Origin: Gautieria morchelliformis | Lineage: Eukaryota; Basidiomycota; Agaricomycetes; Gomphales; Gomphaceae | Length of the DNA stretch: 64,000 nt | Direction of reading: 5' to 3' | Assembly: GCA_015179125.1 (NCBI GenBank) | Contig: WHVA01000081.1 | Location: forward strand, 1-64,000 | In this document: one piece after another, positions 1 to 64,000 of the stretch | How the letters are laid out: each line of letters opens with the position of its first letter | Position numbering within the stretch: position 1 is the stretch's first letter | Notes under the pieces: model-generated | What the model saw: only the letters and a program-made list of their open reading frames with translations | Told to the model about the DNA's origin: nothing | Database searches by the model: none | Position numbers and translations under genes: made by a program

Positions 1-2
1 TT

Positions 3-284
3 GAGCCCGCAGTTCCGAATACAATTCCGAATCGAGAACAACCTCCGCCTCCGCCAGTCGTGATCGACGGAGAACCGGAATATGAAATCTCGGAAATTCT
101 CAACTCCAAGCTCGACAGACAATACCGCTGCCAACTCCAGTACCTAGTCAAGTGGGCAGGCTACGAAAACACCGACGAAGAGACCTCGTGGATTTCCGCC
201 ACGGAACTAGACCACACCTCTGACCTCGTCTCTGATTTCCACAAATCTTATCCTGATAAGCCTGGCCTCATTTCCACGCCCTAG
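3..284 (+). CDS. gypsy-1 pol polyprotein C-terminus with chromodomain (5' partial)
   Basis: The reading frame enters from the window edge and stops at 284. After a proline-rich linker (PPPPP) comes a chromodomain: EYEISEIL, YLVKWAGY, ETSW, then an acidic/aromatic tail. The KW and W residues of the aromatic cage region are present. Chromodomains at the integrase C-terminus of Ty3/gypsy elements (the chromovirus branch) steer integration to marked chromatin. The frame is open over its visible length; the matching copy at 27961-28241 has a stop in the linker where this copy has an arginine codon. Confidence 0.88.
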   Translation, partial: EPAVPNTIPNREQPPPPPVVIDGEPEYEISEILNSKLDRQYRCQLQYLVKWAGYENTDEETSWISATELDHTSDLVSDFHKSYPDKPGLISTP

Positions 285-412
285 TCAATTCCGACATCAT
301 TTCCGACACCCATTGCTTTCTTACAAGTTTTCAAGTTATTGTTCAAATCCGATTACTATTCCGCTACACTAATTTCCGACGCTCCAAGAAGTATTTACAA
401 GTCATCTCGAAC

Positions 413-1631
413 TCACTCCTCCCTCATCGTCTCTGCCTCTTCCTCGTTCTCCGCTTCCGCACCCTCTTCCGCATGCCCCATCGGCACATTCACCAGCTCG
501 GTCTCCACCCTCGTATCCACCACCTGACTCGGACCCGCTTCCACACCATCCTCCTCCTGCATCCTCCACTCCATTCGCTCCCGGAGCATGGCATTCCGCC
601 ACTGGAACTCCCGCTTAATCTGCTCCACAACCGCTGACAGAACTGTCATCTGGTTCTGGAAGCTCAACAGCTGTTGCTGTTGAACCGCGGACATCTCCTC
701 GAGCGTATTCCGGATCCTGTGCTGGGATCTCCGGATACCCCTCAGAGATTCTGCAATGTCGAGCAGAGGCGACGTGTCCGCCTTCCCGGTCGCTGGAACC
801 CTTTCCGCCGTCTTCTTCCCGCTCGACCTTGGTTTCGACTTAGGGGTTTCTGGCCCCTCGGTCTCGACTCTCCGCCTCTTCCGCTCCACCCTCGCAGAAC
901 AGCCGTCCACGACCCACCGCCTCTTCTTGTCGCGGCATCGTTCGCAGGCGGTTTCCCGTGGATTTTCCGACCAATTGCACTCGAGCCCCTTCACCTCGCA
1001 TGTGTCGCAGGGCGCCTTTTCTTCTTCCCCGTCCCTTGTCTTCCGTTTCCGGGTCGCGGGATTCTCCAGCCCCAACTCCCGGAGGTCGACGATGCGGGCC
1101 ATCTTGTTCTTCCTGGCCTGTTGAAACTCGTCCGCCCTCCTTTTCCGATCCGCCACAAGGTTCAGCACAGGAACTACTTCCTGTTGCTTCCCCTTCCCCT
1201 CAGGGGATGGCGTGCTTTCCGCGGTATCTTCCGATTCCGGTTTGGAATCGGATTCAACGATTATTTTCTGCCAAGTTCCTTCTGTCAGTCTCGGGACTAT
1301 ACGCAGGACCTTTCCGACTCACCCGGGATTGTCCCGCCTTTTCCGCCGCGACCTTATCTTCCGCAGCCTTTTTGGCCGCGTCCCGTTTCCGCTGTTCTTC
1401 GCGGACGCGCGACTCCTCCTCGCGACGTTTACGGTCACGCTCCTCCTTCTCTTTCCGCTCCAGTTCCATGCGCTCTTTCTCCTTGCGCGCCTCCTCCAGC
1501 CGCTCCCTCTCTTTCCGCGCGGCTTCCTCGGCCTCGCGCTTCTCGGCCAGTTCCTTCTGCGTGAGAATGTCAGCAAAGTGCTGCTTCATCTCGGCACTGG
1601 ACATTTTGGAGAAATCGGCTGGGGTACTCAT
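413..1631 (-). CDS. Opposite-strand retrotransposon gene: coiled coil plus Zn2Cys6-like cluster (intact)
   Basis: Two exons, 1631-1323 and 1267-413, are joined across a 55-bp intron (donor GTGAGT, branch-like CTGAC, acceptor GGCAG). The frame closes to give 387 aa. Residues about 10-100 form a Glu/Arg/Lys-rich coiled coil. Around residues 190-221 (bases 1009-914) is CX2CX6CX10CX2C, followed by Trp where the sixth Cys of a fungal binuclear zinc cluster would sit. A basic patch (KRRR) follows, then an acidic C-terminus. The gene sits tail to tail with pol, and its ATG is 123 bp from the 3' LTR, so the LTR could supply its promoter (inference). Homologous genes occupy the same slot in gypsy-2 and gypsy-3. 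Function unknown; a DNA- or chromatin-binding accessory protein is a guess. Confidence 0.75.
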
Positions 1632-1740
1632 GATGGATGAAACAGAAGACGCATATTGTTTCCCGCCTATCTTTCGAACTCCGACGCGTTTGTTCACAGG
1701 TCACGTGATTCCGACTTGTGGTCTCGCGGGGCTCGACCTT

Positions 1741-1753
1741 AGAAGGGAGATAC
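1741..1753 (+). promoter_or_regulatory. Polypurine tract of gypsy-1
   Basis: AGAAGGGAGA lies directly before the LTR start. Purine runs here serve as the plus-strand primer site in LTR retrotransposons. Equivalent tracts precede the LTRs of gypsy-2 (about 13276-13290) and gypsy-3 (about 29668-29678). Confidence 0.7.
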
Positions 1754-2420
1754 TGTTACGACCGTTCATTTCCGACTTCCGACCCTCAGTTCCGCCACAC
1801 ATTCCGCCCCTCAGATAATTCCGCAAGACATTCCCCCCCTTGTACATTTCTCTTGTTCTTTCGACTCCATTACTCGGACCCACCGGACCCACCTCATCGT
1901 TCATCAAAACCATATATCCGGTCACCCTTGTAGTTCGTTGTCAGATATGTTTTCCCGACCCCTTGTTCTTTGCCATTGTTCTACCTTACCCTGAACCCCC
2001 CTTGTAGTCCCATTGTCCCAATAGTCAGTTCCCACACATTGTCTACTTGACTTCCACTTCATCCGGAATTTGCTTAGTACAATACCATTACTTGTTGTTC
2101 TGCGTTTTGTATAAAACCCCCTCACGTATGTCTGTTATTCTGCAATCAGATACTCACCTTCGATACTTGATTTCCTTCGCTCCATCTCCTGTTCTTAGCA
2201 CAGCGAGTCTAGCAAAATCTCAGTCTCTCTCTCAGCCTTCCGTCTTCCGCCTTCCGCCTCAGTTCCGACACAAGTTCCGACCAAACCTTTGGTTCAATAC
2301 TTTCCGACTTCCGACTCAGTTCCGAAATACTTAGGACGATAGTTCATTGGGGGCGCAACCTATAAGTTGAAGCCGCTGTCCTTTCCAGCTCCGACTTAGT
2401 GGAAATCACGATACGTAACA
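1754..2420 (+). repeat. gypsy-1 3' LTR (667 bp)
   Basis: The LTR starts TGTTACG and ends CGTAACA, a perfect 7-bp terminal inverted repeat with the canonical TG...CA. A TATAAAA box is at 2110-2116. The end region around 2330-2400 closely matches the end of the gypsy-3 LTR (30290-30383). Confidence 0.9.
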
Positions 2421-2880
2421 GAAGACTGATATGCCGAGGGTGGAAGAGGTGACTCCTGTAGACTTGGGAGCTTTAGAAGAGGAGCGGTTTGAGATGCTGC
2501 GGATGAGGACATTGGAGGAGCTGGAAGTGATTGAGGCGGTGTTCCTTGAAAGGCTGTGAGTTGTAGGAATGCAGAGCTCTATTATCAGGTGGGAGTGTTG
2601 AATGGTGATATTAGAAGCCCTATCCATTTTACATTTCCTCTAATTTTCTTGGTATTTTTCTCTCCAGTAGTTAGTGACTTTTTGTTGACTCTTTCCTTTG
2701 TATCTGCGCTGTTTGGCCTGCTTACATAAGCCAAAAAGCGCAGCTAACAGCTGTGGAGTGTGGGAGAGTGCCCCTTATCTTTTGCACTCACCACACATCC
2801 CCAGACCTGCTGGGGTGTTTGTTAGGCTTATCAGGCTTATCTGGGTTCTTTTAAAGCTCCTATAACTTTGCTTTTTTACA
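2421..2880 (+). mobile_element. Truncated Ty1/copia copy: 3' internal end plus LTR A
   Basis: Bases 2421-2595 match the 3' internal end of the complete copia element (9702-9879), including a short frame that differs by an in-frame codon deletion. LTR A follows at once. The left part of this copy has been split off by gypsy-1. Its LTR joins directly to an inverted gag-pol fragment. Confidence 0.85.
2596..2880 (+). repeat. copia LTR A (285 bp, short form)
   Basis: It starts TGTTGAATGG and ends TTTTTTACA. It lacks the roughly 55-bp internal duplication seen in LTRs B and C. At diagnostic positions (CTCCAGTAG, CTTTCCTTT, TTATCTGGGTT) it agrees with LTR C rather than LTR B. Confidence 0.9.
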
Positions 2881-3874
2881 GTCAGACCAGTGACCAGCTC
2901 CTTTGACACCAAATGATGGACATCAGGAAAGTTCAAGTGTCTAAAACGACGGTGCCATAAGGTTATGTCCAGAGGACATGTGCTCATCAGCCCGGCAAAG
3001 TCTGTCATTGGCTGTGTGAGACCATCTAAGTGGGCTGTATTGTTTCCAGTTACCGTGGTAGTGAAGAGGAGGTTGCCTTGCTGATTGAACAACATCTTGT
3101 CTCCCACAATAGACACATGGAAGTGTTTATGTCGAGTTAAATACAAGACAGACAGGAGGTTACTTCTCAGAAGGGGGACATGCAAGACTCTTTCAAATTC
3201 CAGCAGACGCTTAGGTAGTCCATTTACAACTGGCTTAAACCTCACAGATCCAACCCCGGCTGAATGGATGGTTTGGCCATCTGCAAGACGAATGGGTATT
3301 TGGAGGTGTTGGTAAGTGGTGAACCAGTGATGATGAGGTGTCATATGTGAAGAGGCACCTGTGTCTGCAGTCCAGTCAGCACTCGCCTCGACAATGAGGG
3401 CATTTGTGGGACTAGTGGGATGTGGGAGAGAGATACTTGCGTTGCCTGCAAATTCCACCTGGCTAGCTTCCTCCTCCTGCTCAGCCTGCTTGGCCTGCTC
3501 TGGCTTCTTCTTCCCCTTGTCTTTCTTCTTAGCCTTCCTCTCCTTGGCCTCCTGCTCAGCCTGATGCTTTGAATCCCTAGATTTGAAGCAAGTTTCCAAC
3601 GTGTGGCCAGATCTAGAGCAGAAGTCGCAAGTAGAGGATGACTGTGGAGTCTGGGCAATCTGAGCAGATTTCATGGCAATGGTAGTAGAATCAGTGCCAC
3701 GTGGAGCACGGTTCTGCTGTTCCAAAATCATAGCTTCTTTGACAGTCTGATAGTCAAACTGAGGAAGCAACATGAGGGCAGATTTGAACGCAGTATACTC
3801 CTCAGGGAGTGCCCTGATGAGTGCCATAGCAGCCAGTTCTCCATCCATGTCATCAATGGTGAAGTTGGGTGGAC
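2881..3874 (-). pseudogene. Inverted copia gag-pol fragment locked between two LTRs
   Basis: On the minus strand this reads as copia gag through the start of integrase, matching bases about 5439-6436 of the complete element, with the zinc knuckle CDFCSRSGHTLETC and the protease motif DTGASSHMT. It differs from that element at scattered codons, so it came from another copy. Both ends abut LTR termini exactly: the CA of LTR A on the left and the TG of LTR B on the right. No gene function is likely. Confidence 0.88.
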
Positions 3875-4216
3875 TGTTGAATGGTGATATTAGAAGCCCT
3901 ATCCATTCTACATTTCCTCTAATTTTCTTGGTATTTTTCTCTCTGGTAGTTAGTGACTTCTTGTTGACTCTTTGCTTTGTATCTGCGCTTTTTGGCCTGC
4001 TTACATAAGCCAAAAAGCGCCAGCTAACAGCTGGGGAGTGTGGGAGAGTGCCCCTTTATCTTGTGCACTCACCACACATCCCCAGGTATGATGTATCTAG
4101 CTGTATAATCTTATCTTGTGCACTCACCACACATCCCCAGACCTGCTGGGGTGTTTGTTAGGCTTATCAGGCTTATCAGGCTTGTTGTAAGGCTCCTATA
4201 ACTTCGCTTTTTTACA
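3875..4216 (+). repeat. copia LTR B (342 bp)
   Basis: TGTTGAATGG to TTTTTTACA. It contains a tandem copy of a segment ending in CACCACACATCCCCAG. It differs from LTR C by substitutions at several places and an indel in the CCCCTTTA run. Confidence 0.9.
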
Positions 4217-4230
4217 GGTTATGGGCCCCG
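4217..4230 (+). promoter_or_regulatory. copia primer binding site (half initiator-tRNA type)
   Basis: GGTTATGGGCCCC follows the LTR directly. This agrees with the half-tRNA primer site of Drosophila copia, complementary to the anticodon arm of initiator methionine tRNA (recalled from the family, not tested against a tRNA gene of this genome). Confidence 0.65.
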
Positions 4231-5027
4231 GCTTTTAAACTGCCCTACAGGACAATCTAAAGCCTTATCAGACACCTCCTGCACCTCCTACACCTCCTCT
4301 GTCATTGCTGCCACCCTTGGTCCTCATTTATCCCCTCAGATTTCGCCTCAGGACCCCCTGATAATCTCCTAGGACCTCTGATAGTGTCACCAATCGCTTC
4401 AGCACCTCCAGATCCACCCAGGACACCTCCCAGGACCTCCATCCACCTTTTGTGCCCTTATCAGCCTGCTCATTGCCTGCATTTTCGCACTTTTTGGACC
4501 CCATCCTCCAACCGCTTATCTGGGCGCTTATTTGGATCGCTAGGGGGGTTGTTGACGCTCCTGAGAAGCTTTGGGTCCAAGATTTGAGGGATTAGCTTGA
4601 AGGGTTAGGCTGCAAAGGTCAAATATTGAAATTGTGCTCATCTTGCTGTTCTGAACACTTCTGCAAATTTCGCTTCCCTGAGCCTCTACTGGTGCGCTGA
4701 TAGGTGCCTCCTACTTGTCCAAGGCTACGTGAAGGGCGCTCTTTCGTTTGGTCCAATCCATTTGTCATTTGGATCAAATCCTGGCCGGCAATTCACATTT
4801 TCTCCGCCATTCCCTCACTTGCAACCCATTTCTTCCCTTTGATTTTAGGTCCTTGTGTTGTCTCTGACACTGCTGTGTTATAGATTTGAACTGTTGGGGG
4901 TGTTCTCTCTGTTGAGTCACCTTTTATCTCACCTAACAATATCCTGGTAGTCATCCCAGTGAGTTGGGGAGTGTCACAACTGCTCGTCTTTCAGTTATTA
5001 GTGTTAGTTGAGTCTTGCAAGTGCGTC

Positions 5028-8000
5028 ATGGGAAAGGATGACCGTGTCACTAAACTCGGGGAGGGAAATTATAATACATGGGTGGGAGAGATGCGTGCAT
5101 TGCTTATGACCAAAGAGGTCTGGAGTCTGGTCAAGGGAGAATATACTCAGCCTGGCGTCTCAGATATGGCAGAGTTAAAGTCCTGGAGGAAGGACAGGGA
5201 TATTGCAGCGGGACAGATATATCTGGCCTTGGAAGCGTCTCAGAAAGTCCATGTCAAGGGCTTGGAGGAGGATCCTGTGCAAATGTGGCGCAAACTAGAG
5301 TCTGTGCACCTCCAGAAGCGTCCTGCCACCAGATTTAATGCTTTGGACGGGTTGTTCAGCATCAGGAAACAGGATGATGAGACGCTCAATGCTCTCATGA
5401 CCAGAGTTGATGATGCTATAAACAAGGTTCAGGATTTGCGTCCACCCAACTTCACCATTGATGACATGGACGGAGAACTGGCTGCTATGGCACTCATCAG
5501 GGCACTCCCTGAGGAGTATACTGCGTTCAAATCTGCCCTCATGTTGCTTCCTCAGTTTGACTATCAGACTGTCAAAGAAGCTATGATCTTGGAACAGCAG
5601 AACCGTGCTCCACGTGGCACTGATTCTACTACTATTGCCATGAAATCTGCTCAGATTGCCCAGACTCCACAGTCATCCTCTACTTGCGACTTCTGCTCTA
5701 GATCTGGCCACACGTTGGAAACTTGCTTCAAATATAGGGATGCAAAGCGTCAGGCTGAGCAGGAGGCCAAGGAGAGGAAGGCTAAGAAGAAAGACAAGGG
5801 GAAGAAGAAGCCAGAGCAGGCCAAGCAGGCTGAGCAGGAGGAGGAAGCTAGCAAGGTGGAATTTGCAGGCAACGCAAGTATCTCTCTCCCAGATCCCACC
5901 AGTCCCACAAATGCCCTCATTGTCGAGGCGAGTGCTGACTGGACTGCAGACACAGGTGCCTCTTCACATATGACACCTCATCGTCACTGGTTCACCACTT
6001 ACCAACCCCTTGAAACACCCATTCGTCTTGCAGATGGCCAAACCATCCATTCAGCGGGGGTTGGATCTGTGAGGTTTAAGCCAGTTGGAAATGGACTACC
6101 TAAGCATCTGCTGGAATTTGAAAGAGTCTTGCATGTCCCCCTTCTGAGAAGTAACCTCCTATCTGTCTTGTATTTAACTCGACATAAACACTTCCATGTG
6201 TCTATTGTGGGAGACAAGATGTTGTTCAATCGGCAAGGCAACCTCCTCTTCACTGCCACGGTAACTGGAAACAATACAGCCCACTTAGATGGTCTCACAC
6301 AGCCAATGACAGAATTTGCCGGGCTGATCAGCACATGTCCTCTGGACATAACATTATGGCACCGTCGTTTTGGACACTTGAACTTTCCTGATGTCCATCA
6401 TGTGGTGTCAAAGGAGCTGGTCACTGGTCTGACTATCAAGTCACAGGCAACGCCAGACCCCATCTGTGAGCCCTGCCTTGCAGGGAAACAACATCGGGTA
6501 GTAAACAAGACAGCAAACTTCCATGCTACTGAACCACTTGTTCTTATCCATTCTGACCTCCATGGTCCCATGCCTGTCACACAAGATGGTTACCGGTATT
6601 GGATTACCTTCATTGATGATGCCACCAGGCTATGGGTGGTCATCAAGCTGAAGGCAAAGTCAGATGCATTTGATGCATTCAAGCGGTTCAAGGCATATGT
6701 GGAGAATGCCACGTCTCAGAAGATAAAGACATTGCGAGATGACAAGGGAGGAGAGTACATGTCCACAGAATTTGACATGTTCTTAGCTACTGCTGGAATT
6801 GCACGCCAGCACACTGTGCGGAATGAACCCCATCAGAATGGGGTAGCAGAGCGTGTTAACAGGACTCTCCAAGAGCAGGCCATTGCCATGCTCACGGAAT
6901 CTCACCTTCCAACTTCCTTCTGGAGTTATGCTGTGCCAGCCCTGGTCCATGTGAGAAATAGGTCCCCCACATCTGCATTGCAGGGAGAAATTCCCTACAC
7001 TGCGTTTTATGGACATAAACCAGATGTCTCTCATTTACGGGTCTTTGGGTGCACAGCATATGTTCATGTCCAGAAGGACAAGCGCAAACCTCTTGGTTCT
7101 CATACCGAGAAATGTGTCTTTATTGGCTATCCTGCCGAGTATAAAGGGTGGATGTTCTATAATCCTCTGACCAGGAAGGTTATCATCAGCAACACTGCTG
7201 AATTTGATGAGCGTATCTTCCCAGGTCTAACAAGGCAAACCCACCCACCACTCCCAGAAGTTCCCCCTCCAGGACCATCTACTACTATTGAAGTGGAGCG
7301 ACGTCCACCTCAGGTAGAGGTACAGGAAAAGGTGGGAGATATACCTAATCAGGTGGGAGCTGTTCCTGCACCTCTCCCAGAGCCTCCAGAAGCTATCTCT
7401 CCTGACCCCAGTCATGTTTTGGATGATTCTCACTCTGACTCAGACTCAGACTCTGAGGGAGTTACACCTCCACCTCCAATGAGAAGGTATCCTTTGCGAG
7501 AGCGACGCCCTCCTGGCAGATGGTGGGAAGCCACCACATACAGAGAGGGAACTCCTGCTATTGAATCTAGCAGTGAGGAGGAGTCATCTCCAGCACCCTC
7601 CCAGCCTGCTGATTCTGGAGAAGAATCTCTTTATACTCATGCTCAGACTGATACAGTGCTCAGTGCACATGATGCCTTTGAGTGTGCGTTCCAGGCTGCA
7701 CTCAAGGTCTCTGCCCACAGCACAGATCCCAAGTCATTTGCTGAGGCCATGAAACGCCCTGATGCAGAATATTGGTTCAAAGCTGCATACGATGAGATCC
7801 AAGCTCAGCTTGACAATGGCACCTGGAAACTTGCCAAACTGCCCCCAGGCAGAAAGGCCATTGGCAGTCGATGGGTGTTTCTCATCAAGCGAAAAGCCGA
7901 TGGGTCCATTGATCGCTACAAAGGAAGGTTGGTTGCCAAAGGATATGCCCAGAGGCCTGGCTTCGACTACACTGAGACGTTTGCACCCACTGCCAAATGG

Positions 8001-9290
8001 GCTGCATTGCGTGCTGTGCTTGCAATGGCCGCCATTGAAGACATGGAGCTCGAGAGCATCGATATCTCATCTGCATACCTAAATGGAGAGCTTGATCAGG
8101 AAGTTTACATGGAGCAACCAGAGGGGTTCCACCAGGGTGCTTATGATGATTTCCTCAAGCTTCTCAAAGGCATCTATGGTCTGAAGCAATCTGGGAGAAT
8201 CTGGCATCAGAAGCTCGATAAAGAGCTGCGGGAGATGGACTTTGTCAAAGTGAGGTGTGACCATAGCATTTGGGTGTACCAGAAGGGTGATGATAAGGTC
8301 ATCATCCCCGTCTTTGTGGATGATTTGACCATTGCATCCAAGTCCAAGGAAGCCATGCGGCGTGTGAAGGATGAGCTGAAGAAGCGTTTTAAACTTAGGG
8401 ACCTCGGTCCTACGTCTTTCCTCCTTGGAGTTTCCATTGAGAGGGACCGAGCCAAGCGCACACTCACACTCTCACAGAAGCAGTATACCTTGGACCTTCT
8501 GGAGCGATATGGCCATTCAGATTGCTATAGAGTCTTTACTCCTATGGATCCTGGCTGCAGGCTGTCCACTCAACAGGCTCCCTCTACACCGGAGGAGGTT
8601 GAATTCATGAAAGACAAGCCATATATTCATGCAGTGGGATCCTTGCTTTATTTGGCTACTGCAACCCGTCCAGACATAGCATATGCGGTGGGAGTATTGG
8701 CCAGATTCAACTCCAATCCTGGCATGGCACACTGGACAGCTGTCAAGCACCTCTTCAAATACCTGAAGGGCACCCTTGACTACAAGCTGACATACAAGCC
8801 AGGCTTGACACAGTCAACCCAGCTGTTTACGTCATATTCAGATGCAGACCATGGTGGAGACAAAGACTGTGGTAAATCCACCGGTGCATATGTGGTTAAA
8901 ATGGGAACTGGAGCCATCAGTTGGAGAACAAAATTGCAGACCATGGTGACTCTGTCTACCACAGAGGCAGAATACATTGCGGCTGTCTCGGCAGGCCAAG
9001 AGATCCTTTGGTTGGGAAATTTGTTCACTGAGCTTGGGTGGAAACCTAGAGGTTCCTCTACACTCTTCATTGATAACCAGTCAGCAGTTCAAGTTGCTAA
9101 GAATCCTGAACACCACGGGAGACTCAAGCAACTAGACTTGCGCTTCTACTGGCTGAGAGATGTGGTCACCGAAGGAAAAATCTCAGTTGCTCACATTCCC
9201 ACCGATGAGATGCCAGCGGACATGTTGACAAAGTCGTTGACAAAGGTCAAGGTTGAACGCTGCAGGAAAATGCTAGGACTAATGCTATAA
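5028..9290 (+). CDS. copia gag-pol polyprotein
   Basis: A single frame of 1420 aa runs from the ATG at 5028 (MGKDDRVTKL); the frame is open further upstream but has no better ATG. Domains in order: gag (UBN2-like) with CCHC knuckle CDFCSRSGHTLETC; aspartic protease DTGASSHMT; integrase HHCC region (HRRFGHLN ... CEPC) and core with FIDDATRL, LRDDKGGEY and NGVAERVNRT supplying the D, D and E; RT with FVDDLTIAS; RNase H with YSDADHGGDKD, STTEAEY and DNQSAV. All catalytic residues are visible and no stop interrupts the frame. The gag-pol fusion in one frame is normal for fungal copia elements. Possibly active, but the LTR mismatch argues against recent transposition of this exact copy. Confidence 0.95.
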   Translation: MGKDDRVTKLGEGNYNTWVGEMRALLMTKEVWSLVKGEYTQPGVSDMAELKSWRKDRDIAAGQIYLALEASQKVHVKGLEEDPVQMWRKLESVHLQKRPATRFNALDGLFSIRKQDDETLNALMTRVDDAINKVQDLRPPNFTIDDMDGELAAMALIRALPEEYTAFKSALMLLPQFDYQTVKEAMILEQQNRAPRGTDSTTIAMKSAQIAQTPQSSSTCDFCSRSGHTLETCFKYRDAKRQAEQEAKERKAKKKDKGKKKPEQAKQAEQEEEASKVEFAGNASISLPDPTSPTNALIVEASADWTADTGASSHMTPHRHWFTTYQPLETPIRLADGQTIHSAGVGSVRFKPVGNGLPKHLLEFERVLHVPLLRSNLLSVLYLTRHKHFHVSIVGDKMLFNRQGNLLFTATVTGNNTAHLDGLTQPMTEFAGLISTCPLDITLWHRRFGHLNFPDVHHVVSKELVTGLTIKSQATPDPICEPCLAGKQHRVVNKTANFHATEPLVLIHSDLHGPMPVTQDGYRYWITFIDDATRLWVVIKLKAKSDAFDAFKRFKAYVENATSQKIKTLRDDKGGEYMSTEFDMFLATAGIARQHTVRNEPHQNGVAERVNRTLQEQAIAMLTESHLPTSFWSYAVPALVHVRNRSPTSALQGEIPYTAFYGHKPDVSHLRVFGCTAYVHVQKDKRKPLGSHTEKCVFIGYPAEYKGWMFYNPLTRKVIISNTAEFDERIFPGLTRQTHPPLPEVPPPGPSTTIEVERRPPQVEVQEKVGDIPNQVGAVPAPLPEPPEAISPDPSHVLDDSHSDSDSDSEGVTPPPPMRRYPLRERRPPGRWWEATTYREGTPAIESSSEEESSPAPSQPADSGEESLYTHAQTDTVLSAHDAFECAFQAALKVSAHSTDPKSFAEAMKRPDAEYWFKAAYDEIQAQLDNGTWKLAKLPPGRKAIGSRWVFLIKRKADGSIDRYKGRLVAKGYAQRPGFDYTETFAPTAKWAALRAVLAMAAIEDMELESIDISSAYLNGELDQEVYMEQPEGFHQGAYDDFLKLLKGIYGLKQSGRIWHQKLDKELREMDFVKVRCDHSIWVYQKGDDKVIIPVFVDDLTIASKSKEAMRRVKDELKKRFKLRDLGPTSFLLGVSIERDRAKRTLTLSQKQYTLDLLERYGHSDCYRVFTPMDPGCRLSTQQAPSTPEEVEFMKDKPYIHAVGSLLYLATATRPDIAYAVGVLARFNSNPGMAHWTAVKHLFKYLKGTLDYKLTYKPGLTQSTQLFTSYSDADHGGDKDCGKSTGAYVVKMGTGAISWRTKLQTMVTLSTTEAEYIAAVSAGQEILWLGNLFTELGWKPRGSSTLFIDNQSAVQVAKNPEHHGRLKQLDLRFYWLRDVVTEGKISVAHIPTDEMPADMLTKSLTKVKVERCRKMLGLML

Positions 9291-9417
9291 TGATTTGCAC
9301 TGAGCATTGTTTAGCGCCTGGAGCGGTAAATAAAGTTTACAGTTGCTAATTATTTTCAGACTGCGCCAAACCTTGTTTTATCTTTACCAACGCTGTACAT
9401 TTGCAATCAGCATATCC

Positions 9418-9843
9418 ATGTGCCTCTCAGCGCACCCATCTACTCCCGATTCCATCAGTTTCATCCAATCATCGCCACCTCCTTCTATCACATATCCCTC
9501 ACCAGTACACTTGTCACCGGTCACTGCCCAGTCCAATTCAGACCTTCTACCACCCGGCTTCGACACCCTACCATCATCTCCTTGTGACACTGCTCATTCA
9601 GGCAGTCATATATCATTCATACCACTCACACCACAAGTTCGCATTAAGAATCGGTGGCATGCCATGTTCTTATGGGCAACGGGGATTTTGCGACGGTGGA
9701 TGAAGACTGATATGCTGAGGGTGGAAGAGGTGACTCCTGCCGTAGACTTGGGAGCTTTAGAAGAGGAGCGGTTTGAGATGCTGCGGATGAGGACATTGGA
9801 TGAGCTGGAAGTGATTGAGGCGGTGTTCCTTGAAAGGCTGTGA
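9418..9843 (+). other. Small reading frame downstream of copia pol
   Basis: An ATG frame of about 141 codons ends 36 bp before LTR C. Its last 42 or so codons (from MLRVEEVTP to VFLERL) are Glu/Leu-rich and could form a helix or coiled coil. The same stretch in the truncated copy (2431-2559) keeps the frame despite a one-codon deletion and substitutions. It has no recognisable family. It may be coding or only a conserved 3' region. Confidence 0.35.
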
Positions 9844-9879
9844 GGTGTAGGAATGCAGAGCTCTATTATCAGGTGGGAG

Positions 9880-10221
9880 TGTTGAATGGTGATATTAGAA
9901 GCCCTATCCATTCTACATTTCCTCTAATTTTCTTGGTATTTTTCTATCCAGTAGTTAGTGACTTCTTGTTGACTCTTTCCTTTGTATCTGCGCTTTTTGG
10001 CCTGCTTACATAAGCCAAAAAGCGCCAGCTAACAGCTGGGGAGTGTGGGAGGGTGCCCCTTATCTTGTGCACTCACCACACATCCCCAGGTATGATGTAT
10101 CTAGCTGTATAATCTGATCTTGTGCACTCACCACACATCCCCAGACCTGCTGGGGTGTTTGTTAGGCTTATCAGGCTTATCTGGGTTGTTTTAAAGCTCC
10201 TATAACTTCACTTTTTTTACA
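9880..10221 (+). repeat. copia LTR C (342 bp)
   Basis: TGTTGAATGG to TTTTTTTACA, preceded by the purine tract AGGTGGGAG. The right flank AGATG is not duplicated at LTR B. Confidence 0.9.
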
Positions 10222-10278
10222 AGATGGTCACCCCACCTCGCAGAGAAGACAGAGGCATGGACAGCCGAGGCCGCCGCC

Positions 10279-11177
10279 TTGCATGAAGGTCCTGAATGGG
10301 ACCCGGAGATGGACGTCGCCCCAGAAACTAATGATGATGTCCATGCCATTGCCGCAGGCAATGACGGTACGCCTCTGCGCATGAGCGTTGAAGGTGACAT
10401 GGACCTGCCAAAGGTCCTGCACGATGCATACCATGAAGACGCCATGTTCTCGAAGATCATGGCGCACCCAGATGCCCACCCAAGGTTTGGCATCAAGGAT
10501 GGGCTGATATGGACAAAGAATCAGCTCAAAAGAGATGTCATTGCCGTCCCCCAGACTGTTTTTCACGGGGGAAGGAGTCTGATCGAAATCATAATTGATC
10601 ATGCACACAGGACTGTGAGTCACTACGGCCACACGAAAACTTTGAATTATATTTGAAGGGCATACTGGTGGCAAGGTATGGGCCCCGACATCGAGATGTT
10701 CTGCATCTCATGCACGAGGTGCCAGATGAACAAAACTGGCACCCAGAAGCCCAAGGGCTGCACAGCCTGCCCATCCCAGACAGGCCATGGCAGTTGATCG
10801 GAATTGACTTCATGGGGCCAATGCCCAAATCAGACGGCTGTGATTACCTCATGGTAATCATAGACAGGCTGACTTCGCACATCCGCCTCGTCCCAATGAC
10901 GACGAGGGTCACAGCAAAGGAAGTAGCCTGGCTATTCCTCAAGGAAGTCATCAGGCTCCATGGAGTCCCCAACTCCATCATCTCCGATTGAGACTCAAAG
11001 TTCACGTCGATCTTCTGGCGTGAACTTCAGCAGCTCATGGGGACTAAGCTCCTCATGGCTACCGCATTCCATCCACAGATAGATCGAGCCACCGAGCGGG
11101 CAACCGCTCGATTGGACAGATCCTACGGACGGTCGTCAGAGATGACCAGAAGGACTGGGCACACAAGTGCCTGATGG
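10279..11177 (+). pseudogene. gypsy family A integrase, broken
   Basis: This reads as the region before and through a Ty3/gypsy integrase: zinc-binding HAHRTVSHYGH ... CISCTRC, then core PWQLIGIDFMGP, VIIDRL and PNSIISD. The frame is broken near 10655 (shift after the HH motif) and by a TGA at about 10990 where the family has an arginine codon (SD-R-DSKF). Toward 11100 the frame decays. It stops abruptly at 11177, where gypsy-2 is inserted. The missing C-terminal part of the same integrase is at 23849-23662 on the minus strand, displaced by the inversion. Confidence 0.85.
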
Positions 11178-11444
11178 TGTTAAGACCCGTTCCCGAGTCC
11201 AGACCTGAGGCCTCAGCCTCGGTTCTCGCTCGGGAACCTTCGGGCTTAACTCGGATTCCCTATCGGTTCATCATTCACCCTGATCCCCATTCCTAGATAG
11301 TCCTGTTCCATTTCTGATGATCGTCCGTCGACCCTGCTTCCTGCTTGATACAGGCATTGATGTCCTCTTTCCGTTCCTTGCAAATCAGTATATAAACCCC
11401 CGTCATGTATGCTAATTCCTCACTTCTGTTGTAACCTCCTGTAC
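11178..11444 (+). repeat. gypsy-2 5' LTR, 3'-truncated
   Basis: It starts TGTTAAGACCCG and is nearly identical to 13292-13516 up to CCCGTCATGT. The rest of the LTR and the internal region are deleted, and the sequence runs straight into chromodomain codons at 11445. Confidence 0.85.
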
Positions 11445-11582
11445 CTTGTCCATTGGGCTGTTTATGAAGGTACCAATGAGGAGACGTCATGGGTCCTCGC
11501 GACCGAACTCGGCCATGCATCCAAGATCGTGACTGACTTCCACTTGGCCTACCCTGCCAAACCTGGACCATGGGTTCCTTGA
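11445..11582 (+). pseudogene. gypsy-2 chromodomain remnant
   Basis: The open codons read LVHWAVYEG, EETSW, ATELGH and FHLAYPAKPGP, then TGA. This is the C-terminal half of a chromodomain, comparable to residues LVKWAGY onward in gypsy-1. The 5' half is lost at the deletion junction. Bases 11583-11985 hold no gene that I can recognise. Confidence 0.75.
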
Positions 11583-11985
11583 ACCCGAGCTTCGGCTCCC
11601 CGTTTTCCTTGCACTCATTATATGGTCATTTTCTTAGTTAGACACATGCTCTTTTGCTATGTTCATCTCGGCCGCCGTGCTGAATAGTTACACTTGTAGT
11701 TCTCGGCCCCGCATCCTCCCCCTCATTCCCTGTTTCATCTATCACTCCCGTTCCGATCCCAAACCCAAACAGAAAAACACCAAGAAAAAAGATTCCCATT
11801 CTTCGGAAACAAACATTAGTATCCTAATCCTCTTTCATAGTCGCATCCCCGTCTGCATCCATCCCGTCTTCAATTCCCGACTCTGCATCCGAACCCCCTT
11901 CCCTCACATTATCCACGTCCTCGTCTCCGCATCCTGATCCCAATGCCGAACCCATACCCGACCCGACCCCGCTCTTTCCTCTTCA

Positions 11986-13162
11986 TTATCCTCCTTCTCC
12001 TTTCCCTTGTCCCCACTTCCTGAACCCGAACCCCTCCCAATCCGCAACCGAACCCGAACCCCACATTCCAGCTTCTTCAGCCGCACCTGTCCACCACTGA
12101 ACCCGCTTGCTAAGGCGAGTATTTTGCCGATGCGTTCTCTTGGCAAACTCCAGTATTCCCTGGAGTGTATCATGCATGCGCTCAAAGAGCACGTTTTGTT
12201 GAGCCAGAAGCTCCCTAATGGCCGCCGAGGCCTGATCCCCGGAAAGGCCCGTCAACTTGGGCCGCCCGGCCTCGGTGGGCAATCCAGATCCGTTTCCGGA
12301 TCCCGACCCTGAAGGAACCGTTCTTATTTCAACCGACGGTTTGGTACCCGTTGGCTTCATTGGCGTCAACCTTGGTGTTTTTGCCGCCGGTACCTCGGTC
12401 TCGGTCCCGACCCTACGCTTCCGCTTTCCCTCGGTAAAGCTGCAATGCACCTTGCGTGCATTACAATCTCAGCATGCCATATTAGTCCCCCGTATGCAGG
12501 AGACTTTTCGCCGGTAACAGTTGTCGCTAGGGAACTCCTAAATCACAAGTCAGTAGCCGAACCGAGCCATAATGGAAGACTCACTTCTTCCTCTTCCGAC
12601 TCCTCCTCTGCCACCTTCCGTTTCTTCGCCCCCGTTGCCTTCGGCTTTGGCTTCGCTTGGTTCCACTCCCGAGCTTGCATCGACATCAGGATGTGTGCCT
12701 TCGCGGCAGCCGAATCCACCACCACTAACTCGGGCGAAGGTATCCGAATCTCTTGGCTAACCGAGGCTTGTAGCCCCCCAAACTCCTTAATCATATCGTC
12801 AAGACGTTGTCTTAGACGAGCATGGGTAGCTACCTTGGCTTTCTTGGCCTCTTCCTCTTGGGCCTTCTTCTCAGCTTCCCAAGCCTCTTCTTCGGCTTCC
12901 TAGGTCCTCCTTGCTTCTTCCGCCTCTCACGCTCCTCCTCCTCGGCTTTTGCCTTGCGTTGCCGTTCCTTTTCCTCCTCGGCTTCTTTTGCCTTCCGAGC
13001 GTCCTCCCTCCTCTTTTGTTCCGCCATGTCCTTGCACTCCTGGGCGAGGCGACGCTTCTCCTTCAACTCCTCCCTCTTCCTCTCTGCCTCTCGTTCCTCG
13101 CGCTCGAGTTCCGCATCGAGTTCCTCGACTGTGGGCTCTTGGGTGTCTTGGATGTCTGACAT
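11986..13162 (-). pseudogene. gypsy-2 opposite-strand gene relic: coiled coil plus zinc cluster
   Basis: The likely start is 13162 (MSDIQDTQEP). A long Glu/Lys/Arg coiled coil follows, and a one-base shift near 12900 moves the frame (continuing as EAEEEAWEAEKK, then LDDMIKEFGG). A Ser/acidic segment at 12794-12543 follows. The cluster at 12528-12442 reads S-DN-C-X6-C-X7-C-stop-D-C-X6-C: the first Cys is Ser and a TGA (12471-12469) sits where an arginine codon is likely. A helical segment follows (ELLAQQNVLFERMHDTL). Same position and layout as in gypsy-1 and gypsy-3, but clearly dead. The 3' end is uncertain. Confidence 0.65.
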
Positions 13163-13291
13163 GAGGATTTTGATGATGATGGGAGGAAGCAGAAAAAGAG
13201 ATGCGAAACAAAGCTTATGTAATACCCCCATCCCGGCAATCTCCGGGATCTCACTTATGGCCTCATGGGTTCAGCCATAAGGGAGAGGTAC

Positions 13292-13516
13292 TGTTAAGAC
13301 CCGTTCCCGAGTCCAGACCTGAGGCCTCAGCCTCCACTCGGGAACCTTCGGGCTTAACTCGGATTCCCTATCGGTTCATCACTCACCCTGATCCCCATTC
13401 CTAGATAGTCCTGTTCCATTTCTGATGATCGTCGGTCGACCCTGCTTCCTGCTCGATACGGGCATTGATGTCCTCTTTCCGTTCCTTGCAAATTAGTATA
13501 TAAACCCCCGTCATGT
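13292..13516 (+). repeat. gypsy-2 3' LTR, first part
   Basis: It starts TGTTAAGACC after the purine tract GGGAGAGG and carries TATATAAA near 13495. It is cut at CATGT (13512-13516), the target duplication of the solo LTR that follows. The remainder is on the minus strand at 24096-23850 and ends TTCTTAACA, pairing with TGTTAAGA. Confidence 0.9.
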
Positions 13517-15048
13517 TGTAGGGGAACGGCTGTTCAACCAGCCAAGGAAGGCTGCTCAACCAGCCCTAGTCTTTTCTTTTTGTCTTGACAACATGTAAAA
13601 ACACATTTGAGGAATTAACAGTATCTGTATGCTGTTAATATAACTGGGGAAAGGCTTTTCAAACATTCCTCTAGTTAACTCATATTTTTCCTTATTTTTC
13701 CAAAGTCTCCATGGCTCAAACTACCATTTTTCTGTCATTACAGAGTTGTGGATCCTCTAGCACCCACAACTCTGTTCTCGGCGCTCTATTTCAAACTCCG
13801 CCGGGCACCTCGGCGGTGGCCGCATTTTCGGACTTATGGTCACCCAAGCACCCACAAGTCCGGCAGGATGGCTCACTCAGTATTTCCAGCTGAGTCCCAA
13901 ACAGTTGCTATATGCAGCCATAGCAACTGTGCAGCCTGTTTGGCTTCACCAAACAATGGGGATCATGGTCAGTCATGGCAACTGGGCTGTACCAGGCTAT
14001 GCCCAGCTGTGCTAAGCAATGCTCTTAGTAATCATGGCTACAGAGCCCTAATTGGCTCAGAACTGCTTACTCAGCTTCTGAGTGCCAAATACATGGTTAT
14101 CTGGAGATACAGCCTCAATGACTCAACCAATCCAGGCACAACTTGGTGAGTCAGGAGTACATGACTCAGCCAAGCTGTGCTATGGCACATGACCCTTTTC
14201 AGTGAGTCATTCCTGACAAATCAAGCTCTGATTGGTAGGAAGCATGGTAGAGTCCCCTGGAAACTGCCAGTTTCTTCCAACCCTTTCTTCCATCTTCCAC
14301 AAGCTTCTTCCCCCATTCCATTAATAGATAGAAGGTTCTACCTGCTTACTAAGCTCCTGTACATTACAATATAAAAGGAGGCCCTTTGCCTGCCCTTTGA
14401 GCAATCAATCTACCCATCTTCTATCCTACACAGCTTGTGTGACTTGCACATCTTATCTAAGTTCCTAACCCGAACTAGAATACTACTCTTGCTTAGAGTA
14501 ACTATTCTTAGTTAAGTAGTTGCTTTACTGCTTAGCCACTTAGCCTAACACGCTGGGTGAAACTCTACAGAGTGAGGTTGGCAATCGATTTTCTTGTCAA
14601 TTAGCACTCCAATACCCGAGACGAGCTGTTCAGTTGATTTTCCTGTTCAGTGACTTTCACAAGTCAAGTCAAGTTGTGCGCGAAAGCCACTTCACATTAC
14701 TCTCTCGTTATTGCAGTGCATTGACGTTGGTCGACCCAATCCACTTACAAACTCTCCTGCGGAGCCTATTCCCTCTTTATTAAAAGGAATACTCTTGGAC
14801 CCCGATAGTGTCCTTGAACCTACACACTCTTTTAGTTTATTGTTCAGTGCAGCTAAGAAACGCATTGCCTTCTACCTGTAATAACTTGGACTAGTTATTA
14901 CACAGATTGCAACCAAGGTACAAATATTAAATTATTTCCGGAGTTGTGCTGCTGCATTGAATTGGTATTCTACTAGTCGTGTAAACGACACGTTCTGATA
15001 GACAGAGGCGTTAGCAATAACACCAAAGTCTTGAAGGGTTCCAAAACA
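13517..15048 (+). repeat. Solo LTR copy 1 (1532 bp)
   Basis: TGTAGGGGAA ... CCAAAACA with TG and CA ends; no internal retrotransposon sequence is attached. Its 5-bp flanks are CATGT (left) and GGTGT (right), which differ. The copy at 24097-25628 is its reverse complement without indels; the only mismatch I found is C at 14622 against T. Short open frames inside (for example 13748-14149) have no known domain and are not called genes. Confidence 0.93.
14370..14376 (+). promoter_or_regulatory. TATA box in solo LTR
   Basis: TATAAAA followed by GGAGGCCC, about 850 bp into the LTR, fits the U3/R boundary of an LTR promoter. The second copy has the same box on the minus strand at 24775-24769. Confidence 0.55.
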
Positions 15049-15819
15049 GGTGTTCATATGGCCAAAGTGTGTTCGCAGGACGTCCCTTCCATAGGTCATG
15101 TGGGATCAACCCAGTAGACGAAGAGTCCGTGCAGGGTAGCATGTATGCGGGTCCCAAGACATGGTTTTGGACATAAGTGCCTTCGCCACCTTTACTCTCC
15201 ATCGTTTCATGTTCGCACTCTTCTCTCACTCTATTGTATGTTTATTCCATCTACTTAGTATCATGACTGTGTACCCCTATCCAACCCTGACTCACAATGG
15301 CCTCTTTCCTATTCGCTGATACCTTACGAGCATTCGATATAAGTAGTTTACATTCGCATGTATATTCTCTAGTTCAATTATCATACGTCGTCCATCTTGT
15401 GCAAACTTGACCTCACTGTGATCATCATTTTTGAGCCTCCTCCTGGAGATTTCTATCTTCGACCAGAAGAGGACTTAGGCATCACTGGTGAGTTCTCATA
15501 CTTCATCTTCGTTACCTTAGTCTTCGAACTATTTTCTGTGCTGACGGCGAAGGGCTCTGAAGGGGCACCTTCGCCGGCGAAGGGATTGTCGATACTTAGA
15601 CAACACTTCCATGACACCTTGCACGTTACATCGTCAAGTGCCACGGGCTATTTCACTACGACTGTAGATAGGGCGAGCTCCGCTCGGGCAGCCCTCTTAT
15701 CTTGTGAACATTTATTGGTTCACCTATTTGCCGAACGGCATACTTATTCGCACAAGTCATTTGGGCATTCGCTGTGTTCACTAATATACGATATTAACGC
15801 CTAAAAACCAATCTTGACA
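15049..15819. repeat. Solo LTR X, first part (displaced by inversion)
   Basis: On the minus strand it starts TGTCAAGATTGG at 15819, next to ACTTC (15824-15820), and runs to 15049, where GGTGT marks insertion of a 1532-bp solo LTR. Its other part is 25634-25894, ending ATGACA followed by ACTTC. Together they give about 1032 bp with TGTCA/TGACA ends. A TATAAG at 15338-15343 suggests that the LTR sense is the plus strand here. The open frames inside are not credible genes. Confidence 0.75.
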
Positions 15820-16012
15820 GAAGTCCATGGATATCGAATTCCAGGGTTGTTCCGGGATCGGAAGTCGCTTCAGGATGCCGTAGGGTTTGTGATGTTGAGG
15901 CTTGGCATGCATACAAGTGGTGCATGACTTGCAGTAGTCTTGGACCATTTTGCAGAGAAGTGGCCAAGTGTAAGTGCATCGTATGATGTCGATGTAAGGG
16001 CAACCCTGGCTG
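15820..16012 (-). pseudogene. Family B gypsy integrase, N-terminal piece
   Basis: On the minus strand it reads CTYTWPLLCKM, CKSCTTCMHAKP and PWNSISMDF, which is the integrase zinc-binding region and the first core strand. It stops at the ACTTC target site of LTR X. The core resumes at 25895 (FIEKLPKSSGYD) on the plus strand. Bases 16013-16085 look like a piece of another LTR and are unassigned. Confidence 0.8.
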
Positions 16013-16095
16013 GTTGTGGAGATCACACTACCACACAACTGACAAGGGGAAATCCAAAGAGAAAAGTCTAAGGACCCCCAATGTCAGCGAGCCCG

Positions 16096-16126
<31 letters not shown>

Positions 16127-16335
16127 CTATTTATCGTCTTTTGGAGCTGTGCTCTATGTAAGACGGGTACTACAAAACGCCTGTCAACATATGTTCGCGA
16201 GCTGTTCTCTGGTTCTATCTCCGCTTGTGCTCCATGGGCGTGGCCCTGGGCGTGTCCGTGCCTGTGTAGGCGGGGTGGTTTGTATGTGTTCATTGCGCGT
16301 TGCGTGTTCCTGCCTGCCCTCTAGGCCCCATCTTT

Positions 16336-19300
16336 CTATGTCTCCCTATTCTCCAGCAGCGTGATGTCCCCGTATGCGTGTTGTAGTCTCTCTGTGTCGT
16401 GTACGTATTTGAACAGAGGTCGCATTGCTTTAGGTCTTCCCAAGAGTGTCCTGACCTCCGTCGCCCCCCTCCTCAGGCTCTTTTTTAGCTCTCCTCTCTG
16501 CGCTCTGTATTTGGGGCACACAAAGAGGAAATGGTGCACGGTCTCTGTCATTCTCCTGCACGCCGGGCATAAAGGGGAGTCGGCTTTCCCTATCTTGTGC
16601 AGATGCTTGTTCAGCGGTATGTGTCCCGTTCTAAGTTGTATGAGGAGTGTCGCTTGTCGTCTCGGAAGTCCGGCGCTGAGTCTGGAGTATGCTGTAGAAG
16701 GCATGGATGGGTCAATTCTATGCGCAAATCTCGCTCTGGGGGACTTAGCAAACACCGCTTTGGCTTCCTGTTTGAGCTCCTTGTGGTGTCTCTGGAGCTC
16801 CGCCGCTTTGCTGATCGGTAGTCTTCCTCTGCACTCGATTGGGGTGCTCATCTCTTTGGAGGATGCTCCTCTGGCGGCTTTTTTGGCCTCCTCGTCTGCC
16901 CTCTCATTCCCTCTTATCCCCTTGTGTCCCGGGACCCACCGCATGTGTACCTTTGCTCCCGTCTGCCAGCGCGTGACTCCCTCGATCTGTCGGTGCAGCG
17001 CGTTAACCAGGTACTGACCCAAAATTTGCTTTTCTTGTCTCATCATCCGTATAGCCGCCTGGTTGTCTAGGCTTATGACGTAGCTGCTTGCCCTTTCTGT
17101 GTTTAGGAGTTTCGCTGCCAGGGCCGCCCCGACCACCTCCGCCTCAAAGACTGTGTGCTCTTGTTCAGTTCCTAGGTAGAGTCTCACTGCCTTTGTCTCT
17201 ATGCCGTCTCTGTAGAGTACTGCTGCCGCCCCGACTCCCCCGTCCACGCACGATCCATCCGAGAATATCTGTACGCTGGTCCTGTCGGCTGCAATCTCCG
17301 CCATGGCCTGTTTGTCGTCCAGGGGTATTCGTATATCGAAGGCGGGCGTCCACTTAGGGCCATAGGTGACTGTCTGTATCTTTTCCATGCAGTTCGGATC
17401 TATGTTAAAGGCTCGCATGATCTCGTGCAGGGGACTCCGGTGCTTCTTGACGTATCGGCACGCCGCCCTCTGGACCTTGGGTGTGAGTGGATGTTTATCT
17501 GGGAGGCAAGCCAGGCGTACAGCTGCCCGGTGGATGAGTTTCGACACGAGCAGTCGAAAAGGCAATAGGTTGGCGTGTGCATCTATGGTGTCGGTGGCGG
17601 TTGTCCTGTTATCATCAGCCCAGCCTGTCGTTGGATTCTGGAGAGCTTGTTGATATGTCCTTTGGAGCCTTTGCTATTTGTTGTGCTCGGTATGAGGAAG
17701 ATGTCCGCTGCGTACAGCATCTTTGGCACTGCAACGGCTAAATAGAACTGGCGCATGTGCCTCGCTGCGGCCCCCTTTGTCGGCTTAGCTAGCCTCCTGT
17801 ATTGCCCTACGTACTTCTCTCCTTTCGCCAGAGTGTAATTGACGTGCTCTTTGTAGCGCAGTTCCTGATCAATTATGACACCTAGGAATTTGTGGGAGGT
17901 GGAAGGGTTTATTGTGTGGTGGCCGATCTTTATTGTGGGGCGTGTCAGGGGCTTAGTCTTCTTGGCATGTGACGGATCCGTTTCGCATTTCCTGGTGAGA
18001 CCGATCAGCACAAACTTCTCTACTGCAAAGTGGCACTCATGGGTTTTTGCCCAGCTCATCGTGCCGCTGCTCCTCGTCATCATATCTTGTAGCTTGCTGA
18101 AGGCTTCGGTGAAGTCTTTGCCTTCTGCGATCAGCGTTGTATCGTTCACGAATCCTACACAGTCTTCGCTGTTCTTGCGGTTCACGGTTTCGATTAGGTC
18201 GGCATTGTAGTACTGATAGGCGATGGCTGAGAGCGGGCAGCCTTGATCCATTCCTCGTCCTATCTCCCACATGTGCGTGCTGTAATCGTCAAAGCTTACT
18301 GTCGTTCGGCGGCCCTGTACTTTCCGTCTAATCCACTCGGTGTACTCCTCCGGTATGCCTCTGCTGCGCATGTTGTGTACGAGTCTGCCGAGCGTTATGC
18401 TCAGAAACGCGCCCTTGATATCCAAGAAGAGGGCCCCCAGCACGTTTCCTCGTCTCCAAGTGTCCTTGGCGGCTGTGACTGTGTAATGGATGGCGTCTGT
18501 CGTCGTGCGTCCCGGTCTGCATCCGTAGTGATTGTCTGGGAGCAAGTAGTGCTTCTCCGTCATCTTTACTAGGTCCTCAGCGACGCACGCGGACAACACC
18601 TTCCCTATCGTATCAAGGAGTGCGATGGGTCTGTACGCACCTGGGACCGTGTAGTCAGCCTTGCCTGGTTTCCGGAGGACTCGCATTATGGCGTCCTTCC
18701 ACTCGTCTGGGTATGTCTTTAGACTGAAAGTTGCTCGGAAGAGCGGTCCTAGGTAGGAGAGAAGTGTGTCAATACACTGTTTTATGACTACATTGGGGAT
18801 ACCGTTGATTCCTGGGGCTTTGAACAAGTTTAGCCTGTTGATGGCCCTCTTGATTTGCTCGTCGGTGACGGGCTCGTATTCGAAGGCATTTGTGGGATAC
18901 TGTGGACTTCGCGGTACATTTTCACCGGCGGCTCTCGTGGCTGGGAAAAACGTGTCGAAGAACATTGATGCCTTTTCTTCGTTTGTATTGGCCAGCCGCT
19001 TTGTCCCGTCTTCGTGCCTAGCTGTAAGTGTTGGCACTCTGGTGTGCCCTCCATCCGTGGCGTCCGCTGACGCGTACTTGTGAGCTGTCCATAGCGTCTT
19101 CTGGTTTATCCCTTCCAGAAAATCGTCCCAGTGTTCCTGCTTCGAGTGTTTGATTGCCGTTGCGTACCGGTTTCGAGTCGTCTTGTATTCGTCATGGGTT
19201 TCATGTAACGGGTCCGACTTGTGAGCATAGGCCCTCCTGCCAGCTCTTCGCGTGTCTGTCCATAGCGTTGTCAGCTGTCTCGTCCACCATCGTTTCATAT

Positions 19301-20267
19301 GAGGGGGCTTAGTCTTAGGTATTATTTCCTCCGACGTCTCTGTGATCGCATCGACGATTGCCTTGAGTCGTAGGGCGAACTCTTCCGCGTTGTCCGGTGC
19401 AGGCCTCTCGATGCTCCTCTGTAGCCTGGCCTTGAGTCCTTCTTTGAAGGGCTCCCAGTCTGCCTGTCTGTAGTTGAACCTTGGAGCGTCGGCGGTCGTT
19501 TTGGTGAAGACTTGTACGACCGTGTCCACTGGATAGTGGTCGCTCTTGGCAGGTTGGTCTTCTGGTATTGTCATGCAAGCAGCAAGGTTTTCTAGGAGCC
19601 CTGTGGAAATGAAGACATTGTCAGTGCGCGTTAGGTTTCCAGAGGACTGGGCCTTGAGCGTGGGCAGTCCTTTGGGGAGCACCATCTGCATGTCTCGTTC
19701 CGCCACGGCATCTAACAGTAGCTGAGCGGCATCGAGATTGGCTCTCGTGAACAGGTGGCCGTTGCGTTCTTCGTCCCAATACGGGTGGTGTCTGTTGAAG
19801 TCGCCTACCCATATCATCTCTGCCGGGGTGTGTTGTTGATTCTGTCTCGTTCTCACCTCGTTCTGGACGCTGGTTTGGAGCTTGTTGATGCTGTCATTGT
19901 TAGTGCAGTCTACGTATAGATTGAACAGTGATACTTCACCGGCTTCTGTCCTTATCGTGATCGCTGTGACGTCTGGTGTTCCCACATCTATTGCTGTCCA
20001 CTTGCTCGTGGCCACTCTCTTGTTTACCAGGATCATTGACCTGGTTCGCTTCTGCCTGTCGTGGTAATGTGTTCTAGGATATACTGGGAACCAATGTGGG
20101 GTTGCTCTTGCGTTGCCCAGAAAATCGAGGTAAGGTTCTTGTATCGCAATGATGTCGTATTTGTCAAGGGGGCATTTCATTAGCAGGTCTAGTGTGGCGG
20201 TGAGTGATTTATTGACATTTTGTTGTCTGACTCACAGTTGCGTTAGATCGTGGGTCGCAGTATTCAT
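16336..20267 (-). pseudogene. LINE ORF2: APE-type endonuclease, reverse transcriptase, RNase H
   Basis: The ATG at 20267-20265 overlaps the ORF1 stop as ATGA, a layout suited to reinitiation. Codon 12 is TGA (20234-20232), so the open part starts at 20180. Endonuclease motifs: IQEP, GDFNRHHPYWD and SDHYP. RT motifs: LFLDIKGAF is intact, but the catalytic pair reads GFVNDTTL, with Asn in place of the first Asp. A shift near 17600 separates RT from RNase H (FSDGSC, then HMRWVPGHKGIRGNE) and the C-terminal zinc motif CPACRRMTETVHHFLFVC. Stop at 16336. These are defects in start, catalysis and frame, so this copy is dead. Confidence 0.9.
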
Positions 20268-21944
20268 CCCATATAGATATTGTTGATGTCTTCGTCCCCG
20301 GGGTAGTCGTTCGTTCTATCTTCCCTTGGTCCATATTCGTCTAGCGTCCTCTGTCTCCCTCCTTGGTTGTGCCATCCCTCGTCCCTGCTATTCACCGGCG
20401 GGTTGCCTCCCCTCCGACCTTCGTGCCATTGGTTGCCCGGGTCCCACGCGCCCTGGTTCTGGTCCTGGTGCTTTCGTCTCATACTGGTGCGTTCCTCCGC
20501 TTGCCGGATCAGCTCCCCCGCGTCGGCCACCTCCGCTGCCTGGTCTTGCTGTTCCCATGTCCACGGGTCCTCGTTGGGGTAGTATTTATACGTGCTTTCC
20601 GGGTCTGCCCTTTCTAACCTTTGGGATGCCGTCGTGAAGCTCGGGCAGGTGTGGTCCCAGGACGCGTGCCCGTGTTCGTTGCAGGTAACGCACTTGAACT
20701 TCACCGGATTCGTCTCTTCGCACTCTGAGGTTCTGTGGGTCTCTCCACAAGTGCCGCATATGTTTGGGCCCTCGCACTCTGCCGCGATGTGCCTGACATC
20801 GTATCTCTGGCATTTTAGGCACCTTCTGGGCTCTCTCCTCATCCTTCTAGCCCATGTCCGTTTTCCGGCAATGATCATGCCGTCTCTGATGCATTGGTTT
20901 GCGGCTTGTGCTGTAGTGAGCTTTGCGATCAAATGTGCTGTTTTTTGGCCTTCCGTGCGTCTGTGGATCGGCTTGATCCATCTCGTCAATATGAGGGTGC
21001 CATCTGGGATTCTTGAGTCACGTTCTATCTTCCTCATCTCAGCGAAGGCTTCCGGAGAGTGGCTGAGCGGGACGTATTTGACGATGACCGTTAGCGCTCT
21101 GTCCTTTACTATCGACGTTATGCTGAATTTCTCTAGGAATTGTCTCTTGTGCTCCTGTATCCACCTCGCTCCCTGTGGGCTGCTTAGGTCTAGGACTATT
21201 CCTCCGTTCGCGAGCTTTTTGACCCCGATGACTCTTTCATTTTTGTTGCCTCGCGACTATCCCATTCGTTCTAACGCCTCGTTGGCCTTCGCCACGATCT
21301 CCCGCCCCGTCAGTTCGCCTAGGGCGCTGCTCTCTGCTGCTGGGTCTTTGTCTACTGGCTTTCTCTGGCCTTCACTCGCACTAGAGTATTGGGGTGCGAC
21401 AATGGTACATTACCTTGAGCGCAGCCGCGTACGTTGTTCCCACCGCACCATCTCTGCTGTTGGCTTTGCTGGCTTTCTGCACGTTGTGTGCTTTCTCCGT
21501 CGCTTTTAGAGCCTCAGATGCTGCTGCCTTTGCTCCGTCCGTCGCGTCCTTTGCTGCCTTGAGCAGAGTGTTTATGTTGTTGAGGGCGGGTGCGAGTCCT
21601 TTTTCGACGTATTGGAGAACTGCCGTTCCCATGTTACTGGCAGCCTCATCTATCATTAGGATCGCTATTGCTCTAGCACCCTCTTGCATTGGCTTCGGAG
21701 TCGTGTTGTGCTCTAGGGATAGGAGAGTGTAGCTGAGTTGGTCAATGGAGAGGGTTTCTTCTTTCGCAAGGTAGCCGTGTCTGTCCAAGAATGCTCTGGC
21801 TTGTTCCCTCGTTCGGATAGTGAAGGATGGGTCTGCTAATAGGTCTGTTCTGCTTTTTGCTCCCCCCTGCTGTGTTGTCGCTCTTGTTCGGCCGCCTTGT
21901 CCTTGTGACGTGGCAGGCGGCTGCGGGTCCACGGTGGGCGGCAT
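20264..21944 (-). pseudogene. LINE ORF1: gag-like protein with three zinc knuckles
   Basis: It starts at 21944 (MPPTVDPQPP). An Ala-rich helical N-terminus follows. The frame shifts at about 21395-21410 (near KVMYHC) and a TAG stands at about 21257 (after ALERMG). The C-terminal part, open from 21037, has three knuckles: CLKCQRYDVRHIAAEC, CGTCGETHRTSEC and CVTCNEHGHASWDHTC. A Gln/Gly/Arg-rich tail ends at 20264. In the family this protein coats the RNA. Inactive here. Confidence 0.85.
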
Positions 21945-22105
21945 CGTTGTTTTGCCCGCCTTTTTCGTGGTGAGTGCTCTGTGTGTAACTAGAGTGTGTT
22001 TTCTGAGCTCTAACTATCTCTAGTGTGTGTGTGTGCGTGGGAGAAGTGAATTTGGGTATTTTGGGTGTTGTGGTACGCCTGAGAAAGGGTCTCTAGCGAG
22101 CCCGT

Positions 22106-22516
22106 ATTATACTACGCTGTGCAGCCAGGGACAACACTTGGCACCCACCATCAACCCTGCATCCTCCTGACCTCCCTGACCCTTGATGCCACCTATTACG
22201 TGAGTCGCTTGATTTCCGACACTGTTCCGAGAGTGGAAGTCGGAAATTGGAGTGGAACTGGCAAAGTGAACAGAACTGGTGGAAGTTCTCCCAGAAGCGG
22301 AATCATTTCCGAAAGCGGAGGCGGAGATGGAATCAGAACTGGAAGCGGAGTCGGAAATAGTGTTGGAAGTGGGTGTGGTGTCGGAACTGGAAATGGAAAA
22401 CAGGGTGTCCCCTGACAGTCAAGGCTTTTGTTCTGGCCTTGGTGTCCTGAGAGCGGATAATCGTGGCTTTGCTGGAGTATGCAAAGTCGTAGATCATTGA
22501 TATCTGGAACATAGAT
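22106..22516. other. Unassigned transposon DNA
   Basis: This lies between the LINE 5' end and the family B pol fragment. It is rich in GGAA and TTCCG words on both strands, like other family B sequence, but I cannot align it with confidence to a pol domain. Confidence 0.4.
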
Positions 22517-23661
22517 TCAGGACTTGTAGTGGAGGAATCCGTCGGAATCGACGGACCATCCAGGACTGGTTGGGTTATCGAGGTGGGTTGCAGAGATGGG
22601 GTCGGAACTGAGAGTGGAACGGATGTCAGAGTGGAGAGACTCGGTGTCCATAATGATTGAGCCACGGAGTAGTGGAAACTGCAATGCTGTGGCATGCAGG
22701 GATGATGGCAGCTGCTCAGTCGAGAATACTGGGCGGAAATTGTGCAGATTAACACTGGCATAGTCGCTACTTCCCTCTTTGGGTAGACGTCCCAACGTCT
22801 AGTGAGCGCATCGGGTTTTGCTCTGAGCTTTCTATGATCCGTAACAATGTTGATCGGATAAGTTGGACCTTTGAGGTAGTGTCACCATATTTTGAAGGCT
22901 TCGAAGATCGCAAGTAGTTCTTTATCATGGAGGTCGTAGTTGAGTTCCGGGGCAGAAAAGGTGCAGGAATGAAATACGATTGGATGAATTTCTCCGTCAT
23001 TGGGGGAAATGATTGAAAGAATGGTGGCTAGCATGTAGTCGGAAGTGTCGGTTTCGAGTACAAGTTGGGCATCTGGAATCCAGAAACCGAGAATAGGAGC
23101 CATAGTGAAGCATAGTAAAGGCCGCCTTGAGGGCTTCAAATGCTGAATGGCATTTGGGAGTAAAATTCCATTGATCACCCTTCCTGGTGAGATGCATGAG
23201 CGGAACAGTAATGTCAGAAACATTATAAATGAAACATCGGTAAAAATTGGCGAAGCCAAGGAAAGACTGCACATCCTTAACTCGTCAGGGTTCCAGCCAT
23301 TCTTGAATTGCCTTGACTTTGTCCTCTGCCATGGTAAGACCTGTTGGAGAGAGGATGTAGCCCAGGTATTCAACCATGTCGTGATGCCATTCGGATTTCT
23401 CTGCTTTTGCGTAGAGATGGTGTTTGCGGAGACGGTGGAGTACTTTGCAGACATGTTCCTGATGTTCTTCCAGTGTGTCAGAATAGATGAGGATGTTGTC
23501 AATGTAGACTAGGACGCATACATTGAGGAGGTCGGAAAATGCGTCGTTCATAAAGCGCTGAAAAGCGGCGGGAGCATTGGTTAGACCAAAAGGCATGACA
23601 ACCCACTCAAAAGCACCATAGTGAGTGTGGAAGGGGGTTTTCCACTCGTCACTTTCGTGGA
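22517..23661 (-). pseudogene. Family B gypsy RT-RNase H fragment
   Basis: On the minus strand, RT runs from WKTPFHTHYGAFEWVVMPFG through VYIDNILIYSD, where the YxDD box reads [31 protein letters not shown], an RNase H piece (YDLHDKELLAIFEA) and the linker (ALTRRWDVYP, then HNFRPVF) follow. At least two frame changes occur (near 23285 and 22770). Its upstream end at about 23661 is fused in frame to the C-terminus of a family A integrase. Confidence 0.85.
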
Positions 23662-23849
23662 GCTCTAGTATGGCGTCGTGCGCCATCATCAGGTTCCAGC
23701 AAGCCTGTTGTATGAACTGGGACACTCCCTTGAACGGGGTGTCCATTGTCATGGGCATGTCTATCCGTGGCATGTACCCGTGGTTCAGCTCGAAGGGAGC
23801 GAACCCTGTGGTGGTGCTGACGTTGATCTTGATGGCCACTTTGACCATC
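23662..23849 (-). pseudogene. Family A gypsy integrase, C-terminal piece
   Basis: It reads VKVAIKINVSTTTGFAPFEL, GYMPRIDMP and FIQQACWNLMMAHDAILE. It continues the family A integrase that breaks off at 11177. The first five bases (GATGG, 23849-23845 on this strand) are the second copy of the gypsy-2 target site. Confidence 0.85.
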
Positions 23850-24096
23850 TGTTAAGAACGTAAGTCGTACTTAAGACTCAACCCAAGGGCCAAGCCGAGG
23901 ATAACCGAGGTTCAGAACAGAGGGCTTGGCTTCAACTTCATAGGTTGTGCCCACTACAGTGTTCCGCCCTAATTTCGGAAACGGAATTGGAGATAGGTTC
24001 AGCTGGAAGCCGAGGTTCGGAAATGAGGATCAGACAGAGGAGCGGAAGATACGAGGAATCTAAGTTGATATCAGAACTGAGGAATTAGTGTACATG
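23850..24096 (-). repeat. gypsy-2 3' LTR, second part
   Basis: On the minus strand it starts with the duplicated CATGT (24096-24092), continues TACACTAATTCC (compare CATGTATGCTAATTCC at 11404 onward in the 5' LTR) and ends TTCTTAACA at 23850. With 13292-13516 it makes an LTR of about 467 bp. Confidence 0.87.
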
Positions 24097-25628
24097 TGTT
24101 TTGGAACCCTTCAAGACTTTGGTGTTATTGCTAATACCTCTGTCTATCAGAACGTGTCGTTTACACGACTAGTAGAATACCAATTCAATGCAGCAGCACA
24201 ACTCCGGAAATAATTTAATATTTGTACCTTGGTTGCAATCTGTGTAATAACTAGTCCAAGTTATTACAGGTAGAAGGCAATGCGTTTCTTAGCTGCACTG
24301 AACAATAAACTAAAAGAGTGTGTAGGTTCAAGGACACTATCGGGGTCCAAGAGTATTCCTTTTAATAAAGAGGGAATAGGCTCCGCAGGAGAGTTTGTAA
24401 GTGGATTGGGTCGACCAACGTCAATGCACTGCAATAACGAGAGAGTAATGTGAAGTGGCTTTCGCGCACAACTTGACTTGACTTGTGAAAGTCACTGAAC
24501 AGGAAAATCAACTGAACAGCTCATCTCGGGTATTGGAGTGCTAATTGACAAGAAAATCGATTGCCAACCTCACTCTGTAGAGTTTCACCCAGCGTGTTAG
24601 GCTAAGTGGCTAAGCAGTAAAGCAACTACTTAACTAAGAATAGTTACTCTAAGCAAGAGTAGTATTCTAGTTCGGGTTAGGAACTTAGATAAGATGTGCA
24701 AGTCACACAAGCTGTGTAGGATAGAAGATGGGTAGATTGATTGCTCAAAGGGCAGGCAAAGGGCCTCCTTTTATATTGTAATGTACAGGAGCTTAGTAAG
24801 CAGGTAGAACCTTCTATCTATTAATGGAATGGGGGAAGAAGCTTGTGGAAGATGGAAGAAAGGGTTGGAAGAAACTGGCAGTTTCCAGGGGACTCTACCA
24901 TGCTTCCTACCAATCAGAGCTTGATTTGTCAGGAATGACTCACTGAAAAGGGTCATGTGCCATAGCACAGCTTGGCTGAGTCATGTACTCCTGACTCACC
25001 AAGTTGTGCCTGGATTGGTTGAGTCATTGAGGCTGTATCTCCAGATAACCATGTATTTGGCACTCAGAAGCTGAGTAAGCAGTTCTGAGCCAATTAGGGC
25101 TCTGTAGCCATGATTACTAAGAGCATTGCTTAGCACAGCTGGGCATAGCCTGGTACAGCCCAGTTGCCATGACTGACCATGATCCCCATTGTTTGGTGAA
25201 GCCAAACAGGCTGCACAGTTGCTATGGCTGCATATAGCAACTGTTTGGGACTCAGCTGGAAATACTGAGTGAGCCATCCTGCCGGACTTGTGGGTGCTTG
25301 GGTGACCATAAGTCCGAAAATGCGGCCACCGCCGAGGTGCCCGGCGGAGTTTGAAATAGAGCGCCGAGAACAGAGTTGTGGGTGCTAGAGGATCCACAAC
25401 TCTGTAATGACAGAAAAATGGTAGTTTGAGCCATGGAGACTTTGGAAAAATAAGGAAAAATATGAGTTAACTAGAGGAATGTTTGAAAAGCCTTTCCCCA
25501 GTTATATTAACAGCATACAGATACTGTTAATTCCTCAAATGTGTTTTTACATGTTGTCAAGACAAAAAGAAAAGACTAGGGCTGGTTGAGCAGCCTTCCT
25601 TGGCTGGTTGAACAGCCGTTCCCCTACA
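24097..25628 (-). repeat. Solo LTR copy 2 (1532 bp, inverted)
   Basis: Reverse complement of 13517-15048; paired positions add up to 39145 throughout. On the minus strand it is flanked by GGTGT (upstream, 25633-25629) and CATGT (downstream, 24096-24092), the mirror of the mismatch at copy 1. Confidence 0.93.
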
Positions 25629-25633
25629 ACACC

Positions 25634-25894
25634 CAAAGGGGTTGGATTAAGAAGATGATGGGGTTAGTGATGAACCATCATGCCGGGTAAATGGTATCGA
25701 TCATATTTGATGGTGTGCCTGCTGGCGAAATGCGCGAGCAGTGAATAGCGGTTCAGAGAATGGGGCGAACAGCGGGTAGAGTGGATGTAAAGGGGGAGTG
25801 GTTGGAGGGTGCGGCGAACTCTGGCGAAGATGCTAGGGAGTGACAAGGAGGAACATAGAGACAGTGGGGTAAGAGAAATAGACAGGTCATGACA
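25634..25894. repeat. Solo LTR X, second part
   Basis: It continues LTR X to its end at GGTCATGACA (25894), followed by the target copy ACTTC (25895-25899). No gene is present. Confidence 0.72.
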
Positions 25895-26223
25895 ACTTCA
25901 TTGAGAAACTTCCTAAGTCATCTGGCTATGATACCATTCTAGTTATCATTGACTGCCTTACAAAGCCGTCTATCTTTATTCTGACTTATGATACCATCAC
26001 TTCTGCCCAGCTCGCACAGCTCTTTGTGCTCCACGTCTTTTCCAAGCACGGAATCCCTTCCCATGTCACTTCCAACCGTGGATCAGAATTCGTGTCATCC
26101 TTCTTCCACACACTCGGCAAGGCTCTCGACATGAAACTCCACTTCACTTCCAGTTATCATCCCGAAGGTGACAGCCAAATGGAAGGCACTAATCTGACCC
26201 TCAAGCAGTACCTCCATGTCTAT
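25895..26223 (+). pseudogene. Family B gypsy integrase core, second piece
   Basis: An open frame reads FIEKLPKSSGYDTILVIIDC, FSKHGIPSHVTSNRGSEFV, HFTSSYHPEGDSQMEG and LKQYLHVY. The second catalytic residue (family VTSDRGSEF) is Asn. It breaks off at 26223, where a TIR element is inserted, and resumes at 27543. Confidence 0.85.
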
Positions 26224-27515
26224 TCCCTGACTCTCTCCGAAGGAGAGGGAGGGTTTGCATGAGCGCGAATAACCATGAACACGGTTATGCTGATGAATTT
26301 GTATGGATGGGCCTTCCTCCCGGTTTTTTCCATGCTGGTCACTCATTTAGTGGGGGGGGGGGTTCTCTGTGTCTCACGGGGGGGTAAAACATATCCCCCC
26401 TCTCCAGTTGTTTGCCTTGCCTGTCGCGTATTTCCTTTGTCATCCCCTCCCCACCTATTCTCTGTTTGCACAGTGGGTATTCTATCCGTGCCTTTTGGGC
26501 ACGGCCTTCGGAAGTCTCTTGCTTTCGCTGCATTCCCCAGCCTGGTGGGGGGTCCCTCTACCTCCCGACTTCGCCACGGACAAGTATTCTCATACTGTAG
26601 CCCTTTAAGGTGGATGAGATAGATAAAGTCGTAACCCGGTGATCTAAGTCACCGATTAAAATCCTACCTCACACCTCCTCATGCAGATTTTCGAGCATTG
26701 TCCATGCTCGGAGACATGTTCGTTTATTCTCCTCTCACGAGACCGACCCCTCTACAGCTAAAGACATGGCCATTACCACCCCAAACCTATGCCACACCAT
26801 TTCTTTCACCATCTCCCTCACTACCCATCCAGTCACCCGGGAGAAAATTCACACATGCTTAGCTCGGTGAACCTCCTTCCCGCTGTACATATCGCTCGAT
26901 TTCTCCAGGACACGTATCACCATGTTAGAGATGATGTTAAGGAACGGTGAATTAGCAAAACAAAAGGGGTGAAAACAAACAACGAGAAAGCGGATGACAA
27001 CATTGCCAGTAAGTTTTCGCTACTGTATCTTCGACCAAGGATTGCAACAGCATCTCTCCCAGTGATGGCACATCCACTCCTGTTCCAAAAAGTCGGAAAG
27101 AGGTGGAAGAAATCATATTGGAAACCTATGTCAATCTTGACTTGGTTATTTATGGTTTAAATCTCCTATTTACAGGCATCTAACCAACCAGGGACCTGCC
27201 GCCATGCGCTCCCGTCTCATTTTACATTCGTGAACTGTCTGGAGTTGGCTAAGCACCACCTCGTGTGTCCGCAGCCTGAGGGCAGCCCACCTCCTATTTT
27301 GACTCTCTATAAGTAACAAAAACTCCTTGTATTTCATCAAGTGTTTATTGCTCCCACTGTAGTTAATTTATTTCGTCTACCCTCCCATTCTCCAACTTGT
27401 ACTCCTTGTATTTTACTGTCTTACAGTGGTCCGGCATCAATTCCATGGACAGAAACTACTTTGGTGATCCCTTTTTTTAAGCCGTAAGAGATTTAAAGTC
27501 GGAGAGAGTCGGGGA
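26224..27515. mobile_element. 1.3-kb element with 17-bp terminal inverted repeats
   Basis: The left end TCCCTGACTCTCTCCGA (26224-26240) and right end TCGGAGAGAGTCGGGGA (27499-27515) are inverted repeats with one mismatch. The element interrupts the gypsy integrase between the codons for HVY and CNYQ. It has no credible transposase, so it looks like a non-autonomous DNA transposon. About 27 extra bases (27516-27542) stand between the right end and the gypsy codons, and no target duplication is evident, so the borders are not proven. Confidence 0.5.
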
Positions 27516-27542
27516 CTGGGGCGGCAGCCACCACCGCTACGA

Positions 27543-28241
27543 TGCAACTATCAACATAGCAACTGGTCCGACCTTCTTCTGCTCACGGAATTTGCTTACA
27601 ACAATGCACCTTCCGCCACCATCCAAATCTCGCCATCCACCCTGAACATGACCTTGCCTCTGCCAGAGCCCGAGACTTTGTTGTGGAACTCGACAACCTT
27701 CACCAACACCTCCGAGAGAACACATCCGCTGCCCAAAAGAGATACCAAACTTCCGCCAATCGGAAACGTCTTCCGCAACCGGTATTCGAGATAGGCGACA
27801 AAGTCTTTGTCAAAGCTGAAAACTTCTGCACCACTCGTCCCTCAAAGAAGCTCTCTGAAAAATACCTTGGACCTTACGAGATCATCACTAAGGCCAGCAG
27901 TCGTTCTTTCACTCTCAGACTTCCTGACAATATGTGCACAGTACATCCGGTATATGCTTGAACCCGCAGTTCCGAATACAATTCCGAATTGAGAACAACC
28001 TCCGCCTCCGCCAGTCATCATCGACGGAGAACCAGAATACGAGATTTCCAAAATCCTTAATTCCAAGATCGACAAGCGATACCATTGTCACCTCCAGTAC
28101 CTAGTCAAGTGGGCAGGCTATGAAAACACAGACGAAGAAACGTCCTGGATCTCCGCCACAGAACTCGACCATGCCTCCGAACTCGTCTCAGATTTCCATA
28201 AGGCATACCCTGCCAAGCCTGGACCCGTTCTCGTGCACTAA
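27543..28241 (+). pseudogene. gypsy-3 pol C-terminus: integrase end and chromodomain
   Basis: It reads CNYQHSNWSDLLLLTEFAYN, a frame break near 27630, then VVELDNLHQHLRENTSAAQ, FEIGDKVFVKAENF, LGPYEII and a second break near 27957. In the linker a TGA (about 27991) replaces the CGA present in gypsy-1. The chromodomain follows (YLVKWAGYENTDEETSW), stopping at 28241. Very close to gypsy-1 throughout. Confidence 0.88.
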
Positions 28242-28477
28242 GTCATTCTGACACCTCCGCCATCCTATTCCACCTTCACTCCTTAAGTCACAAGTTAAAT
28301 CTGATTATTCAATTCCGCTACTCTATTTCTGACATTCCAAGAAAATTATTCTACAAGTCACTTCGACCCTTAATCTTCATCCATGGTGTTGTCACCACCA
28401 AATCCCACCCAGTCATCCGCCTCTGGATCCTCCGCATTTCCGTTTCTCCCATAACTCTCCTTAAACCTCACCACGTC

Positions 28478-29533
28478 CTATACCTCACCCTCCAATATTT
28501 CCGCTGCCGCTTCTGAGTCCTCAGTCTCCTGCATCCATAGCAACTCCACAATGACTTGGTCTAAGTGGTCCTCAAAGGCTCCGAGGTGTTCCATGACCGC
28601 GCTGTAGAAATTATGCTGCATCCACAGCATCTGCGCCCCCTGCTGGAGCAGTCCCCAGAGTGTCCTCATGATATCCAAGAGTGGATCCATGGTCCACTCC
28701 TGGCTGGTCACACCACTCCCGCTCGCCTCCGGCCCCTGCGCCCCCTTCACCTTGGCCGCCCTGGACAAGGGTTTCCTGCCTCCTTGCGGAGGCTTCTCCG
28801 ACCCAACCTCCGACCCTCCAGTCTTCTTCCGCTTGGTCGACACTTGGGCTGTGAGCCCATCAACCACACACACCTTCTTGGTGTCCTTGCAGCGGCTGCA
28901 GACGGTGGCCTTCCCGGCCATGTCCCAGACACACGGCAATTCCTTTTCCAAGCAGCCCTCACAGCTAGGCTGCAATGGGCCGTCATCCTCCAGTGCCAAC
29001 CTCTTGACACCCGCTCGGTGCACCTCCTTCCGGCGCTGTTTTTCTTCCTGCACCGCCCACCACTCCACCGTCGCTTTCCCCTTGCCCTTGTTTTTTTGGC
29101 TTCAGGGTCTCTTCCAGCCTGTCCTCCAATGGAGTCTCTCTTGAAGCAGATATCTCTTCCACGTTTGCCAATTTTTTCTGTTCTGATAGTCAGCCTACTC
29201 TATCAAATAGACTGAGGAACTTACCTTTGCAGCCGCGCGATTGTTTTGCGCCGTGGTCGCCTTTTCTGTGGTTGCCTTTTCCACAGCGGCTTGCTCTTCC
29301 ACGAGTTTCTCCGCCGCTTCTTCAGCCTCCTGTTCTTCATGCTCGCATTCGCAGTCTTCATGCTTGTGCTCTTTGCGGTCCTTGCGTTCCATTTCCTTGT
29401 GCTCCTCCTCCTTGCGCTCCTCCTCCAACCGCTCCTTCTCCTTCTGAGTGGCCTCCTCAACCTCGCGCTTTTCCGCCAATTCCTTCTCCGCAAGCATATT
29501 GGCAAAATGTTGCTTCATTTGGGTGCTAGTCAT
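28478..29533 (-). pseudogene. gypsy-3 opposite-strand gene: coiled coil plus Zn2Cys6-like cluster
   Basis: The first exon is open from 29533 (MTSTQMKQHF); ten codons upstream the gypsy-1 start ATG is ATA here. A Glu-rich coiled coil runs to the donor GTAAGT at about 29225; an acceptor of AACAG or ATCAG type gives KKLANVEEIS, parallel to gypsy-1. A one-base shift in a run of seven A (about 29091-29097) is then needed to reach EWWAVQEEKQ and the cluster at 28963-28868, CX2CX6CX10CX2CX6C with all six Cys. The rest is basic then acidic, ending LEGEV. The shift makes it a pseudogene unless it is an assembly error. Confidence 0.7.
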
Positions 29534-29680
29534 TTTAGAGAAATCAATTGGTGAGCTTATGATGGATATGGATTGAGATGTATTCTTTTCCCCGCCTATC
29601 TTTCAAACTCCAACGCCTTGTTCACAGGTCACGTGATCCAACTTATGGTCTCGCGGGGCTGGTCCTTGAAGGGGAGATAC

Positions 29681-30383
29681 TGTTAGGACCATGCCACACA
29701 ACTATCTCTGCCACCTTCAGAACACTTCTGCAGCACCTCCAACTCTATTCCCCAACCTTTGCAACCCACGACCTCAACCCCTTGTTCTTCAGTACCTCTG
29801 GTCGACTCTACTCACTGGCCTCCGTACTCGGCCCTGAACACAGCAAGATACCATTTCCATATTTCCATTTGTTCTGATGTCCATTGTACTTACACATCTT
29901 TGTTCTTTTGCCATTGTTCTTACTCTACCCTGCACCCCCTTGTTATCCCCTTGTTCCACATTAGTTACTTACCCCATATGTCTATTCAATTCCCGCTCCC
30001 TCGGGAATTTGCTTAATACTACACTATTACTTGTTGCCTCAGCTCTTTGTATAAAATCCCCACTTGTATGTCTCTGTTTCTGCAATCAGATAATCGACTT
30101 TGATACGTGAATCCCTTTGCACGTTCTCCTGTTCTTAGCACAGCAAGTTTTGCAAGCTCTGTCTCTCTCTCTGCCTTCGGCCTGTGATACTCTGTCTTCC
30201 ACCTCTTCCGACCTCTATCCTCCAACCTCCGACCCTCAGCATTCTCTTCCCAACTTCCGCCTTGTCTGACATCCAAAAGTCAAATCCGAAATACTTAGGA
30301 CGGTAGTTCATCAGGGGTGCAACATATAAGTCGAAGCCGTTGTCCTTTCTAGTTCCGATCTCTGGGATTTCCGATACGTAACA
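29681..30383 (+). repeat. gypsy-3 3' LTR (703 bp)
   Basis: TGTTAGGACC to GATACGTAACA, after the purine tract GGGGAGATAC. TATAAAA is at 30050-30056. The right flank is AATAA (30384-30388). No matching 5' LTR is in the window, because the 5' half of this element has been replaced by family A sequence. Confidence 0.88.
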
Positions 30384-30486
30384 AATAATCTACATCAAAC
30401 ATTGCATCAATCATGGGAAAAAAAGTTATCTCCGAGGAAACGAAAAGACCCACGTTCTTGTGGGTAATATGCTTGAGCAGTTTCAA

Positions 30487-31262
30487 CTCTCTGTGATTTC
30501 AGTCTGGCATGTTTTCAAGACCCACAAATGATTGGTTACATATCAACATGCTACTACCATGCTCCAGAGATAATGGTCACATAGCAAAAGTATGACATAG
30601 CGAGTGAGATATTTGCTTCATTCTTGGGTTGGACCAGAGTGTTTACAACTGACATATGGACATTTGGAGCCCTGGATGCATAGTTGCAGAAATGTTCGAG
30701 GGCAAGCCACTTTTCCCAGGCAAAGACCGTTTGTGATCCCCTCAGCTCCATGGCATACTTCTATTCTGACCTCATCTCCATTTATAGGTGTAAAACAATT
30801 TTCAATAATTACTGAGCTCCTAGGCATGCCGCCAGAAAATGACATCCAGACAATCTCCAGTGAAAATGTAGATGCCATGCGCTTTCATGCCTCAGTAAAA
30901 GACTAATCTCTCCACTTGAGATGCTCCGGTTTGTGCAAAGCCTTGCAAAGCATGAACGCATTCCATTTCACAAAAATCTACAGTGCATGGATGAAAGTGG
31001 TACATTTTTCACATACACTGATGAGGCATCACTCACATGTTTTGCCATTGATTAGCACTCAACCTGCTGGAGAAGATGCTTGTGTATGATCCACGCAAGT
31101 ACATAATGGGAACCCACTGTCTTGCAGAGGAGTATGTCTCGCCATACCATGACCCAAGCAATGAGCCTGTTACGAATGAGAAGTTTGACTGGAGTTTCAA
31201 AGACCCCGAGCTCCTTGTGGATACCTGGAAAGTCATGTGTTTGGAAATTCTAGGCGAGTGTT
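30487..31262 (+). pseudogene. Decayed MAP kinase gene fragment (Hog1/Sty1 type)
   Basis: Scattered frames spell the C-terminal half of a stress MAP kinase: [80 protein letters not shown] and a final EILGE. The TGY activation motif is mutated in the visible copy (MIGY) and DFG reads DFS. Stops and shifts interrupt it repe­atedly. The N-terminal lobe is missing. It is a captured or duplicated host fragment, not functional. Confidence 0.75.
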
Positions 31263-31354
31263 TTTGGATAGTCTAATCAGATGTGCAGCTAGATGCTTCA
31301 CAGATTTCCACCAAGTTGGTAGCAGGTCCTGAAGATCACAAGGAATGGAGAGCA

Positions 31355-31790
31355 TGCGCTGGGTCCCGGCACTGCCAGTCAGCGCACGCTGCGCTGACAG
31401 CGCCAGGTACCAGCGACCGCGTGCGCTGACAGCACCAGCCGCCGACGCACCATGCGCTGACACGCCAGCCACCAGCGCACTCTCCCCAGCGCACCGTGCG
31501 CTGTCAGCGCCAGCCGCCAGCACAGCATGCGCTGACCGCGGCCTGACAGTGCCAGCCACCGACGCACCGTGCGCTGACCGTACGCTGTCAATGCCAGCTG
31601 CCAGCGCACAGTGCGCTGTCAGCGCCAGTCGCCAGCGCACGGTGCGCTGACCGTGCGCTGACAGCGCCAGCCACCGACGCACCGTGTGCTGACCGTACGC
31701 TGTCAATGCCAGCCGCCAGCGCACAGTGCGCTGACCGCGCCAGCCACCGACGCACAGTGCGCTGACCGTGCGCTGACCGACACTGTTTCC
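31355..31790 (+). repeat. GC-rich minisatellite array, left
   Basis: Degenerate tandem units built from CAGCGCCAGCC, ACCGACGCACCG and TGCGCTGACCGTGCGCTGA, about 30-44 bp each. The minus strand stays open across it (191 codons) only because of the repeat; I do not call a gene. Confidence 0.85.
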
Positions 31791-31889
31791 ATCTGATGCC
31801 AATTGCAATTATTCACTCCGCTTCATAGAAATATTTCTGATGAAGGCTTCGATTTGTCCCTTCATGGTCAACTTACTGGCACAGGGCCG

Positions 31890-32694
31890 CTGGAGGCAGA
31901 AATTATCTTGATTGAGCCTGCTTTCTAACTTGTCTGATTTAGCTCTGAGTGGGACCAATTTATTCCTCACTGCTGGGGCAACAACTACAGAACACCTTAA
32001 TGGCCGCATTGTTCCGAAGAGTGGCAACGATCTCGATGTCATCGGTGTCCTCTTCTCTAACTTCCTAGCGGGAAAGAACCAAACACTCAAGGTCCAGGGC
32101 GATACAGTTGATCCTGGCGGGCAGGGTCAAATGGTGTCTTGGCTGAGCACAGTGTTCAAGACACTGACTTTGGATGTTACCTTACCTGGTCAAGTATTCA
32201 AGGTAAGCTAATAGATCTATTTTCGTGCACCTACTCCCGCTTATTGCCAACGTGTCGCTAGATTATAGACTCGATCACAATCGAAGACCTGGAACTTGAT
32301 TTGACCCAACAAAGCGAAGACTTCAACCCACTGACAAGCTCCAAAACGACTTTGGCAACCTTCCAAAATCCATTTGGATTCTCTTCAAGTAGTGCAAGCT
32401 AGCGAAGATATTATCATCGAATTCAACGGAGCTGACGCTGCAGCGGTATGTTTGCACTCATGCATTCGACCTGCAATTTTGTATCTACTGCTGACCACTC
32501 CTCTTGTAGTTGAACGTCCCAACGGCAATGATGAACAGCAGTGTCTCGACAGGAAACGTGACTGACTTGCTCATTCACTTCAGCAACCAGACTCTACACT
32601 CTTTGGGCAACGGCGCTTTCGGGTCATTTTTTGCACAAGTTACGTGCAACCAAAGCAGGTGTCCCCCAGTCAAAAGTTTCCTGCATGGTTAAAT
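31890..32694 (+). pseudogene. DUF3712-like gene fragment between minisatellite arms
   Basis: Three exon pieces can be read: LSDLALSGTNLFL to TLPGQVFK (to 32202), IIDSITIEDLELDLTQQ (32262 on) and LNVPTAMMNSSVSTGN (32510 on). Introns have GTAAGC/CTAG (32203-32261) and GTATGT/GTAG (32446-32509). A two-base loss near 32375 shifts the frame before LQVVQASEDIIIEF. These motifs resemble the fungal DUF3712 family of membrane-linked proteins of unknown role. Retained introns mean DNA-level capture, not retroposition. Both ends are missing. Confidence 0.65.
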
Positions 32695-32730
32695 CTGAAG
32701 GACCATCTATAAAAATCATCAGCCCCTCTG

Positions 32731-33005
32731 GTCAGCGCACGGTGCGCTGGTGGCTGGCACTGTCAGCGCACGGTCAGCGCATGGCGCGCTGGTGGCTGGC
32801 GCTGACAGCGCATGGTCAGTGCACGGTGCGCTGGTGACTGGCACTGTCAGCACACGGTGCGCTGGTGGCTGGCGCTGACAGCACACGGTGCGCTGGTGAC
32901 TGGCGCTGTCAGCGCACGGTCAGCGCACGGTGCACTGGTGGCTGACGCTGTCAGCGCATGGTCGGCGCACAGGGTGTTGGCGGCTGGCACTGGTCAGCAC
33001 ATGGT
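32731..33005 (-). repeat. GC-rich minisatellite array, right (inverted)
   Basis: GGTCAGCGCACGGTGCGCTG and GTGGCTGGCGCTG units are the reverse complement of the left array. With it they make a large inverted repeat around the DUF3712-like fragment. Confidence 0.85.
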
Positions 33006-33009
33006 CAAG

Positions 33010-33460
33010 GTACTATTCCAATTTCTGGACAATTTCCCAACCCAAGAAATCCTCAGGAAATCTTTGAGATATTGTGAATTTCCTGCTACTAGAAACTGAA
33101 TATTTAGTATAATTTCCAGAGTCAGGAAATCATAGAGAAATATAAAATTTTCACAAGATTTCCTGCCAAGATTTGCACAATTTCCCAATATTTTCCTGTA
33201 CCAGAAAACTCTGAGGAAATTTAGAATTTACCCATGATTTCTTTAGATAGGAAATCACGGTTAAACTGTCAGTTTCCGGAGCCAGTTTTCTCACGATTTC
33301 CTGGGCCATATTTTTACAATTTTTATACAATTTCCTGAACTTTGGAAACCCTTGTAAAACATTAAATTTCCTCTAAATTTCCTGTCTCGGGAAACTCTCA
33401 AGAAACGTGGAATTTCCATAGGATTTTCAGAAGGTTTCCTGACTTGAGAAATTTTGCCAT
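33010..33460. repeat. AT-rich degenerate repeat of ATTTCC/GGAAA words
   Basis: AATTTCCTG, GGAAATC and GAATTTCC recur every 15-30 bases on alternating strands, with no open frame. It directly follows the right minisatellite. Confidence 0.6.
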
Positions 33461-34289
33461 GCCTCCAGTGTAAAGGGGGTTAACGAGCTATGCCTGGTTC
33501 ACATCGCTCGAATAATTCAGTATGAGATTCCCAAATTCCTGATGAAATGAGACGCCCTGCAGATGTCCACTCATGCAGGAGGACAGGGCCCGACATGCCC
33601 GTCTGAGGATCTCACTAAAGACTTTCCAAAGGCGGACTCGGCCGGAGCACGGCGTAATGTCAAGTTTGCCTTTTCATTTTCGAGGAATGCGTTTTATGGC
33701 GTCCGAAGTACTGATCTTAATACATATAAGTATCAACGCCCGACAGAATCTGCAGAACACCCTCGAGGGTAGTCACCGACCAGTGAAGAGCTTGCTTCGG
33801 CCTTATTTAATTGTGGCGCACGGCCTATTATAAGTTGGCCGAATTCTGGCCATCGCGAATTGTGCACGTTACCGAAGATTAAATAAAACTTCGCAGGCAC
33901 AACTTTTTGTAGTAATTGCGAGGTTCATGAGTCACCGGTTGGTTGGTTATGGGAGCCAGGTCAAAGTTCTAATACAGCGCAAAGCTTCGAAACCTGAAGC
34001 TTGAAGAAGGATCACGACAGCTTGCCTTCATTAACGGCCATCGAAGGTGTGAAAAGTTTCACATCTTCGAGCCCGCATGAAGCGTACCTGACAACTTCCA
34101 TGTCTTAGGCTACTACCGTAAGTATAAGTATAGGATCCATCGTTACGATGCTGCGTAGATCGCCCGACACCGACGTTGTCTCGAATTGTCTTGTCGCTCG
34201 TGTCGGTCTTACTCGCGCTCAGAGGCCCAACTCACAGTACGCTCTTTTGACCTTAACCCACGTGGCTAGTACTCCAAGACCACCGATCC
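33461..34289. other. Intergenic DNA, border of transposon block and genes
   Basis: No domain, repeat family or RNA gene recognised. It probably includes the promoter of the gene at 34290. Confidence 0.5.
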
Positions 34290-35988
34290 ATGCCGGAGCC
34301 TGCCGTTCCCTTTCCTCGCTCTGTAGACCAGGCATCATGTCCTGATTTACACGCATCTGATCCCAAAGATCTCTTCTATGCGCGCTCATCAGCCACAAAC
34401 CTGATGAACCAACAGGCTGGTCATGTTACCGCTCGACCCCACTCTCTGCGGTTGTTGCACGTCCCTACACATGCGCAGGACTCAGCTCCCTTGAGGTTCC
34501 CCAGCATCGCAAGCGCCATTACATATACACATAGCCTCCAGTATCCTGACGATAATTGTTCTATACAAGGGGAAGACCTTCCTGATTGTAATAACGAGGT
34601 TCTCCCCCGGTACGCTCACTACGGGCATCATATGGCAAGCAAACGTGTATCATCTCTCCCCGAGTCCCAGCAATCAATATTCCGACATGTCGCCCGTCCT
34701 TTCTCCAGGAAAATGAGCGCCGAATTACTTTCGTTGAATTCCGCAGGTTCCTCCCCAGTCACACCCACCACTCCACTCTTTCAGTCCACTCCTGCCATCG
34801 CTAATTTCACCACGAGTCCTTTCCCCGATGATGTGCCATATTCCAAGGTCGACCGGAGCAACCTTTCCAAAGATACAAACATGACAGGATTTACACAGGA
34901 TGAGAAACCAAAACCCGCCGTCCGGTTACGGAAAGTATCCCGCGACCGACGTGTAGGGCACCAAGAAATTAGTACATTTCACCCGCACAGGGAGGTGACC
35001 TTAGAGCAGCTCCAGCACGTTCGGAATCTGGACGTGCTTGATCAGGAGGGGAAGAAGCTTCGATTTGGCGTTCTATGGCAAGATCAGCCCACCTGTGTTA
35101 TATTTATCCGACATTTCTGGTCAGTGGTGACTTGTCGCCATGTTAGCCATCACATACTAACAAACACCAGGTGTCCTTCATGTATGGATTACATACGGTC
35201 CATCAAGGAGCAGGTGGGGCCGGATGTACTCGACAAGGCTGGCGTTAGGTTGGTAATCATATCAAATGGTTCACCTGCCATGATCAAGTCATACAACAGT
35301 AAGTGCTTCTTTGTATTTGCAAGATATGTAACGCTAAGTCGTCCTTCGTAGAAATATTCCATCTTCCCTTTCCACTATACACTGACCCGACATGTGCCCT
35401 TTACCATGCTCTTGGCATGACCTTACGCACGACCGACGGTGGACCAGACTCCGAGCGTGGAGATTACATTCGACATGGTGCCACCACTGGCGTTGCCATG
35501 GTCTTGAAGAACGCTTTGAGCACGAGAATGCCCTTACACAAGAGGGTAGGTGATGTTAAACAACTGGGCGGCGAATTTATCCTAGGTCCTGGGTGAGTGA
35601 CTGACTTCTATATACAACGGCGTATTAACTAAATGATGGCGGCCCTAGCCTTCACTGCTCCTTTGTGTCCCGAATGCATAACACACGGTCACATACACCA
35701 GTGAAAGATGTGCTCTCTGCAGCCGGTGTGCAAATAGACCGATACCGGGGGACTACCTCACAAACGTTCTATGATAACGAAGAACAATGGATGAAAGACC
35801 GCGAGGCAGAGCTAAAACGGATACAGGCAAGGAAGGGAAGGCGGCGTGGGTTCATCATGGGCGAGCATCGAAACAGCGGAAGCAGCGATCTCGACCGTGA
35901 CTCGGTGGATTTGGGCCCGGTTCCGTACCGGGCTGCGAGAGAACTCGGTTACATCAAAGAAAGTCCAGATGGCTCAGAAACAGATTAA
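34290..35988 (+). CDS. Thioredoxin-fold AhpC/TSA-like (PRXL2/AAED1-type) protein
   Basis: Four exons, 34290-35119, 35171-35298, 35352-35592 and 35649-35988, give 512 aa in frame; the introns are 51-56 bp, the first with branch TACTAAC. The N-terminal 230 or so residues are Ser/Pro-rich and look disordered. Residues about 265-410 form the thioredoxin-like fold: LRFGVLWQDQPTCVIFIRHF, WCPSCMDYI with the candidate redox Cys pair across the first splice site, LVIISNG, FPLYTDPT and LGMTLR. The family includes small peroxiredoxin-like proteins, often uncharacterised; cytosolic redox activity is inferred. The C-terminus is basic then acidic. Confidence 0.85.
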
Positions 35989-36309
35989 GCATCGCAGGCG
36001 ATGTCGTGTTGGATCGGTGCTGCATCTTTTGCATTTCTCCAGCAGCATCGTCATCGAATGCCCTTCTATGCTGTCTTTCGCATCAGTTCGCTGCACTCTC
36101 TTTCCCAGGGACCCTTAAGACTCCAACAGGTATCTTGTATTCACATTAGGAGGGTGATGGAGGAATCCAGGATCGGGCCAAGTGTTCCAAACTTAGGTCG
36201 TCTCGATATAACGGTGGAAACTTTGTCGCGACTAGTACGATCGCAGCGTAACTGCATAATGGAACCGCAATGTCACAGCAGCTAGTGTACATAACTTTAA
36301 TGAAGTCTG

Positions 36310-37104
36310 TCACTGGGCGTACAAAGAATTCTCTTTGATATAGGCGGCAATGAGTCTAGGAACCTTTCGTTGCCAGGCATTTGATGCGTTCCGGACCATA
36401 TCCCTGACTTCACTAGAGCTTAATGTCCGCACTTCCTCGCCAATGTCGACCAATGCTACAGCGCCAGAGTCAATATACTCCGCAACTGCATCCAACACCT
36501 TTGTGTCTACTTGAGAGTAGCTTGCGCCGGAAGTACGTCGGGCGCAGATGACTCTCGAGTCATCTCCAGACGTGGAAAAAAATCGTCCAAGGGCATCCTT
36601 CATCAATGCTTCGGACCCATAATATCTGGGGGCAAAGAGGCGCTCCAAAGTGTCGAAACCGACTAGGAAGGTAAACTGTACATGCGCCGAGGAGGACAAT
36701 GCAATTATTCGTTCATCGAGGAAGGGCTTGAGCACTGCAGACTTTCCAACAAATGTGGGCTCTTGGCAGACCGCAACGGCGATATTTGGCGAACCACGAT
36801 CTGCAGACTGCGACTGTAGCTCGCGTGCCAGAAGAACCATCATATGTAGTCTCTGCGATGGAGTAGCATCTCCTGGTTTCAATGTCTTATCCGCATTTTT
36901 GGTGGAAAATAATAGCAGTGTCGCATCAAAAGTCCGTGGAGTGGTGGCCTCCTCTGAAGCCGGTGAGCTCGAGGCTGGCAGGCGTGCAAGAGCTAGATGT
37001 GCGTTTGTTGGCGGATTGAATGAGGAATCAAGCACAGAGAGTGACAACCTGTCCCCTGGAGCAAGTGAGTTCAAGGTCTTCTCAGGTTCTCCATGACAGA
37101 CCAT
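36310..37104 (-). CDS. Nicotinamide/nicotinate nucleotide adenylyltransferase-like protein (Pof1 type)
   Basis: Single exon, ATG at 37104, 264 aa. Near the N-terminus VLDSSFNPPTNAHLALAR carries the nucleotidyltransferase (H/T)xGH-like motif as PTNAH; near the C-terminus LSSSEVRDMV matches the ISSTxxR signature; FTFLVGFDTLERLFAPRYY lies between. The family joins an AMP moiety from ATP to NMN or a related nucleotide in NAD synthesis or salvage. The frame is open to 37170 but begins there without ATG, so 37104 is chosen. It is convergent with the preceding gene; their stops lie about 320 bp apart (35989-36309 holds nothing else). Confidence 0.83.
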   Translation of the reverse strand: MVCHGEPEKTLNSLAPGDRLSLSVLDSSFNPPTNAHLALARLPASSSPASEEATTPRTFDATLLLFSTKNADKTLKPGDATPSQRLHMMVLLARELQSQSADRGSPNIAVAVCQEPTFVGKSAVLKPFLDERIIALSSSAHVQFTFLVGFDTLERLFAPRYYGSEALMKDALGRFFSTSGDDSRVICARRTSGASYSQVDTKVLDAVAEYIDSGAVALVDIGEEVRTLSSSEVRDMVRNASNAWQRKVPRLIAAYIKENSLYAQ

Positions 37105-37752
37105 GGTTTCCCTTCGTCTTTGGAGTCTCGGGAAGAGGCCAAGAAGGGTGAGACGTATAAACAAGTTCAACTGGAGTCTTGTGATTCATCGCAAAGCGTT
37201 CTGAAATGGCGGCATGCGGATCCATCATAAGTTTATGAGGTGTACGTAGTGTCGGACAAACCGTATCATGCCACTACTAGGATGGTTACTAATCAGTACC
37301 GTACCGTACGTGAAAGAATATTTGTTTTCAGTTCTTATGTGCGATAGTGTATACAGAGAAGACATTCGTAGATATATTGACCAAAATCACAGTGTATGAG
37401 GCGTCTGTGTTGATTGTGTCGAGAGAGTACAATTAATTCCAATCGCCATCAAAGCCACATGCAGGCCTGCGGGAGTCGACAACTTCTTAGATGGGAAAGA
37501 CAGAAAATATTCCAGGATTGGCCGAGTTTAAGTGTGAGTACATGAGCGAATGTACGGTATCTGCTGTGACACTGGCAAGTTCTGATGATTGGCCAACGTT
37601 GTGAGCACATGAGGGAATTTACGGTATCTCCGGCCGTCACTCAAAAAGTGCCGTGCGCTAACTCTCGTCAGTACACAAGGGTGTGGCTGCCTTCACAAAG
37701 TCGTCGTATAATTCTTAAACCTTCACTACCAGCCAGTCGAAGAATCTGAAAA
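37105..37752. promoter_or_regulatory. Divergent promoter region with duplicated ATTGG module
   Basis: It separates the minus-strand NMNAT-like gene from the plus-strand GNAT gene. Two imperfect copies of a roughly 45-bp module (37516-37562 and 37587-37629) share GATTGGCC, GTGAG(T/C)ACATGAG and TACGGTATCT. Each contains ATTGG, the reverse of CCAAT. Confidence 0.5.
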
Positions 37753-38599
37753 ATGAATGCGCCTTCGTTAGAATTAACGACTGAAGCTACCTATATTCTG
37801 CGTATGTCTTTCAGTTCTTCTGAACAATATCAGAACACGCAGCTACAGGGGCGTAACTTGCAGGTTTACCCAACCCTTACAGCCGGATAATCATAACTTG
37901 TCCCAATCTCAACGACGATCGAGTTTACCCTTGGATGGGCGCCGGTCTCCCGTATCCGCACGAGCATAAGCATGCACTGGCTTGGTTGAATTCAGTCAAA
38001 GTAGCCTGCGATCTCGGGCAGCAGAACCTTAAATTACCCACCGCTAAGAAACCAACACCTCACTTCATTCAAGAGTGCCCGGTGCGTATTCTTAAGGAGG
38101 TGAAAGAAGACAAGGTGGTCTTCTTGGGGGATTGTGGAATTACCAGGTGAACCTGTAGAATAAAAATGCCACATAAGTGCGCTGACCATGAGCAGATGGG
38201 GTTTTCCAGATGTGATGGATAAGCATCAGCGAGCAACTCAAGGAAGATAATAAGGCAAAGATCACTGGTGATCCTGCCATCATCTGGTCTATAGGCTGTA
38301 TGTGTTCGTTAAGCGCAATCTCGAAGTGATACATTCCGAATTACACACTTGCAGATTATCTTGATCCGAAATATCATGGGAAGGGAGTTATGAAAACCGT
38401 GATTCGTTGTCTCCTGAGCTGGGCGACGACGAATATGAATGTGCGGCACATGCGAACTACAGCCATGGAGGGCAATGAACCTAGCGTGAACATTCTGGAG
38501 CAGAACGGTTTCGTGGTGGAACAAACAATTCCCGAATTTGCAGTGAAATCAGGAGTTAAAGTAGGATTGCATGTTCTCGAATGGAGAGCCCCTTCTTGA
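37753..38599 (+). CDS. GNAT-family N-acetyltransferase
   Basis: Exon 1 is 37753-37801 and exon 2 37864-38146 (62-bp intron, GTATGT/GCAG), giving ATYILRLPNPYSRIIIT and DDRVYPWMGAGLPYPHEH. The last exons end at 38297 and run 38355-38599, with DPAIIWSIGYYLDPKYHGKG, the acetyl-CoA loop motif (R/Q-x-x-G-x-G/A-like HGKG), and VNILEQNGFVVE. Between them the frame closes with an acceptor at 38229. A nearer acceptor at 38195 gives the family-like WGFPDVMD but then needs a one-base shift. The family transfers acetyl groups from acetyl-CoA to amines or protein N-termini (RimJ/RimL-like); the substrate is unknown. Confidence 0.75.
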
Positions 38600-40006
38600 C
38601 AGAACGCTCGCGGGTTACACAGTTAAGAATTTACATCTTTTTGATCCTGAGGAAAATCTTGCAAACACTCGATATGTCAGAATCAAGCCCGAGTGAGATA
38701 TCGCGCCACTCAAAACTTAGCCTTGCATCCCCACAGGTAGTGGGTTGCATTCTGGTGAATCCAAGCTTGTGGACGAGCAAATGGGTACGAAGAGCGATAC
38801 TTGATGAGCTAATAACAAACTGTAGTGGGGAATTCCATGCCCTGGTGTTGTTCTCAGCCGCGAAGGTTGAGCATACCCACTGTGTGTAGAGCTGTTGCCC
38901 ATCAGGCGTCAAAGAATATCAGCCCCAGGTTTCGCTGTCAAGGTTCCGCTGTCAAGGGTGATTGATGAAGTCTAAATCCGTTGAGAGTTGGTTCAACCTG
39001 GCCAGCAACCGATTCGCCGTGTTTATATGACCAAGGTGCCCTATGTCTCTGAAAACGTCGGATTCTGAGCCTCGGAGGGCGGCAGTAAGGCAATACACCC
39101 ACTAACTTGAACAGCGCTGGCCGTCTCAAAGTCAGTTGGGAAACGTCCGGAGTACAGGCGGTTTGCATCTGAAACGAAATCGATAGAGAGGAGCACATTG
39201 CTCCAGGTTGCTCACTATCCATACCTGTAATGAACGAAATTCAGTGGTAAACACGTACCCAATGGAATGACTTCCACCGTTCCACGCGGGCAAGGCGTGG
39301 CCTCAAGATTCCTCTAAATAGAAGCGACTGAGAATTCCTGTGATGGACAAAGAATATCAGTAATTTGCTATTTGCCAAGAGAGTAAATCACACCTTTTTA
39401 CGCACAATACTTGAAGCCAAGCTCGCGAGTAGGCTTACATTGGAAAATTAAACACCAGTAACAGGCGAGTGTCGAGCTCATCTTCGGGATCGACACCGAA
39501 GTTATGAGTTAGTTTCATATGCTATTGGCGTATTGTCCATGCCCCCTGGATCTAGTGAGCAGGAAGTCCTGCATACTTGAGAAGTTAACAGTCGTGACCA
39601 AAGTGGCGTGTGGCTGGGTGATATCTCCTTGCGATAGGTTACAGTAACTCTTTAATATTGTCTGAGGCGCCTAGAATCATTAACTGTTTTGTTGAACGAC
39701 GAACCAGATGAAGCATTTCCTAGGCTTTAGCGATTGGGATAACAGTCTATGTTGCTTTGCCGCGAGTAACAGTAAGAATGCCTTCTTCATGGCAAAGATG
39801 TGACTTCCTGGTACTTAGCACTTCTAAGATTTCCGGAGTATTTCCACGAGTCGACTACGTACTAGTACATGCAGAGTGATGAGTGGTTTCAGCTGTATAA
39901 AGAGAGCTCAGTCTTCTTACTCTAGGTAGATTATCATGCCTAGTTTATGTAGATATACCCCAATAAATTCAACGCGTGCCCATAACGAAGAAAAATCTTG
40001 CATATG
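38600..40006. other. 1.4 kb without a recognised gene
   Basis: Only short frames without domains (for example 38938-39222 minus, 94 codons). No repeat, tRNA or transposon signature seen. It serves as the shared 3' region of the GNAT and arrestin genes, which converge here. Confidence 0.5.
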
Positions 40007-42804
40007 TTATATCATCTCCTGGTATTGCGGTGGTGCCTGGCCAAAAACGCTCTCTTGTCCTGAAACGAGTCTTGCAAACTGGTGACTATTATCCGCGAGA
40101 CGTGTCGCTTGTGCCGTTGTCAAAGCACTGTCTGCGACACCAAAGATTGGGGCGTTGCCGCCGAAACGAGGTTCTGCTGTTGTTGGTCGCGAGTTGCCAG
40201 GTGTTGAGGCGGGCGAGGCCTGATATCGGGAGAATGTGACAAGAGGAGACGCAATACTGCCAGAGCATGCGCAGCTCCTCCCTGAGGTACTGGGAGGGTA
40301 TTCAGTGGTTGCAGATTCAAAAAGAGAATATCGAGGTAATGATGTCCACTCTGGGTTACAATGACACTGCGAATGGATGAGTAGCTACAAACGACTTAGG
40401 ATGTCTCACTGACCGAGAGGATGTGGATAGGTGTCTGGACAACAATATCGAACATCCTGCGCCTGCCTGTCTTGGGGTCCACGCACTTGTCGTCACCCCT
40501 TTCGACGCGGAATACAATTTTGAGCGTGTGACTGATACATATGTGGGAGCCCTTGTGCTTATACGTGAAATGAATCTTGCCACATTCTGCCGGAAGCTGC
40601 AGCCCATGGGTCAGCGCCCACGGACCCGGCCCCATGAGGGATGACAGAGCCTCGTCCTCAGTGGAGGATAAAGCAGAGGTGTCAAGATATGGCCTAAGGA
40701 GAGGAACGCTTTCGGGAGAGAGGGGAAGGATAGGGCGAGGGTTTTTGTCAGGGTGCTTGACGGAGAGGAGCTCGAAGCGCTTGACCGGCTGTTCAACGTG
40801 TCGTTGAAGGAAATGGTACTCGGTCTTCTCTGGAGCATTGTATCAAGCTATGTATGTATCCACCCACAAACGACGAGCTGACCCACCTTCAAGAAAAACG
40901 GCAAGCTTGTATATTTTGCATTTTTCCATTGGAATCAAAGTCAGATTGAAAGGCACCTGGCTTCCAATGACGAAACTTCTTCCGCTCAAGGCAATTAAAT
41001 ACCGTAGCTGGTCATCCCACTGCCGTTCGACGATAATAGAATGGGTCTCTTCAGCATCGTCCTCAGAGGGTGACGAGACAACGGTAGCCTCTCTTGTGGT
41101 GACGAGCTTTGGGGTTAGCGCGCCTGGACGATGTACGACCGCCTTCAGATGATATCTGACGGCACCATAATCGCAGTGGACTGTAGGTGGGGACGTGGCT
41201 GGAATAGCAAAAGAGACCGGATATGTGTAAGTACCTAAAAACAAGTCGATACGTAAAAGTGAAAGCGTGCAGGAAAATTCGGACTCACCTCTACGAAATT
41301 CTTTCCAATTCTCAACGCCAGAAGGCTCGTCGAGACCCACGGCCGCGGTGAGTTTGCCAAGCGTACTTTTACGTTCCTTCTCACGATGCTTACGCTCACC
41401 CTCCTCCATGGTAACAATAAAGTCGACCTGATGGTCATTAATGTCGCGACGTTCAGGCGTTCGCCCTCGTCGGGGCTCGGGTTCCTTAGAGACGCTGCGA
41501 AGAAGGTCCTTGGCGACGATGGACATATTAGTAAGGCTCCAGCGCGGAGAGGACCGTTTGGCACGAGAATGAGAGTTGTCGAGATCAAGGTCATACGAGA
41601 CATGAGAATGAACTTGGTGGAGGGAACGAAGGAAGGCTGGAGGGGTGGTAGGGGCGGGAGAAGGTGGCGGGGAAGCGGTGCGTCTGTGTTGAAAACTAGA
41701 GCGCGGGGCAGATGTTGACGAGTGTTGAGAATGCCGATGGTCTGGGTCACGAGAGGGGGACCGGGAGCCTGGAGCAGACTCACATCGGGGTGGAGTTGTT
41801 GTCAGACGCATTTGGTTGGAGAACGAAGACTCAGTCGTAGACTCTGGGGTTGGGGGAGCTGTATTTGACGTTCTTGATACCTCGGGACCTGTTCCCAAGT
41901 AAGAAATTCGCGGAGAAAGAGTTGAGACAAGCAGACGAACGAATGGTGTTTTCAATTTCCATTCTCAAGGCATTGCGGAACTCTTCCAACATTTGACCGG
42001 GATTCTCTTCACTCCTCGAGCTTCTGCCGCGATGGTGTGATCTCTCTGGACGGAATTCGGAAGGAGTCTCCGGTCGCGAGACCACGGGGAGCTCTAGAAT
42101 GGCAGAGGTGGGTGTATATGGAGGGGAGACCGGCGGAGTAGTGAGGTACGTCGGGGAGAGAGTTTGGGGGATGTCCTGGGCTATAGGGTGAACCTGCCAG
42201 CGAGATTCACTTGAACTATTGCGACGCTCAGGCGAGGAAGGGGGGGCACCATTGGCGGTAGGATGCAAAGAACAGTCGAAAGAGGCGCGGAGCGGAAGAG
42301 ATCTCTGGTGGAAAGGAAAGAGCGCATCCTCGTCAAGGCCACGGGAAGCGGGCCCGACGGAGGCGGAGCGGTTCGAAGAAGGGCAGGACTTTGCATCGAA
42401 GAAAACCGTTTTGGTAGAGAGAAAGGTGTGCTCTTCTGGAACCTCGAGACGCCTTGGACCGCTGCCTGAAGGTGATAGGGCAATTAGGCAAGCACGAGAC
42501 ACAACAAACGATTAGCACCTTCTGGCCATTGAATTGTACTCTGTAAGCGAACAGGTTGAATGCAAGTTCGATTGCAGAGAGAAACAAGGCGCACCTTGGC
42601 TTCGAGCAGAACCTCTATGCTCGAGATACGGGTTGCCTTTGACAAATGGAGGGTGAGGAGGCCTCTGAGCATTGCGGGGGGAGCATCAGAATGTGCAGAA
42701 CGCCTGCGGGCGTTGGCAGAGTCATTTGAACCTCGGAGGAAGACTACGGATTCCGCGAGACGAATTGAAAGAGGAGCGTTGGGCTGTTTGGAGGGAACGG
42801 ACAT
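40007..42804 (-). CDS. Alpha-arrestin (arrestin N/C domain protein)
   Basis: Seven exons: 42804-42595, 42540-42519, 42465-41941, 41888-41289, 41234-40887, 40829-40414 and 40366-40007. The frame closes at 826 aa; introns are 47-57 bp. The N-terminal arrestin half has VVFLRG, GLLTLHLSKATRISSIEV and RLEVPEEHTFLSTKTVFFD. A long Ser/Pro/Arg-rich insert separates it from TYTYPVSFAIPA, DYGAVRYHLKAVVHRPG and FNLTLIPMEKCKIYKLAVFLE. The C-terminal half includes LHILS-type IHILSCHCNPEWTSLPRY and ends PPQYQEMI, close to a PPxY motif. Fungal alpha-arrestins recruit Rsp5/Nedd4 ubiquitin ligase to plasma-membrane transporters. Exon 2 is only 22 nt. Confidence 0.88.
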
Positions 42805-43336
42805 TGTGGCAGAGAGGAAAATTGCTCAGCAGACGAGAATAAACCTGGGGGTTATACAAGCGGCCAAGGCTGGAAGCCGACGGCTAACGAAGTGATCCGG
42901 GAGACAAAGCACCTGGGCGAATCAGAGCGCGGACGGAGATACGTGTCTCGACGTTGCCTTCGACGGGCGTTCGAAGGCGTGTAGAGCGTCTCGTGCGACC
43001 TGCAGCATGTGAATTGCGAGGCCGAGTCACAGCAGCCTGGTCACGTGCTACCTCCAGGACAGGTACGCTCTGAGCTGGCCGCCGTCCGTTTGCGGGAAAC
43101 CGGGATTACTCACCCCCAGCATCAATTGTTTAGCGTACGACCATACGAGACGGAGCGTGGCGTATGTGAGAAGAACACCCATATCGGTATAGAATCGGTA
43201 TAGAAGCTGAGAGAAACACGTCGTTTAGTAAGTTACTTATTTGCTCGATTACGTCATCGCCCTTTGGATTCGACTCCGCTGAAAAATTTGTGCTGCCACT
43301 TGTGTCCATTCCACCCACTTTTCTTCTCCCGGAGCC
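42805..43336. promoter_or_regulatory. Divergent promoter, arrestin and mitochondrial Hsp70
   Basis: 532 bp between the two start codons. It contains GGCGTTCGAAGGCG (TTCGAA core) near 42968 and a direct repeat ATCGGTATAGAA near 43181-43203. No perfect heat-shock element was found by eye. Confidence 0.4.
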
Positions 43337-45817
<2,481 letters not shown>

Positions 45818-46126
45818 AGGACCTGTTCGCAAACATTTTTCACGACCGCATCAGCACTCGCATTCCTTAGATCTCCTACTTTATATCACCACCCGAAAAG
45901 TAAAGCTGCACTGGCGCTGCGCTGCGCCATTTGATTATTGAACGCCTTACACTCCCCACTCAGATTTATCTTGTTATGCAGTTAGTTACGTTCATCGTGT
46001 ACATCCATATCGCTTGCGGCAATGTATCGATGCGAAGTAGTCTACCCAAAGCTACTCAAGAAAACAACGCCAAGAAAGCAACCCATGGTGTAAAAACAAG
46101 GATGGAAAGAAGCTGTCCGTAGCGCC

Positions 46127-47316
46127 CTATTTACATGAGAGATCGAGAAAGAAGCAAATTTGAATCGGAGACAGCCTCTCTGCGTGCAGCGGGGCCGAGC
46201 AGGAATATATCGGGTAACGGAGGGACTGGAGGGCGTGATGAAGGAGGGTGGCGACCACGGGCGGGCGGGGGCGTAGATGCGCCAGGGAGGCGTGGCTGAA
46301 AGAAAATAATAAGCGCTGATATATTTGCAAAAGCACGGGGAGACGCACGCGAGACTTTTTCGGGAAGAGTTTGAGAGAAGACGGGGCGCGCGGCTGCTGT
46401 GGGAGCAAGGCAGCGAGACCAGGGTCTATGGTATTGAGGCTGGTGCAGCTGCGGGAGCCAAAGACATCGCGATAGTGGTCCAAAGAGGACACGGAGTGGG
46501 CATGACCGACTTTACTTGGGCTAGGATAGCTGCGAGAGATGAAAGAGTCATGACTGTCGATGCTAGACTCGGCCGAGTGAAGACGTGGCTTTCGTTGGAG
46601 CAGCGGGACGCGGGCGGCGGGGGGCGCGGCGGGGGGCGGAAAGGGGACAGAAGGGGAGGAGGGAAGGAGTGAGGTAGAGGGGGATTCGGGGCCACTGCTG
46701 TCTGCTTGGGCGTGGGAGAGGGCCCGGGACAGCTCGTGAGGGTCAAAGGGATCGTCGTGGAGGACGGGGAGGGTGGGACGGGGTTTCTGAGGGGGCTTCG
46801 GGAGGAGTGGGGAGAGGGACTCGCCAGGGGGCTGGCGACGTAGACGTAGCGCGGGGGGGCTGAGCGCACGGAGGACGGGGTGCAGGGCATGCTGGCGGAG
46901 CCAGAGGAGGTCCCGCTGGAGGAGACGGAGGTCCCGCTGGAGGAGCGGGAGGGGGTGAAGGGGTGTGCGGGCGGGGAGGACGGGGCGCTGCGTGTGGGCG
47001 GGTCCTCCGCGTCGAGGATTGCGAACGCGTAGTCCAGCGCGGGGAGGAGGTCGGTGTTGGTGAGGTCGATGAGGAGGGTGTCGCGCCTGGGGGCACGCAC
47101 GCTGGTGGCTCTCGTGCGGGCGGAAGGCTGGACGGGGCGCAGCGGGGCGAGGACGTCTTCGCGCGGCATGGCGTAGGGGAAGGCGGCAAAGTCGACACGA
47201 GGCTGGGGGAGGGGGCTGGGCAGCGTGGGCGGGCGGGCAAGCGTGGGCGGGCACGGGCTGGCCTTCTTGAGCTTGCGCAGGGAGCGCTCCGACTTGGAGA
47301 CGCGGAGAGGGAACAT
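46127..47316 (-). CDS. Hypothetical Ser/Pro-rich protein
   Basis: The ATG at 47316 gives MFPLRVSKSERSLRKLKK, then a probably structured stretch DTLLIDLTNTDLLPALDYAF and a long Ser/Pro/Ala-rich tail. The first frame looks coding to about 46800. After that the minus-strand frame one base off (LHDDPFDPHELSRALSHAQ ... SIDSHDSFISRSYP) looks more protein-like, so a one-base frameshift or an unrecognised splice is implied. A possible intron lies at about 46300-46355 (GTGCGT ... TTTCTTTCAG). The stop at 46127 belongs to that second frame. No family recognised. It converges with the Hsp70 gene; 45818-46126 holds nothing else. Confidence 0.45.
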
Positions 47317-47828
47317 AACGAGTGACGGGAAGGAGAGTGGGCGAGGTTATAAGCAGCGAGTGAGGCTTCGCGCAACTGAATATTTGCAGCGCGCCCGTCG
47401 CATGTCCGCCACGCGCGCGCTTGGCATATGCATGCCCGGCAGAAGCCTATTCTATGGAAAGCGCATGCCCTTTTTCTGCAACATACTCTAAAGCTTATCC
47501 CACACTCCGCCTCCTCACGCGCTGCGCCCACTCGCCGTCCCACCGTCAGCACCCGCCCGCTGGCCCGCGTCGCCCCGCCTCTCCTCGCCCTCGCCCACAC
47601 AGGTGCTCCGTGCAGAAACAGCGGCATCGTTTCCATCTCTTCTCCACCGTCTCGAAGCCCTCGAAGCCTCCATACGTACGGGCTCCACTCCACCCACTCG
47701 TCCCGAGCGCGCAGCTGCAAAATCACTTTCTTCTTGCGAGTCTCACTACTACATCCATGCGCTCGCCGGAACAGGCGACCCCGAGCCTCCATCAGTCCTC
47801 TTATGTACTGCGCAACTTGCCGGCCCCG
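47317..47828. other. Intergenic, no gene seen
   Basis: GC-rich; the open frames here are shadows of one another without domains. It probably holds the promoter of the hypothetical gene at 47316 and the 3' region of the APH gene. Confidence 0.45.
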
Positions 47829-49347
47829 CTACAGCTTCGCCTTCTCCTCAAGCGCCCCTTCTTCCTCCAGTATCCTTCGCGCGAGGGCCCCAATCTGAAG
47901 GAACCCTCCCACACTCTGAAACGCACTCTCTGAACTGGCTTGTCGCCTGGCATATCGGGCCGCGATTCCCTGTGCGATCACTGAAAGCTGCAGCTACCAT
48001 CAGCACCACAACACAAACCCAGTCCCAAGATGCCTACTCTGAAAAGCATCCAGCTCCGCGCAAACGTCATCTCCTTGATAGGGTACCCGTATCCCGTCAG
48101 CTCGCAGTACGCCCTCTCCAGCTCCTCCAGTGCCATAGGCACGTCTGCCGAATTCTTGAACCCGCGAATAGTGCCCGTCGGTGTCACCCCTGCCTCAATC
48201 ACCCACGGCTGCGTCAAATTCGCCAGGTCAGCCAGCTGAACGTCTCCGTCAACCACCACACCCGTCAACAGAGACTCATCGCGCACCGGACTCCCCAGCG
48301 TGCACAGCTCCCAGTCCAGAATCCCAACCACCCGCGCCTCGGTGGGGTGAAACACCATGTTGTCCAGCTTGTAGTCTCCGTGGACGATCCGGAGCCCGGT
48401 CTGCCGCTCGTCCGGCAGGTTGTTGCGGAACCACGCCACCAGCCTGTCAAAGTCGGGAATCGGCCCAATAGCCTGGTGCGATTCAATGTCTACTGCCGCC
48501 GCCTGCGCTTGTGATATCCTCGTCATCGACTTGATCTGCCGCGGAAAGTATGCCGTGTTGGGGCCAAAGTCTAGCAGCCCCAACTTTTCGGGGCAGAGCC
48601 TTGATAGCCTGCTTAGTGCCCATACGGCAGCGAGCCAGCTAGCATACCCTCATGTGAATCGACGCCATATACAACTCATGTTCCACTCACTAGTTGCGTC
48701 TTTCCGATGGATCCAGCTCGTGCAGTCTAGCCTGTAAGTGCAATCAACGACGCAGACGGCGTGAGCGTGTTGTGCAACGAACGTCCGTGAAAATCCTCCC
48801 GTCTAAGAACTCCATCACATAGAACGGCGTCCCGATGACCGCCACATCTTCACACAGTGTGATCGGCTCCGGCACAGGGACACGAGCGGAGGGCGGCGTC
48901 GCCGCGCTCGTGTTGTGTGCATGCAGCGCGGCGAGTATCCGGTATTCACGCTCGATCTGGTGCGCAGTAGACGAGAGCAGCTGGCCCGCAGGCTTCTTCC
49001 GGAGCACAAACCGCTTCCCACTGCCAGACCCGCGTCAATGTCGCTCGCCAGCAATGCGTTGCACTGACCTCGTGTCTGTCAGGAAGTAGGTGGGATTGGA
49101 CTTGCTTACAGCTCAGCGCTCAGCACTCTTCCACACAACTGTGAATCTTACTTGGCCAAACTAATGCCGGACAACTATGAGCAGCTCCTCTTCACAGCGG
49201 GCGCAGACGCACCTTGAACTGCTTGATCCACACGGGAGCGTGGATGGCAGGCACCCGCGCCGCCAAGTACTGGTTGAGTTCCCCGACGTCAATGGCAGCG
49301 CGCACCTCGCCGTACTCACCCCCGATCTTGCGCGTCGACGCGGACAT
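47829..49347 (-). CDS. APH-fold phosphotransferase (ACAD10/11 N-domain-like)
   Basis: Seven exons: 49347-49213, 49160-49152, 49100-49069, 49020-48783, 48731-48691, 48638-48038 and 47987-47829. The frame closes at 404 aa. The second exon is only 9 nt (Phe-Gly-Gln) and completes KFGQSNPTYFL. N-lobe: [15 protein letters not shown] and [11 protein letters not shown]. Catalytic loop: [15 protein letters not shown]; metal loop: [11 protein letters not shown]. The family shares the aminoglycoside phosphotransferase fold; eukaryotic relatives phosphorylate small hydroxylated substrates, and in animals the domain is fused to acyl-CoA dehydrogenase. Substrate here unknown; no dehydrogenase domain is attached. 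Confidence 0.87.
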
Positions 49348-49870
49348 CGTGTGTGCTGTTCAGAACGTTGCTGGACGCCGCTTGCTGACCCCGCAGCCAC
49401 GCCGGCTATTCGGGTAGATACAGCCGATGCTTTCACGAGTCGAGGATGATCGACTGATTCACTACGAGCTGCCCGTCCCGCGCGACGGGGTCGGGTAGCC
49501 ACCAGCGGCGGCTTCGGGCAGAACAAATCTTAGAACAAGTAATAAGTATGTCTCGCCACATCCCAACTAAGGCGTCTCAAGCCACTCTTCACGTCTTTCC
49601 GTAATGTTTCTGATTAGCCATGCAAGCCCGAACTATTGCGCCTGACCCATCGTCCTGGTTCCCCGGTCCCCGCTGCCGGCCCCCAACCGCGTCGACCAAC
49701 CCCGGAGATGCAAAGTAAGTATGGATTCAACCCTGCGCACCATATCTTCCCCCAGGAAGCATCCCACTGCTCCCGAGTTGCAGTGCTACAGCAAAGCAGC
49801 AAATCCCGACATGTATATAGATAGCAGTTACAACCTTTATTTAAAAAGTACATTCAAATAATATAAAGAA
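49348..49870. other. Intergenic, no gene seen
   Basis: It lies between the APH start and the Yta7-like stop, both on the minus strand. Several tempting short frames exist, none with a domain. Confidence 0.45.
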
Positions 49871-52800
49871 CTACTCTCCATCCGACAGGTTGCCTTCCGC
49901 GAGCTCCCCAACAAACATGGTGACTATATCTGTCAGCTCCTTAACCATCCCATCGCGATCCCAATCGCATCGCCGCCGCCAGACACACCCAAGACATGCT
50001 GCTCGAAGCTGCTCAAGGTGCTCTACGCTGAGTGTATCGGTCCCATCCACAAGCTGCTTTGAAAGGGTATCCAGCTGGTGTTCCGGCACACTAAGCGTAG
50101 GCTGCGGTCCCGGGGATGGGCTGGGCGTACGGGGCTGGGTCTCGTGTTCCATAGCGGGGAGGGCGAGAGTCGGTGGTTGTGGCTCAGAGGGGGAGTCAAC
50201 CACGATTCCGTTCTCCATTTCATCCTGCGCACGAGCTACAGGGGTCGGCGACTCCACGCGTGGCTCCGTGGAGTCCTCTGCAAATCGTACGGTCGCAGGT
50301 CGCGGTTGCGAAGACGTTGGTCCTACCACATCCAGCGGATCTACAGCATCGTCCTCGTCCTCACTTGTCATCCTGGCCTTCTTAGAGGACCGTGGCGCGT
50401 CCTCGCCAATCTCATCCTGCGATTCTCCCGAAGGCTCAGAGGATCTCTGTCTCTTTAATCTCCTCTCCAACTGCACAGGGTCAGTGATGAGCACCTCGGG
50501 CTGCTGCCCATTATTCCGCGCACTCCGCCGGATACCCAGGGCTTGAGCAGTCGCTCGGGACGGTCCAGGTGGCTTCGGATTCGCCGCAGCCCACTCTTCC
50601 CTCCGCTTCCTTTCTCTAGCTGCCATCCGTTCACATTCCAAACGAAAATGTGAATCGAACTCGTTTGTGTGAACTTGAGCCGTGGTATACATCATCTGTG
50701 CCTTCACCAATCTCTCATTGTCACCAGGGAAGACTGTCGCATTGCGGACAATCTTCGCCAGGTCATCTAGGAAATCTTGCGTCGTGAGATATTTTCCGCG
50801 ATAAAGATGTGCATGAATGCGTTCCAAATCGATGTTGTACATCTTCGGACGCGCTGGCGGGGGAGGTTCTGTCACTTCAGTATGCACGCCATTAGGCAAC
50901 CCATTGACGGCAGCAGTGGCACCTGCTGCTTCACCATTGACTACGCCGTTGGGTTCTGCGATGCCAAACACGTCACTTTGAGGTGCATGTATAGCCGGTG
51001 CAGGTGGGGGATATCGGAAAGCGCCAATTCGCCCCAGCTCGTCAACGCCGTATTCGTCCTATTAACAGATCAGACGACTGCTGTCATATGAGTCGGTAAT
51101 AATGAGCAGCTTACAGCGGCCGGTTTTGAGAATCTTTTGAACTTCTTCTTCAACTCTATCAACACTGGACCAAGACGGAACTTGAGCATGGCGATTATCT
51201 GCTCATCCTTTTGCTCCTGCTGGGCTAGTTCAGCTGCTGTTGGGACTCTAGGTGCAATGGGAGGTGCAACAGGCAACTTCTCCAAAATCCGTCTTTTGCG
51301 CTTAACGGCGTCTGGAAATTCGGTAGGAGGCTTTCGTACCGATTGGATGAGGTCGTTGAAGAACGTAGACCGCTGTTGAGCATTTGGAGCCCCGAAGGTA
51401 ATGCGGTTTTCTCGGATCATACCGAACCAGGCTCTGACATCCCGTGGCAAGGAAGTAAACGGACAATCAGCGACGGCCAAAAGGAGAATAGGATCGGTGG
51501 GGGCAAGCGAGTCAAGCATTGACCGCACTGTCGCACGCGCAGCCTCCGACACAGCAGCGCACCACCCAGTGAGCGACGGAATGTAGATGACAGAAGGTTG
51601 ATTCCGTTTTGCCTCAAGGAAAAGCTGCACAATACCAGCTTCTACGGTCTTGACATTGTGATTAAAACACGTCAGCATTCATTATGGAGGAGTAAAACCT
51701 GCTCACCCTTGATGAATCACCCATCAAATTTGCCAAATCAAGGCTTTGCACATGAAAACCTTCCAAGTGGTGTAAGGCTGCCGCACCGACATAGGCTTGA
51801 CCCATTCCGGAAGGTCCGTGTAAAACAACCCTAGGTCGGTAGACACGTAGAGTGTCCATGGCTAGGAGTATTTAGGTACGAAAAAAAACTGAGACTGTCG
51901 AATAAGACACACATTGTAGCAGCATTTCCCTTTCAAGAGCGCCCTCAGTGCTGCCCTCTTCTTCCCATTCTGCTTCCTCAAGAGCGTTACGTTTCTTGGG
52001 CACAGGCATCGCTTTTTCAAGAGCGGTCTGAACATCAACCAATGCCTCGCTCAGAAGTGGCACAAGTTGACTCGCAAGAGGAGCAGCAACAGAGGACGAA
52101 GACCGAGCGGCAGACGGAACGAGCTCTATGCACAGTCAGCACCAGAGCCTTATGGCTACACCAGACTGACATACTCTTGATGGATATCATGAAGTCCCTC
52201 GGCTGAACATTAACGGTCTCTGGCCTAACAAGTAGCCGCTCTTCCGATTGATAGATTTGTGGGTAGCGCCTTTGTACGGCGTTCAGAGCGGCTTCGGTGC
52301 AAAGTGCCTGTGGCCATCAAGAAGGATCAGGCGACAGAGCAGTGAGGAACAGATAGAGTAGCTAACGAACCCTCAAGTCAGCACCCGCATAACCCTTAGT
52401 AAGCTTGGCGAGACCTTGACGAGCCTCGTCGCCCTTTTCCCCGTCCCAACCATCCCAGTCCTTAGTTAGAATACTTAATATCTTTTTACGCGCAACGACA
52501 TTCGGGAGAGGAAAATAGAACTCCCTGTCAAAGCGTCCTGGTCGACGTAACGCAGGGTCTACGGCATCGGGTCTATTTGTAGCACCAATGACGACGACTT
52601 GACCTGCGAGGCAAATTGTTGTCATGATAAGAAGTCGAGCTGGGAATGACCAAGTTCACCTCGCCCGTCCATGCCATCCATCAGCGCCAACAGTGTGGCC
52701 ACGATACTGGCATGTATTTGGTCCTGTCTTGAACTACGTACTGGAGCGAGTCCTGGGCAAGTTGTCAATAGCGCGAATGCGTGCAGATAATATGTCCAAT

Positions 52801-54285
52801 CACCATCGATCTCGTCAAAGAAAATTATACTGGGCTGACACGCCTTGGCTTCTTCAAATAAAATACGTAATTGTCGTTCGGCTTCGCCTACCCACTTAGA
52901 TAGAACATCTGCCCCTTTTCGCATAAAAAATGCTAATTGCAGTGTCAGGCTAATACGTTAAACTCAGGCGGAAAATCACACACAGATGCTGCGGCCACCA
53001 CTGCGAGCGCTGGATGCCAAAGCTCTTGCAAGAAGTGTCTTCCCTGTACCAGGAGGCCCATGGAATAGAACACCACGTGGAGGTGTAAGATTAAAACGTT
53101 GGAATAGTTCAGGATATAAAAGCGGAAGTAGTGTCATTTCCTTCAGCGCCGAAATATCTACCACAGACTATCAGGATGGCTATTGTCAGGTAGGAGAAGA
53201 CAACGACGTACGGTCCTCCAAGCCTCCGACCGAGTCAAAGGTAACATTAGGGTTAACACCCAGCGGGTCGGCATCAGCCAATGCTTCACAGAGGTCAGTG
53301 TTTAAATTATGATATACACTCAGACCCGAGGGTGCAGCTTACATGATTCCCCGACTTTTCCGAGGTTTGAAGGTGTGCCCACACCAAACTCGCCTGCCAT
53401 CACGCCTGCCGCGGAACCATTGGCGAACATGCCACCCCCTACACCACCTGCACCAAACGCCTTCCTGGGAGTCTTGGCGGGCCCGTCCGAATCAGAATCG
53501 CTATTGGGCATAGGCAAACCCATCATACGACTCAGTTCTGCACCCGAGGCACCCCAGCGAGGTGGCTTTGCTCGTCCTTTACCGCGGTCCCCATGACTCC
53601 TGCCGTGGCCTAGAGCGTCTTTCGAATAATCTTCGAGTGGCGGGGGGATAGCATAGTTGACAGGTGCGCGTTTTCGGAAACTATAAGTCTTTCCGGCATT
53701 GTCCTGATCATCTGGATCTGGTTCGGGAGAAGGAGAGGTCAATGGCGCGTCGGGGTCAACGTCGTCGTCCAGGGATCCGTCGGCATCTGCGTCACCATCT
53801 GCACCTTCCTCGTAGCCTTCTTCTTCATGTCGATCTCTCGCGCTTCGACGCGTCACGCGTTTTGAACGTAACGGGGCACGGTCGCGGGGCGGCGGCCGTT
53901 GCTTGGGGGCAAGAGGGAGAGACTTTTCACGGGACCTAGTGTTGTACCTGCCTGCCTCTCCACCTTCGTCGTCACTAACAATGAATCCGTTGAGGCGTGT
54001 GTTACGACCGCTCCTACGAGTCTTCCTTCGTCCCACCAACGCATCATCCTCATCCTCATCCTCTAAACCAACGTCACTGGTGTCTTCCTTGTATGATTTA
54101 AGGACCCGTTTCCTACCAAATTTGGAGGTTGTGTACTGCTGTTCCCGATCCTCTTCGTCCGGACGCTCAATATGACCCCTTGAGCTCGGGGAGCTGGTTC
54201 CCCCCGAGTATTCCGAGCCAGAGGGGTTGGAACGTGTCGAGCGTGTCGAGCGTCGAAGATGGGGTTCATCGATAGAGGTCACCAT
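49871..54285 (-). CDS. YTA7: Yta7/ATAD2-type AAA ATPase with bromodomain
   Basis: A multi-exon gene from the ATG at 54285 to the stop at 49871. The N-terminal 300 or so residues are acidic and Ser/Arg-rich (long first exon to about 53340). The first AAA domain follows: [13 protein letters not shown], Walker A GPPGTGKT, Walker [31 protein letters not shown]. The second AAA domain has a degenerate Walker A (HGPSGMGQ), as is usual for this family. The bromodomain region is near [20 protein letters not shown] and [16 protein letters not shown] (about 50830-50690), then a charged tail ending EGNLSDGE. The family binds histones and loosens nucleosomes at transcribed genes. Not every small exon boundary was resolved. 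Confidence 0.9.
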
Positions 54286-54392
54286 ATCAATACAAACAGG
54301 AAGTTTGAACGTTTGACTGTGTTGTTGGACCAGAGTGATGAACTAGACCATGGGCGTACACAACAAATTCAAACTCCGAATCCTTCCCATCC
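54286..54392. promoter_or_regulatory. Very short divergent promoter
   Basis: Only 107 bp separate the start codons of the Yta7-like gene and the U1-70K gene, so both promoters must overlap the other gene's 5' leader or coding region. Confidence 0.5.
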
Positions 54393-55878
54393 ATGACCCA
54401 CTTACTGCCCCCCAACCTTTTGAAACTCTTTGCTCCTCGGCCGCCGTTGCCTTATACACGTCCCGTTGGAAAGGACCCCGACCGCGTTCGATCAAAGAAC
54501 GTAGGGGGCATCGCCTCTATCCTCCTTGAGATACAAGAGGACAACACTGCGGGGTTGATCATTAAGGGCCAAAAAGAAGACGAGGAGGGCGAAGAGGGAG
54601 AAGAAAAAACGTTCACACATGCGGAAGAGACGCTAAGAGAGATTCGACGAGAGGAGAGGAAGAAACAAAAGGAGGAGCAGTTCAAAAAGGCTAAGGACAG
54701 CTGTGAGTACATGATGACGGTCAGATGGTTGCCATTGACTGACTTGGGCGTGCAGATAAGCCTACCGATGATTCAGAAGCCGTTGGGGACCCATACAAAA
54801 CACTTTTCATATCACGTCTAGTGCGCCACACACTTTCATGATGATTTGAGCTGTATTCTCATATTTTGCCATCACAGTCGAAAAATGCTACCGATAGCGA
54901 TGTTCGTCGACATTTCGAACATTTTGGTCCATTGGAGCGCGTTCGTGTCGTCCGGGACAAGAAAAACAGGAGCCGTGGCTACGCTTTTCTTGTGTATGAG
55001 CGAGAACGTGACATGAAAGGTATGAAGATTGCTAAGCAAATCAGACAGGTATTTATCACTCTGGATAGCCGCGTACAAAGAAGCAGACGGAATAGTGATA
55101 TTGGGTAAGAAAATCCTGGTAGATGTGGAGCGCGGGAGGACAGTACGAGGGTGGAAGCCGCGCCGGCTCGGAGGTGGACTCGGTGGTCGCCCGAAAGTCG
55201 AGAGCCTGCCAGCAGCAGCCCTCCCTGCGCCTAGAGGTGGAATGAGGGGTGGTGGGGGCGGCGGCGGGTTTCGGGGAGGAGGTGGGCGTGGAGGTGGATT
55301 TGGAGGTGGCCGCGGTGGCTTTTCAGGTATGCAATCATCCAGAGCGGAGAATTCTGATGCTGAAGGTGTGCCAGATCGAGGTGGTGACAGAGGTGGCTTC
55401 AGAGGCGGCTTCAGAGGCGGGTTTGGTGGAGACAGAGGCGGGTTTGGCGGAGACAGAGGCGGGTTTGGTGGTGACCGGGGTGGATTTGGTGGAGACAGGG
55501 GAGGATTTGGTGGCGACAGAGGCGGATTTGGCGGAGACAGGGGCGGATTCAGTGACCGGGGGTACGGGGATCGCGGGAGAGGTGGCGGCTTCAGGTATGT
55601 TGACTGGTGCTCGCCGAACGTACTTTACTGATACAGGTGCACGCAGAGGACGAGGTGGTGGCATCGGATACCAAGGAGGTGGGGGTGGGGTCTCAGATGC
55701 ACCACCGAATGGATTCGGAGGACCGCCAGGAGGAGGACCACCCGGAGGATATGGGGGGCCACCAGGTGGGTTTGGTGGGGGCGGATACGCGGGTGCCGGC
55801 GGCGGATTCAGCGACCTCAAACGAGAAGGATCCGGCAGCTACGATGACAGGGACGCGAAGCGACCTAGGAGATACTAG
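54393..55878 (+). CDS. SNP1: U1 snRNP 70-kDa protein
   Basis: Five exons: 54393-54702, 54756-54820, 54878-55019, 55069-55581 and 55637-55878; 423 aa in frame. The N-terminal U1-70K segment has [13 protein letters not shown] and a charged helix; the RRM carries KTLFISRL (RNP2) and [10 protein letters not shown] (RNP1), followed by [20 protein letters not shown], a conserved U1-70K signature. The C-terminus is a long Gly/Arg/Asp repeat (RGGFGGD). The last intron uses donor GTGGCG at 55582; the nearby GTATGT would break the GARRGRGGG frame. The protein binds stem-loop I of U1 snRNA in 5' splice-site recognition. Confidence 0.92.
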
Positions 55879-56916
55879 TGCTTGGGAGAAGGTAAAGGAA
55901 GGTGATTGTATATTCTGATCGACAGTCGCGGTAGGCGTGTTGTAAGTTTTGGGTCCTTTTGTTCTTGCGCGACTCGCTGCGAAGGCGAGTCAGAAGAGTA
56001 AGTATGACAGCCGTAAGTATTGGATACTCTTTGATTTGCACGCTCATGGGTGTGCAGCGGCGCTGCAGTGTGAAGCTGATGGGCGCTGGCCGAGTCTAAA
56101 TCTGGCCTAGAATGGAGCACCGGCGGTAAGAACCTTGATACCGGGGGTTGTCTTGAGTTGGACAAGTGGACAAGTGGGGGCTGAGGGACGCGAGAGAGGG
56201 CCTGGCAGAATAACGAGTCTTAGTTTGTTGTCGACCGTGGCCTGAAATGGCTGCTGAAAATTTTTTATTTTTTATTTTTTGTTTTGACTTCCGTAAAGGG
56301 TTGTTCGCGAAGCAGGCACAGGTTTAAGATGCCACTCCTCGAGGGCACGGATACCAGGTGGGTGGCCTTGCCAGGGTGACCAGGCAGTCAGGGACCACAC
56401 GCACGCGGTTGGCTGGTAACCAATCGGCTCGGTGATCAGGCTCCCAAGACAAACGGCCCGTACCGACCAGAGCGCGACGCGAGCCGGGTCGTTGTTTCCT
56501 CCCCTCGCATCCCCCGTACTCCCTTTTCGTCCCCTTTTATATCTTTTCTTCTTTTGACCACCCCCTCGCCGTTCCCCTTTGCCTTTGGTCCAACTCCCTA
56601 CGCGTCAAGCGCCCCACACTCTCTACATTCCTCACATTCTTTGCCCTCCTCCATCTCCTCACGCCCCCTGGTCTAACCCCGTGTCTCGCTATTGTGCCCG
56701 TACGCCTGGGCTTCGGCGTCACCTGCACATAGTCTTCCAATCACGGCGGGCTGGCCTGTCGTACGCCTGCATCCTGCTCCTCCGGGCTCCACCGCTCCCC
56801 CCCCCCTCCCCCCACAGGCCGGTGCTTCTCGTCCAGACTGCGGCCCTTCTTAGTTGTAGATCACCACCCTGGCGACTACTCTCCTGACCAACATCGCGGC
56901 GTGGGACTTCGCCGTC
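55879..56916. other. 1 kb intergenic, promoter of homeobox gene
   Basis: T-rich runs near 56257-56285 and CT-rich tracts from 56500 to 56830 precede the homeobox start, as is common in fungal promoters. No gene recognised. Confidence 0.5.
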
Positions 56917-58884
56917 ATGGAGTGTAAGCCCTCTCTTATCAGTTCCCCTCGTCCTAGTCACTTGACTCCAGTTCCCCAGCGAAAGACCTCCCTCAGGGCG
57001 ATAATCCTGGCCTCCGCACACGCTCGAAGCGCACCTCCCTCCAGCTGGACGCGTCAAAGTTCCAGCTGGACGCTCATGTGGACGACAGTCTCTTCTCTGC
57101 CCAAGAGCCCCCGACGCCCTCTACAGGTTCCTCCTCGTTTGCTTTCACCTCTGCGGCCTCGCATGGTCGCCCCCGCTCAATGACCCATGGTTCCTCTTCC
57201 ATCCCAGGTTCGTCTGCCTCCCTCGGCCGCAGTCGGTCTGCTACGGTGGCCAACCCACCAAAGTCTGCTCCTCCCGGGGGCACCCCCCCAGAAAAGGAAA
57301 AGCGAAAACGCTCCAGAGTCACTCCAGAGCAGCTTACACACTTGGAGCGTATATTTGCCTTGGACCGAAGTCCCACCGCTGCCAAGCGGAAAGAAATTAG
57401 TGAAATGTTGGGTATGCAGGAGCGACAGACTCAGATTTGGTTTCAGAATAGGTATGTCCCCTTTCCTCGTGCCTTCTCCCTGCACCCACACCCGACCTTG
57501 TCTCCAGACGGGCAAAGGCGAAAACTTTAGAGGGAAAGGGGAAACTGGGCTTCAGAGGGTCTCCCACCTCTGGCGGTGATAGTCCACCCGACACGCCACC
57601 CGATTTTGGCGCCTCACTAGATGTCGATTTGCAGACTTTGATTCATGAGGATGAACGTGAGTCCGTTGCCTGCATCCCAGCAACCTGTGCCTTAGTACAG
57701 GCGATGTAGCCGTGACTTTTATCCCGTGTAGTGACCTATCTATTGGGAGCTGGCGTCGCATATCCGCGTCCTTAGGCCAGCACGACTTGGTGGCGTACAT
57801 ATCAAATAGCAAGCGATGCTTGACCTGGTTCATCTACTCCAACGGATACGGGTTCAAGATGGAGATTCCCTTTGATTCCATTACCAGCACCACTTTCACC
57901 GGTGCGTCCCCTAGCCAGGGACTAGCTTCTTTTTTCCTCTCTCGGCCTCCTATGTTCTATCTCGAGTCCATGTCGTCCCCGACCGGTGGGCTTGGTACTA
58001 CCAGAATTTGGAAAAAATGCGCAGACTGGACAGAGGGCCAGCAAGCAACCAAGATCCTTCGGCACGATCTCGTGGGTGCTACCATCCCCCTCGTCAGCGC
58101 CCTCAAAAGTTTACCAGGGTCCGAGCATCACCTGTCCCTTTCCCCAAGCGGACCGATATCCCCGGGTTCTTACAACCCACCTGATGCTCTCCCAACCATG
58201 CACATTCCCCAACCCCCAATGGCGGGGTTGGAACCCTCGTCCTCCTTTCCGCTTTCTACCGGTTCGCAGTCCCACTTAATTCACGGCCGCAAGCGGTCGT
58301 TTTCGGGGCCTCCTGCGTTGGCTCCCTCTTCACACGATATGCCAGACTTCAGTTTGCTTGGTGGTCCACAAGCAGGCTCTTCTCAGGTACAATCTTCATT
58401 CCCCTCGGCATTTTCGGAGCAACGAGCTTTTCCGTCCGAATATTCTGCCTCAATGTATCGCGCGTATCCTCCTGTGCAGCCTCCAGCCGCGTCGCACCAA
58501 CCCCACTCGTCATTGGGAGATTTCAGCACCGTGCCCATCTCACACGCGGCCGCATCGCGCCCCTATTCAGCCTCGTCTGTCGACACACGGTTCCCATTTG
58601 AGTCACAGGCGTCTTCCTCGGCTTTGCATGGCTCGGGCGAGCACTATCCTTCTGCGGAAGGACGTCCCCATCAATTCGGATCCTCCTCGCCTACACTTCT
58701 CACATCTGCGTTTGATCCAGCCACCCTTCACCGCGATGTGCATATGACCTCCGCGGATTCTGGTGGCCTCGACACAGCGCCACCGTTTGGAGGATCATCC
58801 GACGACACCGGACAACAGCCTGCATCCCGTGATCCGCCATTCGAGGGCATGGCCTCGCATCATGACCCACCACCTGCATCGTAA
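56917..58884 (+). CDS. Homeodomain transcription factor
   Basis: Exons 56917-56921, 56972-57451, 57508-57656 and 57710-58884 close at 602 aa. The first exon is only five nucleotides (ATGGA); splicing gives MDSPAKDLPQ. The homeodomain runs from KRSRVTPEQLTHLERIFALD to helix 3 IWFQNRRAKAK, with the intron inside the recognition helix. A conserved-looking block follows, VTFIPCSDLSIGSWRRI, DLVAYISNSKRCLTWFIYSN and KMEIPFDSI, as in fungal Phx1-like homeobox proteins (family recall, moderate certainty). The C-terminal 250 or so residues are Ser/Pro/His-rich. Nuclear role in transcription; targets unknown. Confidence 0.88.
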
Positions 58885-59715
58885 GCCCCAGACAGGGTCC
58901 TACCAATGCATCACGCCTTAATCTATACACACATTTCCGTGTCCCCTGCTGCTTGTTTGCATCATATACGTCCGTCTTATACCGCTGGTATCGCCTTTTC
59001 TATCTCCTCAAAGTGTCTCATTTATTCTTTTTTTCTTCTCTGTTCGGGTGTTGGCGCTTGGTCGTTCCAGGTTAGTCGCTCTAGAAGGGCATTGCTATTA
59101 GTACCCATTCCGATACCTCTTTGTAGCCATGTTACCATTAGCCAAAGAAAACAACAAGCTATGTTCCGTTCATGTACATCTGTGTACTGCAAGGCGATCG
59201 GGACACCCGAACGGGTACAACCTCAGCGATCAGGCACCCTGGTTTTCCTGCGTGGATAGGAGCTGAGCCTATCAGGCCGAGCTGGTCTGTTAAGCTGCCG
59301 CGGCACCGCGGTCGGAGCCACAGAGCCGATACCATACTTAGTGTCCACGCTTATCCACGGCCCTAGAACACAGATTCCATCATACGTGCGATCTGGGGCG
59401 TCCATCGTTCCTGGCGCTATGTGCCACAGACAAAGCCACGTAAGTTCAGGACTCGGGTGATTCTGGCGAGCCAACCCATCGGGAAAAGGTGACGCTCGGA
59501 GAGCACTGATGCAAGCGAAGATAAGTGAAGATATCCGGATGTGGCAAGCCCGGGTTACCTGAGGATTTCACGAGTTAGCTGGCGCCGTAGGGTCGCTCTC
59601 AAAGAACGAGGCGATGGACTGATAATGACAAAAACAACCGGTGTCATGGAATCCTGTTCCAAGCCGCGGAGTTGGATGAGCTTGGAACTCCGCGGTCTGC
59701 AAGCCCTTGTCTGCA
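58885..59715. other. Intergenic, no gene seen
   Basis: T-rich 3' region of the homeobox gene, then GC-balanced DNA up to the TIM13 start. No domain or RNA gene recognised. Confidence 0.5.
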
Positions 59716-60144
59716 ATGTCCGACTTTCTCAAATCTTCACCGACCCCTTCCTCGGCGGGTGCGGATGCGCGCAAACAGGAGGTGATGGCACAGGTCAAGC
59801 AGGAACTAGCTCTGGCAAATGCCCAGGAGCTCATGAACAAAATGAACGAAAAGTGTTTTGGCAAGTGTATTACAAAGCCTTCCAGCTCACTGTCAAGTTC
59901 CGAAGAGGTTTGTGAGCGCCTCACGGTCTCTGATAGATCCGCACTGACCGTACCGGCCACAGACTTGTCTCACGCGGTGTATGGACCGTTACATGGAGGC
60001 ATGTGAGTCCGCCTGTTACCCGCTGGCAAACTTGCGTGTCAAGTCAACAGAGTTGACTTGTGGTTCTCCCCAGTTGACCTGATCAGCCGAACCTACACCT
60101 CGCGGGTGAGCAGACAGAGGGCAGATGGTGACGTGTTAAATTAG
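59716..60144 (+). CDS. TIM13: Mitochondrial import chaperone Tim13
   Basis: Exons 59716-59907, 59963-60002 and 60074-60144 give exactly 100 aa, the usual size for small Tims. Twin CX3C motifs: CFGKC and, across the first intron, CLTRC. The conserved surroundings [20 protein letters not shown] and [16 protein letters not shown] mark Tim13. The ATG at 59716 is chosen because the frame upstream lacks an ATG. With Tim8 the protein forms a hexamer in the intermembrane space that escorts hydrophobic precursors. Confidence 0.93.
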
Positions 60145-60217
60145 ATACTATACACTTGTAGTCGGATTATGAAGGTGGCACGTGCTGTGGGCTAGGCGCC
60201 AATTTCAGTCTCATAAC

Positions 60218-62289
60218 ATGGGAGCGCAAGAGTCCAAGACCGAGTCCACTGACAGCGGTGCCGCAGCTGTCCAGGACTATTACTCCATACTGCAGATCAG
60301 TGAATCTGCAGACCAGGACGAGATCAAGGCAAGCAATGCCACAACCGGCTGTCGATCTAGCAGTAGCCTCATATCTTCAACAAGGTAGAAAGCCTTCCGC
60401 AAGCAAGCCCTCATCCACCACCCTGACAAGAACGCGGGTGATGTCGAAGAATCCACCAAACGATTCGCTGCAATCCAGCAGGCCTATGAAGTGCGCGGTG
60501 ACTTGGCTCTATACTGATTCACCGCTGACTGCAAGGCGTTTAGGTGCTAAGCGATGAGCAGGTAAGGTAGAGGATGGCTACGCACTGTACGGCCCATTCA
60601 TCTCCAGTCAGGAACGTGCCTGGTATGACTCGCACCGGGCTTCACTCGTACCAGAGGCTGATGCTGGCACCGTCCTGGAGGAAGTCAGGGCAGGCAAGAA
60701 GCAGCCGCGACACCGCGACCGTGGGCTCACCGTACGACACCTCATGAAGTTTTTCGATGCGAGCAATTGGTCGGGTTTCGATGACTCCGAAAATGTAAGC
60801 GGACTCGCATGCCACTCAATCTACGTTGCCAACGCAGTTTTAGAGTTTCCACGCTTTGTATCGCAGCCTGTTTCTTCGTTTGGCGGAGGAGGAGGAGAAG
60901 TGGGATCCACAGGCTGTATTTCCTTCCTTCGGACTGTCCACTTGGCCGTGGATCGCCACAAAAGGTCACGAACACGAAGCCGCACGTACATTCTATAATC
61001 AATGGCTGTCCTTTTCCACCTTCAAGGACTTTGCATGGACTGAACAATGGAATGTCTCCGAAGCTTCAGACAGAAGGGTTCGAAGGTATTCTATAATCTA
61101 TGGTCACACGTGTTATTTCTGATGGACCGCGTCCTGTCAGACTCATGGAGAAAGAGAATAAGAAGGCCAGAGATGACGCGAAACGCGAGTATAATGATAC
61201 AGTTCGAGTATGTGTTCCCTGGAGCTGTGTATCACACCAATTGACCGACGCCTGCAGTCATTGGTCCTCTTTGTCCGCAAACGAGATCCTCGGTATAAAC
61301 TTCATCTGTCACAAATATCATCCTCTATAACCTCGGGTGCCGTACATTCTGAGTCCTCTGCCGAAGCAGCACGTCGGCGAGAACAGGCGGGGCAGTCATA
61401 TGTTGAGCAGGCTTGGCAACGTGTCACGACAGACGAGACTCCTGATGGTGCCGAATGGGAAGAGGCCGAGGGTGAGGAAGAATGGGAGTGCGTCGCCTGT
61501 GCGCGCACGTTCAGGTCTGAAGCGGCCTGGGAGAGTCACGAGCGTAGCCGGAAACACCTAAAAGAGGTTGACCGGTGAGCTTGCGCCGCAGTCTATTGTT
61601 TCCGCACCTGCTGACATCTGCTAGCCTACGGCGGGAAATGCAGGAAGACGACGAAGCATTGGGTATGGTTAACTCCGTACCCACGGAGGATCTCACCTCG
61701 CTTGGTGGTACCGACAGCCGAGGAGTACGGGAAGATCCGGATGAGAGCACAAAGGATGCGCAGGACAAGAAGGAAGATGGTGCCAAAGAATTTGATTTTT
61801 CACTGCCTTCGAAAGGCAAAAGGCAGCGTAAGGCAAAAACGGTGAAGCAGATTGATATCATCGAAGAAGTGGGGAACATCCGTCTTGACGGAAAGGCGAG
61901 GCGCAGACAAAGAGTGCCCGACATGGACAGCGAGGGCGTGAGCACAACCGGGACAGGTAAACGCCAACACCCTTATTTCTATATAGAGTTTTAATTCGCT
62001 CCAGCATCCCCCGGGATTCAAGACGAGCCGCAACAAGGCCAGGGACAAATATCCAAGAAAGACAAGCGCAGAGCTCGAGAAGCCGCCAAAAAGGCTCAAG
62101 GAGAAGTCGATGGAGGTCATCAAGAAGTAAGCCCCCCTTTCTCACCCCGATCAATCACCTGATTGGAAGCAGTGCAACGTCTGCCACAGCATGTTCGACT
62201 CCAGAACGAAGTTATTCGCTCATATTAAAGACACAGGTCACGCATTAGCCACACCTGATGGTGGTATGGCCCGGAAGGCTAAGCGATGA
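60218..62289 (+). CDS. JJJ1: J-protein Jjj1/DNAJC21
   Basis: Multi-exon gene, ATG at 60218. The J-domain is built from exon 1 (to 60328, [18 protein letters not shown]), exon 2 (60389-60490, [17 protein letters not shown] with HPD) and an 18-nt exon 3 (60544-60561). Intron 1 appears to be a GC-AG intron (AAG-GCAAGC ... GGTAG). Then come [10 protein letters not shown], the DNAJC21 core ([63 protein letters not shown]) and two C2H2 fingers ([20 protein letters not shown] and, at the C-terminus, [20 protein letters not shown]). In yeast Jjj1 drives Hsp70 in cytosolic recycling of a 60S ribosome factor. Confidence 0.92.
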
Positions 62290-62366
62290 AGCGATATCCA
62301 GTTTGCTCGATTGGCTGTGTACCCTTCCTTGTATTCAAATAGAAAGCCAGCATACCCACAATACTA

Positions 62367-64000
62367 CTATATCGCCAGTGAACCCGACTGATGATCATGT
62401 ACTAGACTTGAGTTACTGGCGGTGGGAGTTCCCGTTGTGATGTTTATGAGTGTTGCGACCTCGACGTCCCGGGAGTAAGTTCTAGATTCTTCGTCTCTGT
62501 AGTTGAACTGTTCGCTCGTCCTTCCGGTCCGAATTGTCACATTGGATTGATGCTCAAACTTGGTCATGTCAGCAGAAGACCAAGCCTCGAGAGGCGTAGA
62601 CTTACTTCTGTCCCCTCACACGTCTGCACAGTATTTATCTCCGTCTCGAAGCCACCAAGAGCTGATCCTTGCGAAAATGCACGCTGATATGAGTGTTGCA
62701 GGGAAACACCATAGTCAAAGAATGTTTCGTTTGGTGGGGATGATAGGACTGAGTAACTCAAGTTCAAGGCAAAGGGATAGGTAAACGTGTCGGAAACGAC
62801 TGAGATACCGTTGTGCACGGAGGTAGATGAACCACGTGAAATTTGGGTAACATGCTGCGTGAAATGAGGATTCAGACGAGATTGCTGACCTGAATATTAT
62901 CTCAGCATCACCTGTCTACTGATGTTCTGGAGAGTCGTAGTGTAGACCTCTGCATTTGTAAACTGGGCGTATATCAACGTAAGAATTCGGATAACGAAAA
63001 ATTGACATCACATTGAGTTGTTGTTGCCAAGTAGTCGTCGTTGTCTTGCCGCTCCCAGTCGTCAACTGTCCTTGAATGTGAATAGTGCGGTTTGCGTTTG
63101 TAGTCACCGAGACGTTTGGTGCAACTCCTGCCACAGAACCCACGGTCGACGGATTCACGAATGGGGCCGCCTCATAGATTGTCAGGCCACCGGTCGTCGG
63201 CTCGTCGGACTCGTCAAGCAGTAACTGGGAGAGAACGTATGAGCTCTGTGTTGGATTAACGTTAAATACAAACCTGGAGGTTGCCTGAAACGATCCAGTT
63301 CTGATTGATAGAGAAATTGGCCCCCATACCAACTACATCAAGCGTGAACGCATGGGGCTTTCCATCACAAAGGCTGGGTACAAATGGTGTAATATCAATG
63401 TAGTATGTTGGACTGTCGAATGCGCCATAGGAAAGCATAGGCCTCCAAATAGAAGGCAAAAACTCGCCACTATATATCACAGCTATCAAACCACAACGGG
63501 TTAGTTATTTGCCATACCGAGAAAGAGTTACTCAACGGTACGGGAAGACGACGCCTGCTAATACGCCATCAACTAGGAGTTGAACCTCTCTGAAAGGACC
63601 TAGAGAGGAGTCAAAAATTTCTCGTTTGTCAAACAGCACAAATGCTGCCTTTTGGATTCGCTAATCCATCAGGCGCATCCCACTCGGGTAGTTGGGGGAA
63701 GAACTCGTCCGGTACATTTCCGTACTGCTTGTAGTTAGGGAGAGCAAGCAACCTAGGATTGACACCGCTCACCCAAAACTCTTCATCTCTGAAGGGAAAC
63801 ACCATAAGTGTTGGTGAATACTGGACAAGTGCGTGACTTACGCATTTCCAGAGGCATATATCTCGACAAAGGCTTGTGCGATATTGTGAGGAAGCGTCGT
63901 AAATTTGGTCTACAAACAAAATTGTTCAGATGAAATCCAGGCTGGATATCGTAAAGAAAAATGCGCACATTACCCGCTGGTGGAACAGAGAAGGCACTCC
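62367..64000 (-). CDS. Peptide N-glycosidase A-like protein (5' partial)
   Basis: It enters from the right edge on the minus strand and stops at 62367. Recognisable pieces in order: VEIYASGNAxxEEFW-like region split by an intron (DEEFWVSGVNPRLL), YGNVPDEFFPQLP, FLPSIWRPMLSYGAFDSPTY, IDITPFVPSLCDGKPHAFTL, NWIVSGNLQ, LTIYEAAP, YSVLSSPPNETFFDYGVSLQ and a C-terminus with several N-x-S/T sites (NVTIR, NITTG, NSSLV). This matches the PNGase A family, which removes N-glycans from peptides; a secreted protein is expected, but the signal peptide lies off the window. It converges with the J-protein gene, 77 bp apart. Small exons were not all fixed. Confidence 0.85.

Follow-up and report, generated by a model that had tools for sequence, protein, structure and literature searches.

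How did two nearly identical solo LTRs, lying in opposite orientation about 9 kb apart, come to carry flanking sequences that match each other crosswise? This question is raised by the window, that is, the whole 64,000-nucleotide stretch of DNA that we analysed. Copy 1 (13517..15048, + strand) and copy 2 (24097..25628, - strand) are mutually inverted, and both are 1532 bp long, begin with TGTAGGGG and finish with CCAAAACA. They differ at three sites (LTR positions 1106, 1493 and 1494), which amounts to 99.8% identity over 1.5 kb. On their own strands, the flanks are CATGT/GGTGT for copy 1 and GGTGT/CATGT for copy 2. An earlier note had reported these two elements, their opposite strands and their reciprocally exchanged flanks, and our reading bears it out base by base. 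CATGT at 13512..13516 (+), the left target-site duplication of an insertion into an older element (element A), has its twin at 24092..24096 (-), now adjoining copy 2. GGTGT at 15049..15053 (+), now adjoining copy 1, has its twin at 25629..25633 (-).

Both copies have the TG...CA ends and the constant length of solo LTRs. Neither adjoins interior sequence of its own element on either side; two other repeats, elements A and B, make up all four flanks. The 5-bp target-site duplication appears in this pair only once the flanks are exchanged. A single 5-mer match is expected by chance with a probability of 0.00099, given the base composition of the window. Because CATGT and GGTGT are unlike at only two of five bases, the 5-mers alone are thin evidence, and it is the searches for empty insertion sites that carry the weight.

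For these searches, the outer flank of one copy was joined to the inner flank of the other and the organism's own genome was searched with the join. The best 40 candidates were scored in each search, and the counts refer to these candidates and are not genome totals. With the first join, which links the left flank of copy 1 to the right flank of its counterpart, all 40 scored matches spanned the join at 92-96% identity (best 40 of 355 first-look candidates). The second join, from the left flank of copy 2 into the right flank of copy 1, was likewise spanned by all 40, at 94-96% (best 40 of 3557). When the flanks were joined as found in the window, neither of the two control joins was spanned by any of its 40 scored matches in the same genome. 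In the empty copies that were fetched, 10 of A and 10 of B, both halves abut in 20 of 20 cases: element A continues from 13516 to 24096, and element B from 25628 to 15049. The halves overlap by 5 bases for A (3 in one copy, L016) and by 5-6 bases for B.

The two older elements can thus be put together across the interval. The 3' LTR of element A is broken by copy 1 into a first part at 13292..13516 (+) and a remainder at 23850..24096 (-), which ends in TTCTTAACA and whose first five bases are the CATGT duplicate. The LTRs of this element have the ends TGTTAAGACC...GTTCTTAACA, and the matching part of its 5' LTR, starting with TGTTAAGACC at 11178..11428 (+), runs without interruption across the CATGT site, giving an empty copy of that site within the window itself. 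Element B is a 1032-bp LTR-like repeat. Its left part, beginning with TGTCATGACC, lies outside the interval (25629..25894, -), and its right part, finishing with AATCTTGACA, lies inside it (15049..15819, +), the first five bases being the GGTGT duplicate. Both elements also have target-site duplications of their own. GATGG, belonging to A, is found at 11173..11177 (+), outside the interval, and at 23845..23849 (-), inside it; GAAGT, belonging to B, is found at 25895..25899 (-), outside, and at 15820..15824 (+), inside. The two members of each pair match up only across the inversion, when the interval is flipped back.

The same order is recovered from the retroelements into which A and B had inserted, as their integrase frames are unbroken over both restored host junctions, DDQKDWAHKCLM/VKVAIKINVSTTTGFAPFELN for the host of A and LPIPEQPWNSISMDF/IEKLPKSSGYDTILVIID for that of B. 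To the left of A, a decayed integrase region (10279..11177, +) matches the Pfam rve profile over positions 2-73 (E 0.0009, below the curated score); from our reading, this host appears to be of Gypsy type. The host of B has its integrase core at 25897..26226 (+), outside the interval, where rve is matched over profile positions 25-102 (E 2e-5, also below the curated score), and the stretch of the frame that comes before it is at about 15820-15900 on the - strand. The two short partner pieces of these integrases (26 and 45 residues) gave no Pfam match and are assigned to integrase by reading.

The interval itself contains further retroelement sequence, and every open reading frame scanned in it was either a retroelement part or without match. 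A LINE with endonuclease-reverse transcriptase and RNase H reading frames recognised by Pfam occupies 16336..21944 (-). Its upstream frames at 20264-21944, including one at 21381-21944, are gag-like by reading only; the Pfam scan covered the frame at 20264-21037 and found no match in it. At 22882..23848 (-) there is a retroelement remnant consisting of the end of an integrase frame (by reading, with no Pfam match) followed by RVT_1, that is, reverse transcriptase, and RNase H-like domains. We discarded the idea that the interval represents the interior of this LTR family, as it contains a LINE and the reverse transcriptase of another retroelement and its ends are repeats A and B. The 12-kb unit is not one composite insertion either, its outer + strand flanks, CATGT and ACACC, being unlike. 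A single aberrant integration was dropped by reasoning: the left and the right LTR end each occur twice, and there are two 5-bp duplications, which requires two integrations. The genes of the window are eukaryotic and include a U1-70K N-terminal domain and a homeodomain.

According to these observations, the window has what is expected of an inversion caused by inverted transposons: near-identical inverted copies at both breakpoints, exchanged duplications, and older sequences that are restored by flipping the interval back. From the exchanged flanks, the empty sites and the older duplications, the segment at 15049..24096 (about 9 kb) can be taken as inverted relative to the ancestral order. 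As far as the sequence can tell, the two sites of insertion are established, and so are the exchange and the order that preceded it; the exact exchange point may lie anywhere within the LTRs.

How the rest of the LTR family behaves sets the scale for this case. The family is large: the genome (122 Mb in 1,113 contigs) contains 296 five-prime ends that match with no more than 2 mismatches, and the other copies compared that end in CCAAAACA measure 1525-1535 bp. Identical 5-bp flanks were found in 33 of 48 distinct complete LTRs, from which we take the 5-bp duplication to be the rule for the family; the count omits partly aligned copies, for example L058 and L059, as well as a second occurrence of one counted copy. 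Of the 15 copies with unlike flanks, five resemble LTRs of longer elements by their common inner flanks (L048, L072 and L097; L061 and L079): three copies have the right flank CTGGTGGACG(C/T)TCTGGGAAT in common and two the left flank GAAGGGGGGATAAC, as expected of 5' and 3' LTRs. Two more are one base off (L042 and L050). Five belong to exchanged pairs, namely the two copies in the window, both copies of a pair termed C148 and one copy of another termed C247, whose other copy was scored as partial owing to a 22-bp gap. Three are unexplained (L030, L046 and L062) and have no partner in the sample.

Among the 100 of the 296 five-prime ends that were listed, reading of the list gave six inverted pairs within 15 kb. 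One of them (C238) is undecidable; of the five decidable pairs, three are exchanged (the window pair, C148 and C247) and two are not (C419 and C586), the + copy of each of the latter retaining matching flanks. The flanks of C247 are CTGGT/ATCTG with ATCTG/CTGGT, and its exchanged join was spanned by all 40 scored matches. Those of C148 are TGGGC/TAGGC with TAGGC/TGGGC. As these two 5-mers differ by a single base, the case of C148 rests on its empty-site search, in which 15 of 40 scored matches spanned the exchanged join. One join was searched for each of these two pairs.

The partners of exchanged pairs are also unusually alike. They differ by 3 substitutions in the window, 2 in C148 and none in C247 apart from the 22-bp gap (which appears as 4 differences in the multiple alignment), against a family median distance of 2.2%. 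This comparison comprised 45 copies, fetched copies without the exact required end motifs having been dropped. Within this set, the nearest non-partner is at least 22 differences away for the copies of C148 and C247, and only 6 and 9 away for those of the window. Genome searches with one copy gave the partner 2755 bits and the next match 2636 for C148, and 2705 bits, over a shorter match, and 2628 for C247. Nine pairs of mutual nearest neighbours occur in this set, and each of the four close inverted pairs that have complete copies, among them C419, is one of the nine; distant pairs on the same contig are about 1 to 2% apart. Variants shared by partners and absent from the other 43 copies number 10 in C247, 3 in C148, 1 in the window pair and 0 in the unexchanged C419, and the 666 other pairs have 0.04 on average and at most 3. 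This count clearly sets C247 apart, places C148 on the borderline and is uninformative for the window pair. The number of individually private variants is low in partners partly by construction, one partner masking the other, and we relied on distances and shared variants instead.

This near-identity suggests either conversion accompanying the crossover or recombination limited to near-identical copies. Recent joint insertion, with siblings landing close together, could be an alternative. The conversion part of our proposal is weaker than the inversion part, because the partners of C419 share no private variant and the 3 variants of C148 equal the maximum among the 666 other pairs. In this respect, the two insertions that the earlier note called independent stand as such for their target sites, and the likeness of the partners, here and in the two other exchanged pairs, suggests copies that were homogenised or chosen for identity.

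We propose the following history, which we consider very probable. Two members of one LTR retrotransposon family would have inserted, in opposite orientation, at sites some 9 kb from each other. The insertion that hit the 3' LTR of the older element A would have created the CATGT duplication, and the one that hit the older repeat B would have created GGTGT. Each insertion would then have been reduced to a solo LTR through recombination between its own two LTRs, and a crossover between the inverted LTRs would have flipped the interval, leaving each LTR with one flank from each site. The same outcome might have been reached in a single step, if a break within a still full-length copy was repaired from the inverted solo LTR; such repair would delete the interior and leave the two LTRs with matching sequence, and a crossover outcome would also turn the interval round. 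We infer homologous recombination as the process, probably through the repair of a double-strand break accompanied by conversion. The order of events given in the earlier note, two opposite insertions and then a crossover flipping 15049-24096, explains all of the observations and is supported by the empty sites and their controls, by the GATGG and GAAGT duplications and by two reading frames.

We also infer that the event took place in the organism rather than during assembly. An assembler that crossed between the LTRs would have printed the 9-kb interval backwards, with the true flanks matching at both copies, and the sequence would be the same as the one we read; for this reason the word proven, used in the earlier note, is too strong. 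Inverted copies that are 99.8% identical over 1.5 kb are a classic trap, the partners of the other two exchanged pairs are likewise near-identical, three exchanged pairs out of five decidable ones (among 100 of the 296 ends listed) could also come from random orientation, and one apparent assembly duplicate was noticed (L058/L059). However, no N is present in the window or in the loci examined, and the whole C247 pair fits within 3.4 kb. Moreover, this 1.5-kb repeat is usually resolved correctly in the assembly, as indicated by the 33 of 48 copies that keep identical flanks and by the 5 more that resemble LTRs of longer elements. We regard such an error as unlikely, although it is the most serious competitor of the inversion history. 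Far less credible is that the crosswise match is an accident of two unrelated LTR junctions whose flanks have decayed or been deleted. This would find some room in the 15 of 48 complete copies without identical flanks and in the two-base distance between CATGT and GGTGT, but the empty sites, the GATGG and GAAGT duplications and the two integrase frames are in agreement, the searches with exchanged joins and with joins as found contradict it, and four 5-mer matches would arise by chance at about 1e-12. We consider its probability negligible.

A special case of the inversion history is that the pair recombines often. Close inverted solo LTRs would then be two-state inversion loci, kept near-identical by repeated conversion and flipping frequently, in which case different nuclei or strains might carry different orders; a single repair event may give rise to the solo state, the homogenisation and the inversion. 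The near-identity of partners in the three exchanged pairs, and their being mutually closest in the four complete close pairs, fit this idea, and three exchanged pairs among five decidable ones in the same list is near the half expected at equilibrium. On the other hand, an LTR search of the organism's own genome found the window pair in one order only, and the near-identity might instead reflect one of the two alternatives given above, recombination of near-identical copies only or siblings inserted close together. A second haplotype was looked for at one window gene (36310-37170), which proved to be single-copy. We put frequent flipping forward tentatively, as less probable than not. A programmed invertible switch was considered as well; it would call for a dedicated recombinase at the repeats and a function for either order, and the scanned frames of the interval gave retroelement parts or no match.

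An inversion by crossover between two opposite insertions is an event of a known kind; what distinguishes this one is the exceptionally clear evidence and the two sister cases, C148 and C247. Ectopic recombination between transposon copies causes inversions, such as those attributed to Galileo in Drosophila. As in those, copies in opposite orientation lie at both breakpoints, target-site duplications are exchanged and flipping back restores the older sequence; unlike them, the copies here are retrotransposon solo LTRs, 9 kb apart and nested in other retroelements of a fungal genome. Rearrangements mediated by LTRs and Ty elements in yeast and by HERVs in primates are also known, mismatched target-site duplications being taken as a sign of exchange. 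Our case is similar to these in its LTR-LTR recombination and swapped flanks, and differs from them in having both reciprocal junctions on one contig and two older nested elements that confirm the exchange independently.

In summary, the locus preserves an unusually clear record of structural change, in which the inversion is oriented by two insertions, by the two older ones that lie beneath them and by two reading frames. With three exchanged pairs among few close inverted LTRs, the rates of LTR-driven inversion and of inter-LTR conversion become measurable in this species. They also provide a warning, as dates estimated from LTR divergence may be misleading for copies that are near one another.

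Two further inverted pairs of the 1,532-bp LTR with exchanged flanks were found in the same genome (G000). The second pair, after that of the window, lies on contig C148 at 6233-7764 (-) and 15337-16868 (+) (fetched loci L049 and L056), where copies differing at two positions are separated by a 7.6-kb spacer and the 5-bp flanks, TGGGC and TAGGC, are swapped reciprocally while being just one base apart. The third, on C247 (L069:440-1949 (-) and 2266-3797 (+)), has a spacer of just 316 bp, swapped flanks CTGGT and ATCTG, and copies with no substitutions and a single 22-bp gap. When one exchanged join per pair was searched against the genome, it was spanned by 40 of the 40 best scored matches for C247 and by 15 of 40 for C148.

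A single LTR copy turns up at two loci, on C855 (L058) and on C451 (L059): its junctions are identical and it lies 531 bp from the contig end in both, which probably reflects a contig end duplicated in the assembly.

In the window, a Copia-type element (4959-9290) has a single open frame of 1443 aa containing RVT_2 and gag domains, its integrase core scoring slightly below the cut-off. At 2875-3874 there is also an inverted 1-kb fragment belonging to this family (97% against 5440-6439). Short tandem arrays occupy 31486-31788 and 32691-32992, some parts being also mutually inverted (80-84%).

Several copies of the 1,532-bp LTR are adjoined by stretches 75-78% similar to it (C148:13989-14708, C468:83404-84078, C670:511927-512591 and C113:175587-176581), which are perhaps a related LTR family tending to sit close to it.
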